Shown here piece by piece: positions 1 through 64,000 of a stretch of 64,000 nucleotides of DNA. Made by a program: the position numbers and the translations under genes. Numbering within the stretch: the stretch's first letter is position 1; every line of letters begins with the position of its first letter. The DNA comes from Paraburkholderia sp. BL23I1N1 (GTDB taxonomy: Bacteria > Pseudomonadota > Gammaproteobacteria > Burkholderiales > Burkholderiaceae): assembly GCF_003610295.1 (NCBI RefSeq), contig NZ_RAPV01000004.1, forward strand, positions 201,865 through 265,864, given 5' to 3'. The notes beneath the pieces are model-generated. The model searched no databases. It was not told the origin of the DNA and saw only the letters and a program-made list of their open reading frames with translations.

Positions 1-1368
1 GACGGCTCGGCCCTCATCCCGTTCCGCTCGGCCTCCGGCATGTATCACTACAACCACCACGCGACGCGCCGGGGCGATATCAACGTGGCGGAAAAGCTTG
101 CTGGCCATAACGAACTCAAGGGTACGACCGGGACCGGCAAGAGCATGGTGGCTGCGGCGATCACCGGCATGCTGTCGCGCTTTGACCCGCTCCTGTACGT
201 GCTCGACAAGGGGCGTGGCTGGGAGGTACTGATCCGCGCAATGGGCGGTGCCTATGTCTACCTCGAGAAAGGCAAGCCCACCGACTGGGCACCGTTCGAG
301 CTGGCCGACACGCCGGATAACCGCGAGTTCCTGTACGGGCTGGTCGAACTGTGCGGCCGGAAGAACGGCGTCGACCACCAGGGCAAGCCGGTCAAGATCG
401 ATCTGAAAGCCTCGGAGAAGATCCAGTGCCGCAATGCCGTCGACGCGGTCATGGGCATTGACGACGTCCGCCTGCGCCGCTTCAGCCTGCTGCTGGACAG
501 CATTCCGGACGAAGGCGATGACGGTCTGCGCGCACGGCTGTCGATCTGGTGCAAGTCGGAGGGTGGCCGGTTCTGGTGGGTGTTCGACAACCCGCCCAAC
601 CTGTCGCTGAACATGAGCGAGCAGCGCTGGATCGGGTTCGACGTCGAGGCGTTCCTCGTCGAGAACTACGAGCCGTCGGAACCGGCGTTTGCTTACCTGT
701 TCCACCTCAAGAAGCTGATGCGCAGTGAAGGCCGGCTGATGCAGACGGTGATCGAAGAGTACTGGCTGCCGATCCGCTTTCGCACGATCCGTGAGCAGAT
801 CGAGGAAACACTCGCCAGCGGCCGCAAGGAGGGTGAGTTTCTCACCCTGATCACCCAGCAGCCGGAGCAGGCGCAGCGCGCGGCGGACCTGTTTCCCGCG
901 CTGCGCAGCCTTGTCGCGACCAAGCTCTGGCTGGCCGATCCGGCAGCAGAGGAAGCAGCGTATCTGCGCGACGGCATGACGAAGAAGGAATTCCGTGAGT
1001 TCAGGAAGCTCACGCCGCAGGCCCGGCGCTTCCTCATCAAGCAGGGCAACCAGTCTGCCTTCGCGAGTTTTGATCTGACCGGGCTGGATGACGCGATCGC
1101 GGTGTTTTCGGGTGACCGCGAGAACGTGCTGATCTGCGATGCGGTGCGCGCCGAGCTGGGCGACGATCCAGATGTCTGGCTGCCCGTCTATCTGGAGCGC
1201 GTGTTTGAACGCAAGCTGCGCACGCGCCTCGCGGCGAAGCACGGCGCCGATGAGCGTCTGTGGTCCACCGAGCTGCAGCGCGGCCTCGATCGCAAGCGGG
1301 CCGAACTCGCGGCCATTTATCCCTCAGCGCGGACCGTCGAAGCCGACGCCGACGCACTGACTGTCTGA
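1..1368 (+). CDS. virB4: VirB4 ATPase of a conjugative type IV secretion system (5' partial)
   Basis: This is the C-terminal part of a VirB4/TrbE-type ATPase, which powers pilus assembly and substrate transfer at the inner membrane. The reading frame is open from the first base of the window, so the start and N-terminal domain lie outside; about 455 codons are visible. A Walker A motif GTTGTGKS is encoded near 121-144. It is followed by the family block with DKGRGWEVLIRAMGG and the TPDNREFLYG segment, which matches VirB4 proteins well. A late LITQQPEQ segment fits the conserved part near the end of the ATPase domain. The gene opens the visible part of a virB4-to-virB11 operon, with virB5 beginning 23 bp downstream. 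The assignment is firm; only the missing 5' end is unknown. Confidence 0.93.
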   Translation, partial: DGSALIPFRSASGMYHYNHHATRRGDINVAEKLAGHNELKGTTGTGKSMVAAAITGMLSRFDPLLYVLDKGRGWEVLIRAMGGAYVYLEKGKPTDWAPFELADTPDNREFLYGLVELCGRKNGVDHQGKPVKIDLKASEKIQCRNAVDAVMGIDDVRLRRFSLLLDSIPDEGDDGLRARLSIWCKSEGGRFWWVFDNPPNLSLNMSEQRWIGFDVEAFLVENYEPSEPAFAYLFHLKKLMRSEGRLMQTVIEEYWLPIRFRTIREQIEETLASGRKEGEFLTLITQQPEQAQRAADLFPALRSLVATKLWLADPAAEEAAYLRDGMTKKEFREFRKLTPQARRFLIKQGNQSAFASFDLTGLDDAIAVFSGDRENVLICDAVRAELGDDPDVWLPVYLERVFERKLRTRLAAKHGADERLWSTELQRGLDRKRAELAAIYPSARTVEADADALTV

Positions 1369-1391
1369 CCATAACGCAATGGAGGAATGAA

Positions 1392-2069
1392 ATGAACGTC
1401 AACCGTGTCAGGCCGATCGTGCGCCTGCTCCGGGCAGGCCGTGTGGTGGCCGCTACGTTCGCGCTGTGCGCCGCGAGTGCCGTTCATGCGCAGGGTGTGC
1501 CGACGATTTCGCCCGCCGAACTCGCGCAGCAGATGGTGCAGGTCCAGCAGCTGTTTCAGCAGATCCAGAATCAGGAGGCCCAGTATCAGGCGCTGACCGG
1601 CAACAGCAGTTTCGGCAACATCATGAACGACGCATCGCTGCGTAACTATTTGCCGGAGCAGTGGCAGAACATTTACGACCAGGCGAAGAACGGCAGCCTA
1701 TCAGGCATCAGTTCGTCGATGCGCACTATCGAACAGCAGGAGGGCATGACGGACGCGAGCACGCCCGGCCAGCAACGCTATTACGACACGCTCGCGGCCA
1801 ACAAGGCGATGAACGAGCAGGCGTACAGCGCGACGACGGCGCGGCTGAATAACATCAAGCAACTGATGCAGTTGTCCAACGCGACGCAGGACCCGGCGCA
1901 GAAGGCGGATCTGCAGAACCGGATGGCGGCCGAAGAGGCAATGGTTACCAACGAGCAGACGCGTATGCAGCTCACCGCGCAACTGCAGCAGACCGAACTC
2001 AAGCTTGCTGAAGAGCAGCGCGACCGGGAATTCGATAACGCTCTCATGGGGAAAAACAATGGTCAATAA
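1392..2069 (+). CDS. virB5: VirB5 minor pilus / adhesin component of T4SS
   Basis: The protein is 225 residues. It starts at the ATG that follows a GGAGGA ribosome-binding site at 1381-1386. The N-terminus is a signal peptide with basic residues, a hydrophobic stretch and cleavage near AVHA/QG. The mature part is alpha-helical and rich in Gln and Ala, with segments such as FQQIQNQEAQYQALTGN typical of VirB5/TraC proteins, which sit at the pilus tip in the periplasm. It lies between virB4 and virB6 as in other P-type systems. Its last 11 bases overlap the next small gene. Identification rests on family pattern plus position and is strong. Confidence 0.9.
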   Translation: MNVNRVRPIVRLLRAGRVVAATFALCAASAVHAQGVPTISPAELAQQMVQVQQLFQQIQNQEAQYQALTGNSSFGNIMNDASLRNYLPEQWQNIYDQAKNGSLSGISSSMRTIEQQEGMTDASTPGQQRYYDTLAANKAMNEQAYSATTARLNNIKQLMQLSNATQDPAQKADLQNRMAAEEAMVTNEQTRMQLTAQLQQTELKLAEEQRDREFDNALMGKNNGQ

Positions 2070-2304
2070 GACACTTCTCGGCTCAATCATCGCTTTGCTG
2101 GTCGTGATCGCGGGCTATCTTGGTTACCTCGCCTGGGACCGTCACCAGCACAACGTGCAGGAAGAGCAACAGCAGCAGCAGGACCTGAAGTTCGATGCCG
2201 CCCTCGCAGGCATGACCCCGCAGCAATATGCAGCGAAGCAAAAGGAATTGTCGGAACATGCTGCGAGCGATGACGCGGAAGCTAGCGCCGCCGGCCTGAA
2301 ATAA
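2059..2304 (+). CDS. Small single-pass membrane protein between virB5 and virB6
   Basis: This is an 81-residue protein starting at MVNKTLLGS inside the end of virB5, so translation is probably coupled. One transmembrane helix at about residues 6-25 is followed by a charged, Gln-rich segment and a helical tail (GMTPQQYAAKQKEL). It has no lipobox cysteine, which argues against an EexN-type entry-exclusion lipoprotein, although entry-exclusion genes often occupy this place in virB operons. I do not recognise the family. Position and codon use support a real transfer-operon gene; the function is unknown. Confidence 0.6.
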   Translation: MVNKTLLGSIIALLVVIAGYLGYLAWDRHQHNVQEEQQQQQDLKFDAALAGMTPQQYAAKQKELSEHAASDDAEASAAGLK

Positions 2305-2339
2305 GTGTCGGCCGCCACAACCCTGAATGTGAGGTCATC

Positions 2340-3242
2340 GTGATAAATACTCATCTGTTTTCGTCAATGACGAGCTACATGGATCAGAACGTGGTGAACA
2401 CGATCACCACCGGGTCGACGCGGATGATTGCGCTGATCTCTCCGCTGATGGCCGCGTGCTTCAGTATTTATGTACTGCTCATCTTGTGGTCCTACTGGCA
2501 GGGCCGCAACGATGAGCCGATCAACGACTTTCTGATGCGAATGGCGACGTGGGCGTTCATCCTGACGTGCGGAATGAACATCCAGTTTTACAGCGAGTAC
2601 GTCGTGCCGTTTTTCAATGGGCTGGGAGAGCAGCTTTCCGCAGCGGTGACAAACGGAAGCAACACGGTGTCCGGGCTCGACAACCTGCTGGATGCCTACC
2701 TGAATTCCGCGCAGGCAATTTTCAACAACGCGCACGGGCTGAAAGTGTTCGAGGCGCTGTGGGTCGTTTGCCTGATGTTCATTTTCGGTACGCCCTTCAT
2801 GGCTATCGCGATCGCTTACCTGATTCTGGCCAAATTCGCGCTGGGGATCCTGCTTGCTCTCGGACCGCTGTTCATCTCGGCTGCGCTCTTTCCACCAGCA
2901 CGGCAGTTCTTCTGGAACTGGGTGGGGCAGTGCATGAACTACGTCTTTCTCGTCACACTGTTCGCGGCGTCGTGCGCGCTGGAGGTCAATTTCGCGATGG
3001 GCTTCATACCGTCGGGTGGTGCGATGCCAACCATAGCGGAGGTCTTTGAGCTCGACATTATGGGGATTTCCTTCTGGATCATCGCGCTCAACCTGCCCGG
3101 ACTGGCGTCGTCGCTCGCCGGTGGTGTTGGGATCTCCACCATGGTGGGCAAGCTCGGCACGGCCGGCAAGATGCTTGGGGCCCTCGCAAAGGCTGGCGGC
3201 CACGGCGCCAAGCCCTCTGGCGGTAGCCTGAGTCCTCAATAA
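2340..3242 (+). CDS. virB6: VirB6 / TrbL polytopic inner-membrane T4SS protein
   Basis: The protein is 300 residues and starts at a GTG preceded by GAGG. It has several hydrophobic helices, and the central region with AKFALGILLALGPLFIS followed by FPPARQFFWNWVGQ is the conserved TrbL/VirB6 block that forms part of the substrate channel. The start is set by the ribosome-binding site at about 2330. Genes before and after are on the same strand with short gaps. Length and topology match the family. The C-terminal Gly-rich tail ends in SGGSLSPQ. Confidence 0.92.
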   Translation: MINTHLFSSMTSYMDQNVVNTITTGSTRMIALISPLMAACFSIYVLLILWSYWQGRNDEPINDFLMRMATWAFILTCGMNIQFYSEYVVPFFNGLGEQLSAAVTNGSNTVSGLDNLLDAYLNSAQAIFNNAHGLKVFEALWVVCLMFIFGTPFMAIAIAYLILAKFALGILLALGPLFISAALFPPARQFFWNWVGQCMNYVFLVTLFAASCALEVNFAMGFIPSGGAMPTIAEVFELDIMGISFWIIALNLPGLASSLAGGVGISTMVGKLGTAGKMLGALAKAGGHGAKPSGGSLSPQ

Positions 3243-3253
3243 AGGAGAACCGG

Positions 3254-3349
3254 ATGAAACGTTTTCTGATCAGGCTCGGACGGTGGTGGCTGGCTGCGGT
3301 GGTGATCTGCACGGTGGGACTGATCCTCTCCATCGAGCTTATACATTGA
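3254..3349 (+). CDS. 31-residue single-pass membrane protein
   Basis: A very short ORF begins with an ATG eight bases after an AAAGGAGA ribosome-binding site that overlaps the virB6 stop region. It encodes a basic N-terminus (MKRFLIRLGRWW), a hydrophobic helix of about 18 residues and the short tail SIELIH. The strong ribosome-binding site, the position between virB6 and virB7 and the clean single-helix topology favour a real gene. It is too small for family assignment. Its role is unknown; a small T4SS accessory protein is the simplest guess. Confidence 0.5.
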   Translation: MKRFLIRLGRWWLAAVVICTVGLILSIELIH

Positions 3350-3472
3350 CCCGTGGGACCACCTTCATGAAGAAGATGGAATGTAACGCGCGCCGCGCGG
3401 GATCAACCTGCAAACGAAATATGGTAACCGTCGGGCGGCGACCAGTCCATCCAGACAGCAAAGGAGAAAAAA

Positions 3473-3802
3473 ATGCATCACATGAACAGCAAGACAGTAA
3501 CCCGACGTGTGCCAGCGCGGGCGATCGCCGCTCGAACAATTCTGGGACTCGTTGTCTACGCCGGCTTGATTGCGCTGCTTACAGCTACCGCGCGGCAGAT
3601 CCTCGCGCCATTCAAACCAGAATTACACCGCATTCTGTCGGCGTTGCCCACCGAGGACTGGGCATTGGCATGCATCTGCATCGTGCTGCTCTTTCTGGCG
3701 CTGCAGATTCCGGGCATCGGGGCCGCGATCGCGGCCGGCGCGTGGGAACTGGCTGGTGAAGTCCGTCGTGCGGTGCGACGCACGAAAGGCCGCCAGTCAT
3801 GA
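3473..3802 (+). CDS. Two-helix membrane protein upstream of virB7
   Basis: The protein is 109 residues, with a basic N-terminus and two hydrophobic segments at about residues 22-42 and 62-88 separated by a short hydrophilic loop, then a basic tail. The chosen ATG follows AAGGAG by six bases; an alternative ATG nine bases later keeps the same frame. Its stop overlaps the start of virB7 (ATGA), so the two are probably translationally coupled. I do not recognise the family. Membership of the virB operon suggests a conjugation-associated membrane protein. Confidence 0.65.
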   Translation: MHHMNSKTVTRRVPARAIAARTILGLVVYAGLIALLTATARQILAPFKPELHRILSALPTEDWALACICIVLLFLALQIPGIGAAIAAGAWELAGEVRRAVRRTKGRQS

Positions 3803-3945
3803 AAACTGCACTCGCGGTGGCCTTGCTCATTCTCTCGTTGCAGGCGTGCAGTTCACCTCCAAAACCTCCCGAGCCGACGGGCCAATGGGTGCCGGTCAAC
3901 CAGCTCGCGGCGCAGCAACAGGCTGTGCGTACCCAATCGAAGTGA
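3799..3945 (+). CDS. virB7: VirB7-like outer-membrane lipoprotein
   Basis: This is a 48-residue protein. The signal sequence ends in the lipobox LQAC, so Cys17 would be lipidated, followed by a short Pro-rich stretch (SSPPKPPEP). Size, lipobox and location immediately before virB8 and virB9 match VirB7, which anchors VirB9 in the outer-membrane core complex. The start overlaps the preceding stop (ATGA). Sequence conservation in VirB7 is low, so the call rests on lipobox, size and synteny. Confidence 0.85.
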   Translation: MKTALAVALLILSLQACSSPPKPPEPTGQWVPVNQLAAQQQAVRTQSK

Positions 3946-3953
3946 GGAACACG

Positions 3954-4808
3954 ATGACATCTACCATCAGACAATGGTTCGCGGGTGGATCACAGGCGCG
4001 CAAGCGCCGCAAAGGCGGGGAAACACCGCTGGCCGTGCAGGCAGCGGGGCACGTCGGCTCTCTCGCGAGCGGCATTGACGCAGGCGAGCGTGATGCTGTC
4101 GCGTGGTATCTGAAGCAGGCACAGGCCTTCGAGAGGTCGAAAGTCGAGGCGGCCGAGGAGAAGGCGCGGATCGCCGACCGGCGCTCGCTGCTGTCCGGGG
4201 GTGTGGCGCTCGCGGCCGTTTTTGGTATGGGGGTTTTAGGACTCCTAAAGCGGCCGAATCCACCTGCCGTTCTGCGCGTGAATGATACGAACGGCAACGT
4301 GGATGTGTTGCCCACGACGGCCACCGGTCACGTGACCTTCACCGAGAAGACCGATCGCGCGGATCTGCGCCGCTACGTCGAAATGCGCGAAGGCTACGAC
4401 TGGGAGACGATCTCCGACACGCATGCGGCCGTCATGTTCATGAGCGATGACCACGAGAAGGAAATCTACGACACGTTCCTGCAGGGGCCGACCGGGCCGC
4501 TCAAGCTGCTGAAGGATCAGGCTCGCGTGCTTGCGCGCGTCGGCTCGATCACGTTCGTCGGCTCGACCGCGCAGGTATTTTGCTCGCGGCAGCTGATTCC
4601 GCTGAACCCCGCGGTGAAGCGTCCTGATCCGACCTGGTGGATTGCGACGGTGGCGTTCGAGCGCGTGGATGTGCCGGAGAAAAAAGATCAGCAGGACATC
4701 GATCCGGACGGCTTTCGCTGCACGAGCTACGAGGTCACGCGCGACTGGACGCGTGCACCCGCCGACGCGCCCTCTTCGTCGACGCCGGCAGCGGGGAACG
4801 CATCATGA
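3954..4808 (+). CDS. virB8: VirB8 inner-membrane assembly factor
   Basis: The protein is 284 residues. A cytoplasmic N-terminal part of about 75 residues is followed by one transmembrane helix (SGGVALAAVFGMGVLGLL) and a periplasmic NTF2-like domain. That domain contains YVEMREGYDWETI and the later VGSTAQVFCSRQ and TWWIATVAFE strands typical of VirB8. The start ATG lies eight bases after virB7. The stop overlaps the virB9 start (ATGA). VirB8 nucleates the inner-membrane complex and contacts VirB9 and VirB10. Confidence 0.93.
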   Translation: MTSTIRQWFAGGSQARKRRKGGETPLAVQAAGHVGSLASGIDAGERDAVAWYLKQAQAFERSKVEAAEEKARIADRRSLLSGGVALAAVFGMGVLGLLKRPNPPAVLRVNDTNGNVDVLPTTATGHVTFTEKTDRADLRRYVEMREGYDWETISDTHAAVMFMSDDHEKEIYDTFLQGPTGPLKLLKDQARVLARVGSITFVGSTAQVFCSRQLIPLNPAVKRPDPTWWIATVAFERVDVPEKKDQQDIDPDGFRCTSYEVTRDWTRAPADAPSSSTPAAGNAS

Positions 4809-5737
4809 ACACCGGATTCTTTCGCCTGCCTCCCGGCGTGGTGGCCATGGCTGCGGGGCTCGCCTTCATATCGTCGAATGTAAGGGCACTCGAGACACCA
4901 CGCAGTTGCGGTTCGGATCCGCACATCCAGTGCGCCACCTACGACCCCAACCAGGCGTATCGCGTCGCAACCATGCCGGGCCGCGTAGTGATGATCCAGT
5001 TCGAACCGGGCGAACACATCATCGACAGCGGTGAAGGCATCGGAGACGGCAAGGCATGGCACGTGGCCATCAACGATAGCGGGGCGCTGCTCAAGCCGGG
5101 TGCGTTGCAGCCGGAAACCAATCTTGTACTCGTCACTAACCGGCGCACGTATTCGCTCTCGCTTGCCGACGTGTCGGCCGCCCAGCCAGCGACCTGGATG
5201 CTGCGATTCGACTATCCGGACACGAAAGCGAAGCTGACTGCGGCGCAGCAGCGCCGGCAGGCGGCAGTCAGCGCGGCGCTCGGCGGTCAACAGATCAATC
5301 AGCAGGGCAACGGTCCGGCTGTGCCGGCGTCGCTCGCGGCAGGGACGAATGCGGTGCAGGCAGCTGCTGCCCAAGCGGTGACATCGGCTTCGGCCGCGAA
5401 CATGCAGTACATGATGCGCGGCGATCGCGCACTCGCGCCGACGGCGCTCTGGGACGACGGCCGCTTTACGTACTTCAAGTATGCGACCGCGCGCGACCTG
5501 CCGACGATCTTCACGAAGCTGCCGGACGGCGGCGAGGCGACCGCGAACTTCCACATGGAAGGCGATACGGTCGTCGTGCACGAGGTGTCGAAGTCGTTTG
5601 TCATCCGCTTCGGCCAGTCGGTGCTGGGGATCCGCAATGACAGCTATTCGCCTGATGGGCATTACAACCGTGCGGGCTCGTCGGTGCCGGGCAGCGCGCG
5701 CATCGAGCGCGACCATGCCGATGCATCGGCGAACTGA
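4805..5737 (+). CDS. virB9: VirB9 outer-membrane core component
   Basis: The protein is 310 residues with a signal peptide ending near VRALE. The N-terminal VirB9 domain carries DPNQAYRVATMPGRVVMIQF and the GDGKAWHVAINDSGALLKP region. The C-terminal domain carries YMMRGDRALAPTALWDDGRFTYFKY, characteristic of VirB9/TrbG. The Ala/Gln-rich linker between the two halves is normal for the family. The start overlaps virB8 by four bases. It should form the periplasmic ring with VirB7 and VirB10. Confidence 0.93.
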   Translation: MNTGFFRLPPGVVAMAAGLAFISSNVRALETPRSCGSDPHIQCATYDPNQAYRVATMPGRVVMIQFEPGEHIIDSGEGIGDGKAWHVAINDSGALLKPGALQPETNLVLVTNRRTYSLSLADVSAAQPATWMLRFDYPDTKAKLTAAQQRRQAAVSAALGGQQINQQGNGPAVPASLAAGTNAVQAAAAQAVTSASAANMQYMMRGDRALAPTALWDDGRFTYFKYATARDLPTIFTKLPDGGEATANFHMEGDTVVVHEVSKSFVIRFGQSVLGIRNDSYSPDGHYNRAGSSVPGSARIERDHADASAN

Positions 5738-5755
5738 TCAGGGAGCGAACAGGGC

Positions 5756-7141
5756 ATGACTGAACGAAACGAAATCGAACATGCGGCGCGTCGGGCCGCC
5801 CCGGCCGACGTCGGCCCGCAGCCCTCGCTTGACCTGCCGGGGCGCCGGAAGACGCGCGTGGGCAAGCTGCGTCTGGTGCTGGTCGCGCTGGCCGTGATCG
5901 CGCTGGGTGCGTCGGGCGTCACGATCTATCTGCAGCGCCTCTTCCAGCAGCATCAGGATGCGAAGCAGGCCGCGCTCAACAAGCCGAAAGACAGTGGCGC
6001 GAGTGACGCCGGCGCAGATCTGGAGACGCAGAAGGACCGGATCAAGAAAGCGGAGGCTGATCAGGCCCGTGCAGCGTCGGAGGCTGCGGCTGCGGCGAAT
6101 TCCCGTCTCGCGACGCCGTCCGGTGCGGCGTCGCAGACGGGCGGCGCAACGAATGGACAGGCAGTGGCGGTGAGCAACCAGCCACGGCCGCTCACGCCGG
6201 CCGAGCGCCGCCTGCAGGGCAGCGTGCTCGTCTCGAACGGGAGCAACGGGGCGGGCCGGAGCGAAGATGGTCCGGTGGCCTCGAATGAAACCACCGGTGA
6301 CAGCGAGGGCAACCCGGCGGGCAACGCGGGAGCGGGCGGCCATGACGCGGGTGGGCTGGCGGGTCTCGCGAAGTCGATGGGCTTCTCGGCGCTGCATGGT
6401 TCCAGTGCAGGCGGTGCATCCGGCCCGACCAGCAGGACGGACGCGGGCGACAGCAAGGGGTCGTCCATCGACCAGTCGTTGCAGCCATCGAAGCTGCAGC
6501 CGATGCAGGCCTCGTTCCGGCCGAACCGGCACTACCTGCTCAGCCGCAACACGATCATCCGGTGCGGTCAGGCGACGGCGATCCGCACCGACCGGCCGGG
6601 CCTGATCGGATGCCCGATCGCTCAGGACGTGTGGTCCGACGACGGCACGACGCTGCTCGTGCGCAAGGGCGCGATGGCCAAGGGCGAGCAGCGCGACGCA
6701 GTGCTGCAGGGGCAGGGCGTGATCGGCGCGATCTGGGACGAGATCGACGACGGCGACGTGCATATTCCGCTGAATTCGCCGGCGACCGATCCGCTCGGCG
6801 CGGCCGGCATCCCAGCCTACGTCGACGAGCACTTCTGGCAGCGCTTCAAGGGGGCACTGATGGTGAGCCTGATTGGCGACTTCGGCCAGGCGCTGGCCAA
6901 CAAGGCGACCGGCTCCGGCCAGACGATCACGTTCTCGAACAGCTCCAACGCGACGCAGGACGTCGCGGCCGAGACGCTGCGCAACACGATCAACATCCCG
7001 CCGACGGCGTATTCGAACCAGGGCTCGGTGATCAATATCTTCGTGGCACGCGACATCGATCTGAGTGGCGTGTACGAGAACGTCGATGCGCAGGGTAACC
7101 CGGCGCAGGGCAATCCGGTCGGCACCGACGCACAGCAATGA
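5756..7141 (+). CDS. virB10: VirB10 / TrbI energy-coupling core protein
   Basis: The protein is 461 residues. A short cytoplasmic N-terminus and one membrane helix (LRLVLVALAVIALGASGVTI) lead into a long Gly/Ser/Ala-rich periplasmic linker. The C-terminal TrbI domain contains RNTIIRCGQATAI, LLVRKGAMAKGEQ and INIFVARDIDLSGVY. These are the classical VirB10 blocks that bridge inner and outer membrane. The final bases contain the ATGA that could start the next gene. Domain order and position are as expected, so the call is firm. Confidence 0.94.
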   Translation: MTERNEIEHAARRAAPADVGPQPSLDLPGRRKTRVGKLRLVLVALAVIALGASGVTIYLQRLFQQHQDAKQAALNKPKDSGASDAGADLETQKDRIKKAEADQARAASEAAAAANSRLATPSGAASQTGGATNGQAVAVSNQPRPLTPAERRLQGSVLVSNGSNGAGRSEDGPVASNETTGDSEGNPAGNAGAGGHDAGGLAGLAKSMGFSALHGSSAGGASGPTSRTDAGDSKGSSIDQSLQPSKLQPMQASFRPNRHYLLSRNTIIRCGQATAIRTDRPGLIGCPIAQDVWSDDGTTLLVRKGAMAKGEQRDAVLQGQGVIGAIWDEIDDGDVHIPLNSPATDPLGAAGIPAYVDEHFWQRFKGALMVSLIGDFGQALANKATGSGQTITFSNSSNATQDVAAETLRNTINIPPTAYSNQGSVINIFVARDIDLSGVYENVDAQGNPAQGNPVGTDAQQ

Positions 7142-7152
7142 GGAACAGGCTC

Positions 7153-7827
7153 ATGAATCTGAAAATTACCTTTCCGGAGGACTTTCCATTACATGGTCTC
7201 GAGCGCGACATGTTCGAAACGAAGCTGCGCGCCGCGCTGCGTTTCTGCTTCCATGGCAACACGGTCCGGCAACTGGCCGAACGGGTGGATGCCCGGCGTG
7301 CGCGTTCGCTACCGGCCGGCGCATGGGACGCGTTACCGCTGCGCCGGATCGCCGACGAGCACGCGTTCGACGACTGCCTGACGCTCGACGGCTGCCGGAT
7401 TGAGGACATGTCCACGTCGTTGCGTCGCAACCTGTTGCGCAATGTCGGGGCTCGTATCGGGCTGACGATCTCGGAATGGGGCGACAGCGCCTTGCCGCTG
7501 CCCGGTGAGCCGGTCAGTCACGTCGCCGGTCATGTGATGGAATCTGACGCAACTAACAGTCAGTTCTCCGCATTCATACCAGTTCGCGGGCGCCATGCGC
7601 CGCGCACATTTAGCGTCCTGCTTGCAGCGGGTCTGTGCGTAGCCGTGGCAATCGGCGGGGCGGCCTGGAAATCGACCCGGCCGGCCGCGCCCCTGAGTGC
7701 AACCGTGGTGTCCACGTCGCCAGCGCAAACGCTCCGCGACCTGGCCAGCAGCGTCCCGGACGACCGGCGGCCATACCGCGTGTCCGTGCAGATCGAGCCG
7801 CAGGGCGGCGCCGTCACGCATCGCTGA
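7153..7827 (+). CDS. Single-pass membrane protein between virB10 and virB11
   Basis: I do not recognise this protein of about 224 residues. An ATG at 7138 would overlap the virB10 stop, but the ATG at 7153 is preceded by GAGGA at a good distance and was chosen. The N-terminal half is a soluble acidic/basic domain (ITFPEDFPLHGLERDMFE). A transmembrane helix near the middle-to-end (FSVLLAAGLCVAVAIGGAAW) is followed by a periplasmic tail with RPYRVSVQIEPQGG. Its insertion between virB10 and virB11 suggests a system-specific T4SS accessory factor. Confidence 0.65.
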   Translation: MNLKITFPEDFPLHGLERDMFETKLRAALRFCFHGNTVRQLAERVDARRARSLPAGAWDALPLRRIADEHAFDDCLTLDGCRIEDMSTSLRRNLLRNVGARIGLTISEWGDSALPLPGEPVSHVAGHVMESDATNSQFSAFIPVRGRHAPRTFSVLLAAGLCVAVAIGGAAWKSTRPAAPLSATVVSTSPAQTLRDLASSVPDDRRPYRVSVQIEPQGGAVTHR

Positions 7828-7886
7828 CCGCGCGACTACCGTCCGGTCAGCGACCGGGTATGTCTACCTACTGCAAAGGAATACAG

Positions 7887-8924
7887 ATGAGCGCCGCTGT
7901 TATTGACGTGATCGAGAAAGGCACAATCGCCCGCAGCTTTCTGAAACAGATGGGCATCGCCAACTTCTTCGACGGAAGCCTGACCGAGGTGGCCATCAAC
8001 CGGCCCGGCGAAATCTGGACGCAGGGCAGCGGCGGCTGGAGGCGGCATGACGCGTCCGCGTGCACGCTCGATGCGTGCTTCAAGCTTGCCAACGCGCTGA
8101 CCGTGATGAAGGGCGGCAAGTTCTCGACGAAAGAGCCGATTCATCCGGTGGTGCTGCCCGATGGCCAGCGCGGGCACGTGCTGATGCAGCCGGCCTGCGA
8201 GCAGGACACGATTTCCATCACGATCCGCATTCCGTCGAACGTGCGCTTTTCCGTCGCCGAGTATGAACGCAACGGCTGGTTCGAGGGCTATCGCGACGTC
8301 TCGCCGCGTCGCGACATGTCGGCGACACTCGATCTGCAGCCGTTCGAACTCGGGATGCTGGAAGCGAAGAGTCAGCGCAATGTCACGCGCATGCTCGAGC
8401 TCGCTGTCGCGAACCGTCTGAACATCGCGCTCGCCGGCGGCACCGGCTCCGGCAAGACCACGCTGAACAAGGCGCTCTCGGACCTCGTGCCGTCCGATGA
8501 GCGGATCGGCACGATCGAGGACACGCCGGAGCTGTCGCTGCCGAATCACCCGAACCATGTGCACCTGTTTTTCAGCGACGCGCTGCCCGCAAAGGAACTT
8601 GTCAGGTCGACGCTGCGCATGAGGTTCGATCGGGTGTTTCTCGCCGAACTGCGCGGCGACGAGACGTGGGACTACATGACGCTGCTCAACACCGGCACGC
8701 CTGGCGGCATCACGACCGTCCACTGCAACGATGCCCGCTCGGCGCACTCGCGCATCGCCACACTCATCAAGCAGAGCGTGGTGGGCCAGACGCTCGACTG
8801 GCAATTCATCATGGAACAGGTGCGCGTCACGGTTGATCTTGTCCTTTTCATGCGCGACAAGCGGCTCACCGAGATCTGGTACGACCCGATCGGCAAGGCG
8901 CAACTGCTCGGGTGCGTCTCATGA
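7887..8924 (+). CDS. virB11: VirB11 traffic ATPase
   Basis: The protein is 345 residues, starting at an ATG after AAAGGA. The C-terminal RecA-like domain has Walker A GGTGSGKTT, an acidic Asp box (TIEDTPELSLPNH), Walker B within RVFLAELRGDETWD, and the His box GGITTVHCNDA. These are all hallmarks of VirB11/GspE secretion ATPases. It is expected to form a hexamer at the cytoplasmic face and to switch between pilus assembly and substrate transfer. The stop overlaps the next start (ATGA). Confidence 0.95.
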   Translation: MSAAVIDVIEKGTIARSFLKQMGIANFFDGSLTEVAINRPGEIWTQGSGGWRRHDASACTLDACFKLANALTVMKGGKFSTKEPIHPVVLPDGQRGHVLMQPACEQDTISITIRIPSNVRFSVAEYERNGWFEGYRDVSPRRDMSATLDLQPFELGMLEAKSQRNVTRMLELAVANRLNIALAGGTGSGKTTLNKALSDLVPSDERIGTIEDTPELSLPNHPNHVHLFFSDALPAKELVRSTLRMRFDRVFLAELRGDETWDYMTLLNTGTPGGITTVHCNDARSAHSRIATLIKQSVVGQTLDWQFIMEQVRVTVDLVLFMRDKRLTEIWYDPIGKAQLLGCVS

Positions 8925-9217
8925 GCGCCATGGACTTCACGGAGGTGACCGCTGTGGCGGCCGCCGACGATCCCGGACTATGCAAATGGCGGCCGTCCGG
9001 CGAGTTCGCCCTGGTCCATCCGTCGGGCTGGACGATCGCGCGGTACTCAGTCTGCGACGAGTGGCGCTACCTGTTGTGGGAACCGGTTGATCTGTGCCGC
9101 CACACGCGCGGCAATGCGTCTCACGGCCCTTTCAACAATGTGCGCGATGCGATGCGTTTGCATAGGCAGCTCGCGTCGCCGGATCTCAACGCGGGTGATG
9201 GAAAAGACTGCGATTGA
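8921..9217 (+). CDS. Small accessory protein with a P-x-GW-x-I motif
   Basis: This is a 98-residue soluble protein translationally coupled to virB11 by an ATGA overlap. The core FALVHPSGWTIARYSVCDEWRYLLWE resembles, in spacing and key residues, the core of the 67-residue protein at 16709-16912 (YEFVYPGGWSIT, then SRWTLL). Both have a later Ala/Met/His segment. This suggests a small family specific to this element. The function is not known; no enzymatic motif is evident. Confidence 0.65.
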   Translation: MSAMDFTEVTAVAAADDPGLCKWRPSGEFALVHPSGWTIARYSVCDEWRYLLWEPVDLCRHTRGNASHGPFNNVRDAMRLHRQLASPDLNAGDGKDCD

Positions 9218-9291
9218 GCGGACCGATGAAATGCATTGCTGCGCAGCCGCCTGCTCGATGGGCGGTTGCATTCTGCCAGGCCGGAGGGCGC

Positions 9292-9789
9292 ATGAAGTTC
9301 AGCATCAGTGATGTCGAAGCGGCGATCGACAGCTGGCGCCGGTGTTCGTCATCGGACGAAGCGTTTGTCGCCAGTGTAGAAGCGCGGGCGTTGGCCCGGC
9401 TTTACGGCGCGGTGATCGTGCATGGCTGTGCAGTGGTGTCCGACACCGAGCTTGACGATGCGCAGCGCGACGCCCTGCGCGTTCTTTCGATCAGCCATCC
9501 CAGGGCAATGGAGAAAGGAGATTTCATGACCGGCCATCGCAGATTGACCGAAGCCATGGAAGCCGTCGCGAATATCGCGGCGCCGCCCGGCACGCTCAGT
9601 ACCGTCCAGCTCCAGCTGACGCTGGATCGCATGACAAGCCACGCGAGCGAGATTGAGGCGGTGTATCTCGCCTTGCGACAGCGGGGCGTAGCAGAGGCAG
9701 ACCTGGGCGTGGCCGTGTCCACGCTCACGGCGGGCGACGTTGCTCCGTGGGTCGAAGCATTGAAGCTGACGGGGCAAATGAAGCAATGA
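9292..9789 (+). CDS. DUF3717-like N-terminal domain plus second helical domain
   Basis: The protein is 165 residues, starting at an ATG after CCGGAGG; a TTG start 78 bases upstream is possible. The first 60 residues (ISDVEAAIDSWRR, then EARALARLYGAVIV) fit the small Burkholderia DUF3717 family. A second helical domain begins at Met79. That Met codon at 9526 is itself preceded by AAAGGAG eight bases upstream, so a shorter product may be made from the same frame. The function of DUF3717 is unknown. The gene lies between virB11 and the coupling protein. Confidence 0.65.
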   Translation: MKFSISDVEAAIDSWRRCSSSDEAFVASVEARALARLYGAVIVHGCAVVSDTELDDAQRDALRVLSISHPRAMEKGDFMTGHRRLTEAMEAVANIAAPPGTLSTVQLQLTLDRMTSHASEIEAVYLALRQRGVAEADLGVAVSTLTAGDVAPWVEALKLTGQMKQ

Positions 9790-9814
9790 GTAATCCAACC
9801 GTGGAGGTCAGGCA

Positions 9815-10375
9815 ATGAAGACAGAGATCCGATTCCGCATCGGCGACAAATGGATCTGTGTGGAGGGTGGCAACGGCTACGCGCCGGATCATCCCGACTA
9901 CGTGACCTTTGCGGTGCGCGAGGCCAGGGCGAACGGCAAACCGGGCGGTCGTGTCGCCGCTAACTTCTCTGTACGTCGACGCGCGGTGCAGGAACTCGGG
10001 CTGCGCCTGCTCGATCTTGCGGACCGCATGACGCCGGAGACAACCTGGCAGAACAGCCAGCCGGTCGGCGAGACCGGCCAGCCACCGCTCCTGTTCACGT
10101 TCGGTGATGACGATCGTGCGGTGCGGGAAAGGCTTCTCGCGGACAAGCCAGCGAACTTCGCCCGACATGTGTACGCGAGCGCCGAGCGCCTGCGCGCCCG
10201 TATGCCGATCCTGCGCGCGGCGCAGCGCGTCCTGGAGCACTGCGACGACGAAACGGCCGCAGGCCTGCACGTGCTGGTCGCAGCAGCAGATCAGGCCGGC
10301 GGGTTTCCGGCCAGGCCGGTCGTGGGTTTTGACGCCGCCGAATTCCAGATTGATAGCGACACGCCCACCCACTGA
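9815..10375 (+). CDS. Unrecognised soluble protein of the transfer operon
   Basis: The protein is 186 residues with a good ribosome-binding site (GGAGG) upstream of the ATG. It has a beta-rich N-terminus (IRFRIGDKWICVEGG) and a helical, Arg/Ala-rich middle, with no membrane helix and no recognisable catalytic motif. The stop is nine bases before the membrane part of the coupling protein, so it is very likely co-transcribed. I cannot assign a function. Confidence 0.6.
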   Translation: MKTEIRFRIGDKWICVEGGNGYAPDHPDYVTFAVREARANGKPGGRVAANFSVRRRAVQELGLRLLDLADRMTPETTWQNSQPVGETGQPPLLFTFGDDDRAVRERLLADKPANFARHVYASAERLRARMPILRAAQRVLEHCDDETAAGLHVLVAAADQAGGFPARPVVGFDAAEFQIDSDTPTH

Positions 10376-10384
10376 GGACCACCC

Positions 10385-10747
10385 ATGCCAAAACCGCTTC
10401 GCATCCTCATTCCTGTCGTGGTCTTCCTGCTGATCCTGGGCGGCTTCGCGGTCCTTGGCCAGTTCGCCGGCGGTCAGCTCTTCGCGAAGATGCAGAAGCT
10501 GCCTGAGGGTAGCGCGGGCCTGTTCACGCTGTACGACTACTGGCACGCCTACGGCGATGTACCAGTGGTGGTGCGCGCGCTCAGGGTGTGCACGCTGCTC
10601 TCGGTGGTCATTACCGCCCTGCCGGTGGCTGTGATCACGATGGCGCTCGTCTCGGGCCGCAAGCGCCTCGCGCAGTTCGGCGAGGCCCGTTTTGCGACCC
10701 GCAGCGACATCGTGAAGGCCGGCCTTCTGGAGAAGAAACAGCCATGA
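10385..10747 (+). CDS. Membrane domain of a split VirD4-type coupling protein
   Basis: The protein is 120 residues with two transmembrane helices at about 7-27 and 58-88. It is followed by FGEARFATRSDIVKAGLL, the conserved juxtamembrane segment that in ordinary VirD4/TraG proteins leads directly into the ATPase domain. The protein stops just after this segment. The ATPase begins in a separate gene at 10947 with IVGKHKGEYLKYYG, the next conserved block. The two genes together therefore correspond to one coupling protein. The stop overlaps the start of the 66-residue ORF (ATGA). Confidence 0.75.
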   Translation: MPKPLRILIPVVVFLLILGGFAVLGQFAGGQLFAKMQKLPEGSAGLFTLYDYWHAYGDVPVVVRALRVCTLLSVVITALPVAVITMALVSGRKRLAQFGEARFATRSDIVKAGLLEKKQP

Positions 10748-10944
10748 CGATGCCTGAAACGTTTCCGAAGTCCGCGTGCGTTCTATATGCGTCAACGCGC
10801 CGCGGCATGAGCGAGCTTTCTGTGCTGCCGCTCGACATCGACCGGTGGTATTCGGCCTGTGAGCGCCAGTTCGAGACTGACTGGCGCCGCAGGTTTGCCG
10901 TGAGCACCGCTGCAGCAGTCCTTCATATCGCACTTGCGGAGTAA
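10744..10944 (+). CDS. 66-residue protein inside the split coupling-protein locus
   Basis: This small soluble ORF starts in the stop of the membrane-domain gene (ATGA) and ends two bases before the ATPase-domain start, so it fills the gap exactly. The sequence contains PLDIDRWYSACERQF and a helical C-terminus. No family is recognised. Its tight coupling on both sides suggests it is translated, possibly as a partner of the two coupling-protein parts. Confidence 0.5.
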   Translation: MTMPETFPKSACVLYASTRRGMSELSVLPLDIDRWYSACERQFETDWRRRFAVSTAAAVLHIALAE

Positions 10945-10946
10945 GC

Positions 10947-12746
10947 ATGTCACACATGTATCCACCGTTCATTGTCGGCAAGCACAAGGGCGAATACCTG
11001 AAGTACTACGGCCAGGATTTCCTGATGACGGCCGCCGGCACCCGCTCCGGCAAGGGCACCTCGCTCGTGATCCCGAATCTTCTCACCTATCCCGATTCGG
11101 TCGTGGTCGAGGACATCAAGGAAGAGAACTACCTGTACACGTCAGGCTACCGCCGGGCGTGTGGTCACGAGACCTACCTGTGGGCGCCGTTCTCCGAAGA
11201 CGGACGCTCGCACGCGTATAACCCGCTTGAATACATCCAGCGCCGCGCGCCGTACACCCGTGTAGGTGACGTGATGACGATCGGCGAACACCTGTATCCG
11301 TCCAACGTCGATGCGCGCCTGAAGTACTGGAACGACAACGCGCGCAACCTGTTCATCGGCATCGTGCTGTATCTGCTGGAAACGCCTTCGCTGCCGTGCA
11401 CGTTCGGCGAGGTGTTGCGGCAGGCCTCCGGCAAGGGTCGGGCGATCCGTGAACACATCTCGTCGATCGTCAGCACGCGCGCCGACGCAGCGCATGCGAC
11501 TCAGGGCACTGAGGGCCTGCCGCCGCTCACCTTCGAGTGTCTCGATGCGCTGAACCGCTTCCTGTCGCAGTCGAAAGAGGCCTTCGCGAACATCGTGTCG
11601 ACGATGACCGCGCCGCTGAACGTTTTCAGCAATCCCGTCGTGGACGCCGCAACCAGCCGTTCGGACTTCGATCTGGCCGATGTGCGCAGAAAGCGCATGT
11701 CGATCTATGTGGGCATCAAGCCAGGCGACCTGAAGGCCGGCGCGCTGCTGATCAACCTCTTTTTCTCGCAGCTGATCGACCTGAACACGCGCGAACTGCC
11801 TGCCGAAAATCCTGCGCTCAAATACCAGTGCGCGCTGATCCTGGACGAGTTTGCAGCGCCCGGCAAGATCGACATCATCGATACGGCCAACCCGTTCATT
11901 GCTGGCTACAACCTCCGGCTGATGCTGATCTTTCAGGGCATGTCCCAGATCGAGGATCCGAAGCTGTACGGGAAGCACGGTGCCGAAACGCTGGCGATCA
12001 ACTGCAAGATGCGTAGCCTTTATGCGCCGCGCACGGTGAAGGAGTCGGAAGAGTACTCGAAGATGCTGGGCACCTTCACGCTGATGGCGCGCTCGCGCAG
12101 CCGTAGCCGCGGCCGCAGTTCGTCGACCAGTACCAACGACTCGGAACATGGCAGGCCTCTCATGTTGCCGCAGGAGTTGCGCGCGCTGAAGCACAACAAA
12201 CAGATCATCACGATGGAGGGCTGCGAGCCGATCCTGTGCGAGAAGGCGTTTTTCTATGAAGACGCCGAACTCGTCGACCGGCTCGTGCGACAGAGCCCCT
12301 ACCTGCAGGGCGTCATGGCGAAGCTGGAGACGACCAACCGCCGTCGCGCCTGGTTCGGTTTCGGTCCGAAGTTTCCTGACGAAACGCAAATGAAACACGC
12401 GGCGTTCGTCGCGCGCGAACTGTGCGCACCCGTGCCGAAGATCGACGTCGAACAGTGGTGGCAGACGCAGAACGAGGCGCGCCGCGCACAGCAGGCTGCA
12501 GCGGCCGCCGAGTTGGCCCTGCAGTCGGGCGGCCAGACGCGAGATGTCCGGGATGTTCGCGAGCACGAGATCGGTGTCCTCGCGCCTGTTCATCTGGCCA
12601 ACCGTCACAGCATCCGCGCATCGCTTTTCCAGTTGATGCCGTATCTGCGTGAAGTCCTGCCCGAATCAGCAACCGCGGCCGCCGCCGTGTCAGGGCAGAC
12701 CGCAGCATCTGAACCCCAGCCTGAACCGCAAGGAGCAACTGTATGA
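10947..12746 (+). CDS. virD4: VirD4/TraG coupling-protein ATPase (without its own membrane domain)
   Basis: The protein is 599 residues. It begins almost at once with the conserved IVGKHKGEYLKYYG and a Walker A of the VirD4 type (AAGTRSGKGTSLVIPNLL). Walker B lies in ALILDEFAAPGK. Further VirD4 blocks include LTYPDSVVVEDIKEEN, NARNLFIGIVLYLLE and MFQ-like LIFQGMSQIEDPKLYG. No N-terminal transmembrane helices are present; these are encoded by 10385-10747. It should bring the relaxosome to the secretion channel. The stop overlaps the next start (ATGA). The C-terminal tail is Ala/Gln-rich. Confidence 0.92.
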   Translation: MSHMYPPFIVGKHKGEYLKYYGQDFLMTAAGTRSGKGTSLVIPNLLTYPDSVVVEDIKEENYLYTSGYRRACGHETYLWAPFSEDGRSHAYNPLEYIQRRAPYTRVGDVMTIGEHLYPSNVDARLKYWNDNARNLFIGIVLYLLETPSLPCTFGEVLRQASGKGRAIREHISSIVSTRADAAHATQGTEGLPPLTFECLDALNRFLSQSKEAFANIVSTMTAPLNVFSNPVVDAATSRSDFDLADVRRKRMSIYVGIKPGDLKAGALLINLFFSQLIDLNTRELPAENPALKYQCALILDEFAAPGKIDIIDTANPFIAGYNLRLMLIFQGMSQIEDPKLYGKHGAETLAINCKMRSLYAPRTVKESEEYSKMLGTFTLMARSRSRSRGRSSSTSTNDSEHGRPLMLPQELRALKHNKQIITMEGCEPILCEKAFFYEDAELVDRLVRQSPYLQGVMAKLETTNRRRAWFGFGPKFPDETQMKHAAFVARELCAPVPKIDVEQWWQTQNEARRAQQAAAAAELALQSGGQTRDVRDVREHEIGVLAPVHLANRHSIRASLFQLMPYLREVLPESATAAAAVSGQTAASEPQPEPQGATV

Positions 12747-14479
12747 ACGAGATCGAATTTCCTGCCGACCGGATCGATTACCGCGAACGCGATGCGGCCA
12801 ACGCCGATGATGCGTCGACCATCCGCGCGCGCGTCACGCCGCCGGCGAACGAGCCGGACGCGGGCGCCGTGCCTGGCAATCCGGACACGCCGGTCGATAA
12901 CGCGACTGAAGAGCGCCTGAAGAAGATTCGCGCGGCCGATCGGGAGAAGGTCGAGAAGCTGCTCAAGCGCGACGCCGCACCCAACGTCGCGACCGACACA
13001 GCGACCGACGAGGCGGTGAAGCCGGCCGCCGGCACCGGCAAGCCACTCGGGAAGAAGGGCGAGGAGCCGCCGAACATCATCCGACCGAAACCGGTTTTTG
13101 AGAAGACCGGCTATGACGTGCCGAAGTCGGTCAGTAACCGCTATGTCGCGCACGAAGGCAAGTTTCTCGATCGCAAGAGCGAGACGGTGCACTTCGAGGA
13201 CAAGGGCCGCTCGCTGTCCACGGCCAGCGAGGACCGCGAGGTGATCGCGCACATGGTCGAGGTCGCGAAAGCGAAAAACTGGGGAGAACTGCAGCTCAAG
13301 GGCAGCGAGGAATTCCGCCGGCAGGCGTGGATTGCGGCCGAACTTGCCGGCGTGCCAACGCGCGGTTTCAAACCCGCATCGCAAGATCGCGCCGCACTGA
13401 CTGCCGCACGCGAAGCGATGCGCATCGGCGCCGGAGACAGATCGAACGACGGCGAGGGGGCCCGCACGAACTCGCTGGAAACCGCTGCCGGCCAGAAGCA
13501 GGATGCGACGGGCCCTGAAAAGCCCGTGCCGGATCCCGCCAGCGGTGCCGTCGCAGGTCCGGTCCCGGCGTCGCAGGATGCCGGCCGCGGCGCGACGCAG
13601 ACGGGCCCGAGGGCTGATAAACAGTCGCAACAGCAGCCGCAGCCGGACCAGTCCATGGCAGACCCTCAACCCGCTTCGCCGTCGCTGGATCAGTCTGCGG
13701 CTGGCGTGACTGCGGGCGTACTCGTCGCGCACGGCGGTGCACCGTTCAATCACGATCCGAAGCAGAACGCGAGCTATTACGCGACCGTGCGCACGGCCGG
13801 CGGTGAACGCACCGTGTGGGGACTGGATCTCGAACGCGCGATCGGCGAAAGCCGTGTGCAACCCGGTCAGCGGATCGAGCTGGAAAAGGGCGGTAGCAAA
13901 ACGGTCACTGCGCAGCAGCGTCAGTTCGACGACAAGGGTAACGAACTCGCCCCGAAGTCGGTGGAAAGCCGGCGCAACGAATGGCTGGTGTCCTCGCCGG
14001 ATGTACCGGGTCTGCCCACGCGCGAGCAGCGCGAGGCGCTGGCCAGCGTGCGCCGCGAAGTGGACGAGCGCCGCCGGATCGATCAGGCGCGCGAGCGGTT
14101 CCTGAACGGAGACTGGCAATACTCGAAGGAACAGCAGAAGACGCTCGATGAGGCGCGCGAACGCATCAAGGCGCAGGCCGCGCGCGAGGTGCTGCGTGAC
14201 GAGATCAGGGGCTTGCCCGAGCAGCAGCAGGAGAAGCTGATGGGGGAGTTCGAAAGCGCCGTGGCCGAGGCGCGCGCGGCTAACCGGCCGCTGGAGGTCC
14301 CGATTCCGCAGGTCAGCGAGGCAACGATCGAGGCGGTGCGTGAGCAGATCGAGCGCGAGCAGCGGGGGCTGGCCCAGGCCGCGCAGCAGGCGACGCAACC
14401 TGCGTCGCGGGAGCCGGGACAGGATCCGCAGCCACACACCGCCGGACACGACGGACCGACCCTCGAAATGGAACCGTAA
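12743..14479 (+). CDS. LPD7-domain mobilisation / DNA-processing accessory protein
   Basis: The protein is 578 residues. Residues about 130-210 (YVAHEGKFLDR, then DREVIAHMVEVAKAKNW and FRRQAWIAAELAGV) match the LPD7 domain found in relaxase- and primase-associated plasmid proteins. Residues about 320-395 (SYYATVRTAGGERTVWGLDL) match a beta-rich module common in TraI/TraC-like plasmid proteins. The rest is low-complexity and coiled coil. No relaxase Tyr/His-triad motif was found, so it is probably not the relaxase itself. It is coupled to the coupling-protein gene by an ATGA overlap. Confidence 0.75.
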   Translation: MNEIEFPADRIDYRERDAANADDASTIRARVTPPANEPDAGAVPGNPDTPVDNATEERLKKIRAADREKVEKLLKRDAAPNVATDTATDEAVKPAAGTGKPLGKKGEEPPNIIRPKPVFEKTGYDVPKSVSNRYVAHEGKFLDRKSETVHFEDKGRSLSTASEDREVIAHMVEVAKAKNWGELQLKGSEEFRRQAWIAAELAGVPTRGFKPASQDRAALTAAREAMRIGAGDRSNDGEGARTNSLETAAGQKQDATGPEKPVPDPASGAVAGPVPASQDAGRGATQTGPRADKQSQQQPQPDQSMADPQPASPSLDQSAAGVTAGVLVAHGGAPFNHDPKQNASYYATVRTAGGERTVWGLDLERAIGESRVQPGQRIELEKGGSKTVTAQQRQFDDKGNELAPKSVESRRNEWLVSSPDVPGLPTREQREALASVRREVDERRRIDQARERFLNGDWQYSKEQQKTLDEARERIKAQAAREVLRDEIRGLPEQQQEKLMGEFESAVAEARAANRPLEVPIPQVSEATIEAVREQIEREQRGLAQAAQQATQPASREPGQDPQPHTAGHDGPTLEMEP

Positions 14480-14555
14480 AACGGCAGATCGCTACGGGAG
14501 GCCGCGCCCGTTTCACGACCGTCATCGTCAAATCGAACAACAGGAGCAGGACATC

Positions 14556-15263
14556 ATGAAGATCGCCGTAATCAATTTCTCGGGCAACGTCGGCAAAAGC
14601 ACCGTTGCCCACCATCTCCTCGCACCGCGCCTTGACGGTGCGGACGTCATTTCCATCGAATCCATCAACTCGGATGGAACCGAGACCGCCGCGCTGCGTG
14701 GAAAAGAGTTCGACGAACTGCAGGAACGGATGATGTCACGCACTAACGTCGTGGTCGACGTGGGTGCATCAAATGTCGAGGACTACATTTCGCTGATGCA
14801 GCGGTATGAGGGCTCCCATGAAGACTTCGACAGATTCGTTGTTCCGACCGTACCCGCTCTCAAACAGCAACTGGACACGATTGCGACACTTAACCAGCTA
14901 GGCGAATTAGGCATTCCGGCGAGCCGGATCCGGCTGCTGTTCAACTTCGTAGACAGCAAGTCGGATGTAACCAGGGTATTCGCGCGGTTGTTCGAACAGC
15001 ATCGCAAAGCCAGTACGTTTGTGATCGATTCGTCGGCGGTCGTATACGAAAATCCGATCTACGAAAAAATCAAAGCGGTTGGCAAGACAATCAGTGAAGT
15101 CAACGATGATCCAATCGATTATGTAGCCTGGAATGCTCAGGCACTGGAAGACGGTACCCCCGAGCAGGAACGGGCTCGCATCCGCCAGATGGTAGCAATC
15201 AAACGGCTTGCTTCACGCGTGACGCGAGAACATGACGATGCCTTCCGGCTACTGGTGCAGTAA
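14556..15263 (+). CDS. stbB: StbB-like ParA-family plasmid stability protein
   Basis: The protein is 235 residues, starting at an ATG after AGGAG. It begins MKIAVINFSGNVGKSTVAHH, a P-loop (GNVGKST) typical of StbB from IncW-type stability operons. A later VVVDVGASNVEDY block and FVVPTVPALKQQ strand follow. StbB is thought to balance plasmid segregation and conjugation. The next gene starts in its stop codon (TAATG). A StbA DNA-binding gene was not recognised next to it. Confidence 0.82.
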   Translation: MKIAVINFSGNVGKSTVAHHLLAPRLDGADVISIESINSDGTETAALRGKEFDELQERMMSRTNVVVDVGASNVEDYISLMQRYEGSHEDFDRFVVPTVPALKQQLDTIATLNQLGELGIPASRIRLLFNFVDSKSDVTRVFARLFEQHRKASTFVIDSSAVVYENPIYEKIKAVGKTISEVNDDPIDYVAWNAQALEDGTPEQERARIRQMVAIKRLASRVTREHDDAFRLLVQ

Positions 15264-15706
15264 TGGGCGCACCAGACGATTCGATCCGCGAAGAACTGAT
15301 CGGCGCGGTGCTCGGCGAGCTGTCGCTCCTGCGCCGCGACGTGAAAGACCTGTCACAACTGCTCGAGGCGAGCGGCAAACAGTTCAAGGATGACGGCGAG
15401 CTGACGCTGCTGCGTTTTACGTCGCGCCACGAACAGTTCCTGAAGCAGTTTTCAGAATCGAGCGCCGACGTGCTTGCGCAGGCGGCCAGTTTCGCGCAGG
15501 CCCGCGACCAGTTGCTCGGTGAAATCTCGCTGCGGCAATACGACGAAGCGAATGGCCGTAGCCGCCAGTTGCTGAGGGACGTACTGCGCGAGGAAGGCTG
15601 GAACAACCGGTCGGCCCTCACGCGGTTCGAACTCGCAGTATGGATGGGCGGCACCGCGCTGATATCGGCCGCCGTGACGCTCGGCGCGTTCGTGGTGTTG
15701 CACTGA
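15263..15706 (+). CDS. StbC-like membrane-anchored protein
   Basis: The protein is 147 residues and overlaps stbB by one base. It has a long helical, probably coiled-coil N-terminal part (LSLLRRDVKDLSQLLEAS) and one C-terminal transmembrane helix (GGTALISAAVTLGAFVVL). Its position after stbB suggests the StbC-like partner. Sequence evidence alone would not be enough to name it, so the gene symbol is left empty. Confidence 0.65.
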   Translation: MGAPDDSIREELIGAVLGELSLLRRDVKDLSQLLEASGKQFKDDGELTLLRFTSRHEQFLKQFSESSADVLAQAASFAQARDQLLGEISLRQYDEANGRSRQLLRDVLREEGWNNRSALTRFELAVWMGGTALISAAVTLGAFVVLH

Positions 15707-15732
15707 TTGCCGTGATGCAAGGAAGACACACC

Positions 15733-16056
15733 ATGAAAACCCTTCTGGGAATGCTTCTGGCCGGCTCGCTTCTGGTCGGCCCGCTCATCAGCACGCCGGC
15801 GCACGCCGACGACAACGAAGACGCCTGCGGTGCGGTGCTCTGTCTTGCGGGGTTGATGGCAGGCGGCAGCGGTGGACAGAAATGCAGTGGGTACGAGGCC
15901 AACTATTTTTCGATTGTGCGCTATCACCATGGGCACTTCGATCTGAGTGGCACTTCGAACGCACGAGGTGATTACCTGAACCAGTGCCGATCGGTTGGCG
16001 GCGACCAGAAAAGTTCTGTCAATTCGAAATACGGCAGCGTCGAGAACGGGCCTTGA
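15733..16056 (+). CDS. TrbM/KikA/MpfK-family conjugal transfer protein
   Basis: The protein is 107 residues with a signal peptide cleaved near AHA/DD. The mature part has the family signature DACGAVLCLAGLM, a Cys in QKCSGYEANYFSIVR, and YLNQCRSV. The Cys pattern fits TrbM/KikA, a small secreted or periplasmic protein of conjugation operons. An in-frame ATG 21 bases upstream is less likely, because the signal peptide starts at MKTLLGML. Confidence 0.85.
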   Translation: MKTLLGMLLAGSLLVGPLISTPAHADDNEDACGAVLCLAGLMAGGSGGQKCSGYEANYFSIVRYHHGHFDLSGTSNARGDYLNQCRSVGGDQKSSVNSKYGSVENGP

Positions 16057-16197
16057 AACCAGTCTCTCAGCCTGGTGACACCCTCGGGCCGCCAGGATTC
16101 GCACGCCGGTGGCGTTCTCGCGTCACCGGCGCTTTTTTCCGGTATCCATAAGCCGCGGTTGAAACCGCCGCAACAGCATCCACAGGAGAACCATGCA

Positions 16198-16722
16198 ATG
16201 ACAAATGCGCTCCCACTCACCCTGGCCCGGCGTCAGGCTGCCGCTTCAATCGACTGGCCGGAATGCACAGCCTTGCTGCTCAACCCCGATCCTGCCGTGC
16301 GCAGAAGCCTCAGGCTGCTGGGGATTTTCGCGGGCGTGCTGGCCGTTCTCTGGATGGTCGGCACCGATCCGCGCGGGCCGGTCCAGACGTGGGCGCAGTC
16401 GGTTGAGAACCGCGAGATGAGGCCAGCGATGGAGTCCGCGATGAACGCCGGCAACCGCGTCGCCGGAACCTGGCTGACGACGCACTTCCGGCAGGATTAT
16501 CCGGGACTGCTGCAACAGGAGGCGGACGCAGGCGAGCCGACGGCAATGTTCATCATGGGCCGGATCCTGATGAACAGCGCGCATCCCGGTCGCTTCGTCA
16601 CGCTCGACCGGAACCTGACGGCGTCGCAGGTGAAGGGGAAAGGTCTTGATCTTGTGCGCAAGGCTGCGGCCGCGGGCAATCCGGACGCGCTACTGTTTGT
16701 GGCCCGTCATGATGGAGCATGA
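16198..16722 (+). CDS. Single-pass membrane protein with Sel1-like C-terminal end
   Basis: The protein is 174 residues, starting at an ATG nine bases after AGGAG. One membrane helix lies at about residues 39-58 (LRLLGIFAGVLAVLWMVG). The C-terminal part (LLQQEADAGEPTAMFIMG, then DLVRKAAAAGNPDALLF) resembles paired Sel1-type repeats. The last 109 bases of shared sequence are repeated exactly at 29748-29856, where only the 3' end of this gene survives. The function is unknown; it is one of the tail genes of the transfer operon. Confidence 0.65.
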   Translation: MTNALPLTLARRQAAASIDWPECTALLLNPDPAVRRSLRLLGIFAGVLAVLWMVGTDPRGPVQTWAQSVENREMRPAMESAMNAGNRVAGTWLTTHFRQDYPGLLQQEADAGEPTAMFIMGRILMNSAHPGRFVTLDRNLTASQVKGKGLDLVRKAAAAGNPDALLFVARHDGA

Positions 16723-16912
16723 GGGCCGGACGCAAAACAGTCCGTATGAATTCGTCTATCCGGGCGGCTGGTCGATCACCAACCGGATCATCAACGGCAA
16801 GTCACGCTGGACGCTGTTGTGCGCCGGCGAGCAGTTCGGCGCGTTCAGCAGCGCCGCCGCCGCGATGAACCACCATGCCGCGCTGATGAAGAAACGGGAC
16901 GGCGGCAGCTGA
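16709..16912 (+). CDS. 67-residue P-GGW-family small protein
   Basis: This is a small soluble protein starting inside the end of the previous gene. The core YEFVYPGGWSIT followed by SRWTLLCAGEQFGAF resembles the 98-residue protein encoded after virB11 (8921-9217). A truncated copy lies at 29866-30075. The gene is intact here. Family and function are not recognised. Confidence 0.6.
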   Translation: MMEHEGRTQNSPYEFVYPGGWSITNRIINGKSRWTLLCAGEQFGAFSSAAAAMNHHAALMKKRDGGS

Positions 16913-17056
16913 CGCGGGGCCAGCGGTCGTCCGTCGGCTGGAGTGGACCGATGGAGTCGAACTGGAATATCAGACCGGCGCCGGCAGCACTGAACCGCCC
17001 GATGGTCTGCAAGCGCTGGCCGCAGTACACTGCCCGTCGATGTGGAGGAGAACACG

Positions 17057-17413
17057 ATGAAACTCACTTCCGGAAAACTGCTCGACCTGATGGAGGCGGG
17101 TCGAACCTATCGGGCAAGCGAGCTGGCCGAGTGCTTCGATACGTCGACGGCGCAGGTCAACGACATGCTCTGCACACTGGTCGAGGCCGGTTTCGTGCGC
17201 ATGAACAGTCATTCATCGCGAATCCTCCGCTTTGAGCGGCTGTCGTTCGAACCCGACCCACCGTCGCGTGCCGCTGTAGACACCAATGCGCCGGCGACCG
17301 TGGCCATCCCGCCGGTAACCCGGACGCAGCAAGGTTCCCCGCGCGGCTATGAGGCGTCACTCGCCAGCGTCCGCAGCCTCGCGATGGCCGCGCGCCATTC
17401 GTCGCGAGGCTGA
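17057..17413 (+). CDS. Winged-helix DNA-binding protein (copy A)
   Basis: The protein is 118 residues, starting at an ATG after GGAGGAG. Residues 1-62 form a winged-helix pattern (LTSGKLLDLMEAG, ASELAECFDTSTAQVNDML, LVEAGFVRMNSHSSRILRF). The rest is Pro-rich and disordered, ending with a conserved YEASLASVRSLAM. It is probably a small transcription factor of the element. A paralogue lies at 30072-30440 and a more distant winged-helix protein at 53885-54196. The regulated target is unknown. Confidence 0.72.
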   Translation: MKLTSGKLLDLMEAGRTYRASELAECFDTSTAQVNDMLCTLVEAGFVRMNSHSSRILRFERLSFEPDPPSRAAVDTNAPATVAIPPVTRTQQGSPRGYEASLASVRSLAMAARHSSRG

Positions 17414-17415
17414 CC

Positions 17416-18792
17416 ATGCGCCTCGTCAATCGCGATCATCCCGACAGGATCAGCCGGCAGCTTGATCCGGCAGAAGCCGCAGCAGTTCGCGGCTTCTGCG
17501 GCGCGGGACAGGAAGTCCGGCCGGGCGACGTGGAGCTCGTCGCGGCTGTGCTCGAGGAGATGCACGACGGTCGGCACGTCCGGCTGTGGCTCGAATGCGA
17601 CTGCGGGCATGGTGCAAAGACACAGCCACGGCTGACCGCCCGTGTGCGTGATGAAGGACCGCGTCATTTCGTGCGCATGCACAGATACGGCGAGCATCGC
17701 TGTGCGCTGGCCTCGTTCCGCCAGACTCCGGAACCCGAAGACGGCGAGCCGGACGCTGATCCAGCGTCACCGGGCCAGCACAATCCGCTCAAGCCGGTTG
17801 GCGACGCACTCGACTATCTTGACGATCTGCACGAAGGGATTGCACGCCCGGGTGGCTCCGGCGGCTCAACTGGTGGTCGCGCCGACAACGGGCGACGCCT
17901 GCCGCGCCTGGGGCGCATCTTGCACACGTTGCTGGACGATGCGGGCTTCGCGACCGCGCACGTGGATTCGCTGAAGGAAACAACCCGCTCGTGGGACCGC
18001 CTCGAAGCGTACGCGGCCGATGAGGCGATGAGTCCGGAACTGACGCTGGGGCAGGTGCTGTACTTCAAGCCGTGGACCAGCCTCAATGAAAAAATGGCCA
18101 CCATCGACGCGCTGCCGTGGCCCGACAAAAAGGCGCGCAGCGCGCTGCTGCTGTTCGTTGCAGACGAGATCCACGACGGCGCAGCGATCAAGAAAACGCG
18201 CATGGGCGAATGCCGGGTGCGGCCGGCTAAAGGCATCCGCGGCGGCGGCCGCGACCACGGCCTCACGCAGCCGCCGTACTGGGCGCTCACCGTCGTCGAT
18301 CGCGATCGCGAGGGCATCGCCCGGTTCCGGGAGGCATTCGCGCAGCATGCGTATTCGTTTGCGCGACCGGTGCCGCTGGACAGCCGCTACGAGCGCCGTA
18401 CGCTCGAACAGCTGTTCAGCGTCATGGAGTGGGTCAAGAAACGTGGCGTCGACGTCACGCTCGCCAAGCCGCTGTTCGATCGTGAGGTTCGACAGCTCGA
18501 CGACCCGAGCCTCTGGTGCCGGCCGGACTTCGAGCCGACATTCCGGACGGTTGAAGCGGCGGGCACCGCGCCGCGGCTGCATCGCGTCGTCATCGAGACG
18601 ATGGGCGCAGACGAGCCTGAATATCTGGAGCGCAAGTCGCGCATGCACGAGATCATGAAGCGCCGCGGCATCCTCATCGAACACCGGGTATCGGACGGTG
18701 ACGGCCAGGCTGAACGCGACGACGCGTTCCTTCGTCGTGTCGGTGCGAAGATCCTCCATCTTGCCGGTGTGCAACGGGTAGGGACGCACTGA
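17416..18792 (+). CDS. DUF1173-like plasmid protein (copy A)
   Basis: The protein is 458 residues. The N-terminal part has a Cys-containing segment (WLECDCGHGAKTQPRLTARV, then HFVRMHRYGEHRCAL). A middle helical domain (RLGRILHTLLDDAGFA, LTLGQVLYFKPW) is followed by a C-terminal domain (EYLERKSRMHEIMKRRGIL). The layout fits DUF1173, a family found beside conjugation genes on proteobacterial plasmids. Its C-terminus recalls nuclease-fold proteins, but I cannot identify catalytic residues. The paralogue at 30453-31823 is about three-quarters identical by eye. Confidence 0.62.
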   Translation: MRLVNRDHPDRISRQLDPAEAAAVRGFCGAGQEVRPGDVELVAAVLEEMHDGRHVRLWLECDCGHGAKTQPRLTARVRDEGPRHFVRMHRYGEHRCALASFRQTPEPEDGEPDADPASPGQHNPLKPVGDALDYLDDLHEGIARPGGSGGSTGGRADNGRRLPRLGRILHTLLDDAGFATAHVDSLKETTRSWDRLEAYAADEAMSPELTLGQVLYFKPWTSLNEKMATIDALPWPDKKARSALLLFVADEIHDGAAIKKTRMGECRVRPAKGIRGGGRDHGLTQPPYWALTVVDRDREGIARFREAFAQHAYSFARPVPLDSRYERRTLEQLFSVMEWVKKRGVDVTLAKPLFDREVRQLDDPSLWCRPDFEPTFRTVEAAGTAPRLHRVVIETMGADEPEYLERKSRMHEIMKRRGILIEHRVSDGDGQAERDDAFLRRVGAKILHLAGVQRVGTH

Positions 18793-18835
18793 TGCCTCAA
18801 GCCAGAGACAAGGTGTCCGGATGAAGGCGTATATA

Positions 18836-18904
18836 TGGGGTTTGAGGTGCAGTGGAACAGTCACCGTTTTTTTGCGTAACCGTTCCACTGCGCCTCAAAC
18901 CCCA
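18836..18904. repeat. 69-bp near-perfect palindrome at left edge of cargo
   Basis: The arms 18836-18861 and 18879-18904 match at 24 of 26 positions (TGGGGTTTGAGG then GCAGTGGAAC), with a 17-base T-rich spacer. It lies 44 bp after the DUF1173-like gene and before the AT-rich leader of the cargo. The arm sequence resembles the terminal repeat of Tn3 (GGGGTCTGACGC then CAGTGGAACG), but no transposase is present. It may be two transposon ends placed head to head, a MITE, or a regulatory hairpin. Confidence 0.6.
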
Positions 18905-18971
18905 AAACGCTGAACGATGACTATGAAATCAGGCGTCAGTAGCACACGACTGGCGCTCGATGCACGAAAAA

Positions 18972-19003
18972 GAAAGCCACCTGTGACGGTGGCCTTTTCT
19001 TTG
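18972..19003 (+). terminator. Rho-independent terminator
   Basis: The stem GCCACC/GGTGGC (18976-18981 and 18988-18993) is flanked by AAA on the left and CTTTTCTTT on the right, the usual terminator pattern for + strand transcripts. It would stop read-through from the conjugation operon into the cargo. A second perfect 9-bp hairpin follows immediately. Confidence 0.7.
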
Positions 19004-19031
19004 GGCGAGTGCCTTAGTTATTCACTCGCCC
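19003..19031. other. Perfect 9-bp hairpin directly after the terminator
   Basis: GGGCGAGTG (19003-19011) pairs with CACTCGCCC (19023-19031) across an 11-base loop. It abuts the terminator on its left. There is no following U-run, so it may be an insulating structure or protein-binding site. From here to 19351 the DNA is AT-rich with no convincing gene. Confidence 0.5.
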
Positions 19032-19218
19032 TGCTGCGACGTAAATAATTCGCCAATTAAAACTTCGCAACGAATTTCCTAGAATTACGAGTCGAAATGC
19101 CCCGTAATAAATGGTAATAATTCAAGACGCATACTCAGAAAAATTTAACACCCGGTTTCGTTTACACAAGGCAGAATCCAGAAAATCGCATCTTAAGCGG
19201 CATGCGCATTGGATTTCC

Positions 19219-19293
19219 TTCGATAAGCTTTCCGTATTATAACAGAAAGTAATCGGGAGGGTAAAACCCAAATATGCGGAAAAGCTTATCGAA
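19219..19293. promoter_or_regulatory. Spaced inverted repeat upstream of the cargo operon
   Basis: TTCGATAAGCTTTCCG (19219-19234) is repeated in inverted form as CGGAAAAGCTTATCGAA (19277-19293), one base longer, with a 42-base AT-rich spacer. It lies 60-130 bp before the first start codon of the cargo operon, inside the only AT-rich leader of the region. This is the right place for an operator or a DNA-bending promoter site. I see no convincing sigma-70 pair, and the function is inferred from position. Confidence 0.5.
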
Positions 19294-19351
19294 TTCGCGC
19301 GCCGGTAGCATCGTGGCGGAGACAGTGAAGTAATCAAACGATACTAAATCC

Positions 19352-22198
19352 ATGAACGACTTCAGCCAGAACAGACAGAGCTTGCTGCGTGACCTGATTG
19401 AATCGAAATGCGTATTCCGCGCGCCTAAACATCGGCTTGTATCATCAAGCGGAAAATCCCTGTCATGGCTGATTGATTTACGACCGATCCTGCTTTCATC
19501 GGAAGGGCTCGATACGCTTGCTGAGTTATTCTGGACGCGCTACGCGGACCAACTGCCGTTTCAGGTAGGCGGCATGGAAATGGCCGCTGTACCGCTTGTG
19601 GCCGCGATTCTCATGAATGCCGCGCGAAAGGGATATAACGTCACTGGCTTTATCATTCACAAAGAGCGCAAGCGCTATGGCCGGATGAATGCCATTGAAG
19701 GTGACGTTTCGGATGCGCCGGTTCTGCTTGTGGATGATATTTTCAATAGCGGCACGAGTCTTGAGCAATCGAGAGTCGTGCTCGAAGAAATTAGCCGCAC
19801 CATCTGGAAAGTCTGGAGCGTGATCGATTACGGTTCCCGCACCGGAACCGAATGGCAGAAGCGACACGGCGTTACGGTCGAATCTGCTTACGCCCTTGAG
19901 GATTTCGGACTCAAGCTGTCGGTTCCTAAAAGCCACGCAGCACAGCTTTCATTCGTCACGCGCTGGGTCGCTAAAACAGAGTCCGCGAATCATCATTATG
20001 TCGTGCCGAAGTCGGCACCGCGTGCGCAAAACGGCTTTATTTATTTCGGCACGGATGCCGGGGAAATGCGCTGCGTTGATGGGGCGAGCGGTCAAACGCG
20101 TTGGAGCTTCAAAATCGAAGCAGGGCGCTCGAAAGGAATCTGGTCCACGCCTTACGTCACGCATGATCGGGTTTTCTTCGGCGGCTATGACGGCAATCTG
20201 TACGCCCTGTGTGCAGAGAATGGGCGAGAAATATGGCGATACGTTGAGCCTGACTGGATCGGATCATCACCGGCCTACGCGGCTGATTTGGGCCTCGTGT
20301 TCATCGGCGTTGAATATGCCAGTCCGACACGAGCTGGCGGCGTAACGGCCATCGATGCAAAGTCCGGTCAGAAGGTTTGGGAATATCCGACCCGTTGCTA
20401 TGTCCACGGCTCCCCGCTCTATGTCGCAGATATTGCGGCAGTGCTGTGCGGCACCAATGACGGCGCATTAGTGGCGCTCGATGCGCATACCGGCGCGGTT
20501 CGATGGCAATTCCAGACGAACGGCGCAATCAAGCATGCGCCTGCGCTAGACCTTGAGCGCCGACAGGTCGTGTTTGGTTCCTTCGATGGCGGTATTCGTG
20601 GCGTGAGTCTCGATACCGGCGAACTGAGATTCTGCATCCAGACGGGAAATGCGGTCTACACCACGCCGCTGATTGACGGCGCTCGCGCCTGGTGTGGATC
20701 GACGGACAAATATCTGTATGTGATTGACCTCGCGACCGGCGAAGGCATTGCGAAAATCGGCGCGCACTCGAAGATATTTTCGTCGCCTGCTCGTATCGGG
20801 CCCTGGGTATGGTTCGGCAGCACGAACGGGCGTGTTCGCGCAATCGACCCGGCAACCTTTGCGCTGGCCGGGGTGTTTCAACTGCCGGATGCCGTCACAA
20901 GCGCCGTCGAATACGATTCGGTTAATCGCATGCTCATAGTCGTTAGTATAGCAAACCGCCTGTATGGAATATCAGTGATGCCACCGGTCCTGCGGGAACA
21001 ATCAGAAGATGGTCAGTCGCAGATTGACGTGACGGCGCTGCAACTTGCTCGCCTCACCGTCGATGCGGTGATAAATCACACGCCTTTGCCTGATCCTGAA
21101 CGATATCGTCTGACCGGCGCGTATCCGCATGGTGGCGTCTTTGTCAGCCTGCGAAACCAGACGACCTTGCAACGGATCGGACGTGGCGGCCAGTGGACAT
21201 TTGATGCAGCCGGTTCGTCGCCGGAAATGTCGGTCATCGTCGCAACGACAAAAGCCTGTGCAAATCTGTCTATCGATTCACTGCGTGAGACGATTGTCAG
21301 CGTCAGCCTGTTTGGTCCGCTTGAGCAAACCACGCTCGAAGAACTGAACCATGAAAAATTCGGGATCGTTGTACGGGCCACGGCGGGCGCGAAGCTCGGC
21401 GGCGCACTGCCGAATTCGCCGGAATATAGCAACGAGCAGGGCCAATATCTTCATGCGCTGCGCAATGCGAAGTTCACGCAGTGGGAAGGGCACACGCTTT
21501 ACCGGCACACGGTTGAACGGCAGGCGGAAGACCTGTCCTGGCCCGTCTACGGCGCTCCTTTTCCATATGACGAGGCTGATTTGACGCGCTTCGTGGCGTG
21601 GCTGCTGAGCCCGGGGGGACGGGCCGAATCGCAGGATTTCTATTCGGGACTCGCAGACCGTCTTTCGGCGCTCGCCGTTACGCGGTACGTCGATGCGCTT
21701 GTCGCAGGCTCCAATGACGCTCGCCGTCAAGCCGTCGATGCAAAAGTCACGACGATTCTTTTACCGGTTGCCGGAATGCAGAACGCGGACGTGAGTGACC
21801 TGAAGGAATCGGTAGCCAGTCAGCGTACCGGCGCAGAACGCGTTCTGTTGTCGCTGATATTCAAAGGCCGCAGCGTAGGTGAGCGCACGCGCCTTCGCGG
21901 GCATTTTCGGATGGATCGCGATGCACTGATCTGCCGGAACGATGCCGAATCACAGGTATTTCTGCCTGCACTGAACATGCAACGTGGGATGGACGCAGAA
22001 ACGTTGATCGCAACGTTGCCGGATTTTCCGGCTGCGACGTGGGAAATTGCGCCTTGCTGGACGTGGGCGGTCGAGGGTGAAGCAAATCCGCTTCTAGTGC
22101 GAGGCATGACGGACGCAATTCTGAGCGCGGATTCAAGAATCAATGGCAGTGCGGGTGCCATTGTGGATGTATCTCACAACCCGCTTTTTCAGGAGTAG
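19352..22198 (+). CDS. Fusion protein: phosphoribosyltransferase-like, PQQ-type beta-propeller and AMMECR1-like domains
   Basis: The protein is 948 residues without signal peptide or membrane helix. Residues about 1-195 look like an orotate-type phosphoribosyltransferase, with the PRPP-binding motif VLLVDDIFNSGTS at 124-136. Residues about 225-545 form a PQQ/Trp-docking beta-propeller with repeats such as YFGTDAGEMRCVDGASGQT and FGSTNGRVRAIDPAT. Residues about 588-725 match AMMECR1 (GGVFVSLRN, SVSLFGPLEQ, FGIVVRA, HTLYRHTVER). The last 220 residues are unrecognised. The gene opens an export operon, five bases before a double-glycine peptide gene. I infer a role in peptide modification or regulation; no such fusion is known to me. 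Confidence 0.8.
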   Translation: MNDFSQNRQSLLRDLIESKCVFRAPKHRLVSSSGKSLSWLIDLRPILLSSEGLDTLAELFWTRYADQLPFQVGGMEMAAVPLVAAILMNAARKGYNVTGFIIHKERKRYGRMNAIEGDVSDAPVLLVDDIFNSGTSLEQSRVVLEEISRTIWKVWSVIDYGSRTGTEWQKRHGVTVESAYALEDFGLKLSVPKSHAAQLSFVTRWVAKTESANHHYVVPKSAPRAQNGFIYFGTDAGEMRCVDGASGQTRWSFKIEAGRSKGIWSTPYVTHDRVFFGGYDGNLYALCAENGREIWRYVEPDWIGSSPAYAADLGLVFIGVEYASPTRAGGVTAIDAKSGQKVWEYPTRCYVHGSPLYVADIAAVLCGTNDGALVALDAHTGAVRWQFQTNGAIKHAPALDLERRQVVFGSFDGGIRGVSLDTGELRFCIQTGNAVYTTPLIDGARAWCGSTDKYLYVIDLATGEGIAKIGAHSKIFSSPARIGPWVWFGSTNGRVRAIDPATFALAGVFQLPDAVTSAVEYDSVNRMLIVVSIANRLYGISVMPPVLREQSEDGQSQIDVTALQLARLTVDAVINHTPLPDPERYRLTGAYPHGGVFVSLRNQTTLQRIGRGGQWTFDAAGSSPEMSVIVATTKACANLSIDSLRETIVSVSLFGPLEQTTLEELNHEKFGIVVRATAGAKLGGALPNSPEYSNEQGQYLHALRNAKFTQWEGHTLYRHTVERQAEDLSWPVYGAPFPYDEADLTRFVAWLLSPGGRAESQDFYSGLADRLSALAVTRYVDALVAGSNDARRQAVDAKVTTILLPVAGMQNADVSDLKESVASQRTGAERVLLSLIFKGRSVGERTRLRGHFRMDRDALICRNDAESQVFLPALNMQRGMDAETLIATLPDFPAATWEIAPCWTWAVEGEANPLLVRGMTDAILSADSRINGSAGAIVDVSHNPLFQE

Positions 22199-22203
22199 TT
22201 CAG

Positions 22204-22677
22204 ATGCAAACGATTGATGATCTGGATTTGCTGCGGTACGTAGCCGGCGGTGACGGTGACGGCGGTGGGGACGGAGATGGTGATGGCGACGGCGGCGGTT
22301 ACGGCGATGGCGATGGGGACGGCGATGGTGACGGTGATGGCGATTCTGGCGAAGCGTCAGCTACGTGCACTGCCGCAACCGCATTGGCAGACGGAGGCTA
22401 CCAGAGCGCCGACAATGCTGCGGTCGGTGCATCCGAAGGCCAGGTTGCCGCTTTGGCAGACGCCATCGGTAAGGGAATTGGCATCGATGGGGACCTAGGT
22501 AATGCCGAAATGGCGGGTTATGAAGCTGCGCAACAAGGTCTGTCTTTGGGGCAAGCCGAAAGCGCAAACCTTAGTTCATTCCAAAGCCACACGCTTGGTT
22601 TCGTGGCCGGGTATGTCGCAGGCGCTGTCGCGCGTGGGGTGGGATATGGCGGCGGTGGTGGTGGTCACAACCACTAA
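22204..22677 (+). CDS. Putative secreted peptide with double-glycine leader and Gly-Asp repeat
   Basis: The protein is 157 residues with a good ribosome-binding site (AGGAG). The N-terminus MQTIDDLDLLRYVAGG fits a double-glycine leader, cleaved after Gly16 by C39 peptidases. The predicted product (141 residues) starts with a run of about 15 Gly-Asp units. A single Cys in ATCTAATALADGG, an Ala/Gly-rich helical core (FVAGYVAGAVARGVG) and a Gly6-His-Asn-His C-terminus follow. The matching C39 transporter is encoded in the same operon. Length and Gly-rich core recall class II microcins such as colicin V. Activity cannot be judged from sequence. Confidence 0.78.
   Translation: MQTIDDLDLLRYVAGGDGDGGGDGDGDGDGGGYGDGDGDGDGDGDGDSGEASATCTAATALADGGYQSADNAAVGASEGQVAALADAIGKGIGIDGDLGNAEMAGYEAAQQGLSLGQAESANLSSFQSHTLGFVAGYVAGAVARGVGYGGGGGGHNH
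22246..22347 (+). repeat. In-frame hexanucleotide repeat encoding Gly-Asp units
   Basis: The DNA is built of degenerate GGNGAY units, interrupted by GGY and TAC codons. Units are six bases, so slippage would change repeat number without changing frame. It encodes the acidic Gly-Asp tract just after the predicted leader cleavage site. It was considered as a calcium-binding tract, but it does not follow the nine-residue RTX spacing. Confidence 0.8.
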
Positions 22678-22830
22678 GAAATATCCCTGACGTGCAGGCT
22701 TTGAATTCTCGATAAATCGAATTTGTTGCCTGATCGATGAACGATAGTGGATGCCTGGTCCCGCGACTGGACGCCGTTTTCGTCATCGTTGCCGCATAAA
22801 ACAAACGTTGTTTCAGTCGAACTGTGTTCA

Positions 22831-23799
22831 ATGAAACCAGAAAAAGATTTCCCGCATGCCTTCATCGATCTTGCAAAGTTGGGCCGAACCGACTGGCAGG
22901 CGATAGCGTTGACTATTCTGATTCTTGCTTGCGTCATCGCCGTGAGCACACTCGGCGCTTTGTTGTTGCCCATTCCGGGAATGCCCGCATATCGGTCACT
23001 GTATTTCGAACATTTTAGTATCCTTGCGGCCTTTAATTCTTTGCTTCTTGACGCGGGAAGTCCGGTCGGCGTTTTCGGATTCTGGCTCGCATGCAAATTT
23101 GCTCTGCGACGCCCGTTCCGTTCCCTGATTTCAATCGATTTGAAGTTCCGTGTCCGGCGCTTTTTGCTCGGCGCGGCACTGTACCAGCTTGCCTTCATGG
23201 TCGGTGTCGCGGCCATGTGGCTGTATGCTGGACTGCGCTTCGATATATGGACATCTCCGATTGGGCATTTCCAGCTTCCGAAGACTGATCCGAATGTAAA
23301 CCCGATTCTGAAAGTGTCACTTGCACTAATTACGCTGCTCGGCATCGCCTTTCTCGCATTCGGAGAAGAACTGTATATGCGTGGCTGGATGACGCAGACC
23401 ATTGGGCAATATATTCGCATCCCGGTCGTAGTCGTGGTATTAGTGGCCGTTTTGTTCGCCATGTTTCACACGCAGTATAAATGGCCGGTGAAGATTGAAA
23501 TGTTCTTTTGTGCGCTTGGGTTTTCCGCCTTGAGTCTGCGGGATCGACGGCTTGAGCTTGCGGTCGGGGCGCACTCAATGATGAACATTTGGGTGACGCT
23601 GACACCGATGTTTTTCACGGGCTCACATTCCAATACGCATATCTTGATCCCGGATGCAATTGTTTTCGCGTTGATAAAAGGTGCGCTGCCCTTCGCGCTG
23701 ATGTACTGGTTCCTGCAAAAGACGAAAGGATGGTTCGCGCCGGTTGGCGAAAGTCTACCGCATATCGAAAATGCTGTTTCAGCAGAGCATTGCTCATGA
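22831..23799 (+). CDS. CPBP-family intramembrane protease (copy 1)
   Basis: The protein is 322 residues with multiple hydrophobic helices. The three CPBP (CAAX protease and bacteriocin-processing) motifs are present: EE and R in FGEELYMRGW, His in FAMFHTQYKW, and HSMMN near the end. The chosen ATG gives MKPEKDFPHAFIDLAKLGR, aligning with the start of the neighbouring paralogue; a GTG 84 bases upstream is possible. CPBP proteins next to bacteriocin genes often give self-immunity or take part in maturation. The stop overlaps the second copy (ATGA). Confidence 0.82.
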   Translation: MKPEKDFPHAFIDLAKLGRTDWQAIALTILILACVIAVSTLGALLLPIPGMPAYRSLYFEHFSILAAFNSLLLDAGSPVGVFGFWLACKFALRRPFRSLISIDLKFRVRRFLLGAALYQLAFMVGVAAMWLYAGLRFDIWTSPIGHFQLPKTDPNVNPILKVSLALITLLGIAFLAFGEELYMRGWMTQTIGQYIRIPVVVVVLVAVLFAMFHTQYKWPVKIEMFFCALGFSALSLRDRRLELAVGAHSMMNIWVTLTPMFFTGSHSNTHILIPDAIVFALIKGALPFALMYWFLQKTKGWFAPVGESLPHIENAVSAEHCS

Positions 23800-24725
23800 A
23801 AATAAAATCCTATTCCTTCATCGATCTAGCCAAGTTAGGGCGAACCGACTGGCGCGCTGCTGTTTTGACCGTCTTTATCATCGCACTCCTGAGCATAATT
23901 TGTAATTGGAGCGTCCTGCTGCTCACGGGCGGCTCCCTTTACTTCAGAAATTACCATATCGCGGATGTAGTCAAGACTATCGTGCACGCTGCAACGGACC
24001 CGGTTATCTCTGTTTTCGGATTCTGGATCGCGTGCAGAAAGGTTCTGCGACGCCGGTTCCGCTCGCTGATTTCTGCTGATCTGACGTTCAGATTTCGGCG
24101 CTGTCTGCTTGGTGCTGCGTTGTACCTGCCCGTCAATGTGATCGGATATTTAACTATGGCGCTTTACTCATCGGCGCGATACGGCGCATGGATGTTTCCG
24201 TTCGGTCACTTCGAAGGAATTCACGGCGAACAGATTGTCAAACTAATAGGTGCGTTGATCAGTTTTCCGTTCCTCGCGTTCGCAGAGGAAGTGTATTTCC
24301 GGGGATGGCTGACGCAGACCATTGGGCAATATATACGCATGCCGTTTGTCGTCGTGGCAGTCGTGGCCGTGGCGTTCGCGGCCTACCATACGCAATACAA
24401 CCTGCAACTGAAAATGGTGATGTTGTTTTCCTCACTCGGCTTTTCTGCACTGAGCTTGCGCGATCAGCGTCTTGAGCTTGCGGTCGGTGCGCACACGATG
24501 ATGAACATATGTGCGGCGTTGCAGATACTGTTCTTAACGGGTCCGCTATCTCATATGCAGACTTCCGCAACGGTAACGACGTTCGACTGGTTTGCACTCG
24601 CCGTCATCAAAGGTGCGTTGCCCCTCGCGCTGATGTACTGGTTTCTCCAAAAAACAGGCGGATGGTTCGCGCCGACTGATACGCGCACGGCGAGCACTAT
24701 TGCTGTTCAACCCGAACGCCTGTGA
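23796..24725 (+). CDS. CPBP-family intramembrane protease (copy 2)
   Basis: The protein is 309 residues and paralogous to the preceding one along its length (YSFIDLAKLGRTDWR at the start; MYWFLQKTGGWFAP at the end). The catalytic motifs are intact: FAEEVYFRGW, FAAYHTQYN and HTMMN. It is coupled to copy 1 by ATGA and to the adaptor gene by a GTGA overlap. The pair may act as a heteromer, or one may be protease and the other immunity factor; the sequence does not decide. Confidence 0.82.
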   Translation: MKIKSYSFIDLAKLGRTDWRAAVLTVFIIALLSIICNWSVLLLTGGSLYFRNYHIADVVKTIVHAATDPVISVFGFWIACRKVLRRRFRSLISADLTFRFRRCLLGAALYLPVNVIGYLTMALYSSARYGAWMFPFGHFEGIHGEQIVKLIGALISFPFLAFAEEVYFRGWLTQTIGQYIRMPFVVVAVVAVAFAAYHTQYNLQLKMVMLFSSLGFSALSLRDQRLELAVGAHTMMNICAALQILFLTGPLSHMQTSATVTTFDWFALAVIKGALPLALMYWFLQKTGGWFAPTDTRTASTIAVQPERL

Positions 24726-26089
24726 AGTTCATGACGCGAAACCTGGGGGCGCGCCCAATGAGCGATATCACAACCACTCCCAACGCCGAAGGGACTGAAG
24801 AAGCGGAACAGCCGCGCCAGAAAAGTAAGCGCGCGTTGCTGTTCCGTCCGGCTGCGCTCGAATATCGTCAGCATCAGTGGCTTGGTGAGGTCGTGCTGAC
24901 CGGTTCCATGCGGCACCTCACGTCTAGCCTCGTGTTTTTTGGAATCGCGGTCGGCATCGTCCTGTTTCTGATTTTCGCTGACTACACGCGGAAAGAGGAA
25001 GTAGAGGGTCGAGTCATGATTGACAACGGCGCAGCGGAGATTTTCGCGCCCACGGTCGGCACCGTGGTCCGTGTGCTCGTCAGCGAGGGCGAAGCCGTCA
25101 AAGTCGGTCAGCCGCTGCTCGCGGTATCAACTGAACGAACAAGCGCAGCGGGAAATTCGAGGCAGCAGATAAGCGCGGAATTAAACGCCAGGCGATCCAG
25201 TCTCGAAAGCGACTCCCGGCACATAGAAAGCATTTTCGAACAGAACATAGCGATGCTCAAAGCGAAATCCATCGAACTGAGCGCAGGGGTGCAGCATCTG
25301 GATACGGAAATTATCACGCTAGAGGCGCGGTGCAGGTTGGCCGAAATCGACAGTGCCCGTTTCGCACAACTGCGGCATGACGATGTTGTATCGCAGTCTG
25401 AATACGAACAGCACGAGCAGACGATGCTGACCGGTCGCGCGCAACTCGAAGATCTGCGTAGGCAACGCACGGCGGCTCAGGCGGAACTGGCGCAAGTGAA
25501 GGCCGATCTTCGGAACGCGCCGTTGGACGAACATAATCAACTCGGAACCATTCAGCGGCAGATGCTCCAGGTTGACGGCGAACTTGCTGACAACGAATCG
25601 AACAGGGAAATCACCATCCCGGCGCAGATCGCGGGAACGGTAACGGCGCTGCTCGCCCGTCCTGGTCAGTCCGTGAATGGGTCAACGCCCTTGATGTCGC
25701 TTTTGCCGCAAGGTGGACGCCTTGACGTGAAGCTGTTTGCCCCTAGCAAAGCGGTTGGATTTGTCAAAGTCGGCGCGCCGGTTGAGTTGCGATACGAGGC
25801 ATTTCCTTATCAGAAATTCGGTACATACGCGGGCAAGGTTACGCAGATCGCGCGCACTGCGTTGAGTCCGGCACAGCTACAGGCAGCGACGGAAACCGAT
25901 GATCCTAACCGGTCTGAAAATCTTTATCAGATTACCGTTGCGCTCGATTCGCAGACCATCAATGCCTATGGTGAGGCGGTCCCGTTGCAGGACGGCATGC
26001 GCGTCGATGCAGACGTGGTGCTCGATACGCGCAAGCTGTATGAGTGGGTTCTGGAACCGCTCTACACGCTGACCCGGCGATCACCGTGA
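24722..26089 (+). CDS. HlyD/CvaA-type membrane fusion protein
   Basis: The protein is about 455 residues. After a soluble N-terminus, the segment ALEYRQHQWLGEVVL and one transmembrane helix (SSLVFFGIAVGIVLFLIFAD) match microcin-type adaptors. It continues with a biotinyl-lipoyl-like half (IFAPTVGTVVRVLVSEGE), a coiled coil of about 150 residues, the second lipoyl half (IAGTVTALLARPGQSV) and a beta barrel. The GTG at 24722 overlaps the CPBP stop; ATGs at 24731 or 24758 are alternatives. It should link the C39 transporter to the outer-membrane channel. Confidence 0.9.
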   Translation: MKFMTRNLGARPMSDITTTPNAEGTEEAEQPRQKSKRALLFRPAALEYRQHQWLGEVVLTGSMRHLTSSLVFFGIAVGIVLFLIFADYTRKEEVEGRVMIDNGAAEIFAPTVGTVVRVLVSEGEAVKVGQPLLAVSTERTSAAGNSRQQISAELNARRSSLESDSRHIESIFEQNIAMLKAKSIELSAGVQHLDTEIITLEARCRLAEIDSARFAQLRHDDVVSQSEYEQHEQTMLTGRAQLEDLRRQRTAAQAELAQVKADLRNAPLDEHNQLGTIQRQMLQVDGELADNESNREITIPAQIAGTVTALLARPGQSVNGSTPLMSLLPQGGRLDVKLFAPSKAVGFVKVGAPVELRYEAFPYQKFGTYAGKVTQIARTALSPAQLQAATETDDPNRSENLYQITVALDSQTINAYGEAVPLQDGMRVDADVVLDTRKLYEWVLEPLYTLTRRSP

Positions 26090-26146
26090 TTCGGAATCAC
26101 GTCAGTAGCACAGTCAACGTTTTCCCTTTTCTTTCCTGAGTCAACC

Positions 26147-28240
26147 ATGCCACGCGAACTTCAGTTCGGCTTTCGCCGCAGCATTGACGTGCACTTGCAA
26201 ACCGAAGCAACCGAATGCGGCCTGGCTTGCATGAGCATGATTGCAACGTTTCATGGATTCGATACGGACCTGGCAACGTTGCGGCGACGCTTTTCCCCTT
26301 CTCTGAAAGGGCTGACGCTGGTCGACCTGATTCGAATCGGCGCGACACTTGACCTTGCAGGGCGCGCAGTTCGGCTCGAACCTGAAGAACTACATTTGCT
26401 GCGGTTGCCGTGCATCCTGCATTGGGATTTCCGGCATTTTGTTGTCCTGGAGCGCGTTGGCCGCGAGCACGTGCTGTTGGTCGATCCGGCACTAGGTGCG
26501 CGGCGCATGTCGCTCAAAGAACTGTCGCTGCATTTCAGCGGCATGGCGCTTGAACTGGTTCCGACACCGGCGTTTCAGCCGCGTCGGGAACGGCAGGAAA
26601 TCAACCTACGTAGCATGATGGGGCGCGCGACCGGTGTAGGACGCGGCTTGCTGAAAATCTTTCTGCTCGCGCTCGCACTCGAAGTGTTCAGCATCGTCGC
26701 GCCGTTCTATCCCGAATGGGTAACAGACCAGGCGATTACAACCGGGGATCGGCATTTGCTTGCCGTTCTGGCGCTCGGCTTCGGCCTGGTAATGGTGATC
26801 CACGTTGCGACCGAAGCAATGCGCGCGTGGGCCGTCACTACGTTCAGCACGCTCGTGAATGTTCAGTGGCTAGCCAACGTGTTTCGCCATCTGCTGAATC
26901 TGCCGCTTGATTACTTCGGCAAGCGGCACATTGGGGACATCGTTTCACGGTTCGACAGTGTGAACACGATCCAGCAGGCGCTCACGGTCGGCTTTGTGGA
27001 GTCGGTGCTCGATGGGCTCATGTCCATCGGCACTATCACAATCATGGTCGTCTACAACGCCCGATTGTCGCTTGTCAGCGTCGTCGCGGTCGTGCTCTAT
27101 GCGATCTTGCGTGCCTGCATTTATGGCGCACTCAGGATGTCAAATCAGAAGCAGATCGTTTTTGCGGCTCGTGGCAAAAGCCTGCTGATGGAATCGGTTC
27201 GAGGCATCCAGAGCGTGCGGCTATTCGGCAAGGCTGAGGACCGGCTTGCGCGCTGGCTGAACATCGTTGTGAGTGAAAAGAACGCTGATTTGCGAACGCG
27301 TAGGCTCCAGTTGATAGCCGGGACAAGCAACCGTTTTATTTTCGGACTCGAAGCAATCCTGGTGACATATTTCGGCGCGGTAGCGGTCATTGAGCGTTCA
27401 CTGTCACTCGGCATGTTGTTCGCATTTCTGTCTTATCGAGGTCAGTTCACTGCGCGTTTCACGGCGCTGATCGACAAGATTTACGAGCTACGAATTTTGA
27501 GGCTGCACGCGGCGCGCCTGGCTGACATCGTACTCACCACGCGGGAGCCGGAAGAAATAATGCGAGCGCCGGACAAGGATGAATTCGTGCCGACGCTTGA
27601 GGTTCGGAACCTGTCGTATGGTTACTCAAAGAACGGTCCCCGCATCGTGGATGATTTCGATTTGCGTGTCGAAGAAGGGGAAGCGGTTGCAATCGTTGGT
27701 CCTTCGGGGTGCGGAAAAACGACGCTGCTGAAGCTGCTTGCGGGCTTACTCGCGCCACATGGGGGCGAGGTCATCGCGGGCGGCATGCCGATTCGACAAA
27801 TGGGCCTGGCAAATTATCGCTCGTTGGTTGGCGTCGTCATGCAGGAGGATCGGCTGTTTGCCGGGTCGATTGCGGAAAATATCAGTTTCTTCGATACGAC
27901 GCCTGATTTTGCGTGGATCAGCGAGTGCGCAGAAATGGCGTCTGTGCATGCGGACATTCGCGCGATGCCGATGGGCTATTACACCTATATCGGGGATATG
28001 GGGTCCGCGCTATCCGCAGGGCAGCGACAGCGGGTCATGCTGGCACGCGCGCTTTACCGGCGACCGAAACTGTTGCTGCTCGATGAGGCGACAAGCCATC
28101 TGGACGTGAATAACGAGCGTGCCGTCAACGCGGCAATGCGCAAGCTGAATATCACCCGAATCATTGTGGCGCATCGTCCTGAAACCATCGCATCGGCTGA
28201 TCGCGTAATCGACCTCGCACGCGTGAAGGATGCCGCGTGA
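26147..28240 (+). CDS. C39-peptidase ABC exporter (CvaB/LagD type)
   Basis: The protein is 697 residues. The N-terminal C39 peptidase domain has Gln18, catalytic Cys24 (QTEATECGLAC), His97 (RHFVVLE) and Asp113 (VDPALG), so it should be active. A six-helix transmembrane domain follows. The ATPase domain has Walker A GPSGCGKTT, signature LSAGQRQRV, Walker B LLLLDEATSHLD and a final His in VAHRPE. Such proteins cut double-glycine leaders and export the peptide. The gene at 22204-22677 is the obvious substrate. The stop overlaps the TolC-like gene (GTGA). Confidence 0.93.
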   Translation: MPRELQFGFRRSIDVHLQTEATECGLACMSMIATFHGFDTDLATLRRRFSPSLKGLTLVDLIRIGATLDLAGRAVRLEPEELHLLRLPCILHWDFRHFVVLERVGREHVLLVDPALGARRMSLKELSLHFSGMALELVPTPAFQPRRERQEINLRSMMGRATGVGRGLLKIFLLALALEVFSIVAPFYPEWVTDQAITTGDRHLLAVLALGFGLVMVIHVATEAMRAWAVTTFSTLVNVQWLANVFRHLLNLPLDYFGKRHIGDIVSRFDSVNTIQQALTVGFVESVLDGLMSIGTITIMVVYNARLSLVSVVAVVLYAILRACIYGALRMSNQKQIVFAARGKSLLMESVRGIQSVRLFGKAEDRLARWLNIVVSEKNADLRTRRLQLIAGTSNRFIFGLEAILVTYFGAVAVIERSLSLGMLFAFLSYRGQFTARFTALIDKIYELRILRLHAARLADIVLTTREPEEIMRAPDKDEFVPTLEVRNLSYGYSKNGPRIVDDFDLRVEEGEAVAIVGPSGCGKTTLLKLLAGLLAPHGGEVIAGGMPIRQMGLANYRSLVGVVMQEDRLFAGSIAENISFFDTTPDFAWISECAEMASVHADIRAMPMGYYTYIGDMGSALSAGQRQRVMLARALYRRPKLLLLDEATSHLDVNNERAVNAAMRKLNITRIIVAHRPETIASADRVIDLARVKDAA

Positions 28241-29712
28241 AAAGAATTATCTGGTTGCGCCCAGTTGCATGCCGTCTTGCCCTCACAATGGCTTGCATCG
28301 CGCTCGTGGGCGTGCTGCTCGTCATTCCTGTGACTCATGCGCAAATCGATCCATTTTCGACACGTGCGGGTCTTGAAGATGTGTCGCCCGATTTAAACTG
28401 GATGGCTCGCGATACTGACGCCTGCAATGTCACAAGTCTGCACAATCCCGTTTCGATTTATGAGGCGGTCAGCCGTGCTTTGTGCAGCGATCCTACCGCG
28501 CGAGAAAGTTGGGCCAATATGCTGTTGAATTCGGCTCAGGTCGGTGTTGCGGAATCGGCATGGTTGCCGACACTCGATGCAAGCGGAACCCGTTCGCGTA
28601 CAGTTCAGACGCAAACCGTATCAGGTCCGACATTTCCCGATGCAATAGGGCGCACCTCAGATCGTTACGCCGAACTTCGGCTGTCATGGGTCCTGTTCGA
28701 CTTCGGGCAACGTGATGCCAATCTGGCGTACTACAAGGGGCTGCTAGACCTTTCCAAAGCTGCACACACGGAGACACTGCAATCCGTGTTCGGACAGGCT
28801 GCGGGGGCCTTCTATGCGGTCTGGACGGCAGAAAGCACGCTCGATGCAGCCGACGATGCCGAAAAGAATGCCGAACGGAGTTACCAGATAGCGCGACATC
28901 GGCATCTGGCAGGCGCAGGCACGCTCAATGATGAGCTACAGGCGAAAGCGGCATGGCAAGAGGCCATTTATGCGCGCGTTAATGCAGCAGGCACGTTCAA
29001 GACGGCGCAGGGCAACTTATGCGTGCGGATGGGAATTCCGGTTGAAACGGATATCCGGGTCGACGTCGATGCAGGCGTTCAGCCGGACGTGAAATTCACG
29101 TCCTCAGTTGCCGATCTGCTCGCGCTCGCGCAGGCCGCTAATCCGAAGCTGCGCGAGGCACACGCACAGATCGATGCCGACGAGGCAAACGCCAAACTTG
29201 CGCTCAGACGGGAATTGCCGACAATCTCCCTGTCCGGCACGCTCAGCAACGATAAGGCGCTTGGTGCATTTCCACGCGACACGCGTACCGGCAGCAGGTA
29301 TATCGGAATTCAGATCAGCATTCCGATATTTGCGGGGTTTGGCGATGAGTACCATCGGCAGGCATCGGATGCGCAGGTCGATATTGACCGGGCGAGTCTG
29401 CACAAAGCGGAACTGGACGTTGCCGCGTCGGTGTGGCGAAGCTATCAGGATGTCGTAACGAAAACCGCCAATCTGGAGGTTGCTGCTGCGACCCAGGAAA
29501 GCGCGCAGGAAGCATACGATGTTGCGAGCAAACGTTATGGTGCGGGCGTTGGCGCGTTGCTCGATGTGTTGAACGCTCAGACTACGCTTGCGACTGCGCA
29601 ACGTCAGGTGATCCAGTCACAAGCCGATTGGCGCGTTGCGCGCCTAGTGCTTGCTTTTGCAATCGGCACGCTCGATGGTCAGCGTTGGAATACGCACGCT
29701 GAAGCTCCATGA
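28237..29712 (+). CDS. TolC-family outer-membrane channel of the cargo exporter
   Basis: The protein is 491 residues starting at a GTG that overlaps the transporter stop. A signal peptide (LVGVLLVIPVTHAQ) is followed by two OEP repeats of long amphipathic helices and short strands (AELRLSWVLFDFGQRDANL and later YIGIQISIPIFAGFGD). These are features of TolC/TprF-like type I secretion channels. It completes a dedicated type I exporter. The stop codon lies within a transposon-end-like motif that marks the right edge of the cargo. Confidence 0.9.
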   Translation: MKRIIWLRPVACRLALTMACIALVGVLLVIPVTHAQIDPFSTRAGLEDVSPDLNWMARDTDACNVTSLHNPVSIYEAVSRALCSDPTARESWANMLLNSAQVGVAESAWLPTLDASGTRSRTVQTQTVSGPTFPDAIGRTSDRYAELRLSWVLFDFGQRDANLAYYKGLLDLSKAAHTETLQSVFGQAAGAFYAVWTAESTLDAADDAEKNAERSYQIARHRHLAGAGTLNDELQAKAAWQEAIYARVNAAGTFKTAQGNLCVRMGIPVETDIRVDVDAGVQPDVKFTSSVADLLALAQAANPKLREAHAQIDADEANAKLALRRELPTISLSGTLSNDKALGAFPRDTRTGSRYIGIQISIPIFAGFGDEYHRQASDAQVDIDRASLHKAELDVAASVWRSYQDVVTKTANLEVAAATQESAQEAYDVASKRYGAGVGALLDVLNAQTTLATAQRQVIQSQADWRVARLVLAFAIGTLDGQRWNTHAEAP

Positions 29713-29737
29713 GAAAATTCCGTTTCTTGACGACTCC
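29709..29737. repeat. Transposon-end-like motif at the right edge of the cargo
   Basis: The 29 bases ending in CCCC share 23 positions with 52960-52988, including the exact core CCGTTTCTTGA and the terminal CCCC. The pattern (GTACG-like start, TCCG, final CCCC) recalls 38-bp Tn3-family terminal repeats in which CCCC is the outer end. The cargo would then lie inside and the duplicated tail of the conjugation operon outside. No transposase and no matching left end were found, so this is tentative. Confidence 0.4.
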
Positions 29738-29738
29738 C

Positions 29739-29879
29739 CATCCTGACCGCTTCGTCACGCTCGACCGGAACCTGACGGCGTCGCAGGTGAAGGGGAAAGG
29801 TCTTGATCTTGTGCGCAAGGCTGCGGCCGCGGGCAATCCGGACGCGCTACTGTTTGCAGCCCGTCATGACGGAGCGTAA
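29739..29879 (+). pseudogene. 3' remnant of the 174-residue membrane protein gene
   Basis: The frame encodes only the last 46 residues of the protein at 16198-16722, ending in LLFAARHDGA and a TAA stop. The 5' three-quarters, including the membrane helix and start, are missing. The break lies at the right edge of the cargo, two bases after the transposon-end-like motif, so the cargo junction probably removed the rest. Confidence 0.8.
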
Positions 29880-30075
29880 AGGCTGGACACAAAACAGTCC
29901 GTATGAATTCATCTATCCGGGCGGCTGGTCGGTCACCAACGGGATCATCAACGGCAAGTCACGCTGGACGCTGTTATGCGCCGGCGAGCAGTTCGGTGCT
30001 GCAGCACTGAACGGGCTGATGGTCGGCAAGCGCGGCGCAGTACACTGCCCGGCGATGCGGAGAAGAACACGATGA
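29866..30075 (+). CDS. Truncated copy of the P-GGW small protein
   Basis: The first 47 residues match the protein at 16709-16912 (YEFIYPGGWSVT, SRWTLLCAGEQFGA). An internal deletion of about 130 bp relative to the left copy then joins the frame to formerly intergenic DNA, giving the unrelated tail AALNGLMVGKRG. The stop now overlaps the start of the winged-helix gene. It is an open but altered gene and may be nonfunctional. Confidence 0.5.
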   Translation: MTERKGWTQNSPYEFIYPGGWSVTNGIINGKSRWTLLCAGEQFGAAALNGLMVGKRGAVHCPAMRRRTR

Positions 30076-30440
30076 AACTCACTTCCGGAAAACTGCTCAG
30101 GCTCATGAAGCCAGGGCGCGCCTATCAGGCGGCCGAGCTGGCCAGGCACTTTGACACGTCGACGGCACACGTCAACGACATGCTGTGCACGCTGGTTGAA
30201 GACGGCCTTGTCCGGATGAACAGTCATTCATCGCGCATCATCCGCTTCGAGCGGCTTTCTTTCCGGCCAGAACCACCATCGCGGCCCACTGTCGGAACCG
30301 GGGTATCGACGAGTGCGTCGAGCCCGACGAGCGTCGCGACACATCCGGTGACCCGCCAGCTGCACGGCTCGCTGTGCGGCTACGAGGCGTCGCTCGCCAG
30401 CGTGCGCAGTCTTGCGATGCTCACGCGTCATGCACACTGA
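30072..30440 (+). CDS. Winged-helix DNA-binding protein (copy B)
   Basis: The protein is 122 residues and close to 17057-17413 in the first 70 residues (ARHFDTSTAHVNDMLCTLVE, RMNSHSSRIIRFERLS). It differs in the Ser/Thr-rich linker and again carries YEASLASVRSLAM near the end. The start is an ATG in an ATGA overlap with the truncated upstream gene. It probably has the same kind of DNA-binding role as copy A, perhaps with a different operator. Confidence 0.7.
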   Translation: MKLTSGKLLRLMKPGRAYQAAELARHFDTSTAHVNDMLCTLVEDGLVRMNSHSSRIIRFERLSFRPEPPSRPTVGTGVSTSASSPTSVATHPVTRQLHGSLCGYEASLASVRSLAMLTRHAH

Positions 30441-30452
30441 GGACAGACACCC

Positions 30453-31823
30453 ATGCGCCTGATTGACCGGGATCACCCTGACAGGGTCAAGCGACCGCTC
30501 AGCGCTGAAGAGACCGCCGCGGTGCGCAGGTTCTGCGGCGCCGGGCAGGACGTCCAGCCCGCAGACGTTGAGCGCGTGCTGGCCATACTAGAAGAGATGC
30601 ACGACGGGCGGCACGTCCGGCAATGGCTCGAGTGCGACTGCTGGCCGGGAGCCGCTACGCAACCGCGGTTGACGGCCCGGGTCCGCGAAGAGGGGCCGCG
30701 TCATTTTGTGCGCATGCATCGATACGGCGAGCATCGCTGCGCGCTGGCTTCCTTCCGCCAGCAGCCGGAGCCGGCGGACGAGCCGGACGATGACACTGCG
30801 CCGCCCGGTCGGCACAATCCGCTCAAGCCAGTCGGCGACGCGCTTGACTACCTTGATGACGGGCACGAGGGCGCGGCGCGTCCGGGAGGCTCGGGCGGTT
30901 CGGCCAGTGGGACCGGCGAAACGGGGCGGCGCCTGCCGCGCCTGGGTCGCATCATGCATACGTTGCTGGACGATGCCGGCTTTGCCACCGTCCACGTCGA
31001 CGCGCTGAAGGAGACGACGAATTCGTGGGAACGCCTGAGGGCGTATGCAGACGCGGAAGCGATGAGTCCGGAACTGACCCTGGGGCAGGTGCTTTATACG
31101 GAACCGTGGACCAGCGTCAACGAGAAAATGGGCGCCATCGATGCGCTGCCATGGCCGGAGAAGAAAGCGCGCAGCGCGCTCCTGCTGTTTGTGGCCGACG
31201 AGATCCGCGACGGTGCCGCCATCAAGCGCACGCGCCTGGGCGAACGCATCGTACGTCCGGAGAAAGGCACCCGGGCCGGCGGGCGGGACCAGCGGCTCAC
31301 GCTGCCACCGTACTGGGTGCTGGCCGTCGTCGATCGCGACCGGGAGGGCAACGCGCGATACCGCGAAGCATTCGCGCAGCACGCGTACTCGTTCCGGCAG
31401 CCAGTGCCGCTGGAAAGCCGGTACGAGCGCGTCACGCTCGAATGCCTGCTCCGGGTGATGGAGTGGGTCAGGACGCGCGGCGTCGAGGTGACGCTTGGCA
31501 AACCGCTGTTCGATCGCGAGGTGCGGCAGCCCGACGGTCCGAGCCTGTGGTGCCGGCCGGACTTCGAGCTCACGTTCCGGACGGCGGCATCCGCCGGTAC
31601 AGCGTCGCGGCTGCATCGCATTGTCGTCGAAACGATGGGCGCGGATGAACCCGGATACCTGGAGCGCAAGTCGCGCACACACGGAATCATGAAGCAGCGC
31701 GGCATCCTGCTCGAACACGTGGTGGCCGACGACACGGAACAGCGCGAACGCGATGATGCGTTCTTCCGGCGGGTCGGTGCGAAAATCCTGCATCTTGCCG
31801 GTGTCCGGCGATCAACCGGGTAA
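30453..31823 (+). CDS. DUF1173-like plasmid protein (copy B)
   Basis: The protein is 456 residues and collinear with 17416-18792, with the same Cys-containing N-terminus (WLECDCWPGAATQPRL), the RLGRIMHTLLDDAGFA helix region and the YLERKSRTHGIMKQRG C-terminal block. Differences are spread along the whole length, so this is a long-diverged paralogue, not a recent duplicate. Both copies keep full length, which suggests both are or were functional. Confidence 0.62.
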   Translation: MRLIDRDHPDRVKRPLSAEETAAVRRFCGAGQDVQPADVERVLAILEEMHDGRHVRQWLECDCWPGAATQPRLTARVREEGPRHFVRMHRYGEHRCALASFRQQPEPADEPDDDTAPPGRHNPLKPVGDALDYLDDGHEGAARPGGSGGSASGTGETGRRLPRLGRIMHTLLDDAGFATVHVDALKETTNSWERLRAYADAEAMSPELTLGQVLYTEPWTSVNEKMGAIDALPWPEKKARSALLLFVADEIRDGAAIKRTRLGERIVRPEKGTRAGGRDQRLTLPPYWVLAVVDRDREGNARYREAFAQHAYSFRQPVPLESRYERVTLECLLRVMEWVRTRGVEVTLGKPLFDREVRQPDGPSLWCRPDFELTFRTAASAGTASRLHRIVVETMGADEPGYLERKSRTHGIMKQRGILLEHVVADDTEQRERDDAFFRRVGAKILHLAGVRRSTG

Positions 31824-31856
31824 GCGCGACTGGCCAGTCGTCCAATGAGGTTCTGA

Positions 31857-32228
31857 ATGTCGGACCGGAATACACACCTGGCGCTACGCGTCATCGAGGC
31901 GCTGTCGATGATCGGACAGGCAGCCACGATTTATCTGCACGAGACGCGATCAGAGGCCCACACGCAGGACCAATACGGGATTCCAATAATATGCGCCTAT
32001 CGCACCGAACGGGCGGCCAGAAACCTGTTGCGCGGCTCGGGCCTGTTGCTCGCATGTCTGCGTGACGATGTGTGGTTCATGCGCGATCTCGGGCCGACGA
32101 ATTACGGGCGTGAATGGTTGCCTCGCGCCGACGTGCGCGCCGAACTAGGCCGCGACATCGAGTCCGCGATGACTTCCGACGATGGCGGTCCGGTTTACCC
32201 GGCAGCCATCGGTACAACCGCAATTTAA
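31857..32228 (+). CDS. Unrecognised 123-residue protein
   Basis: It starts at an ATG seven bases after GAGG, 33 bp downstream of copy B of the DUF1173-like gene, and is probably the last gene of that unit. The sequence has a hydrophobic helix-like first third (VIEALSMIGQAATIYL), then RTERAARNLLRGSGLLLACL and a Trp-containing segment. No membrane signal or known motif is seen. It has no counterpart after the left copy, where the palindrome lies instead. Confidence 0.5.
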   Translation: MSDRNTHLALRVIEALSMIGQAATIYLHETRSEAHTQDQYGIPIICAYRTERAARNLLRGSGLLLACLRDDVWFMRDLGPTNYGREWLPRADVRAELGRDIESAMTSDDGGPVYPAAIGTTAI

Positions 32229-32253
32229 CGACGGCCTCTACGAACGTACCCCT

Positions 32254-32436
32254 TTATGCACCGGGCTGATCTGCCCACAGGTGATCGAGCAGCTGGACAA
32301 GCCGTGTTCTAAGTTCCCTGCCATTCGTCACGACATGGCCCTGCTGCTGTATCCGGTCCAGCAAGGCAATCTGCTGCTCCAGCCGTCCGGCCGCCAGATT
32401 CCCGTCTTCGTCGGCTTCCTTCGCTTTGTCGTCCAT
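32254..32436 (-). CDS. Small charged protein (possible)
   Basis: A 60-residue ORF on the minus strand starts at an ATG preceded by GGAGAAG. The product is charged and helical (MDDKAKEADEDGNLAAGRL, then RELRTRLVQLLDHLW), with codon use like the neighbouring genes. An upstream ATG adding eight residues lacks a ribosome-binding site. No family is recognised; it is listed as a plausible small gene only. Confidence 0.38.
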   Translation of the reverse strand: MDDKAKEADEDGNLAAGRLEQQIALLDRIQQQGHVVTNGRELRTRLVQLLDHLWADQPGA

Positions 32437-32667
32437 CTTCTTCTCCGGCCATTTCTCCATCCGTCAGGTGAAAGTATAAATGACCGAGACGACAGCGTAA
32501 GAATACCGAAATTATTACCATATTCGCGTAGCATCGAGCTTCAGTCTCTACACCTTTTCCTCAGCATGGTGGTGGACAGCGCCTGCAGGTACCGCCGCAG
32601 GTCCGCCAGGCCGCCGGTGCAATGCGCATCCGTGCCGCGGCATGACGGTTAGTTGCGTTATTCCGAT

Positions 32668-32694
32668 AAAAAAAGCCAGCGTCTGCCGCTGGCT
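32668..32694 (-). terminator. Rho-independent terminator for minus-strand transcripts
   Basis: Read on the minus strand, the stem AGCCAGCG/CGCTGGCT with loop GCAGA is followed by TTTTTTT. The only candidate upstream gene on that strand is the H-NS-like remnant at 32829-32990, so the terminator probably once served it. Confidence 0.75.
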
Positions 32695-32828
32695 GGAAAG
32701 TTCGGCTGTTATCGAGGGCCTGCCGAACCTGAGAGGCCTCCAGTGTAACGGCCGCCTGTTTTTTTCGATTGTGCGAATACCGACTATCCGCGCCTCATTT
32801 TTCGGACATCGGCTCCGACCATGATCCC

Positions 32829-32990
32829 TTACCTCCTGTCCCCACTGCTTCCGCTCACGAAAGGATCTCCACGTGTCCGCCGCCCGATCCGTAAGAAATC
32901 CGGATCCACACCCGCACGCTCGGCGGCCACGATCCAGTCAGGTTTATCACCGATGCCGTTCCAGGTTTCGCCGTGCACGTTCTGACGATG
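32829..32990 (-). pseudogene. H-NS-like DNA-binding domain remnant
   Basis: The minus strand encodes HGETWNGIGDKPDWI followed by GVDPDFLRI, which fits the C-terminal DNA-binding motif of Burkholderia H-NS-type proteins (pattern GxTWxGxGxxPxWI). Sequence upstream in the same frame has no oligomerisation helix and looks non-coding, so the N-terminal half is lost or frame-shifted. A matched terminator lies just downstream. The stretch 32990-33629 shows no other convincing gene. Confidence 0.4.
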
Positions 32991-33629
32991 GGACGCTCGT
33001 CGAATCCCTTGTCTACAGGGCAGTCTCTCCTGCAACCGCGCCAACCTCCGACGGCACAACGTGTCCACCGAATTGCGAGCAAGGTGTGCAAGAACACTTT
33101 GAGGGGAAAAAGGTCCTGGTCTACGGCTTCCGCTAGCCGAGCGCCGGCTGGGTTCACGCTCGCTTGCCATGGCACTTTCCGTGAGGGCGCTGAACCCGAT
33201 CCTGGGCGTAGGTTTTGCGCTGTTCGACGCCTGCGCCTTCTGCGAGATGATTGTGTCACTTCCCTGATCTATCCCGGTACGAAGGCGGCAGGTGCTCATA
33301 TGGCGGACGCTGTCAATTGAACAAAACGCTGGCGTTTTCTGATGACATGAGCCGTCGATTGGCGCGGTTGATGAAACTTTCGTAAGCGCCCACTCGGCTA
33401 TACGCAACGTCAATGGTTACCCTATGCTTGCTGATCATAGGCTTGAGTGGCCACAATTCCTCGATGTTCTGAGATTTTTAGTCGTTAGTCGAGCCTGAAC
33501 GGAGCGCGGATAGTGGCGGATCGAATACGGGAGGACGCTTTCCGATAAAGCAACGCCCGAGGCCGCGAATCGATACGCGGCGCGACGAAGAATGCGACCA
33601 CGCCAGTGGCCGGCGCGCGGTGAGCCGCG

Positions 33630-36575
33630 TCAGACTGAGCTTTCACGCTCCATGCGCTGGTCATCAGCGCCGCGGCGCAGCGTCTGCTGTGCCTTCAGAT
33701 AGCGTGTGAGCTCGGCGTTAGTCACGAAGCTCGCGGCGGAGGAGGCCGCAAGAATGTCCTTGGCCTCTTGCGGTTTCGCTATCACGAAACCCTGCACGTA
33801 GTCGACGCCCAGTTCATTCAGCGCGCGCAAGGTCTCGAGGTCTTCGACCCATTCAGCAATGCTGCGCATGCCGAGATTGCGTGCGAGGGTAATGATCGCC
33901 TCGACGATCGCGATGTCGGCCGGATGGTTACACATCGTGCGCACAAATTCGCCGTCGATTTTTAGTGCATCGGCCGACAGCTTCTTCAGGTAGCGTAACG
34001 AGGTCTGCCCCGCGCCGAAATCGTCGATCGCGATCTTTGCGCCCATGTCGTGCACCCGCGCGATGAAGCGCTCCGTATGTTCCAGATCGTGCAGCGCGAC
34101 GCTTTCGGTGATTTCGATGCACAGGTAATGGATGACGTCCTCGTGACGCGAGAACAGCGCGAACAGCTCGTCGAGGAATTGTTCGTCGTTGAGCGAACCG
34201 CCGCTCAGGTTCACGCACACGAAGCGCGTGGTGGAGAGCGACGCGCGATTGTCCCTGAGCCATGCGAGCGTCGTTGTGAGCACCCAGCGGTCGATCGCGG
34301 TGATGGTGCCGGAGTCCTCCGCGGCCGCGATCAGCTTCGCGGCGGTCGCCACCGCGCCGTTCGGCATGCGCAGGCGCAGCAGCACTTCGAAGTCGAGCGC
34401 TTCTGCCGGCGCGCGCATCGACATGATCGGCTGCATCACGAGGAACAGTCCCTCGGGCAAGCGGCTCTGTCCCAGCGCCTCGATCAGACTGATCTCGGCG
34501 GCGCGCTCCTCGAAGGCCGGCGCGCCCTTGCGCAGTGCGACGAGCCGCGCATTGCCGCCACGTTTCGCGGCGCGACACGCGCGGTCTGCATAGGCGAGGG
34601 CGTCGAGGACCCGTTCACCTTGCGAGCACTCGACTACGCCGATCGATCCTCTGATCTGGAACGCCCGCGTATCGACATGAACCGGTGCGGAGTTCAACGC
34701 CGTGACGAGTTCACGGCAGCGCGCGATCGCATCGTCGATCGCCATGTTCGCGAGCACGCACACGAATTCGTCGCCGCCGATGCGCCCGATCGGCACGTCG
34801 GCGCCGAGACGCTCGACGAGGCGCGCAGCGACGTGCCGCAGTATTTCGTCGCCGGTCCCATGGCCGAACAAGTCGTTTAACAGCTTGAAGCGGTCGAGGT
34901 CGAGATACGCGAGTGCCCATGGGCCGCTTTCGCCGCTTTGCCGGCCGATCGCATGCTCGATGCCGCGACGGTTCAGGAGGCCGGTGAGGGGATCGTGTTC
35001 AGCCAGGAAGTGCAGCCGCTCCACGGCTTTCGAGCGGTCCGTCACGTCCTCGAGCGAACCTTCGATGAAGCCGTTCGCGCGAATTGCCCGCAACGAGTAG
35101 CGCCTAGCCTCTGTCTTCGTGCCGGCTGTGCCCTCGATTTCGATCGACGCCGAGTCGTCGCGCTCCAGCAGTTCGCACAGCGCGCGCTCGGCGCCCGGGG
35201 CGAAATAGTCGGCCCAGCGACGCGTACCCTGGTGCTGTTGAGGCAGGCCCAGCATCGAGTGCAGCGCCGGATTGGCGCGGACGAAAGCGCTGTCTCCGTT
35301 CAGCGTGAAGAGGCCGATCGGCGTGACGTCATACGTGTTGCGCAGTTCGACCTGCATTTGCCGGCGGCGTTCGCGCTCTTCGCGCATCCGCTCCGCAATA
35401 GCGAACGCACAAAGCATGCTCGACGAAAGCGCCGTCACCACGGGGCTCAGCGCGCCCGCCAGCGCCTTCACGCCGAGCGCGGCGGCGAGGACTTGCGACA
35501 GCGTAGCGAACAGCACGATGGCCATTGAGGCGACGTACCAGAGTACGGTGCGCGAGCGCGCCTTGATGAACAACTGTACGAGGAAGTAAGTCAGCACCAG
35601 TATGCAGAAGCTGGCGCATGCCCACAGCACCGGAATGAAGTGCGCGTAACTGAGCGTGAATGCGGCGACCATCAGCAGGCAGCCGCCGTACCGCACGGCG
35701 TGCAGGCTCCAGCGCAGGCCGATTGCTTTCAGCTCGCGGCGAAACAGCTCCACAAAGAGCGTCGTGGTCAGCACGTAATAGGAAGCGAACGTGAATTCCC
35801 GCAAAAGCGCGATATGGTCGGGCGGGATGAGCCAGCCCATCCATTCGGTATCGAAGCCCATTGCGTTGGCGCTCAACCGGAGGTTGCCGACGAGCCAGGC
35901 CGCAAAGATCACGTAAGTCCATTCGTGATTGATGATTGCCGTCACAAACACGAAGATCGCGAGCGTCAGCAGGCCGCCGGTGATCAGCGACGTGCTCTGG
36001 TTGAAGTCGAGGGCGGATACCTCGAGCTTGTCGGCGTTCGTTGCGGATGCGGTGATATACGCGGGTCCGGAAAAGGTGCCCTGACACAGAATCTGGGCAG
36101 GAGGAGCGTGCTCGTCGAGCCTGAGCGCAAAGCCGGCCTTGTTGGGACGCATCTCGCCGCTCGTGCCGTGGCGGTCGGCGGTGCCGAGCAGCGTCAGGGC
36201 GGGGTCGGCCCGCCAGCATGAGAGCGTCTGCGCGTGCCGTGACGGCAGGTCGACGAATGTGGGGCCTTCACCGGCGAGAGCAGGCGCGGTGAGCATGAAC
36301 CAGAACGGCGTTTCGGCGAGATGGGTACTGAAACGTGCAGTGGGCGAAGAATCGCGCAGGCGGGCGATGGCGGTGGCGGGTGACAGTGCCGCCGACGGAT
36401 CCGCAATCACAGGAAAGCTGAGCGTGACCGTTCCCGTCGTATCGAATTGGCGCGGTGCCCAGAGCATGACTGCGATGCTGCCGAGCACGATCACAAATGG
36501 CGCGACGTATACCGAGAATCGATGGAAAGCCCAGCCGGTCAGTCGATCCCGCACCGCCCACTTAACGCGTGTCAT
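33630..36575 (-). CDS. Membrane GGDEF/EAL cyclic-di-GMP protein with 7TM sensor
   Basis: The protein is 981 residues. An N-terminal membrane helix and a periplasmic domain precede a seven-helix 7TMR-DISM-like membrane region at about 210-400. A PAS-like domain (ELRNTYDVTPIGLFTLNG), a GGDEF domain with RIGGDEF intact and an EAL domain follow. The EAL domain carries EVLLR in place of EALLR, keeping Glu and Leu, plus EITES and IDDFGAGQTSL. It may therefore both make and degrade cyclic di-GMP. It lies 129 bp downstream of the FeeM-like gene on the same strand. Confidence 0.92.
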   Translation of the reverse strand: MTRVKWAVRDRLTGWAFHRFSVYVAPFVIVLGSIAVMLWAPRQFDTTGTVTLSFPVIADPSAALSPATAIARLRDSSPTARFSTHLAETPFWFMLTAPALAGEGPTFVDLPSRHAQTLSCWRADPALTLLGTADRHGTSGEMRPNKAGFALRLDEHAPPAQILCQGTFSGPAYITASATNADKLEVSALDFNQSTSLITGGLLTLAIFVFVTAIINHEWTYVIFAAWLVGNLRLSANAMGFDTEWMGWLIPPDHIALLREFTFASYYVLTTTLFVELFRRELKAIGLRWSLHAVRYGGCLLMVAAFTLSYAHFIPVLWACASFCILVLTYFLVQLFIKARSRTVLWYVASMAIVLFATLSQVLAAALGVKALAGALSPVVTALSSSMLCAFAIAERMREERERRRQMQVELRNTYDVTPIGLFTLNGDSAFVRANPALHSMLGLPQQHQGTRRWADYFAPGAERALCELLERDDSASIEIEGTAGTKTEARRYSLRAIRANGFIEGSLEDVTDRSKAVERLHFLAEHDPLTGLLNRRGIEHAIGRQSGESGPWALAYLDLDRFKLLNDLFGHGTGDEILRHVAARLVERLGADVPIGRIGGDEFVCVLANMAIDDAIARCRELVTALNSAPVHVDTRAFQIRGSIGVVECSQGERVLDALAYADRACRAAKRGGNARLVALRKGAPAFEERAAEISLIEALGQSRLPEGLFLVMQPIMSMRAPAEALDFEVLLRLRMPNGAVATAAKLIAAAEDSGTITAIDRWVLTTTLAWLRDNRASLSTTRFVCVNLSGGSLNDEQFLDELFALFSRHEDVIHYLCIEITESVALHDLEHTERFIARVHDMGAKIAIDDFGAGQTSLRYLKKLSADALKIDGEFVRTMCNHPADIAIVEAIITLARNLGMRSIAEWVEDLETLRALNELGVDYVQGFVIAKPQEAKDILAASSAASFVTNAELTRYLKAQQTLRRGADDQRMERESSV

Positions 36576-36670
36576 TTGCTGCCCTTCCCCAATGACTTCA
36601 TTCTCGATTTCATTGCAATGCTGCGATAGTCAGCGGCGAAAGCACGACTGCGCTAACGCCACCTACTTTT

Positions 36671-36698
36671 TGTCCGCCCGAATGCCTTCGGGCGGACA
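36671..36698. other. Perfect 12-bp stem-loop between FeeM-like and GGDEF/EAL genes
   Basis: TGTCCGCCCGAA pairs with TTCGGGCGGACA across a TGCC loop. It starts seven bases after the stop of the FeeM-like gene on the minus strand. Neither strand has a proper U-run after the stem, so it may attenuate or stabilise the transcript between the two genes more than terminate it. Confidence 0.6.
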
Positions 36699-36704
36699 CT
36701 TGCT

Positions 36705-37499
36705 TTACGTCTCGCTCAGCGCCCGCAGACGGCCTGAGGCGCTGCCCGGTAGCGCGCCGCAATCAGTCCCGTGGACGGCTTCACCCTGCGTTGATACGCC
36801 GTTGATGTCAATGTCGATGTGATCCGTTTCAAAAAAGAATCCGACGAACGGATGGTTGACCTTCTCCCAGCGCTGACGGACTAAAGCAACTGGTTTCGCC
36901 ATCACTCGATGTGGCAACCCGCCAACGTGCGCCATCGGCAGGAATTCGTTCTGGCCGTATACATCACCGAACAGCATCGCTTCGTATTCCCGATCGAGCG
37001 GTGAACGCGCCGTAATTAACATCCAGTCGACCCCGTTCTGCGCGCAATACATGAAAAAAGCTTTGCACAGCGCCACCTTCACCATCCGGCCAATCGCGCC
37101 GCGCGCGACGCCGAGCCTCGTCGCCTCGGCGAGCCTGGTCTGACCCAGCCAGTCCGGCAGGCGGACCGATTGCTCGACGGCAAGCGGACCGAATGCATTC
37201 GTCTGGACCCGCATGGTGCCGAGCGGGCCGCCATCCAGCCGCGACTGCGCGAGCAGCACGGCTGTGCCGGGCGCGCCATCCAACGCTTCGACGCCCATGG
37301 TCTCGGCAAATTCCGGCACGTGGCGCCGATAAGCGGCGCGGCGCATCTCGACGGCTTTGTCGAGGTCCGCCAGATTACTTACCACCTTTATCGTAAACGG
37401 CAACCTTTCCGTTTTCTTTACGGTGCCCTGATTAAAGCGTTCTCCGAGCGACGTATAACCCGTATTTTGCGTCAAAACAACTGAATCGATGCGGTCCAT
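36705..37499 (-). CDS. FeeM-like N-acyl amino acid synthase (GNAT fold)
   Basis: The protein is 264 residues, starting at an ATG preceded by GAGG. Conserved elements of the FeeM/LuxI-like acyltransferase fold are visible: VEMRRAAYRRHVPEF, LDGGPLGTMRVQTN, LAEATRLGVARGAIGRMV and a long helical ALCKAFFMYCAQNGVDWML. Such enzymes join acyl chains from acyl carrier protein to amino acids. Proximity to a cyclic-di-GMP gene suggests a link between signal-lipid production and biofilm control, which is inference. Confidence 0.8.
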   Translation of the reverse strand: MDRIDSVVLTQNTGYTSLGERFNQGTVKKTERLPFTIKVVSNLADLDKAVEMRRAAYRRHVPEFAETMGVEALDGAPGTAVLLAQSRLDGGPLGTMRVQTNAFGPLAVEQSVRLPDWLGQTRLAEATRLGVARGAIGRMVKVALCKAFFMYCAQNGVDWMLITARSPLDREYEAMLFGDVYGQNEFLPMAHVGGLPHRVMAKPVALVRQRWEKVNHPFVGFFFETDHIDIDINGVSTQGEAVHGTDCGALPGSASGRLRALSET

Positions 37500-37609
37500 T
37501 TCAACCTCGTAGATAAATGAGAAAAAAGTCTGTCGCTTTCGAAGCGGCAGAGTCGCTGCTAGCGCGACAAACTAGATTCTCATGAACGCAAACGCGGTGA
37601 TATGCATAG

Positions 37610-38071
37610 CCGGGAAAATCCGGAGAGCGAGCGCACGCCGATCAACTGGTCAGGCTCGTGCGCGTCATACCGGCCCCCGTTGCGGCTGAGCAGAGCTTTC
37701 GTGTCCTTATCGACAAACTGCCACAGCCGGATACGGCGTTGACGAACGGCGTGACGATCCGTCTGCGCTATTCGGTGCCGGTATTCGTCGAGCCCGCTGG
37801 TGCAGCGTGTCATCTTGTGCTTTCCTGGCATCTGGCCCGCGGCGAGCACGGACGGGTGATGCGCGTCGATAACGCCGGCACAAGGCGCGCGCAGATTGCC
37901 GCGGTCCAGCTGGTGAACGCTGCCGGCAAGGTCTACGAAATCAACAAGGGGCTGCTCGGCTACGCGCTGCGCTATTGCAGGCTATTCGCCCGATCGGCGA
38001 ATGGCATTGTCGGCTACGCTTTTCATCATGGTTCGCCGGGCTATGCGCAGCACACCGCGGGTCATCCGTAA
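37610..38071 (+). pseudogene. Fimbrial (PapD-like) chaperone remnant
   Basis: The frame is open from 37610 and gives RVIPAPVAAEQSFRVLIDKL followed by GVTIRLRYSVPVFVEP, the conserved strand F-G region of periplasmic fimbrial chaperones of spore-coat-like pili. A TAG stop in frame precedes it, and the signal peptide and first third are missing. The downstream half keeps NAAGKVYEINKGLLGYAL but ends atypically. No usher or pilin gene is nearby, so this is a stray fragment. Confidence 0.65.
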
Positions 38072-38137
38072 CAGCCGGGCGTCCCCGACGGATCAGGGAC
38101 CGGCCGGCGAAACAGTGCAGGCGGAAAGGAAGCGGCG

Positions 38138-38380
38138 ATGGATATTGTTGAAATAGCCAGAAAGGCCGGCATGCAGATCCTGCTCGACGCCCGGATCGGT
38201 CGTGAGACCTATCACAGCGTCTGCGGCTCGCTGCAGTCGTTGCAGCACTTTGCCGATGCCGTATGCGCAGCGGCCGCGGCCGGGACACCGGTGCACGAAG
38301 ATAACGACGGGCGTCGCGAAGCCGGCGTTGCCCCGGTCACCCTCGAAGGTGAAATCGATGGACAGATTATTGCCATCTGA
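38138..38380 (+). CDS. Small conserved-looking protein of 80 residues
   Basis: It starts at an ATG after GGAAAGGAAG. The product (VEIARKAGMQILLDARIGRE, ending LEGEIDGQIIAI) is soluble and acidic at the end, and codon use fits a real gene. It resembles short Burkholderia proteins of unknown function, but I cannot name a family. The DNA from 38381 to the IS element at 38712 contains no other convincing gene. Confidence 0.6.
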   Translation: MDIVEIARKAGMQILLDARIGRETYHSVCGSLQSLQHFADAVCAAAAAGTPVHEDNDGRREAGVAPVTLEGEIDGQIIAI

Positions 38381-38702
38381 CACAGAATTGCCCGCAAACC
38401 GACGGCGGTGAAAATATCTGGCAAAGCTCGTTGGCAAAGGTCGCCGGATAGGGTGAGGCCGGCATCGATTATCCCGGCGGCTGGTTGTATCGTCCCAGTT
38501 TGCCCGTGGGCTGTCATCCAGGAGTATCAGGCAGGCAACCGACGGTTCGCCTGCACTACACAGATTCCGGATACGGAGTTCGGACGACAGGATCCGGCTC
38601 CGGTATGGCCGGTTGCGCTTGAGGAGGCGGTTGGAGAGACCGTGGGGAAAAAAATAATGGGTTCGCTGGCCTGACCCGCAGGCTGACGCAAGGGAGACCC
38701 CC

Positions 38703-38711
38703 GTCTCCCTA
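38703..38711. repeat. Left copy of 9-bp target-site duplication
   Basis: GTCTCCCTA directly precedes the left inverted repeat of the IS4-family element and recurs directly after the right one at 40218-40226. It also forms the right arm of the hairpin GGGAGAC-CCCC-GTCTCCC (38692-38709), so the element inserted into a palindrome. Confidence 0.88.
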
Positions 38712-40217
38712 CTCAGGATTACCCACATTTCGTCTGAGCGATCTATTCGTCCTGTCTGAAGATGCGATACATCTCGGTGATTTCATGCAGGACCAGGAAG
38801 CCACGCCACATCACGGTAGGGCCGGGTGGGTGGTCGTGCTTGCGGTTCAGATAGCCACCGAGTTTTGCAATCCACAACACCACTTCGCCGAGCGAGGGTG
38901 TTTGAGGTGGCGGTTTCGAGGTGCGGTTAGCGCGGCTATAGAGCGCGCGCCACTCGTCGGGCTGCAGAAGCACCGCGCAGGACAGATCGGGATCGGCGCG
39001 GCCCAGCAACGTCGCGTACATGATGCGCCAGGCGATCACGGCAAATAACGCGGTCGACCGGACGAACCGGTCCAGATTGCCGAACTGACGCTTTTCAATG
39101 CTGCATCCGCTCTTGAGCACACGGTGCCACGACTCGATCGTCCACCGCCGCGCATACCAGCCAAGTCGCTCGAGCGCGTCCTCCAGCGTGATGGTCGGCG
39201 CGGAACTCAGCAGCATCCACTCGAGTGGCTCAACGCCTGCCGGCGGGTCGGTTTCGAGTGCGTGAATGGCAAACACTTCGACCCCGGCGAGCCTGGACGA
39301 AGGTCGCTTCGGCGCGCGCAGCTGAACCGGCGTGCACCGCACCGTCAGACGTGCAGTGCGCTTCGCGGCGTTGCGCTGCGCCGGCACCTGCAGTTCGGTC
39401 TCGCCCATGGGCGCTGTCGCGCTCACGGTGTCCCACAGATACCGCTCCGGGTGGGCGGTGCGGCGATCCCATGCCGCACGCACAAGCCAGTCGACGCCCG
39501 CCGGCCGCTCGGCCACGAACACTTCGTAGACGTCGCTTTCCCGGTCCCCTGTTGCCACTACCCGGGTATCGGGGCAGCGCGCCTTGAGCGCGGCCAGATG
39601 CTCGATTCCTTCGAGCCATTTGGCACTCTCCTTGTCTTCGATCGGGCGCTGCTTGCGCTTCTTCTTCTTGCCCAGGTCCGCGTCCTGGCGTGTCCAGGTC
39701 TTCATGCCCAGCACGCCCAGCGGCAAACCCTCCGGCGTCACGGCTAGCAAGCTGTGCAGCATGAAGCCACGCGACGCGTTGCCGGTGCCGTAGCCCAGTC
39801 CCTCAGTGGCCTCGAGATGCGTCAGATTGAATTCGGTCGTGTCCTGCACCGCCAGCACGACCGGGAGCTGCGTCATGCGCTGCAGCGTTCGCTCGACGTG
39901 CGGGGCAAGAACACCGTCGGTATCGACCTGTTCGTTGTCGAAGAAACGATAGGCAGCCTTGAGTTCGGCGGCATCGAGCGAGCGCGGAAATGAGCAGTCG
40001 GGACTGCTCCCAAGCTGCCGTGCCAGCGCGACCAGCCGGCTCGTCAAACGGGCGTCGCCCAGATTGGCCGCACCGAATTCGGTGTCGGCCCAGTCACGGT
40101 TATGGTCGTCGTCTGCAGAAGGCAATGGCGTGTGGCTTTACAGGAGTTGCACGCAAGTTAACATCGTCCGAGCCCGTTTACAAGCGCTCCTTCTGGAAAG
40201 TTGTGGGTAATCCTGAG
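38712..40217. mobile_element. IS4-family insertion sequence, complete
   Basis: This 1506-bp element is bounded by perfect 16-bp inverted repeats, CTCAGGATTACCCACA at 38712-38727 and its complement at 40202-40217. A 9-bp direct repeat (GTCTCCCTA) flanks both ends. It carries one full-length transposase gene on the minus strand. The clean target duplication points to a recent insertion. It separates the start of the diguanylate cyclase at 40201-41676 from its original upstream DNA. Confidence 0.92.
38743..40125 (-). CDS. IS4-family (IS50-like) DDE transposase
   Basis: The protein is 460 residues. The N-terminal domain has EFGAANLGDARLTSRLV and AAYRFFDNEQVD, as in Tn5/IS50-like transposases. 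The DDE core shows QDTTEFNLTH (first Asp), VATGDRESDVYE (second Asp) and YARRWTIESWHRVLKSGC (Glu with the YREK-like motif). All three catalytic acids are present, so it should be active. It fills nearly the whole element. Confidence 0.93.
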   Translation of the reverse strand: MPSADDDHNRDWADTEFGAANLGDARLTSRLVALARQLGSSPDCSFPRSLDAAELKAAYRFFDNEQVDTDGVLAPHVERTLQRMTQLPVVLAVQDTTEFNLTHLEATEGLGYGTGNASRGFMLHSLLAVTPEGLPLGVLGMKTWTRQDADLGKKKKRKQRPIEDKESAKWLEGIEHLAALKARCPDTRVVATGDRESDVYEVFVAERPAGVDWLVRAAWDRRTAHPERYLWDTVSATAPMGETELQVPAQRNAAKRTARLTVRCTPVQLRAPKRPSSRLAGVEVFAIHALETDPPAGVEPLEWMLLSSAPTITLEDALERLGWYARRWTIESWHRVLKSGCSIEKRQFGNLDRFVRSTALFAVIAWRIMYATLLGRADPDLSCAVLLQPDEWRALYSRANRTSKPPPQTPSLGEVVLWIAKLGGYLNRKHDHPPGPTVMWRGFLVLHEITEMYRIFRQDE

Positions 40218-41676
40218 GTCTCCCTATGGGATAGTGTTCGGCGGAGTACTGATCGCGCTGGCGATGGTCGGGCTGTGCACCATCGTGCTTTACGAAAGTC
40301 GCCTCGACGCACTCGAGCGCGCCCGCGAGACCTCGCGCAATGTCGCGCTGATTGCACAGCGCGATATTGAACGGAATTTCGAACTGTACGCGCTGTCATT
40401 GCAGGCGGTCGTCGACGGAATGCAGCAGCCAGACGTGCTGGCGCTGCCGCCGCATCTGCGCCGCGAGCTGCTGTTCGATCGTGCGACCACTGCGAGATAT
40501 CTCGGCTCGATGCTGGTGCTGGATGCGTCTGGCAATATCGTTATTGATTCTGCCAGCGATACGCCACGAAAAGGCAACTTTGCCGACCGCAGCTATTTCA
40601 CGGTCCAGCGCGACAACCCGAACGTCGGTCTCTATATCAGCGATCCCTATGAATCGCGCCTGCGGGGCGGCTTGCCCAGCATCGCATTGAGCCGGCGGCT
40701 TTCGCATCCTGACGGCTCGTTCGCCGGCATCGTGCTAATCGCCGTCAATCTCGAGTATTTCCACAACCTGTTCGCGGGACTTGCCCTTGGACCGCACGGG
40801 GCCGTGTCGCTGATCGCCCGGGATGGCGCGATGGTCATGCGCCAGCCCTATGACGTGCACACCATCGGACGCAATATCCGCAACGCAAGTACGTTCCGGC
40901 GTTTCCTGTCGGAGCCGGAAGGCAGCTTCAGCGATACCGCATCGATTGACGGGGTGCGGCGTCTGTACTACTTCCGGAATTTTCCGGATCTGCCACTGAT
41001 CATTATGGTCGCCGAGGCCGAACAGGACATCTACGCGGCGTGGCGAAAGCGGGCGCTGACCATCGGCTCGCTGATGGTGGTGTTTGGTCTGGGGTTCATC
41101 GCGCTGTCGGCCGTGCTCAGTGCCCAGCTGCGGCGCCGCATGCGCGCGGAGTCGGAACTGCAGATGCTCGCCCGCACGGATGGCCTCACCGGCCTGAACA
41201 ATCGTCGCACCCTCGGCGAGATTCTCGAGCAGGAGTGGCGCCGGGCCCGGCGAACGCACAGTGTGTTTTCGCTGCTGTTTATCGATATCGACCGCTTCAA
41301 GGCCTACAACGACACGTACGGCCACCAGGCCGGGGATGACGCGCTGGCCGCCGTGGCACGGTGTATCGGCGACCACATCCGGCGTCCTGCCGATAGCGCG
41401 GCGCGCTACGGCGGCGAAGAATTCATCGTGGTGCTTCCGGATACCCCTGCTTCTGGCGCGACGGGTGTCGCCGAGAAAATCCGCTCGGCCATCAGTGAGC
41501 TCGGCATTGAACATGCCGGCAGCGAATACGGACGCGTGACCGCCAGCATCGGCACGGCCAGCTGGGATCCGGAGCAGGACAGCGATGTGACAGCGATGAT
41601 CAAGGCGGCCGACGAGGCGTTGTACGACGCGAAGGCGACCGGCCGGAACAAGGTCTCGCCGTTTCGTCTGGTATGA
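40201..41676 (+). CDS. Cache-domain diguanylate cyclase with IS element at its 5' end
   Basis: This frame of 491 codons starts in the terminal repeat of the IS element, so the first 5-6 codons are IS-derived. Two membrane helices (GGVLIALAMVGLCTIVLY and TIGSLMVVFGLGFIALSAVL) enclose a periplasmic dCache-like sensor domain with GNFADRSYFTVQRD. The C-terminal GGDEF domain reads YGGEEFIVVLP, a functional GGEEF form with an intact LTGLNNRRTL start. The original start codon cannot be determined; it may be the GTG at 40237 or have been lost. Expression now depends on what the IS end provides. Confidence 0.85.
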   Translation: MWVILRSPYGIVFGGVLIALAMVGLCTIVLYESRLDALERARETSRNVALIAQRDIERNFELYALSLQAVVDGMQQPDVLALPPHLRRELLFDRATTARYLGSMLVLDASGNIVIDSASDTPRKGNFADRSYFTVQRDNPNVGLYISDPYESRLRGGLPSIALSRRLSHPDGSFAGIVLIAVNLEYFHNLFAGLALGPHGAVSLIARDGAMVMRQPYDVHTIGRNIRNASTFRRFLSEPEGSFSDTASIDGVRRLYYFRNFPDLPLIIMVAEAEQDIYAAWRKRALTIGSLMVVFGLGFIALSAVLSAQLRRRMRAESELQMLARTDGLTGLNNRRTLGEILEQEWRRARRTHSVFSLLFIDIDRFKAYNDTYGHQAGDDALAAVARCIGDHIRRPADSAARYGGEEFIVVLPDTPASGATGVAEKIRSAISELGIEHAGSEYGRVTASIGTASWDPEQDSDVTAMIKAADEALYDAKATGRNKVSPFRLV

Positions 41677-41719
41677 CGGGCATCATGGTCGGCAGTTCAG
41701 GTGTGACCGCGACGATGTG

Positions 41720-43285
41720 TCACCCGGTCTTTACAAGGATGTTCGCGTCCGTCACGACAGTTTTGCCCGCGTCCATGGTTGCGAAACGACAGGTTCCCTT
41801 ACCGGCCTTCTTCGCGCCGTACAGCGCTGCATCGGCGCGATTCATCAGCAGGTCGAAGGATTCTCCGCGCGTTGCGAATGCAATGCCGATGCTCGCGCCA
41901 ACCCTCGCCGTCCGACCGGACAGGGGATAAGGCTCGGATAACCGTTCAATGATGCGCTGGGCGAGTCCCGCGCAGGCCGCAGCAGTCGTGTTCTCAACGA
42001 CAATGGCCAGCTCGTCGCCACCCAGACGTGCTACCAGTTCGCCTGGGCGCGTCATCTTTCGCAGGCGCTCCGCAACGGCTTTCAGTACCAGATCCCCGGC
42101 GTGATGGCCAAGATTGTCATTGACCTGTTTGAAATCATCAAGGTCGAGAAACATGACGGCTACCTGGGCTTCATGGTCCGAAGCAGCACGGAGCAGTATT
42201 CGTTCAAGCCGGTCACACAGATCGCGGCGATTTGGCAGACCCGTGAGCGGGTCGTGACGGGCCCAATGGCGCATCTGCGCTTCGGACTCCCGGCGCTCCG
42301 TCACGTCCTCAATGATAATGACGGCGCTCCCGTCGGGCACCGGGTTTCGTGTCAACTCGAGCTGGCGACCGTCGCTGAGTTCCAGGTCGAGGGGACCACG
42401 CTCCGCCGACAGCCACGTGGTACAGCGCTCGACAAGCTGCTTTCTGAATGTTTCGCCAAACTTCTCGAGGCCTACATGACCAATAAATTCGGGCAGCGGC
42501 ACATTGAGTCTCAGCATTTCGACAGTCGCACCGAACAGTTCTGCCGTTCGGCGGTTAGCGGTGACAACTTTCCCGTGTTCGTCTGTCGTGCATAGCCCGT
42601 GGGGCATATGCGTGAGGGCGGCGTCAAACCGGGCCGCCAGCTCGGCGTTCTTCTGCTCGGCAGTCATCAGGGCGACGAGCCCCGAATAGTGGCGCCAGAC
42701 AATCGCCGCCATCGCGGCAATGTACGTAAAAAGCGGTGGCACGAGTACCCAGTACGCGTGATTGGGGGCCAGCACTGCGCCCAGCCCGATGGGCGCCGCA
42801 CCCAGCGCAATCTGGGCAACCGCGAGACGCGGTATGCCGGCATTTCGCGATGCAATTCCGCCAAGCGTGCCCGCCGTCACCATGACGGCCAGTGCGCTCA
42901 GCGCCGCGTCCCCGGACATGACGCATGCCATCGAGCCCGTTCCAAGCACGGCCGATGATGCCAGCGCCAGGAGTGCATATCGCCTTGCCGGGAGAAGCGG
43001 GTGAATCACACCGACGCGGCCGGCAGCGAGATATGAATGCGCGATGAGGAGGCGGCCGGCGACAACGCTCATGCCCGCTATGAGCCAAAGCACCGGCCAC
43101 GGCTGGCGCAGGTTGGCGAGCGCGACCAGTGCTACGAAGGCGCTGGCGACCGCAGACATGAACAGCGATCGCTGGTGGTCGAACAGCGACGAAAGCAGGG
43201 ATGCACGGATAGCCGCCGTAACCTGACTTTCCCCTACTGCCGGCGTCGCGAGAATCGGTCCGAGGAGGGTTTTTATGCCAGACAT
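41720..43285 (-). CDS. Membrane PAS-GGDEF protein with GGDEL variant
   Basis: The protein is about 521 residues from MSGIKTLLGP; an upstream in-frame start at 43360 is possible. Six or more helices form an N-terminal membrane region. A PAS domain (FDAALTHMPHGLCTTDEHG, ending IIIEDVTERRE) and a GGDEF domain (DPLTGLPNRRDL) follow. The active-site loop reads RLGGDELAIVVE, with Leu in place of Phe. Many GGDEL proteins remain active, so this is noted without claiming loss. It converges with the cyclase at 40201-41676, with 43 bp between the stops. Confidence 0.88.
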   Translation of the reverse strand: MSGIKTLLGPILATPAVGESQVTAAIRASLLSSLFDHQRSLFMSAVASAFVALVALANLRQPWPVLWLIAGMSVVAGRLLIAHSYLAAGRVGVIHPLLPARRYALLALASSAVLGTGSMACVMSGDAALSALAVMVTAGTLGGIASRNAGIPRLAVAQIALGAAPIGLGAVLAPNHAYWVLVPPLFTYIAAMAAIVWRHYSGLVALMTAEQKNAELAARFDAALTHMPHGLCTTDEHGKVVTANRRTAELFGATVEMLRLNVPLPEFIGHVGLEKFGETFRKQLVERCTTWLSAERGPLDLELSDGRQLELTRNPVPDGSAVIIIEDVTERRESEAQMRHWARHDPLTGLPNRRDLCDRLERILLRAASDHEAQVAVMFLDLDDFKQVNDNLGHHAGDLVLKAVAERLRKMTRPGELVARLGGDELAIVVENTTAAACAGLAQRIIERLSEPYPLSGRTARVGASIGIAFATRGESFDLLMNRADAALYGAKKAGKGTCRFATMDAGKTVVTDANILVKTG

Positions 43286-43549
43286 GCTGCGACCGCGCAA
43301 GGATTGGGTTGACTGACCGCATAAGATGACGGCTCCTTCCTGAGTTGGCGGCACGGCCACGCCTTTCTTGATTGGTGTAAACGCCGAAAGTGGAAGAATT
43401 GCATCGTTCCGGGTTGAGGTGGCGTCAGCGTTCGGGAGGTCACGTACGCCGGAGGCAAAACCGTCATCTGAGCCTGAGACGTTGGACCGAAGGCGTCAAC
43501 CAACGACGTAAACGGCTCTCATCTGACACGTTTAACGCCACGCCCGGAC

Positions 43550-43577
43550 GTCAGATTGAAGTGTGCTTCAATCTGAC
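43550..43577. other. Perfect 12-bp stem-loop in a 650-bp gene-free stretch
   Basis: GTCAGATTGAAG pairs with CTTCAATCTGAC across TGTG. The surrounding 43361-44009 contains no gene I can support; open frames there look like shadows. The stem is not followed by a U-run on either strand. It may be a relic of a repeat element or an RNA structure. Confidence 0.5.
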
Positions 43578-44009
43578 AGACCGCCTGCCATCAAGGAGCG
43601 GGAGCCGCCTGCGTATGCTCGCATGGGACCGGGTCCGGCCAGGAACGGGCCTTGGGCCGTGCTGTCGCATGGACGTTCGAACGTCACATTCACCTTGAAA
43701 CCGGCCGTTCAGACGGCAAGTACCGGCCATACTGCTTACGTGTGCCGTCGGACATACGTTCGCGAGTCCTTCAACGACGAACAATGGCAATATCCGCGCT
43801 GCTCAGCCGCAGCTCGGTCGTCGGTCACTAACGATGACCGAACACTACGTTGCGGAGCGGAAAGGCGATCAGACGGAACCAACGAAGTAGCGGCATCGTT
43901 GACAGCCTGTTGATTCGAGGGAGCATTAAATCGAGCGCAATCCTTGCGACGCCAAGCGACGCGCTGTAGAGTACCAGCAAAATATACAGCTTATGGGTTA
44001 CGACATTCG

Positions 44010-45089
44010 ATGAAAACAGTAACGAAAACAGTGTTTAAGGTCGGTGACTTCGTTTCTTGGGCTCAAGCGGGAAATCTCGACTTGCAGCCCATTTTTCAAC
44101 GACGACCGGTATGGAAAGCAGGCGCGAAATCTTATCTCATTGATACCGTTATCCGTGGACTACCCATTCCGATCGTGTTTTTGCGCGACCGCCTCGCACT
44201 GCAGTCGATTATTACGACTCGCGAAGTGGTGGATGGCCAACAGCGTCTTCGCACGATACTTTCGTTTATCAACTCCAGCTTGGTGCAAGATTATTCGGTC
44301 GAACAAGACGAGTTTAAGCTGAGCAAATTGCATAACGAAGAATTTGGGGGAATGTCGTTTTCTGAGTTACCTCCAGATACGCAAAGAGCCATTGTTGGTT
44401 ACGAGATTCCTGTACATATATTCTCCGCAGACACTGAAGATCGAGATATCTTGCAGATATTCGCTCGATTAAATGCGACGGGAGTAAAGCTTAACGACCA
44501 AGAGTTGAGAAATGCTGGCTACTTTGGTGCGTTCAAGGCATTGACCTACAACATCGGTTACGAGAACCTCAATCGGTGGCAAGATTGGGGCATTTTTAAG
44601 CTCAGCGATATTTCTCGCATGAATGAGGTCGAGGAGGTTGCCGACTTGATTGTATCCATGCATCAAGGTGTCCATGGACGGAACAAAAAGTTACTCGACG
44701 AGTATTACGAGACGTACGACGACGCTTATCCCGAGCGGGCAGCTGTTCAGAAGCGCTTCGAAGTCGTGATGTCGTCGATTGAAGATGTATTGGGCGGTGC
44801 GATCGGCACGAGCGAGTTTTCAAGACGAGCTCTGTTTAACGATTTGTTTGTGGCCACGTATGAATTGATGTATGGCCTCGGCTCTCCACTTACGGTTTCA
44901 ACAAAAGCTACGAAATTACCGGCTGGTTATGCGAAAAAAATCCTTGGGTTGTCTAAGTTGTTGAGTGAAGGGGAATTGCCGGAGGAAGTGGACAGAAGTT
45001 TGCGTGGAGCGACCTCCGACAAAGGCAGCAGATTAAAACGTGTAAACTTTATTCTTGGTCCCTTTGGTTATGAGCTCCAAGAAAGCTAA
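44010..45089 (+). CDS. DUF262-family (ParB/sulfiredoxin-fold) protein
   Basis: The protein is 359 residues. The N-terminal domain has LDLQPIFQRRPVWKAGAKSY, IRGLPIPIVFLRD and REVVDGQQRLRTIL, the DUF262 signature seen in GmrSD-type restriction proteins, including the DGQQR motif. Only the DUF262 half is present; no HNH (DUF1524) domain follows. The base composition is more AT-rich than the flanks, suggesting transfer. Its 3' end overlaps the HEPN-like gene by 20 bases, so the two are co-expressed. Confidence 0.85.
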   Translation: MKTVTKTVFKVGDFVSWAQAGNLDLQPIFQRRPVWKAGAKSYLIDTVIRGLPIPIVFLRDRLALQSIITTREVVDGQQRLRTILSFINSSLVQDYSVEQDEFKLSKLHNEEFGGMSFSELPPDTQRAIVGYEIPVHIFSADTEDRDILQIFARLNATGVKLNDQELRNAGYFGAFKALTYNIGYENLNRWQDWGIFKLSDISRMNEVEEVADLIVSMHQGVHGRNKKLLDEYYETYDDAYPERAAVQKRFEVVMSSIEDVLGGAIGTSEFSRRALFNDLFVATYELMYGLGSPLTVSTKATKLPAGYAKKILGLSKLLSEGELPEEVDRSLRGATSDKGSRLKRVNFILGPFGYELQES

Positions 45090-45693
45090 CGCAATTGCGG
45101 CGCAGTTTCATAAGCGGGTTCAACGCCTCGATCGCACACGTGTTCGTATTGAGCATGCACATTCGCTCGGGTGGCTTCACTTAGAAGACGTGGAAGCATC
45201 CTATGCGGGGCTATTTCTTCAAGTAGTCTTAGCCTATGAGACAGCGATGGAAGATTTCGTTTTAGGCTTGCTGGTCAGGCCGGGCGGCGTGGCAAGCCAA
45301 GATTCCAATGTTCGGGGCCGCGTATCGGTGCGCAGCTATTCGCACGCACATGATTTGGCTTCCGGGCCCGGAGGGCGTTTCCCATCGTGGATTGGCAAAA
45401 AAGACCTGCTGGATATTTCGAAGTTGCTCTTGAATAAAAATGCTCCTTTTGGTGCTATGACTCCCCCGCAATGGCATTATGTAGAGCAGAGTCGCTACAT
45501 CCGTAATGCGGTGGCGCATCCCAGCGAAAACGCGCTGAGCCAATTCCGAAAACACGTGATACAAAGCACTCCGCTGCCAAGGAGGGAGCGAACTGTTGCG
45601 GGCTATTTGCGAGGTCGAGCTTCGCCTGTTCAGACGCGATGGGAGCTGTTTGTTGCAGGGCTTGGTGTTTTCGTGAGCGTGGTCGCTCAATAG
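45070..45693 (+). CDS. HEPN-like putative ribonuclease partner of DUF262 protein
   Basis: The protein is 207 residues and mainly helical, with an all-alpha core and the motif RYIRNAVAHPSENAL, which fits the R-x(4-6)-H signature of HEPN RNases. It resembles HEPN proteins paired with regulatory partners in anti-phage and toxin-antitoxin loci. The start is the ATG at 45070, inside the end of the DUF262 gene. Family level is inferred from the motif; catalytic activity is not shown. Confidence 0.65.
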   Translation: MSSKKANAIAAQFHKRVQRLDRTRVRIEHAHSLGWLHLEDVEASYAGLFLQVVLAYETAMEDFVLGLLVRPGGVASQDSNVRGRVSVRSYSHAHDLASGPGGRFPSWIGKKDLLDISKLLLNKNAPFGAMTPPQWHYVEQSRYIRNAVAHPSENALSQFRKHVIQSTPLPRRERTVAGYLRGRASPVQTRWELFVAGLGVFVSVVAQ

Positions 45694-45746
45694 CCAAGCA
45701 GGAACTGCGACGCTGATTTAGCGGAGCGCGGCATTGTTTGCGGAGC

Positions 45747-45786
45747 AAAGATAAAGGGTTCAGCTCGCGCTGAACCCTTTATCTTT
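45747..45786. terminator. Bidirectional terminator with perfect 18-bp stem
   Basis: AAAGATAAAGGGTTCAGC pairs perfectly with the following inverted copy across the loop TCGC. Each side of the GC core is AT-rich (AAAGATAAA and TTTATCTTT), so it can terminate transcription on both strands. It closes the DUF262-HEPN operon 54 bp after its last stop. Confidence 0.85.
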
Positions 45787-45788
45787 CG

Positions 45789-45836
45789 TAGGCCGGACGG
45801 GATTCAACCCTGTCACCAACGGATTAAAGGTCCGGG
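45789..45836 (-). tRNA. tRNA-Lys-like 3' remnant (not an intact tRNA)
   Basis: On the minus strand the sequence CCGGACCTTTAATCC, then GGGTTGAATCCC and GGCCTAC, resembles the anticodon arm (TTT), T arm and acceptor end of a tRNA-Lys. The T loop lacks one base, position 33 is C instead of T, and no matching D arm or 5' acceptor strand is found upstream. It is therefore a fragment or decayed gene. tRNA 3' ends are common integration sites, so it may be an old attachment site. Confidence 0.35.
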
Positions 45837-46115
45837 GGCTGCAAAAGGCACGCTCCGATCGCTTCCACTCAGAACGTTGCCGATCGACCACATCGGGGGA
45901 TGTGATCGGACCGCGCGAGTGGCCGTTATACATCAGAAACTGCCGTTGAGGAGGCACCGCCGGGTCGACCGGCAGGTGTGGGTCGGAATTACCCATTCGG
46001 ATGCATATGTCGACACACTGAACTAGACTTAACCGCAGCCAATGAATCCGCGCAATTCTGTAGGAGCGTTTCCCGAATCCTTGCGTGTATAAAGCGAAAG
46101 AAATGTGGAGGGAGT

Positions 46116-46478
46116 ATGCGATCTTTTATCGGATTGTTGGCCGTTTGCCTCATTCAGGCCAGTGCGTTGGCGGATGAGGGCGAGGTGTTAACGCGCGAGC
46201 AGGCACTTTCTATGGTGCCGGGATCGACCATGAATCGGATCGGGCAGAATGGTGGCGTTCGTGAATGGACCAATGGCGCGGACGGGACCGCGACAGTTAG
46301 CCGACTTCCAAATCCCGGGTCGAAACAGGGAGTACGGAAAGCTGCGGCACGTTGGTCGATTTCCGATGACGGACGATATTGTCTGGACGAAGACTGGTCT
46401 ACGGAGCAGGGTGGACCGTTGCATTGGTGTTCCCGCATTACGCGGAACCCAGACGGGCGGTTGCAGTTACTGCACTGA
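46116..46478 (+). CDS. Secreted DUF995-like protein
   Basis: The protein is 120 residues, starting at an ATG right after GGAGGGAGT. A signal peptide (FIGLLAVCLIQASALA/DE) is followed by a small beta-rich domain with AARWSISDDGRYCLDEDW and HWCSRITRNPDGRLQLL. The pattern (GRW-x-DDGRYC then WC-x-DG) is like DUF995-type periplasmic proteins. The two Cys residues could form a disulfide. The function is unknown. Confidence 0.65.
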   Translation: MRSFIGLLAVCLIQASALADEGEVLTREQALSMVPGSTMNRIGQNGGVREWTNGADGTATVSRLPNPGSKQGVRKAAARWSISDDGRYCLDEDWSTEQGGPLHWCSRITRNPDGRLQLLH

Positions 46479-46638
46479 TCACGGCGCAGGGAACATCGCG
46501 TTCGCAGGCGTCGGGAGGCGAAAAGACGTTTGTCGGCCATCAAGCGACAGTCGCGTATTTGGTTCGAACGGCCGTTATGGTCTACATAGCGAGTGATACC
46601 AGCAAAGCGCACGGCGATGCCTAACGAGGAGGGTTGTG

Positions 46639-46881
46639 ATGAATGAGAGCGCATTCACGAGCGTAGAGCCCGGTGGCCAGTCGGCTGGGCAATTTGATGC
46701 AGCCTGCAAGCAGGTATGTCTGATGACCAATGCGCGCTGCGCGGCTGTGATTGTCGTCGACGGAAACGCCGGCTCGGGTTATTCGGTGATCGGGCCATTG
46801 GAAGCGCAGGTGTTATTGCCGGACATATTGCACAAAATGGCGGACGCTCTACGCGGACAGCTTGCGAAGAACCTCCAGTGA
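46639..46881 (+). CDS. Unrecognised 80-residue protein
   Basis: It starts at the ATG after GAGGAGGG; a GTG three bases earlier is in frame. The product has CKQVCLMTNARCAAVIVVDG and GSGYSVIGPLEAQVLLPDIL, a short alpha/beta pattern reminiscent of small proteins of unknown function found in Burkholderia. It ends 80 bp before the IS1182-family element. Confidence 0.55.
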   Translation: MNESAFTSVEPGGQSAGQFDAACKQVCLMTNARCAAVIVVDGNAGSGYSVIGPLEAQVLLPDILHKMADALRGQLAKNLQ

Positions 46882-46961
46882 GCGATGCTTCGGACGTAAC
46901 TTCTGCTGAGACAAACGGCCGTTGCGCGTGGGTTGGCGCCGATCGTCATTGGACCGGGCTC

Positions 46962-48603
46962 GGCCCAGATTGTGTCAAAACGAATTTTGGAGCGCTAAAA
47001 TTTTCCATCCGATAGCGGGGGATGAGCAAGATGAAACGGTTCGTTCAAGGCGACAATCGTACGCAAAGCTTTCTCCTCCCAGAAGCGCTTGATGACTACG
47101 TGACGGACACGAATCCCGTGCGCGTAGTTGATGTCTTTGTAGATGAGCTTGATCTTCGTAAGCTCGGGTTTGAAGGCGTTGAACCAGCGCTGACCGGTCG
47201 GCCGTCGTATCACCCCGAGGTGATGCTCAAGATCTACATCTACGGTTACCTGAACCGTATTCAATCCAGTCGTCGCCTTGAACGCGAGGCCCAGCGCAAC
47301 GTCGAACTGATGTGGCTCACGGGCCGCCTGGCGCCTGACTTCAAGACCATTGCGCGGTTCCGTAAAGACAACGGCAAAGCGATTCGCAGCGTCTGCCGTC
47401 AGTTCGTCTTGCTATGCCAGCGTCTGGACCTCTTCGCCGAAGCGCTTGTTGCGATCGACGGCAGCAAGTTCAAGGCGGTGAACCATCGCGACCGCAACTT
47501 CACGAGCGCCAAGCTCGAGCGGCGCATGCGCGACATCGAGTCAAGTATCGCCCGCTATCTCGAAGCGATGGACACGGCGGATCGTCAGGAGCCTGCCATC
47601 GCGAAGACCAGAACAGAGCGACTGCAGGACAAGATTGCAGCCTTGAAGGAACAGATGCGAAGCCTCAAGGAGATCGAGGTGAAGCTAAACGAAGCACCGG
47701 ACGGACAGGTATCGCTCACAGATCCGGATGCCCGTTCGATGAAGACACGAGGAACGGGAGTGGTCGGCTACAACGTCCAGACGGCGGTTGACACGAAGCA
47801 CCATCTGATCGTCGCGCACGTCGTTACCAATGATGGCATTGATCGTGATCAGTTGACGTCGATGGCGAAGCTTGCCCGTGCAGAGATGGCCGTTGACAAG
47901 CTCACCGCAGTTGCGCATCGCGGCTACTACAAGAGCGAGGAGATACTCGCATGCCATGAGGCTGGAATAACCGCGTTCGTTCCGAAGACGGTTACATCGA
48001 GCGCAACGGCTCACGGCCGCTTCGGCAAGGAAGACTTCATTTACAACGCAAAGACGAACGAATACCGGTGCCCGGCAGGCGAGCGGCTCATCTGGCGATT
48101 CTCGACCGTTGAGCGCGGCCTGAAGATCAGTAAGTATTGGAGTTCGAACTGCCAGCAATGTTCGCTAAAAGGGAGCTGCACGCCAGGCCCTCAACGTCGC
48201 GTGACACGCTGGGAACACGAAGCTGTTCTTGATGAGATGCAGGCGCGACTTGATCATGCGCCTGAGATGATGCGCATCCGGCGACAGACTGTCGAGCACC
48301 CGTTCGGCACGATCAAGGCATGGATGGGCGCTACTCATTTCCTGACAAGAACCATCGAGCAGGTGAGCACGGAGATGAGCTTGCATGTGCTGGCGTACAA
48401 CATGAAGCGGCTGATCAAGCTACTCGGTTCAGAAGCGGTTATGAAGGCGATGCGGGCGTGATGCCCGTACGGGGTTGTCGAGCCTTTGCGATATGTTCCG
48501 CTGTGATTTGACGTTCGGGTTGCCGCAATCGACAAGCCGCGACCTGCGCCGAGAGAGGTTCCGTCAATTCCCAGTGGCTACGCGTTTTGACACAATCTGG
48601 GCC
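46962..48603. mobile_element. IS1182-family insertion sequence, complete
   Basis: This 1642-bp element has perfect 21-bp inverted repeats at 46962-46982 and 48583-48603, beginning GGCCCAGATTGTGTC. It carries one full-length transposase on the + strand. I see no target duplication of clear length in the flanks. A second, more diverged and truncated copy of the same family lies at 52547-52796. Confidence 0.9.
47022..48461 (+). CDS. IS1182-family transposase
   Basis: The protein is 479 residues, starting at an ATG shortly inside the left inverted repeat. It has the DUF772 N-terminal block (TGRPSYHPEVMLKIYIYGYL, LAPDFKTIARFRKDN) and the DDE domain with VAIDGSKFKAVNHRDRN and GYNVQTAVDTKHHLIV. A Cys-containing insert (SSNCQQCSLKGSC) and the final RRQTVEHPFGTIKAWMG with the catalytic Glu follow. 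Full length and undamaged. Confidence 0.94.
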   Translation: MSKMKRFVQGDNRTQSFLLPEALDDYVTDTNPVRVVDVFVDELDLRKLGFEGVEPALTGRPSYHPEVMLKIYIYGYLNRIQSSRRLEREAQRNVELMWLTGRLAPDFKTIARFRKDNGKAIRSVCRQFVLLCQRLDLFAEALVAIDGSKFKAVNHRDRNFTSAKLERRMRDIESSIARYLEAMDTADRQEPAIAKTRTERLQDKIAALKEQMRSLKEIEVKLNEAPDGQVSLTDPDARSMKTRGTGVVGYNVQTAVDTKHHLIVAHVVTNDGIDRDQLTSMAKLARAEMAVDKLTAVAHRGYYKSEEILACHEAGITAFVPKTVTSSATAHGRFGKEDFIYNAKTNEYRCPAGERLIWRFSTVERGLKISKYWSSNCQQCSLKGSCTPGPQRRVTRWEHEAVLDEMQARLDHAPEMMRIRRQTVEHPFGTIKAWMGATHFLTRTIEQVSTEMSLHVLAYNMKRLIKLLGSEAVMKAMRA

Positions 48604-48744
48604 ATTTTCGGACAATCATCCTGCAGCGGAACGGTTATTCCGGACGTCGCATATTGCTTGGGGAAGGGACACTTTGACTGTTGTTTCCACAGAATCCTGA
48701 TCAAGGGGAAGCAGGCTTCAGTAAATCAACCAGGTCGAAACCTG

Positions 48745-49665
48745 CTAGGGCATTGATACGGCGTCAGATCGCTCCCATAGGGTCTTCAGATGGTCGACGA
48801 ACCATTTACCCGCAGGTCCTGGCGGCTGCGACGGCTGGTGATACACCGACATGGTCAGCATCCAGCCGCTGGGCGGCATGTCGTCCACGTCCAGCACGAC
48901 AAGCGTACCTGCCGCGATGTCTTTCTCGACCATGTGCAAGGGCATCCCGCCCCATCCCACGCAGTCTTTGAGAAACGCATATTTCGTCGACAGGTCCGCG
49001 AGACGCCAGGTCGAAGCCGAAGCAACCCCGAAGTCACGACCTGCGGTGAGATCGGACCGGTCCGTCAACACCAGTTGGACATGTTTAGCCAACTCGCGCC
49101 GCGGGATTCGGTGGCCCACGCTCGCGAGCGGATGGCATGCCGCAGCAACGGCGACCAGCGGCAGTTCGCCAATTCGCTCGCTGACCAATGATGGAAAGGC
49201 CTGTGGCAGGGGCGGCAGGATGCCCAAACTGCATCGCCCATCGAGAACGGGTTGGTAAGCCGCTCCCAGCCCTTCGACGAAAAGCCGCAGCGGCGTCAAC
49301 GGAAACCGCTCTGCGAATGCCTTCGCGACGGCACTGATCACCGTCGTCGGGAAGAAAACATCGACTACCACCGAAAGTTCCGCTTCCACGCCCGAAGTCA
49401 TGAGCCGGGCTCGTGCCTTCAGCGTGTCCACTCCGGAGACGATGTTGCGGGCGTCGGCGAGCAACAGCCCCCCCTCCGCAGTGAGCTTCGGGAACCGGCC
49501 CGAGCGGTCGAACAGCACGACGTCCAGTTGATCCTCCAGTCCGCCGACCCAGCCGCTCACCGCAGACTGCACGCGGTTGAGCTTGCGGGCCGCAGCCGAG
49601 AAGCTGCCTTCATCCACGGCGGCGATGAAGGTTCTGAGTTGATCCAACGAAATTCCATCCAGCAT
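48745..49665 (-). CDS. LysR-family transcriptional regulator
   Basis: The protein is 306 residues. The N-terminal helix-turn-helix (LDQLRTFIAAVDEGSFSAAARKL, SAVSGWVGGLEDQL) is canonical. A periplasmic-binding-like effector domain follows. It is divergent from the oxidoreductase operon starting at 49798, with a 132-bp intergenic region that should hold its binding site and both promoters. It probably controls that operon; the inducer is unknown. Confidence 0.92.
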   Translation of the reverse strand: MLDGISLDQLRTFIAAVDEGSFSAAARKLNRVQSAVSGWVGGLEDQLDVVLFDRSGRFPKLTAEGGLLLADARNIVSGVDTLKARARLMTSGVEAELSVVVDVFFPTTVISAVAKAFAERFPLTPLRLFVEGLGAAYQPVLDGRCSLGILPPLPQAFPSLVSERIGELPLVAVAAACHPLASVGHRIPRRELAKHVQLVLTDRSDLTAGRDFGVASASTWRLADLSTKYAFLKDCVGWGGMPLHMVEKDIAAGTLVVLDVDDMPPSGWMLTMSVYHQPSQPPGPAGKWFVDHLKTLWERSDAVSMP

Positions 49666-49797
49666 TGGCCCTCCATCGATCTCTAATATAGATGGATTGT
49701 ATCTCGATATACCGACTTCCCAGATGCCTGCCGCGCTGCGATGATTTCTCTCAACGCAGCGACCTCCGCGTCAAGCGCCTCTAACCTGGGAGTTTTT

Positions 49798-50400
49798 ATG
49801 ACCTTTTCCATCATCGGCAGCGGCAGCGTCGGCGCCGCCATTGCCCGTCAATTTGCCCGCAGCGGCGTCCCGGTCGGCATCGCGAATACGCGCGGGCCGG
49901 AGTCCATCGCTTCTTTCGCCGACGAGCTGGGCGACAAGGTAGTTCCCCTCACGCTACATGCGGCACTCGAGGCCGACGTGATCATCCTGGCGGTCCCGTT
50001 CCGGGCCCACCGCGATGTCGCCAAAGCTGCGGCGAGCTGGCAGGGCAAAGTCGTTATCGACGCCACCAACGCCTACGGCGTGCCGCTGTCCGAACTGGAC
50101 ACCCTGCCTTCTTCGGTGATCGTGGCGAAAGCATTTCCGGGCGCATCGCTCGTCAAGGCGTTCAATCATTTGCCAGCCAATGTGCTTGCCGAAGATCCCG
50201 TCAGTGCTGGGGGCCGTCGAGTGATCTTTCTATCGGGCGATGACGAGGCTGCGAACGCGACCGTCGCCGCGCTCGTCAAGCGGCTCGGCTACGCGGCAGT
50301 CAGCCTCGGCAAGATCGCCGAAGGCGGTCAACTCGTGCAGGCCCGGGACAGAAGTTGGGCGCCGCTGATTTTCCAGGACCTCTTCAAGAAGGAGCAATAA
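49798..50400 (+). CDS. NAD(P)-binding reductase of the F420-dependent NADP oxidoreductase type
   Basis: The protein is 200 residues, starting at MTFSIIGSGSVGAAIARQF, a Rossmann GxGxxG-like loop for NADP. It contains VIIDATNAYGVPL-type sequence (KVVIDATNAYGVPL), VKAFNHLPANVL and VIFLSGDD, matching the coenzyme F420-dependent NADP oxidoreductase superfamily (YdfM/Fno-like). In Burkholderia these act as short NADPH-binding reductases without F420. The next gene begins four bases after its stop. Confidence 0.85.
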   Translation: MTFSIIGSGSVGAAIARQFARSGVPVGIANTRGPESIASFADELGDKVVPLTLHAALEADVIILAVPFRAHRDVAKAAASWQGKVVIDATNAYGVPLSELDTLPSSVIVAKAFPGASLVKAFNHLPANVLAEDPVSAGGRRVIFLSGDDEAANATVAALVKRLGYAAVSLGKIAEGGQLVQARDRSWAPLIFQDLFKKEQ

Positions 50401-50403
50401 ACC

Positions 50404-50907
50404 ATGTACGACCATGTCGTCTGGCCGGAGCGCTACGACCCGAAAACGTCGGCCATCTACGCGCTCAACGATATCGACGTGAAAGCGCCGCCCGAAGTGG
50501 TGTGGAAGCTGCTCATCGACGCGAAAAACTGGGCGAGCTATTTCCCACGCGAAGACCGGGTCAAGATCCTGTCCGGCGAGTCGGAACTGGCTTTGGGAAC
50601 TCTCTACCGCCGCGTGACGGTCGGCTTTCCAATGAGCCTCGAGGTGACCGAATGCGTGCCGAACCGAAGGCTCGCCTGGGCGACCACCGTCGACGGCGAC
50701 GAGACCGGTTCCAGCGCTTACCACGGCTGGGTAATCACGCCGACCGACGATGGCTGCCACGTGCTGACGGAAGAGACGCAGCAAGGTCCGTGGTTTCTCG
50801 ATGTGCTTGGACGACAGCATCCCGGTGGACTCTATCGCTATCACCAGGATTGGGTCGAGCGCCTCGCGCGTGCCGCGGAGTCGGAAGTCGCGAAGAACGC
50901 CGGGTGA
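50404..50907 (+). CDS. SRPBCC (polyketide cyclase-like) protein, first copy
   Basis: The protein is 167 residues. The START/Bet v1-like fold is indicated by NDIDVKAPPEVVWKLLIDAKNWASYFP and the later GSSAYHGWVITPTDDGCHV with LTEETQQGP. It probably binds a hydrophobic or aromatic ligand. The fourth gene of this operon is a related SRPBCC protein with the same HAWIITPT block, so the operon carries a pair. Confidence 0.88.
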   Translation: MYDHVVWPERYDPKTSAIYALNDIDVKAPPEVVWKLLIDAKNWASYFPREDRVKILSGESELALGTLYRRVTVGFPMSLEVTECVPNRRLAWATTVDGDETGSSAYHGWVITPTDDGCHVLTEETQQGPWFLDVLGRQHPGGLYRYHQDWVERLARAAESEVAKNAG

Positions 50908-50982
50908 TAGTGCGACTGCTCGTGTCGATGAACCGGATCGGCGGAACGATTGCTCCGCCATCCATACGTAGGGAAGAAATCC

Positions 50983-51777
50983 ATGCAAATCGAACTCAAA
51001 GGCCGCAAGGCCATCGTTACCGGCTCGACGGCGGGTATCGGCCGCGCGGTCGCCGAAGGCCTTGCCCGTGCGGGTGCATCGGTCGTGATCAATGGGCGGA
51101 CCGAAGAGCGAGTCGCAGCCGCACTACAGGAGATCCGGGCTGTCGTGCCCGATGCCGAATTGACCGGCATCGCGGCCGATCTTTCGACCTCGGAAGGATC
51201 GGCCGTGCTCGTCGCGCGGGTGGCGGACGCCGACATTCTCGTGAATAACCTCGGCACGGCTCATCCGAATGGTTTCTTCGAGCAGAGCGATAGCGAATGG
51301 CTCGACCTCTTCCAGCTCAATGTGATGAGCGGAGTGCGCGCCGCGCGGCATTACTTGCCGGGCATGGTCAAGCGCGGATGGGGACGGGTCGTGTTCATCA
51401 GCAGCGAGTCCGCGATCATGATCCCCAAGGAGATGATCGACTACGGCATGACCAAGACGGCGCAGCTCGCCGTATCGAGGGGACTTGCCGAGTTGGTGAG
51501 CGGCACCGGTGTGACCGTAAACGCCGTGCTGCCGGGGCCGACCCGCTCCGAAATTCTGGGCAACTGGATGAAAGCGACCGCTCAGGAGCAGGGCATCACG
51601 CAGGAGGAAGCGGAGCAGAACTTCCTGAAAACGATGCGTCCGACCACGCTGCTCAACCGGTTCACGTCGACCGAAGAAATCGCCAACATGGCGGTGTATG
51701 TCTGCTCCGAGCAGGCCTCCGGCACGACGGGCGCGGCATTGCGCGTCGATGGCGGCGTGATTCGCGCGATCACCTGA
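50983..51777 (+). CDS. Short-chain dehydrogenase/reductase
   Basis: The protein is 264 residues. The cofactor loop is VTGSTAGIGRAVAEGLA. The usual NNAG motif is NNLGT. The catalytic Ser lies in VVFISSESA and the YxxxK pair in DYGMTKTA, so catalysis should be intact. The ending TTGAALRVDGGVIR is typical. The substrate is unknown. It belongs to the LysR-linked operon with two SRPBCC proteins. Confidence 0.93.
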   Translation: MQIELKGRKAIVTGSTAGIGRAVAEGLARAGASVVINGRTEERVAAALQEIRAVVPDAELTGIAADLSTSEGSAVLVARVADADILVNNLGTAHPNGFFEQSDSEWLDLFQLNVMSGVRAARHYLPGMVKRGWGRVVFISSESAIMIPKEMIDYGMTKTAQLAVSRGLAELVSGTGVTVNAVLPGPTRSEILGNWMKATAQEQGITQEEAEQNFLKTMRPTTLLNRFTSTEEIANMAVYVCSEQASGTTGAALRVDGGVIRAIT

Positions 51778-51819
51778 ACCGATGCCCGGGAAACTTCAAA
51801 TCAAACCTGAATCCTAATC

Positions 51820-52359
51820 ATGAAAAACAATCTGTTCGAAGTGATCCGTTGGCCTGCGGACATGACGCCCAGCCGCTCGCCCATCCATTTCACGAATGAG
51901 CTCGAGGTTGCCGTTTCGCCCGAAACCATCTGGTCTCTTCTCGTTGATCCCAAGACGTGGCCCCGTTTCTATCCTGGCGTCAAGGAGGTCGAACTGCTGG
52001 ACGGACACGAACTGTTGCAAGCCGGCACGCGCTTCGAAACGAATCTAGCTGGCCAGGACGTCGCTGCATCGGTACAGGAGTTCGATCCCATCGCCCGTAT
52101 CGCCTGGGGCGGCGGTCCGGAGACTTCGAGAAACTCCACGGCCTATCACGCGTGGATCATCACGCCGACATCCCACGGTTGCCACCTCTGGACTGAAGAG
52201 ACTATGCAAGGGCCGCTCTGGATCGAGCTGGCGAAGGGAGCGCCGGATATCTTCTGGCGCACCCATGAAAAGCTTCTGGCAGACCTCGCGAAGGTAGCGC
52301 TCGAGGTCGAGGCACAGGGAAACGGGAGACGCCCCCATCTCAAGTCGGCTGCGCAATAG
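51820..52359 (+). CDS. SRPBCC protein, second copy
   Basis: The protein is 179 residues with the same fold and motif order as 50404-50907: NELEVAVSPETIWSLLVDPKTWPRFYPG, AYHAWIITPTSHGCHL and WTEETMQGP. It follows the SDR gene by 42 bp and ends the operon. Two ligand-binding SRPBCC proteins, an SDR and a reductase together suggest modification of a small hydrophobic molecule, which is inference. Confidence 0.88.
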   Translation: MKNNLFEVIRWPADMTPSRSPIHFTNELEVAVSPETIWSLLVDPKTWPRFYPGVKEVELLDGHELLQAGTRFETNLAGQDVAASVQEFDPIARIAWGGGPETSRNSTAYHAWIITPTSHGCHLWTEETMQGPLWIELAKGAPDIFWRTHEKLLADLAKVALEVEAQGNGRRPHLKSAAQ

Positions 52360-52546
52360 CTGAAAAAAGAGCGAATAGGGTCTGCCGGAGAATCGCTTGA
52401 CGATGCCTGTGTGCGTCCGCTTATGATGAATTTGATCGTCCCTATCGGTCGACTTGGTGCGTTAGCCGTAGCCCCGGGGTCGGCGGTAATGGGTCGAGCC
52501 TGTGTGAAAACGCGTTGATCGCCTAAACTGGATTAACTCATTCAGC

Positions 52547-52796
52547 TTGGGTGACCGGATGAAGCGATTCATAGAAGGTGAAGATCGCAAGCAGGTGACG
52601 CTGCTTCCTGAATGCCTTGATGACTTCATTGCCGAGGACAATCCGGTCAGGATCATCGAGGCGTTCGTTGAAGAGCTTGATCTTGCATCGCTAGGCTTCG
52701 ATGGCGCAATGCCGTCTGCTACAGGACGCCCGTCCTATCATCCAGCAGTCCTGCTGAAGATCTATATCTACGGCTGCCTGAATCGGGTTCAATCGA
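52547..52796 (+). pseudogene. 5' fragment of a second IS1182-type transposase
   Basis: The first 83 residues (FIEGEDRKQVTLLPECLDDF, then TGRPSYHPAVLLKIYIYGCL) match the start of the transposase at 47022 but are clearly diverged. The coding match stops abruptly after LNRVQS at about 52796, where other sequence begins. A likely terminal repeat (GTGTGAAAACGCG, near 52501-52513) precedes it. The element was truncated by a later rearrangement. Confidence 0.88.
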
Positions 52797-52951
52797 GGTC
52801 CTTGCGTGCGTCTTTCATCAGGGTCCGGGCAATTAGCCCAACATGACCGTTTGTCGTACCGCAGTCCTTCACCTTCTCACGTCGCAATGAAAATGCAATG
52901 CAGTACCGCAACCATAGAAAACCGCGATTGAGCTTGTGCTCAAAGGGGAGC

Positions 52952-52988
52952 CCTTGTAGTACGAAAAATCCGTTTCTTGAGGGCACCC
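52952..52988. repeat. Tn3-family-like terminal repeat relic
   Basis: The 37 bases from CTTGTAGTACG through AAAAATCCGTTTC to CCCC follow the layout of a Tn3-type end (GTACG, then TTTTTCCG, final CCCC), with the outer end at 52988. The core is shared with the motif at 29709-29737. The 150 bp on its inner side carry no transposase gene. It cuts off the IS1182-type fragment, so it may mark the truncating event. Confidence 0.4.
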
Positions 52989-53148
52989 CATGTTCAATGT
53001 CACCAGTGCGGCTGGGCTCATGACTGGCTCCTGCGATCGCGCAGCAAAATGCCAGCTTGCCAGCCGCGGTAAAAGACGACATTTGTATCTTGCTAGAACA
53101 CGAAATTCTCATGTTGCTGCTACATCAAAAATGTTGATCATTAACATT

Positions 53149-53713
53149 ATGTAAAATTACCCTGATATCCGCGCTTCTGATCGCGTCGGCCACCCCGGCC
53201 TTCGCATGGAACCAGCGGCCGAATAACGTGGTTCCGGGTACGTACGTCGAATCTGCCGGTCCGGTGTCGATTTACCACTCGCCTAACGGCGGCGCAGAGC
53301 AAGCAATCCTGAACGAGATCGGGCACGCTCACGCAAGCATCCTAGTCGAGGCCTATTCGTTCACGTCCGCGCCGATCTATGAGGCGTTGGCCAACGCCAG
53401 GGCCCGCGGCGTCGACGTCCGGATTCTGGTCGACAAGGATGCCCGGGACTCTGGCTTCAGGGGCGCCGGCGCGCGTTACGAGCTGGCACACGGCGTACCG
53501 CTGCTGGTCGACGAAGTCGCCGGCCGCGGTATTGCCCATTCAAGGGTTATGGTCATCGACGCGGCCACGGTCATTACCGGCTCGTTCAATTTCACTCGAC
53601 AGGCGGAGACGACCAACGTCGAGAACCTGGTGGTGTTTCATGACAATCACCAGATAGCGGACACCTACACGGCCGTCTGGACCGCGCGCGCCGCGCAGGC
53701 AGCGCGCTACTGA
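53149..53713 (+). pseudogene. Phospholipase D-family nuclease with frame error at its start
   Basis: The frame encodes a signal peptide (ITLISALLIASATPAFA) and a single-HKD PLD nuclease of the plasmid Nuc type (ASILVEAYSFTSAPIYEAL, HSRVMVIDAATVITGSFNF). No start codon lies in frame before the signal peptide. The ATG at 53149 is one base out (ATG-T-AAA-ATT-ACC), as if a T had been inserted after it. The HKD motif reads HSR instead of HxK. Either the gene is dead or translation starts at a GTG (53228) without the signal peptide. Confidence 0.7.
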
Positions 53714-53884
53714 TACCAGCTTCAGATCTGGGCCGCATCTATGCGCGTGCACGGTCGCGACCGGGTGCTGTTGATCAATCATCGGCTGTTTGCTACCGTG
53801 GCGACAATCTCCACCCCGGCGACTTATGCGGATCGCATGCACGCCGTATTTTCACCTCGTTGTCGCATCCAGGCAAGCAAAGTA

Positions 53885-54196
53885 ATGACACCATCCCGAG
53901 CAGCGAACCGGCGGTTGCCTGATGCAATCCTGGATGCAATGAAGCCGATGAGCGTCTACACCGTTCAGCACCTGGCACCGCGCCTGTCTGCGCTCGCCCC
54001 GACGAACCTCGACATCCGCAAAGCGCTCGAGGGACTCGTCCATGAAGGGAAAGTCGAGGTGGCGGGCATGTTCATGAGAAGCGCCAGTTACAGGTTGAAT
54101 CCAGGCAACTGCCTGGAACGCCGCGAGGAATTGGCCGGCTACGCAGAATCGCTCGAGCGCGGCTCATCGCTCGCTCTGCTTGCCCGTGGGAAATAA
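53885..54196 (+). CDS. Winged-helix-like small DNA-binding protein
   Basis: The protein is 103 residues from the ATG at 53885; earlier in-frame starts give unlikely leaders. The pattern AILDAMKPMSVYTVQHLAP, LDIRKALEGLVHEGKVEVAG and ASYRLNP fits a winged helix, and the tail is helical. It is related in layout to the two copies at 17057 and 30072. It may be a regulator of the adjacent island. Family assignment is from secondary-structure pattern only. Confidence 0.55.
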   Translation: MTPSRAANRRLPDAILDAMKPMSVYTVQHLAPRLSALAPTNLDIRKALEGLVHEGKVEVAGMFMRSASYRLNPGNCLERREELAGYAESLERGSSLALLARGK

Positions 54197-54296
54197 GCCT
54201 CGATACGAACATCCGGAGAAACGGCGTGTGAATCCGAAGGGGCCGCCGGGCCTCATTGCCCAGCGAACCTAATTGAACGGAAAATCCGAGGGACGG

Positions 54297-54602
54297 ATGC
54301 CTGGAGTTACCCGTACCAAAGCATGGGCGCTCAGTTACGCGAAGGGCGAACTGGTCGATGCCGGGCGTGCTCGTTACGGACCACCAGTAGAAGGTCACTT
54401 GTCGACAGCGATTCGGCGATTGGAGGCAGCTCTCGACTTGGTTGATAGAGAAAGCGAAGACGCATTTAGCGTAGCGATGCGCGATGTAAATCTTTCCCTC
54501 GCTACGTTGAGCTTCTTTTGCGATGATGAATACCTCGATGAACGTCGACGCGACGCGCTCGACGCACTCGCAAATGCAGGAATCGATGTCACACAGTGCT
54601 AA
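54297..54602 (+). CDS. Unrecognised 101-residue helical protein
   Basis: It starts at an ATG after GAGGG. The product is soluble with two helical hairpins (HLSTAIRRLEAALDLVDRE, DVNLSLATLSFFCDDEYLDE). No motif is recognised. It precedes a 390-bp intergenic stretch (54603-54988) that contains no gene and probably holds the promoter of the vgrG operon; I could not fix promoter boxes there. Confidence 0.5.
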   Translation: MPGVTRTKAWALSYAKGELVDAGRARYGPPVEGHLSTAIRRLEAALDLVDRESEDAFSVAMRDVNLSLATLSFFCDDEYLDERRRDALDALANAGIDVTQC

Positions 54603-54988
54603 CTTGAACAACCTCTGGTTCGGGCAACTTCAGAACCTGGGAAATAAAGCACGCCCCTGCTGAACAAAGCCCCCGAACTGGACGATACCCTCAAGAGGCG
54701 AGCGAAATCGACCCATTTAGCATCGAAACTGTTAATTCATGTCACCAATCTGCCTTGGAATTATGCAGGCCTGATATGATCAGATGAAACCCTCCCCCCT
54801 TTCGCGTTCGATTGGTTTAAGGGATGGTCCTTAAGCATTTTATTGTGCGGCGACACGGCCCGCGCGTGTTAGCGGTATCGAACCTCTTGTCGGAATGCAG
54901 GTTTTACCGGTCGATCGATCGACTGCCGGATCGATAAAATCCTCTGTCGCTTTCGGCAATAAACACGAAAAAATACACTGGGGTGGAA

Positions 54989-57721
54989 ATGGATGCGCAG
55001 GATATTGTGAGAGCCATTCAGGGTGGCCTGATCCAGCAGGACCGTCTGCTGAAACTGGACACGCCGCTCGGGAGCAATGTGCTGTTACCGCAACGGGCGG
55101 TGGGCTGGTCGCGAATCGGGCGGCATTTCGAATTCACGCTTGACGTCCAGTCGCCAAACGGCAATATCAAGCTTAAAAAACTGATCGGCCAGCCGGTAAC
55201 CCTGTGGCTTCAGCAGGCGGATAAATCCTATCGCCCCTTTCACGGCTATGTATTCGGCGTACGGCGACTGGGATCAGATGGCGGATTAACCAGCTATTCG
55301 ATCCGTTTTGCCTCGTGGATGAATTTCCTCAAATTCCGCCGCGACCAGCGTATCTGGCAGGACAAGTCCGCCGATGCCATCCTGACCGATGTATTCAATG
55401 CCCACCCCCAGGCGAAAGGTCACTTCCAGTTCAAGCTCTCAGCGCCGTTACCGCCGAGATCTTATTGCACGCAATATGAAGATGACTGGAATTTTGCTCA
55501 TCGGCTGATCGAAGAGGAAGGACTGTTCGGCTTCTGGACGCAGGGCGAGGACGGCAAGTCGCATACGCTGACAATTACGGACCGGCTTGACACGTTTGAA
55601 CCGCTCGCCCCGCAGACGGTGCAGTTTTCCCGCTACGGTACGAGCAGCGAACTGGACGCGCTGGTTCACTGGTCGAGCGAACGCACCCTGCACAGCGCGG
55701 TGCTGACAACCCGCACAGCCGACTACAAAAGCCCGTCGTCGCTCGCCAATCCGAAAGGCACCAGCATCCCCACGGTGTCGCACGAATTGCCGGACGAGCT
55801 GGAAGTCTACGAATACACAGGACCCTATAGTTACCTGAAGCAGGAACGCGGCGAGCACCTGTCGAAGATTCGCATGGAGCAATGGGAGTCGGAGGCGAAG
55901 CGGTTTTACGGTGTCGGCGGTGTGCGCGGCATCGACGCCGGTCGCTGGTTCGAACTCACCGGGCATCCCGAGCACGCCCCCGACGCTGCCGACAGGCGGC
56001 AGTTCGCGATCATCGAAACGGTATGGCTGATTGAGAACAACATTCCGGCATCGAGTCATCATGCGAACTTCCCGCACGGCCTGCAAAACCGGTTAACCCA
56101 GGCGCGCGAAAGCGCCCAGGACAGCCCGGCTTCCATCGTGCCGCACGCGGACGGCTCGGGTGGTTTTTTCCGCGTCGAGATAGAGGTCCAGCGTAAGTCC
56201 GTGTCGTTCCGCAGTCCGTTTGAACATCAGAAGCCCGTCATGCAGTTGCAGACAGTGACAGTGGTGGGACCCGGAGGACAGGAGGTCTATACGGACGAAC
56301 TGGGCCGCGTGAAAGTGCAGTTTCACTGGGACCGCATCGGCCAGCGCGATGACCGGAGTTCGTGCTGGGTGCGCGTCGCGCAGCCGTGGGCAAGCGGCGG
56401 CTTTGGCGGTATCCAGCTGCCGAGAATTGGCGACGAGGCGGTCGTATCGTTTCTCGACGCTGATCCAGACAGGCCGCTCATCACGGCACGCGTGGGCAAC
56501 GGCGCGAACCGGCCGCAGTGGAACCTGCCCGATCAGCACATGCTGTCGGGGTTCGTCAGCAAGGAAATCGGCGGCAGCCAGAACAACGTCTGGTTGAAGG
56601 ACGACACCACCGGACAGGTGCAGACGCAGATACGTAGCGATCACCTCGAATCGGGGCTGCACGCGGGGTATATCACGCGGGTAAGCGAACCGTCTGGTCG
56701 CGGCGAGAAGCGTGGTGAAGGCGTCGAGTTGCGCACCGACGGGAATGCGGCCGTGCGTGGCGCGCGCGGGCTGCTGCTGACGACTCATCCGCGCTCGGGC
56801 GCAACCGGAGACGCATTCAGCGTTGACGAAGTGAACCTCCAGTTGGCGAGCGCCCAGGATACGGCAGCGAGCCTCGCGCAGTCGGCTCAGACAGCAGGGG
56901 CACAGGATGGCGAGCAGAAGGCAGTCGCCAGTACCCTGAAAGCTCAGGCAAAGTCCATCCAGGGAGGCGGTGCGCTGAAGCAGTTCGAGCAGCCGCATCT
57001 CGTGCTGGCGAGTCCCGCTGGTGTCGCCACCAGCACGCCGGAGCAGATTCATCTGAGCAGCGGCAAGACCACCTCGGTCACGACTGGCGAGCACGTATCG
57101 ATCAGCACGGGCGGCGGATTCTTCGCCAGCGCCCGAAAAGCATTTCGCCTGTTCGTCGCCGAGGCAGGCATGCGACTCATCGCTGCAGCAGGTGACATCG
57201 ATGTGAAGGCGTTGAAGGACAGTATCAACCTGCTGGCAAAACTCAATGTCACGGTCACCGCCACCAAGATCACCATTAGCGCGCAGCAGGAAGTCGAGAT
57301 CAACGGCGGTGGTAGCTACACCCGGTGGACATCCGGGCAGATCAAGCACGGTACGTCGGGCGGCTTCGAGGTGCATTCGGCAAACCGGACGTTCACCGGG
57401 CCGGACAGCGTGAGCTCGCCGGCTATTCCGGCGTTGCCGCCCGAGAAAGAACAACTGCACTTTGCATTACAGGCACTGCAGGGCGAAGGGCCTCAGATTG
57501 CCAGCGAGCCATACGAGCTGTACAAGGGCAGCGCAAAGATCGGTGAAGGTGTCACAGATGAGTTCGGACGGATTGTCGTGAAGGATCACCAGACTGGCAC
57601 ACCGGCCTACACGGCCCGACTGAGCAACGGCGCGGAATATGACCTGAACGTGAAAGACGCGCTCGCAGCCGATCCTGATCACGTCGACCAGCTCACCAAC
57701 ATGGGCGAACGGCATAGCTGA
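54989..57721 (+). CDS. vgrG: VgrG spike protein of type VI secretion
   Basis: The protein is about 910 residues; a GTG at 54983 is an alternative start. The N-terminal gp27-like part (GWSRIGRHFEFTLDVQS, YCTQYEDDWNFAHRLIEEEG) and the gp5-like OB region (DELGRVKVQFHWDRIGQ, CWVRVAQPWASGGFGG) are typical. A DUF2345 and C-terminal extension (beta-prism-like repeats; later VTDEFGRIVV) follow. The extension probably docks the next-encoded PLD effector. No T6SS structural genes are nearby, so this is an orphan VgrG island. Confidence 0.95.
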   Translation: MDAQDIVRAIQGGLIQQDRLLKLDTPLGSNVLLPQRAVGWSRIGRHFEFTLDVQSPNGNIKLKKLIGQPVTLWLQQADKSYRPFHGYVFGVRRLGSDGGLTSYSIRFASWMNFLKFRRDQRIWQDKSADAILTDVFNAHPQAKGHFQFKLSAPLPPRSYCTQYEDDWNFAHRLIEEEGLFGFWTQGEDGKSHTLTITDRLDTFEPLAPQTVQFSRYGTSSELDALVHWSSERTLHSAVLTTRTADYKSPSSLANPKGTSIPTVSHELPDELEVYEYTGPYSYLKQERGEHLSKIRMEQWESEAKRFYGVGGVRGIDAGRWFELTGHPEHAPDAADRRQFAIIETVWLIENNIPASSHHANFPHGLQNRLTQARESAQDSPASIVPHADGSGGFFRVEIEVQRKSVSFRSPFEHQKPVMQLQTVTVVGPGGQEVYTDELGRVKVQFHWDRIGQRDDRSSCWVRVAQPWASGGFGGIQLPRIGDEAVVSFLDADPDRPLITARVGNGANRPQWNLPDQHMLSGFVSKEIGGSQNNVWLKDDTTGQVQTQIRSDHLESGLHAGYITRVSEPSGRGEKRGEGVELRTDGNAAVRGARGLLLTTHPRSGATGDAFSVDEVNLQLASAQDTAASLAQSAQTAGAQDGEQKAVASTLKAQAKSIQGGGALKQFEQPHLVLASPAGVATSTPEQIHLSSGKTTSVTTGEHVSISTGGGFFASARKAFRLFVAEAGMRLIAAAGDIDVKALKDSINLLAKLNVTVTATKITISAQQEVEINGGGSYTRWTSGQIKHGTSGGFEVHSANRTFTGPDSVSSPAIPALPPEKEQLHFALQALQGEGPQIASEPYELYKGSAKIGEGVTDEFGRIVVKDHQTGTPAYTARLSNGAEYDLNVKDALAADPDHVDQLTNMGERHS

Positions 57722-57759
57722 GCGCGACGCCCACCCTATTTATCAAAGAGGACGCAGAC

Positions 57760-59808
57760 GTGGCCCAGTTCCCACTCAAGACTCACAAGCCTGCAAAGGT
57801 CGCTATCGACGAGCAGACCCGGCAGGCGAAGAGTGCGCTTCAGTTCCTCGTCGAACACAGGGACATTAAAGAAAGACACGGAGACGGCACGTGCCCGATC
57901 ACCCGGGGTAACACCCTGAGCTTCATGATCTGCGGCGAAGATGGATTCAAACAGATCGCCAAGGACCTACGGGAAGCGAAACAGTCGGCGGACATCGTCT
58001 GCTGGGGTTTCGATCCGGGCATGGAGCTCGAGCGGGGCGGCGACACCTGGCCGCGCGGCATCCGTTATGGCGAGCTGCTCGACGAAATCACGAAGCGCAA
58101 CGAGAGTCCGGTCACGGTGCGCCTGCTGATCTGGTACGACGACGATGGGTCCAAGGTCCAGAACAACATGCCCGGATTAACCGACGTCCCCGTCTCCCGC
58201 CTGGGGCACCCGATCCAACGGTACGGATTGCAGCAGGACCCACCTTACAAGGATTCGACGCGCAATCAATACTGCATCGACTGGTGGAACGTGAACTTAC
58301 CGGGCGGCAAGAGTGGCAGCGGCACGAATCCGCGGTTGCAAGTTGTCCTTCGTGGTGTCTCGCAAGCCGATGCGACCGCCTTGCGGGCAGTCGCACCTGC
58401 TGAAGAGGACCAGCCCGTCAGCAGCACGCTCAGCGTAACCGACGAGAAAAGCCAGCTTGAAAAATTTGCAACACACCACCAGAAACCGGTCCTGATCGAC
58501 TACGCCTACGACAGCGGCAGCAAGGCGGTGGGCTACGTCATGGGGCTGAATTCGGTAACTGACTACTGGGACCGGACTGCTCATGCGGTCGATGACCCGA
58601 AACGTGAGGTCCTCTCAGATAAACAGATCAGCGACGAGCTTGGCCGCGAGCTGTCAACGCAGCAGGCCCCGAGCAAGGACGGGCTGACCACCAGGCTTTA
58701 CAAGGGGGCGACGGGCATATTTTCGAAGCAGGAAGATCCACACGGTGAAGGTCACGAACACTATGTGCATGGTCGCCCCTATCAGGACTACGCATGCCGG
58801 GTCCAGGGGCCCGCGCTTGCGCAACTGCACTTCAACTTCGAGAACGGATGGGCAGCGGCACTCGGCCAGACGCTTCCGCTCCAGACTCCACCAGAACCAC
58901 CGGCGAAGATTCCGAAGGTGGCGGGAAATCCAGCGCATCTTGTCCAGATCCTGCGCACGCAGCCCCATGAGCGGGAGAAGTCGATCAAGGAGGTCTATTT
59001 TCAGGCAGCCAGTAGCGCCCGCAACTATATTTACATCGAGAACCAGTACTTCTTTTACCCCGAGTTTGCACGGAATCTGATCAAGACGCGGCAAAAGCAC
59101 TGCAACGACTGGATGAAAACGTCACAAAAGCCGGTCACCGAGATGCCGAAGCTGCACCTGTTCGTCGTGATTCCACATCCGGAGCGCGGAGAAATGGTGC
59201 CGCGTACCTACGATGCGCTGACCTTGCTTGGAGCCGGTTCATCGATGGCTGAACAGGGCGATCTGGCGGATAACGGCAAGCTTGATCCCGTCTATGGCAA
59301 AACTACCAGAGGTCACGGCGAGGTACTTGACCGCCCCAGTGCGGAAGAGCTTGAACGGACCCTCGGTCTTGAGGTGAGTGTCGCGCGCCTGCGCACGAGT
59401 GGCCCCGATGCGGACCACAACATGGCCTACCGTGAAATCTATATCCACTCGAAGCTGATGATCATCGATGATGCGTTCATCACCATAGGCAGCGCCAATC
59501 TGAATCAGCGCAGTATGTCGGTCGACAGCGAAATCAATATTGCTGCTACCGGTCAACTCTACGCGGCCGATCTGCGTCAGCGAGTATTCGCACTGCATTC
59601 CGGTGGGGATGTTACATATAGTGGTGATCCGAAAGACTTACCGGATGTATTTAAGCTGTGGACCAAGACTATGAACGACAATTTGTCGAAGATGAGGAAG
59701 GGACAGCCCATGACGGGCTTCTTGCTGCCATTCGAAGATCATCGCTCGACCACCACGCTGTACGGCTCGATCTCCGTGCCGTCCTCAAACGATCCCGTCG
59801 CCGTCTAG
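57760..59808 (+). CDS. Tle5-like phospholipase D effector of type VI secretion
   Basis: The protein is 682 residues, starting at a GTG 38 bp after vgrG with GAGGA upstream. Two PLD motifs are present: HQKPVLIDYAYDSGS in the middle and HSKLMIIDDAFITIGSANLN near the C-terminus. The second has the full HxKx4D with the GSxN extension. The layout and neighbours match Tle5 (PldA-type) antibacterial lipases. It would attack target-cell membrane phospholipids after delivery by VgrG and PAAR. Confidence 0.9.
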   Translation: MAQFPLKTHKPAKVAIDEQTRQAKSALQFLVEHRDIKERHGDGTCPITRGNTLSFMICGEDGFKQIAKDLREAKQSADIVCWGFDPGMELERGGDTWPRGIRYGELLDEITKRNESPVTVRLLIWYDDDGSKVQNNMPGLTDVPVSRLGHPIQRYGLQQDPPYKDSTRNQYCIDWWNVNLPGGKSGSGTNPRLQVVLRGVSQADATALRAVAPAEEDQPVSSTLSVTDEKSQLEKFATHHQKPVLIDYAYDSGSKAVGYVMGLNSVTDYWDRTAHAVDDPKREVLSDKQISDELGRELSTQQAPSKDGLTTRLYKGATGIFSKQEDPHGEGHEHYVHGRPYQDYACRVQGPALAQLHFNFENGWAAALGQTLPLQTPPEPPAKIPKVAGNPAHLVQILRTQPHEREKSIKEVYFQAASSARNYIYIENQYFFYPEFARNLIKTRQKHCNDWMKTSQKPVTEMPKLHLFVVIPHPERGEMVPRTYDALTLLGAGSSMAEQGDLADNGKLDPVYGKTTRGHGEVLDRPSAEELERTLGLEVSVARLRTSGPDADHNMAYREIYIHSKLMIIDDAFITIGSANLNQRSMSVDSEINIAATGQLYAADLRQRVFALHSGGDVTYSGDPKDLPDVFKLWTKTMNDNLSKMRKGQPMTGFLLPFEDHRSTTTLYGSISVPSSNDPVAV

Positions 59809-59819
59809 CCGGACCTCGC

Positions 59820-61466
59820 ATGAAAGCACTTCTCAATGCATTGCATATTGCCGCCGCTGCCTTGCTGCTGCTGGTAACCCCGGCTCACGCAGGCGCCCTG
59901 ACCTCTCTGGGTAACAAGCTGACCACTGCCATGTCTGACCTGCCACGTTACGAAAAACTGCCGCTCTTCGACCCGCACCGCAAGGACTTCACCTGCGTAT
60001 ATGAGGCACAACAGGTGCCGCCCCTCGATCCGCAGGCCGAGATGTGGTTCCAGCAGGCACTGGCGATGGATGATCCGAACGTCCCTATCGACAGGATCGA
60101 CTACGCAAAGATGTATCAGCTCTATTTGCAGGCCGCTGATCGAAACCACTGGAAAGCGATGCTCAATCTCGCGTCACTGATTCTGAGCAAACGCCCTGGG
60201 GTGCCGGAGCAGGATCCGGAAGCCGCGATCCAGTGGGTCGAGAAAGCAATAAAGCTGGGTATTCCCGATGCCTACGACCGGATGGGCGTGTATCACCTCA
60301 ACAGGCTGGTCAAGGGAGGTGACGCCACGAGCGCCTACGCCCTCTTCCAGCGAGCGGCAGATATGGGAAGCCCAGCAGCAATGGCGTTCCTTGGCGACAA
60401 ACTCTCCGGCACCTATGACGACCCGCGCGGAGAATTTTGGGGAAATTTGCCGATTGCGAGCAAGATGCTGGAATGCGCCCTTGCACAAGGTTACGGTCCG
60501 GCCGCTGACAAGCTCTCGTATATATACCGTGGAACCACGTCCGAATCGAAGTCTCGTGCGCTTCATGTTCTGCACGAAGGAGTCAAATTAGGTTGCGCGG
60601 AATGCGCGGACAATTTATCGACGGAATTCAATGGGTTCGGTCTTACAAGAGGAGAAAACCTAGTTGGTCACATAGACAAGGCACGTGCCCAGCGATACAG
60701 CAAGATTGGAGATGTCCTGAAACTCTATGGTGGGCGACTGAAACTGCCAAACCTCGACAAGGTGCTCCCGCTACCTCCAGCGCCATTGCCCAAGTGGGAT
60801 GGCAATGTACAAACTTTGATCAACGGTGCGAAGGCCGTCACGCCTACGCCCAAAGCGCAGCAGGGCGCAGCGCTGCAAGGCCGCGAATTCATCCCGCTCG
60901 GGCACGCCGTATCGCCACTGGAACAAAGCACGATCGCGGTCGCGGGTAACCAGATTGTGCCGCGCGACGGCTACTGGCTTGCTCTTTATGGCCCGGCGTC
61001 GGCCGCTAAAACCCAGCTGATTCCCGCTCGGCGAAACACACCCGAGCGCTATCAGGTTGGCGAACGCTTCGAGGCATCCTCATTAGACTGGCTCGCCGCC
61101 GACCACGTGCAATGGCACTATCTCGGCGAAGCCTATGCCCTGCCCCCACAGCGTGACGATTTCCTGAGGCACATGATCAATACCGGGTTCCTGCGTGAAG
61201 TCCCTGAACCCGCTTCACCAGTCCTGTGCAATGGCAGGCAGCGATGCCCGCAAACCGGGATATGGGAAGGCCGCGTCGCGAGCGATCATCCGATGGCGGT
61301 GCTGTACAACCGGTGGGACCGACAGGCGTTCGTCGAGAAGGATCACGCGTTTCCGCACCCGGGCGGGCAGTTTATCGACATCGCCACCGGAGATCTGCAA
61401 TGGACATACCTGGGCAGTCCCAACGGGGATACAGGAATGCCTGGCATCCTCAACATCCTCCTGTAG
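59820..61466 (+). CDS. Sel1-repeat putative immunity protein of the PLD effector
   Basis: The protein is 548 residues with a signal peptide (ALHIAAAALLLLVTPAHAG). Sel1-like repeats cover about residues 85-290 (MYQLYLQAADRNHWKAMLNL, ALFQRAADMGSPAAMAFLG). A C-terminal domain of about 250 residues follows. Periplasmic Sel1-repeat proteins encoded next to Tle5 effectors act as their immunity factors (Tli5-like). Position 11 bp after the effector fits this. The C-terminal half is unrecognised. Confidence 0.82.
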   Translation: MKALLNALHIAAAALLLLVTPAHAGALTSLGNKLTTAMSDLPRYEKLPLFDPHRKDFTCVYEAQQVPPLDPQAEMWFQQALAMDDPNVPIDRIDYAKMYQLYLQAADRNHWKAMLNLASLILSKRPGVPEQDPEAAIQWVEKAIKLGIPDAYDRMGVYHLNRLVKGGDATSAYALFQRAADMGSPAAMAFLGDKLSGTYDDPRGEFWGNLPIASKMLECALAQGYGPAADKLSYIYRGTTSESKSRALHVLHEGVKLGCAECADNLSTEFNGFGLTRGENLVGHIDKARAQRYSKIGDVLKLYGGRLKLPNLDKVLPLPPAPLPKWDGNVQTLINGAKAVTPTPKAQQGAALQGREFIPLGHAVSPLEQSTIAVAGNQIVPRDGYWLALYGPASAAKTQLIPARRNTPERYQVGERFEASSLDWLAADHVQWHYLGEAYALPPQRDDFLRHMINTGFLREVPEPASPVLCNGRQRCPQTGIWEGRVASDHPMAVLYNRWDRQAFVEKDHAFPHPGGQFIDIATGDLQWTYLGSPNGDTGMPGILNILL

Positions 61467-61526
61467 ACCAACACTCGACAGGCGCGGCACCACAAGGCAC
61501 GAAACACAGCTGGAAGGGAGAACTCG

Positions 61527-61790
61527 ATGGTCCGTCAGGTCATTGTAGTTGGCGATTCGCTGGCACCGCACGGCGGCACCGTCACGACCGGTTCGAACGC
61601 CGACATCGTGGACGGCAAGCCGGTTGCCCGCAAGGGCGATACGGTCGAATGCAAGGAGCACGGAACGCAGACCATCGCGGAGGGCGATGGAAACAGCGTG
61701 TTCGGCGGCAGCCCGGTGGCCCTGCATGGCCACCGGGCTGCCTGTGGATGTACGCTCGTAAGCCGCAACGCTACCTTGTCAATGGGGTAG
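61527..61790 (+). CDS. PAAR-domain spike tip protein
   Basis: The protein is 87 residues. The repeated short strands (VGDSLAPHGGTVTTGS, VARKGDTVECKEHG, NSVFGGSPVALHGHRAACGC) match small PAAR proteins, with His and Cys residues for the zinc at the cone tip. It would cap VgrG. The coding sequence contains a perfect 15-bp inverted repeat at 61707-61742. Confidence 0.93.
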   Translation: MVRQVIVVGDSLAPHGGTVTTGSNADIVDGKPVARKGDTVECKEHGTQTIAEGDGNSVFGGSPVALHGHRAACGCTLVSRNATLSMG

Positions 61791-61881
61791 CTGTTGACCT
61801 CAGCCGACGCCATCTGCGACGCTGAACAAACGCATAGGGCCCGGGCAACCGGATCTACGACGTGCGTCAATTGAGGCTCTT

Positions 61882-63480
61882 ATGCAGGATGCTTTCCTGA
61901 ACGGCGCGGAGCAGTTCGCACACCAGGCACATGACAGGCCGCTCACGCTGACCAGCGGCGAGTGCGTGGAGTTCTGTGAGGGTGCGCGTGTCGCGGTTCC
62001 CGATGGCTCCAGTGTGAGCACCAGAGGCGTGGTCTCCATTGCAATTCTCGGCTCGATGACGCTCGCCGGGAAACCCGTTCGCTGCTCAGGCGTGGTTCCC
62101 GGCGTCACGATGTGGGTCAGCACCGGCGCACTCCGGCCGCGGGACGCCGACGAATCTGAGCAGTTCATCGACGACATCTGGGAAAAGATTCGCCCGGGTC
62201 TGGTCGACTGGCTGACCATGCGCACGTCGCCGGCGGGCGTGACGATGGCGCTCGGTGCGGATATCCGCCTTGAATTCGGCTGGGACGACCGGCATCGCGT
62301 ACGCGACGGCGCGATGGAGATCGATGTCAAGCACGATCCAACGTTTGCAGCCGCGTACATGAAGCGGCGCAGACAGTATCCCATCGTCGAGCGGTCGCCG
62401 GAGCCCGGGGACACGGCGCGCCTGCAGGGGGCGCAGTTGCGCGGCCTGCTCGTTACCGCGCTGGAAAAGAGCATCCAGACCCATGACGCCCTGTATGCCC
62501 GGCTACCTGCTTCTGTGCGATACCGGGCGACCGGCGCGCTCACCGCGTGGCGAGAGTTCCGGAGAGAGGCGGAGGCGTTCGCACCGGCCAGCCTCGCCTC
62601 GATGCTGCGAGCCGATCCGCCGACAAAGCTTGTCCAGGACTTTGCGGAGGTCACGCGCCGGATGCTGCCGCATGGGGTGGAGGGCGTGCCGCCGGAGGAT
62701 CTGGCTGTCCATGCCTCGCATAGCGTCATCTGGCAGGCGTTCGACGAAAGGCTCGGCGCACTGTACGAGCCTACCCCTGCCCTGCACCGGTTGCTGGAAC
62801 AGGCGTACATCGCGGATGACGTGCCGGTCGGCGCACTCGAACTGCCGGTCGAGACCTTGTGCATCATTCCTGAACCGTCGCGCTGGACACAGCCCGGTGA
62901 GTGCGAGTCGATCGCGCTGTTCCGGGGCACCAAGCCGACCAGTCATGGTACTTCGCAAATCATCAGCTTCGTGACGTGCTCTCGCCGCGCGGATGTCAGG
63001 CGGTCCGTGCTGATCGACGCGTTGGACATGTCCCTGGATGATCCCGGCAGGACGGTTCGCGAACTGCTCGACGATGCATTCGCCGAACCTCAACCGGGTG
63101 ACGAGGAAATCCGGCAGCACTGGCGGCATGCGCTCGATTATGCGATCAAGATGCTGCTTTACCTGACTGCACGTGATGCGCATGTCGTCCACGATCGAGC
63201 CTATACACAGGCTCCCCGCGAATTTGGCGGCCTCGGCAAACGCAGGCGTGCCGAACGCCTTGCGCAGATCGAACAGTTGTACGACCGGCACATCGTAGGT
63301 CCGGCAATTCTCGATGCAGAGTCGATGGGTTCACTGTTGGCAGACGGCGTGCATCATGAGGTCCGGGGGCACTGGCGTCGACCACACTTCAGGATGCAGC
63401 CGTACGGGCCGAATTCTTCATTGCGCAAGCTTGCGTTTATTGGGCCGACGATCGTGAGACCGGATCGCCTGGGCCTGTGA
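61882..63480 (+). CDS. Unrecognised 532-residue protein with RGHWR C-terminal motif
   Basis: It starts at an ATG after GAGG, 91 bp after the PAAR gene and on the same strand. It has no signal peptide or membrane helix. The C-terminus has VRGHWRRPHFRMQPYGP followed by SLRKLAFIGPTIVRPDRL. This kind of ending is found in uncharacterised proteins of mobile elements. A similar motif (HLRRGHIRRLE, WVRPAVV) occurs in the next gene on the opposite strand. It may belong to the T6SS island or be independent; the function is unknown. Confidence 0.65.
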   Translation: MQDAFLNGAEQFAHQAHDRPLTLTSGECVEFCEGARVAVPDGSSVSTRGVVSIAILGSMTLAGKPVRCSGVVPGVTMWVSTGALRPRDADESEQFIDDIWEKIRPGLVDWLTMRTSPAGVTMALGADIRLEFGWDDRHRVRDGAMEIDVKHDPTFAAAYMKRRRQYPIVERSPEPGDTARLQGAQLRGLLVTALEKSIQTHDALYARLPASVRYRATGALTAWREFRREAEAFAPASLASMLRADPPTKLVQDFAEVTRRMLPHGVEGVPPEDLAVHASHSVIWQAFDERLGALYEPTPALHRLLEQAYIADDVPVGALELPVETLCIIPEPSRWTQPGECESIALFRGTKPTSHGTSQIISFVTCSRRADVRRSVLIDALDMSLDDPGRTVRELLDDAFAEPQPGDEEIRQHWRHALDYAIKMLLYLTARDAHVVHDRAYTQAPREFGGLGKRRRAERLAQIEQLYDRHIVGPAILDAESMGSLLADGVHHEVRGHWRRPHFRMQPYGPNSSLRKLAFIGPTIVRPDRLGL

Positions 63481-63600
63481 CGGTCAGTTTGAAATCCGCG
63501 TGGCGTGGTTTAAATGCCGCTTCCTGAAGCCACCCCAACATCGGCGCGCGGTACTACCGGCGAACAGCCCATCGCTAGGGTCGACTTCGATTTCGGGCCG

Positions 63601-63999
63601 TTACACTTGGGGTTCATTTCCGGCAATGCGGTAGTCCTTTGCCACGACACCGCGCTCGCTACCCGCGTTGACAACCGCCGGCCTCACCCAGGTTACCCTG
63701 TTCTCAAGCCGACGGATATGACCACGGCGCAGATGCGTGCGCGGCGCCGCGTGCGCGCCCGATCCTTTTGCGCCGGCGGCGGCCTTTCCTGCTGCGAGCT
63801 GCAAGACCTTGTATGTGAAAAACGGTGGCCGGCGCGTCGCCACCCGTCGCGCGTTCATTGCGGGCTTCGGATGCACATCGACGGTCCCCACGTTGGCGCA
63901 GTTCAACACTGCGCAAGCCTGAATTGCCATGTGCACTTCCGTCGTTGGCGTCGTAGTCAGACGGGTAAGCGCCGCGTCGACGTCACCCTGGCTTTGCGC
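63601..63999 (-). CDS. Unrecognised protein, 5' end outside the window
   Basis: The minus-strand frame is open from the window edge to a TAA at 63601, giving at least 133 residues. It contains MAIQACAVLNCANVGTVDV and RRVATRRPPFFTYKVLQLA, and ends with HLRRGHIRRLE, TWVRPAVV and VVAKDYRIAG. The ending is like the motif of the 532-residue protein transcribed towards it. The DNA between the two stops (63481-63600) shows nothing else. Confidence 0.5.
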   Translation of the reverse strand, partial: AQSQGDVDAALTRLTTTPTTEVHMAIQACAVLNCANVGTVDVHPKPAMNARRVATRRPPFFTYKVLQLAAGKAAAGAKGSGAHAAPRTHLRRGHIRRLENRVTWVRPAVVNAGSERGVVAKDYRIAGNEPQV

Positions 64000-64000
64000 C

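Follow-up and report, generated by a model that had tools for sequence, protein, structure and literature searches.

In the available part of PMC10233263, class II microcins are described as having an N-terminal signal of 15–18 amino acids (aa) that ends in GG or GA, and their export set as a C39 ABC transporter (PCAT), a membrane fusion protein (MFP) and an outer-membrane channel (OMF/TolC). The available part of PMC9200625, citing Pei 2011, adds that some CPBP proteins may take part in antimicrobial-peptide processing. The window analysed here, a stretch of 64,000 nucleotides from Paraburkholderia sp. BL23I1N1, holds a seven-gene operon that resembles these systems (Table 1). The initial annotation had reported a fusion protein, a double-glycine peptide, two CPBP proteins, HlyD, C39-ABC and TolC at 19352–29712, and all of these were confirmed. 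Likewise supported is its proposal of an export operon for a double-glycine peptide, in which an unusual fusion may act as the modifying protein; the fusion adjoins the exporter in each of the four genomes where the cassette was read.

Table 1. Features of the operon, with positions in the window
Feature	Position	Strand	Content
948-aa fusion	19352..22198	+	OPRTase-like PRTase / PQQ/BamB-like propeller / AMMECR1 / C-terminal α/β domain
157-aa precursor peptide	22204..22677	+	Leader, Gly-Asp tract, Ala/Gly-rich C-terminal part
CPBP (Rce1-like) membrane protein 1, 322 aa	22831..23799	+	PF02517 1e-11; EELYMR, FAMFH, HSMMN
CPBP (Rce1-like) membrane protein 2, 309 aa	23796..24725	+	PF02517 8e-12; EEVYFR, FAAYH, HTMMN
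HlyD-type periplasmic adaptor	24722..26089	+	PF13437 over cut-off; TIGR01843 below its cut-off
C39 peptidase / ABC exporter	26147..28240	+	PF03412, PF00664, PF00005, all over cut-offs
TolC-family outer-membrane channel	28237..29712	+	PF02321 8e-55
Upstream intergenic region	18793..19351	+	Presumed promoter region

The fusion gene stands first in the cassette, and in the window 5 bp separate it from the peptide gene. The start of CPBP1 was set by homology with L007 and L009, the listed ORF beginning at GTG 22747, and the HlyD-type adaptor is read from GTG 24722, with ATG 24758 as a possible alternative. Promoter-like matches in the upstream intergenic region were no more common than in shuffled sequence, and synteny with other genomes starts at 19155–19310. 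Profile searches placed the complete exporter set (C39 ABC transporter, MFP and OMF/TolC) within the operon. In a PADLOC search for anti-phage defence, no model matched the fusion, the peptide or CPBP1; the exporter matched the mad3, mad8 and AriA models.

The precursor peptide opens with the leader MQTIDDLDLLRYVAGG (residues 1–16, ending in GG), followed by a Gly-Asp tract at residues 17–48 that holds 13 Asp and an Ala/Gly-rich C-terminal part that finishes in GHNH. The computed core is 12.96 kDa with a pI of 4.05, and unmodified residues 17–157 would have a monoisotopic mass of 12,952.6 Da. The same cassette is present in P. solitsugae, B. seminalis and B. puraquae, and the leader is identical across all four genomes (the window, L007, L008 and L009). 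The initial annotation depended on homologues of the fusion occurring near exporters, and they lie beside one in 4/4 cassettes. Both CPBP proteins were assigned by Pfam score and by the EExxxR, FxxxH and HxxxN motifs, and are paralogues sharing 72% DNA identity over 407 bp. Two CPBP genes occur in the window and P. solitsugae and one in B. seminalis and B. puraquae; as their number varies among the four cassettes, the pair is not required.

The fusion comprises a PRTase domain (aa ~10–190), a propeller (~200–545) that is likely eight-bladed, an AMMECR1 domain (~562–725) and the C-terminal domain (~740–907). The first resembles OPRTase (TIGR00336, 5.6e-17; structure 2p1z, 1.8e-11), and its sequence has an intact PRPP loop (DDIFNSGTS) and catalytic loop (HKERKRYG); this similarity together with the loop residues places it in the OPRTase-like PRTase superfamily, at 62.1 bits against the TIGR00336 equivalog cut-off of 106.8 for PyrE. 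Among the 120 proteins listed, the window's own included, the catalytic-loop motif is kept in 115 and the PRPP-loop motif in 114, as expected of an enzyme. The propeller, the highest-confidence portion of the predicted structure, resembles the scaffold protein BamB, with 96.2 bits against the 285.2 of the BamB equivalog (TIGR03300). Conservation of AMMECR1 extends from archaea to humans, and we know of no agreed biochemical function for it. In the window fusion its Pfam score is 23.9 bits, just under the gathering cut-off of 25, while the relative P0021 exceeds it with 34.7 bits and the relative P0005 gave no AMMECR1 row at E 0.01. The predicted model of the fusion contains an AMMECR1-like fold, and the LRGC-type motif of AMMECR1 reads RGGQW in it.

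The PRTase-propeller core defines a rare family with a scattered distribution. Some members are fused to a partner domain, either an Asp/Asn beta-hydroxylase or AMMECR1, while in others an adjacent gene encodes AMMECR1, an FGE-like protein, PhyH or DUF6065. The hydroxylase domain (PF05118) stands at the N-terminus in P0022, L010, L011 and L014, and the three PF05118-fused loci that were read (L010, L011 and L014; 5.7e-15 to 1.6e-17) all have a Gly-Asp tract; at L033 the PF05118 scan covered an ORF in another frame rather than the PRTase gene. Adjacent partners include AMMECR1 at L016 (1.2e-12), FGE at L018 (5e-61) and PhyH at L013 (1.1e-10), a locus without a tract in cis. L016 carries a split form of the ~1240-aa fusions, in which the AMMECR1-helical protein has its own gene next to that of the PRTase-propeller. 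What the initial annotation had missed is the feature that recurs most outside Burkholderiaceae, a PRTase-propeller core with a Gly-Asp tract nearby. The co-occurrence of the fusion with C39 exporters and CPBP genes, which that annotation had raised, holds in the four cassettes; at the loci outside Burkholderiaceae no CPBP relatives were seen, and exporter genes occur only at some (L016 and L018, with a TolC-type gene at L014).

A dense Gly-Asp tract, defined after the first loci had been inspected as at least 24 Gly or Asp in 40 residues and sought within about 10 kb, was present at 11 of 22 PRTase-propeller loci versus 1 of 54 control stretches, the latter an RTX array. At a threshold of at least 28 of 40, the counts were 10/22 and 0/54, and with the operon counted once the tract was found at 8/19 loci versus 1/54 controls (Fisher p 4e-5). 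The 22 loci have a full PRTase-propeller match and a neighbourhood that was read, spanning 6.7 to 22.9 kb and in some cases ended by contig ends; L036, L035, L037 and L039 repeat L013, L017, L015 and L038, L039 being a near-identical contig to L038, and each pair was counted once. The controls (0.92 Mb from 12 genomes) were hand-placed at even positions or contig starts, and 11 of the 54 were under 15 kb. The link recurs in Burkholderiaceae, Alphaproteobacteria and Acidobacteriota, in carriers that are otherwise unrelated: two matrixin proteins, one RTX/DUF4214 protein, one TIG-domain protein and two Cys-rich small proteins. In one order of Alphaproteobacteria the tract was in cis at 0/8 loci; two of the eight genomes have it elsewhere and G309 has no pattern match, three genomes having been searched. 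Nor was a tract found at L012 (20/40), L033 (16/40) or the viral-collection contig L038. Five further loci, L105–L109, belong to neither count and were fetched mostly for pattern matches (L108 was not); their best 40-residue scores were 37 (L105), 25 (L106), 22 (L109), 19 (L107) and 0 (L108). In whole-genome counts of a GDGGDG codon pattern, six of 15 genomes had matches at a distance of 1–7 kb from the PRTase gene (6/8, 6/6, 1/5, 1/4, 1/5 and 1/3), and the other nine had none there. This pattern does not pick up the GDGD-type tract of the operon itself in the window's genome or in those of B. seminalis and B. puraquae. The sixth of the six genomes (1/3) is, judging by place and size, P. solitsugae. 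Gly-Asp tracts may also be common in bacteria without the PRTase-propeller family.

The association points to a probably undescribed kind of protein modification, and the tract, occurring in unrelated proteins of three groups, supplies a concrete candidate substrate. For the operon, we give about an even chance to the explanation that it yields a secreted Gly-Asp peptide, PRPP-modified by the fusion before C39 leader removal and export. In its favour are the four-genome cassette with its identical leader, the retained PRTase loops, and the tract counts with their unrelated carriers; the tract criterion set after the first loci, the loci that lack a tract in cis, and the AMMECR1 domain's score and motif weigh against it. 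The fusion would act on the tract in the cytoplasm, where the propeller would grip the acidic residues, and the likeliest chemistry would be phospho-ribosylation, either of Asp itself or of a group first installed by a partner domain, elsewhere an Asp/Asn hydroxylase domain, an FGE-like protein, a PhyH-type protein or AMMECR1. The C39 domain would then cleave after Gly16, HlyD and TolC would finish the exit path, and the CPBP proteins would shield the producer or trim a partner. More tentatively, PRTase-propeller proteins could form a new enzyme class for protein modification, binding Gly-Asp tracts and adding a PRPP-derived (ribosyl-type) group before secretion. Interchangeable partners (Asp/Asn hydroxylase, AMMECR1, FGE-like) would determine the chemistry, and the window operon would be the peptide version. 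If true, AMMECR1 domains would gain a biochemical function. The system is small and offers a fused or adjacent AMMECR1 together with its likely substrate. Among titles and abstract openings of one literature collection, no description of such an enzyme or operon was found, in line with the initial annotation, which had proposed a candidate new system rather than a characterised bacteriocin or adhesin.

It is possible, if doubtful, that the product is a metal-binding or matrix/adhesion peptide rather than a bacteriocin, with modification tuning the metal binding of the tract, which would be compatible with PRPP-dependent modification. The acidic core, the GHNH end and the presence of tracts in RTX, matrixin and Ig-like proteins elsewhere agree with this, whereas the product is a small peptide with a microcin-type leader and the CPBP proteins may be encoded by immunity or processing genes. 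A role of the fusion as secretion chaperone or adaptor is unlikely; its propeller would then hold the disordered acidic tract and pass it unchanged to the exporter, and PRPP binding would only gate this step. While the well-modelled, BamB-like propeller and the several tract proteins that adjoin type I secretion genes speak for such a role, the retained catalytic loops, partners from modifying-enzyme families, and the tracts at L010, L011 and L032, where no neighbour in the stretch read is similar to the window exporter genes, argue against it. Rather improbable, too, is the reading as a standard class II microcin locus with an antibacterial peptide, CPBP immunity and the fusion as a PRPP-sensing regulator or unrelated passenger: leader length, GG site and export set fit the available account of class II microcins (PMC10233263), and some CPBP proteins may take part in antimicrobial-peptide processing (PMC9200625 citing Pei 2011, in part), but the fusion gene leads a cassette kept in four genomes, its distant relatives accompany Gly-Asp tracts rather than microcins, and the core exceeds 5–10 kDa. 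Least probable is a secondary link, in which PRTase-propeller genes tend to sit near type I secretion (T1SS) genes whose substrates are Gly/Asp rich anyway, as T1SS genes adjoin the PRTase gene at L016, L018 and in Burkholderiaceae, but L010, L011 and L032 have tracts without T1SS-like neighbours in the stretch read, and RTX repeats score 20–26 of 40 versus 29–37 for tracts (24 at L032).

Compared with described families, the PRTase domain shares similarity and the PRPP and catalytic loops with PyrE but falls below the equivalog cut-off and is joined to a propeller and AMMECR1. The AMMECR1 domain differs from AmmeMemoRadiSam protein A in its score and altered motif, and no Memo or radical SAM gene is among the seven operon genes. 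The CPBP proteins share their three motifs with CPBP/Abi membrane proteases, yet lie below every NCBIfam CPBP equivalog cut-off, while the aspartyl/asparaginyl beta-hydroxylase of other family members is absent from the window operon. With class II microcin (microcin V type) operons, as far as the available account describes them, the locus shares a double-glycine leader (16 aa, ending in GG), the C39 ABC transporter, the membrane fusion protein and the TolC-type channel; the class II microcin logic of the initial annotation stands for leader and exporter. It does not extend to the 13-kDa core, against about 5–10 kDa, or to immunity, as no small immunity gene (51–216 aa) is adjacent and the adjoining genes encode the CPBP proteins. 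Filing the operon as a microcin was rejected for these two reasons. Instead, it combines microcin-like export with a candidate modifying enzyme, adding a 948-aa PRTase-propeller-AMMECR1 first gene and CPBP genes to the microcin V-type plan.

Gly-Asp tracts recur beside genes for the PRTase-propeller core. This recurrence was first seen when reading neighbouring genes, and a tract was afterwards defined as at least 24 Gly+Asp per 40 residues, with at least 6 Asp and at least 8 Gly, in any ORF of at least 40 aa on either strand. At this threshold, a tract was found at 11 of 22 loci (the window, L007 to L011, L014 in two ORFs, L016, L018, L032, and L034), while none was found at L012, L013, L015, L017, L033, L038, and L110 to L114, with best counts per 40 residues of 20 at L012, 22 at L015 (RTX repeats), 16 at L033, and 22 at L110. 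Control stretches, taken from 12 genomes of the same set, carried a tract in 0/40 cases (first batch) and 1/14 (second batch), the latter an RTX array with 26 of 40. A stricter 28-of-40 threshold gave 10/22 loci versus 0/54 controls. Counting the operon once, the comparison was 8/19 versus 1/54 (Fisher p 4e-5, with a post hoc threshold and controls from the same genome set).

Scanning 15 whole genomes for a GDGGDG codon pattern gave a similar picture, with matches 1-7 kb from the PRTase gene in six (6/8, 6/6, 1/5, 1/4, 1/5, and 1/3 of the matches). The other nine had no match near the gene, including those of the window, B. seminalis, and B. puraquae, where the operon tract is missed because it is of the GDGD type. 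The reversed pattern matched 0 to 3 times per genome, three times in the window's genome. Counting against the link, no tract lay in cis at any of eight loci in the order of genome G309; among the three of these eight genomes that were searched, G305 and G307 had a tract elsewhere and G309 lacked a pattern match. Some of the G305 and G307 tracts precede a DPLxxDLDGDG-type stretch, a looser form of which occurs in L018 and L034.

The tract carriers are diverse, comprising the 157-aa peptide of the window operon, two matrixins of family M10 in L014, an RTX/DUF4214 protein in L034, proteins of 2379 aa and 2940 aa adjoining type I secretion genes (L016, L018), the C-terminus of a TIG-domain protein (L011), and two small Cys-rich proteins (L010, L032). 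As no other feature common to all was seen, the tract itself is the likely common partner of the core. Within the stretch read, L010, L011, and L032 have no neighbours resembling the HlyD, ABC or TolC proteins of the window, and the tie is thus not simply to type I secretion.

A protein search returned 318 matches, of which 120 were listed. The first 21 include fusions of ~920-950 aa and ~1240 aa, the latter with an additional helical C-terminus in alignment. Long fusions of ~1160-1260 aa are P0005, P0007-P0012, and P0014-P0021, and those aligned carry this helical end, missing from the window protein. Most remaining listed matches are the ~550-aa core, bare or N-terminally extended. By motif position, 79/120 listed proteins are extended; 68 match a hydroxylase-like motif, and PF05118 (Asp/Asn beta-hydroxylase) scored over the cut-off in all four extended proteins scanned (P0022, L010, L011, L014). 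The catalytic-loop and PRPP-loop motifs are present in 115/120 and 114/120 listed proteins, respectively, counting the window's own. Several of the partners that are fused to the core or encoded next to it belong to oxygenase or modifying families, and a search of the separate AMMECR1 protein of L016 matched its helical end to the long fusions (E 5e-9).

Features located around the operon and the PRTase-propeller genes
Feature	Locus	Coordinates	Remark
Flanking block, copy 1	window	16582-18770	upstream of operon
Flanking block, copy 2	window	29739-31804	downstream of operon
Tract protein	L105 (G305)	9711-11506	contig other than that of the PRTase-propeller gene; best 37 of 40
Tract protein	L106 (G307)	27-1073	contig other than that of the PRTase-propeller gene; best 25 of 40
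RimK-like ATP-grasp gene	L110	3692-4672	adjoins PRTase-propeller gene; PF08443 2e-52
Short protein	L012 (Caulobacterales MAG)	9261-9833 (-)	microcin-like leader MRVLRLEELAHVSGG then DGD; adjoins core gene
PF05118	L010, L011, L014		fused to core
AMMECR1 + helical domain	L016		separate gene
FGE-like	L018		partner
PhyH	L013		partner
DUF6065	L032		partner
Sulfotransferase	L014		partner
TPR protein	L034		partner

Elsewhere the core is also rare, with 3/385 genomes sharing a class with a Bradyrhizobium genome, 2/195 in the Bradyrhizobium genus sample, 2/347 sharing a phylum with an Acidobacteriaceae genome, 1/141 and 1/140 sharing a family with G303 and G302, respectively, and 8/142 in one order (centre genome included). 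In a viral collection, a complete PRTase-propeller gene (33% identity) is present on both of two near-identical contigs (L038, L039).

Scanning the GTDB species genomes with a pattern turned up three more copies of the cassette, in P. solitsugae (L007), B. seminalis (L008), and B. puraquae (L009), bearing out the co-occurrence of fusion, C39 exporter, and CPBP genes that the initial annotation had proposed to look for. The leader is identical in all four cassettes and the remainder of the peptide differs; two CPBP genes are present in the window and P. solitsugae, one in the others. DNA similarity runs from ~40-200 bp upstream of the fusion to the end of TolC, limits consistent with a block moving as a unit. 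The cassette is rare: the fusion as query found 3/299 genomes of the family sample, and the core profile 2/144 in the window's own genus and 2/65 in that of G032 (Burkholderia by match to L009), window's or centre genome included. Two diverged copies of one block flank the operon (269 bp at 93% identity, 1810 bp at 77%), each encoding a ~457-aa protein without a convincing match in a Pfam search. The window's genome has two other C39 peptidase genes (L001, L003).

Alongside the observed gene set, its conservation, the loops, the predicted folds, and the tract link, the favoured mechanism, inferred as to substrate, chemistry, and order of steps, is one in which the fusion would modify the Gly-Asp tract in the cytoplasm, using PRPP. 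The C39 domain would then remove the leader, with export via HlyD and TolC, and the CPBPs may serve as immunity or trimming proteins.

The initial annotation had seen class II microcin logic in the exporter and leader. In the sections of PMC10233263 drawn on, peptide size and a small immunity gene are features of that class; the operon departs from both and was therefore not filed in it. In its way of working, the operon resembles the exporters of class II microcins.
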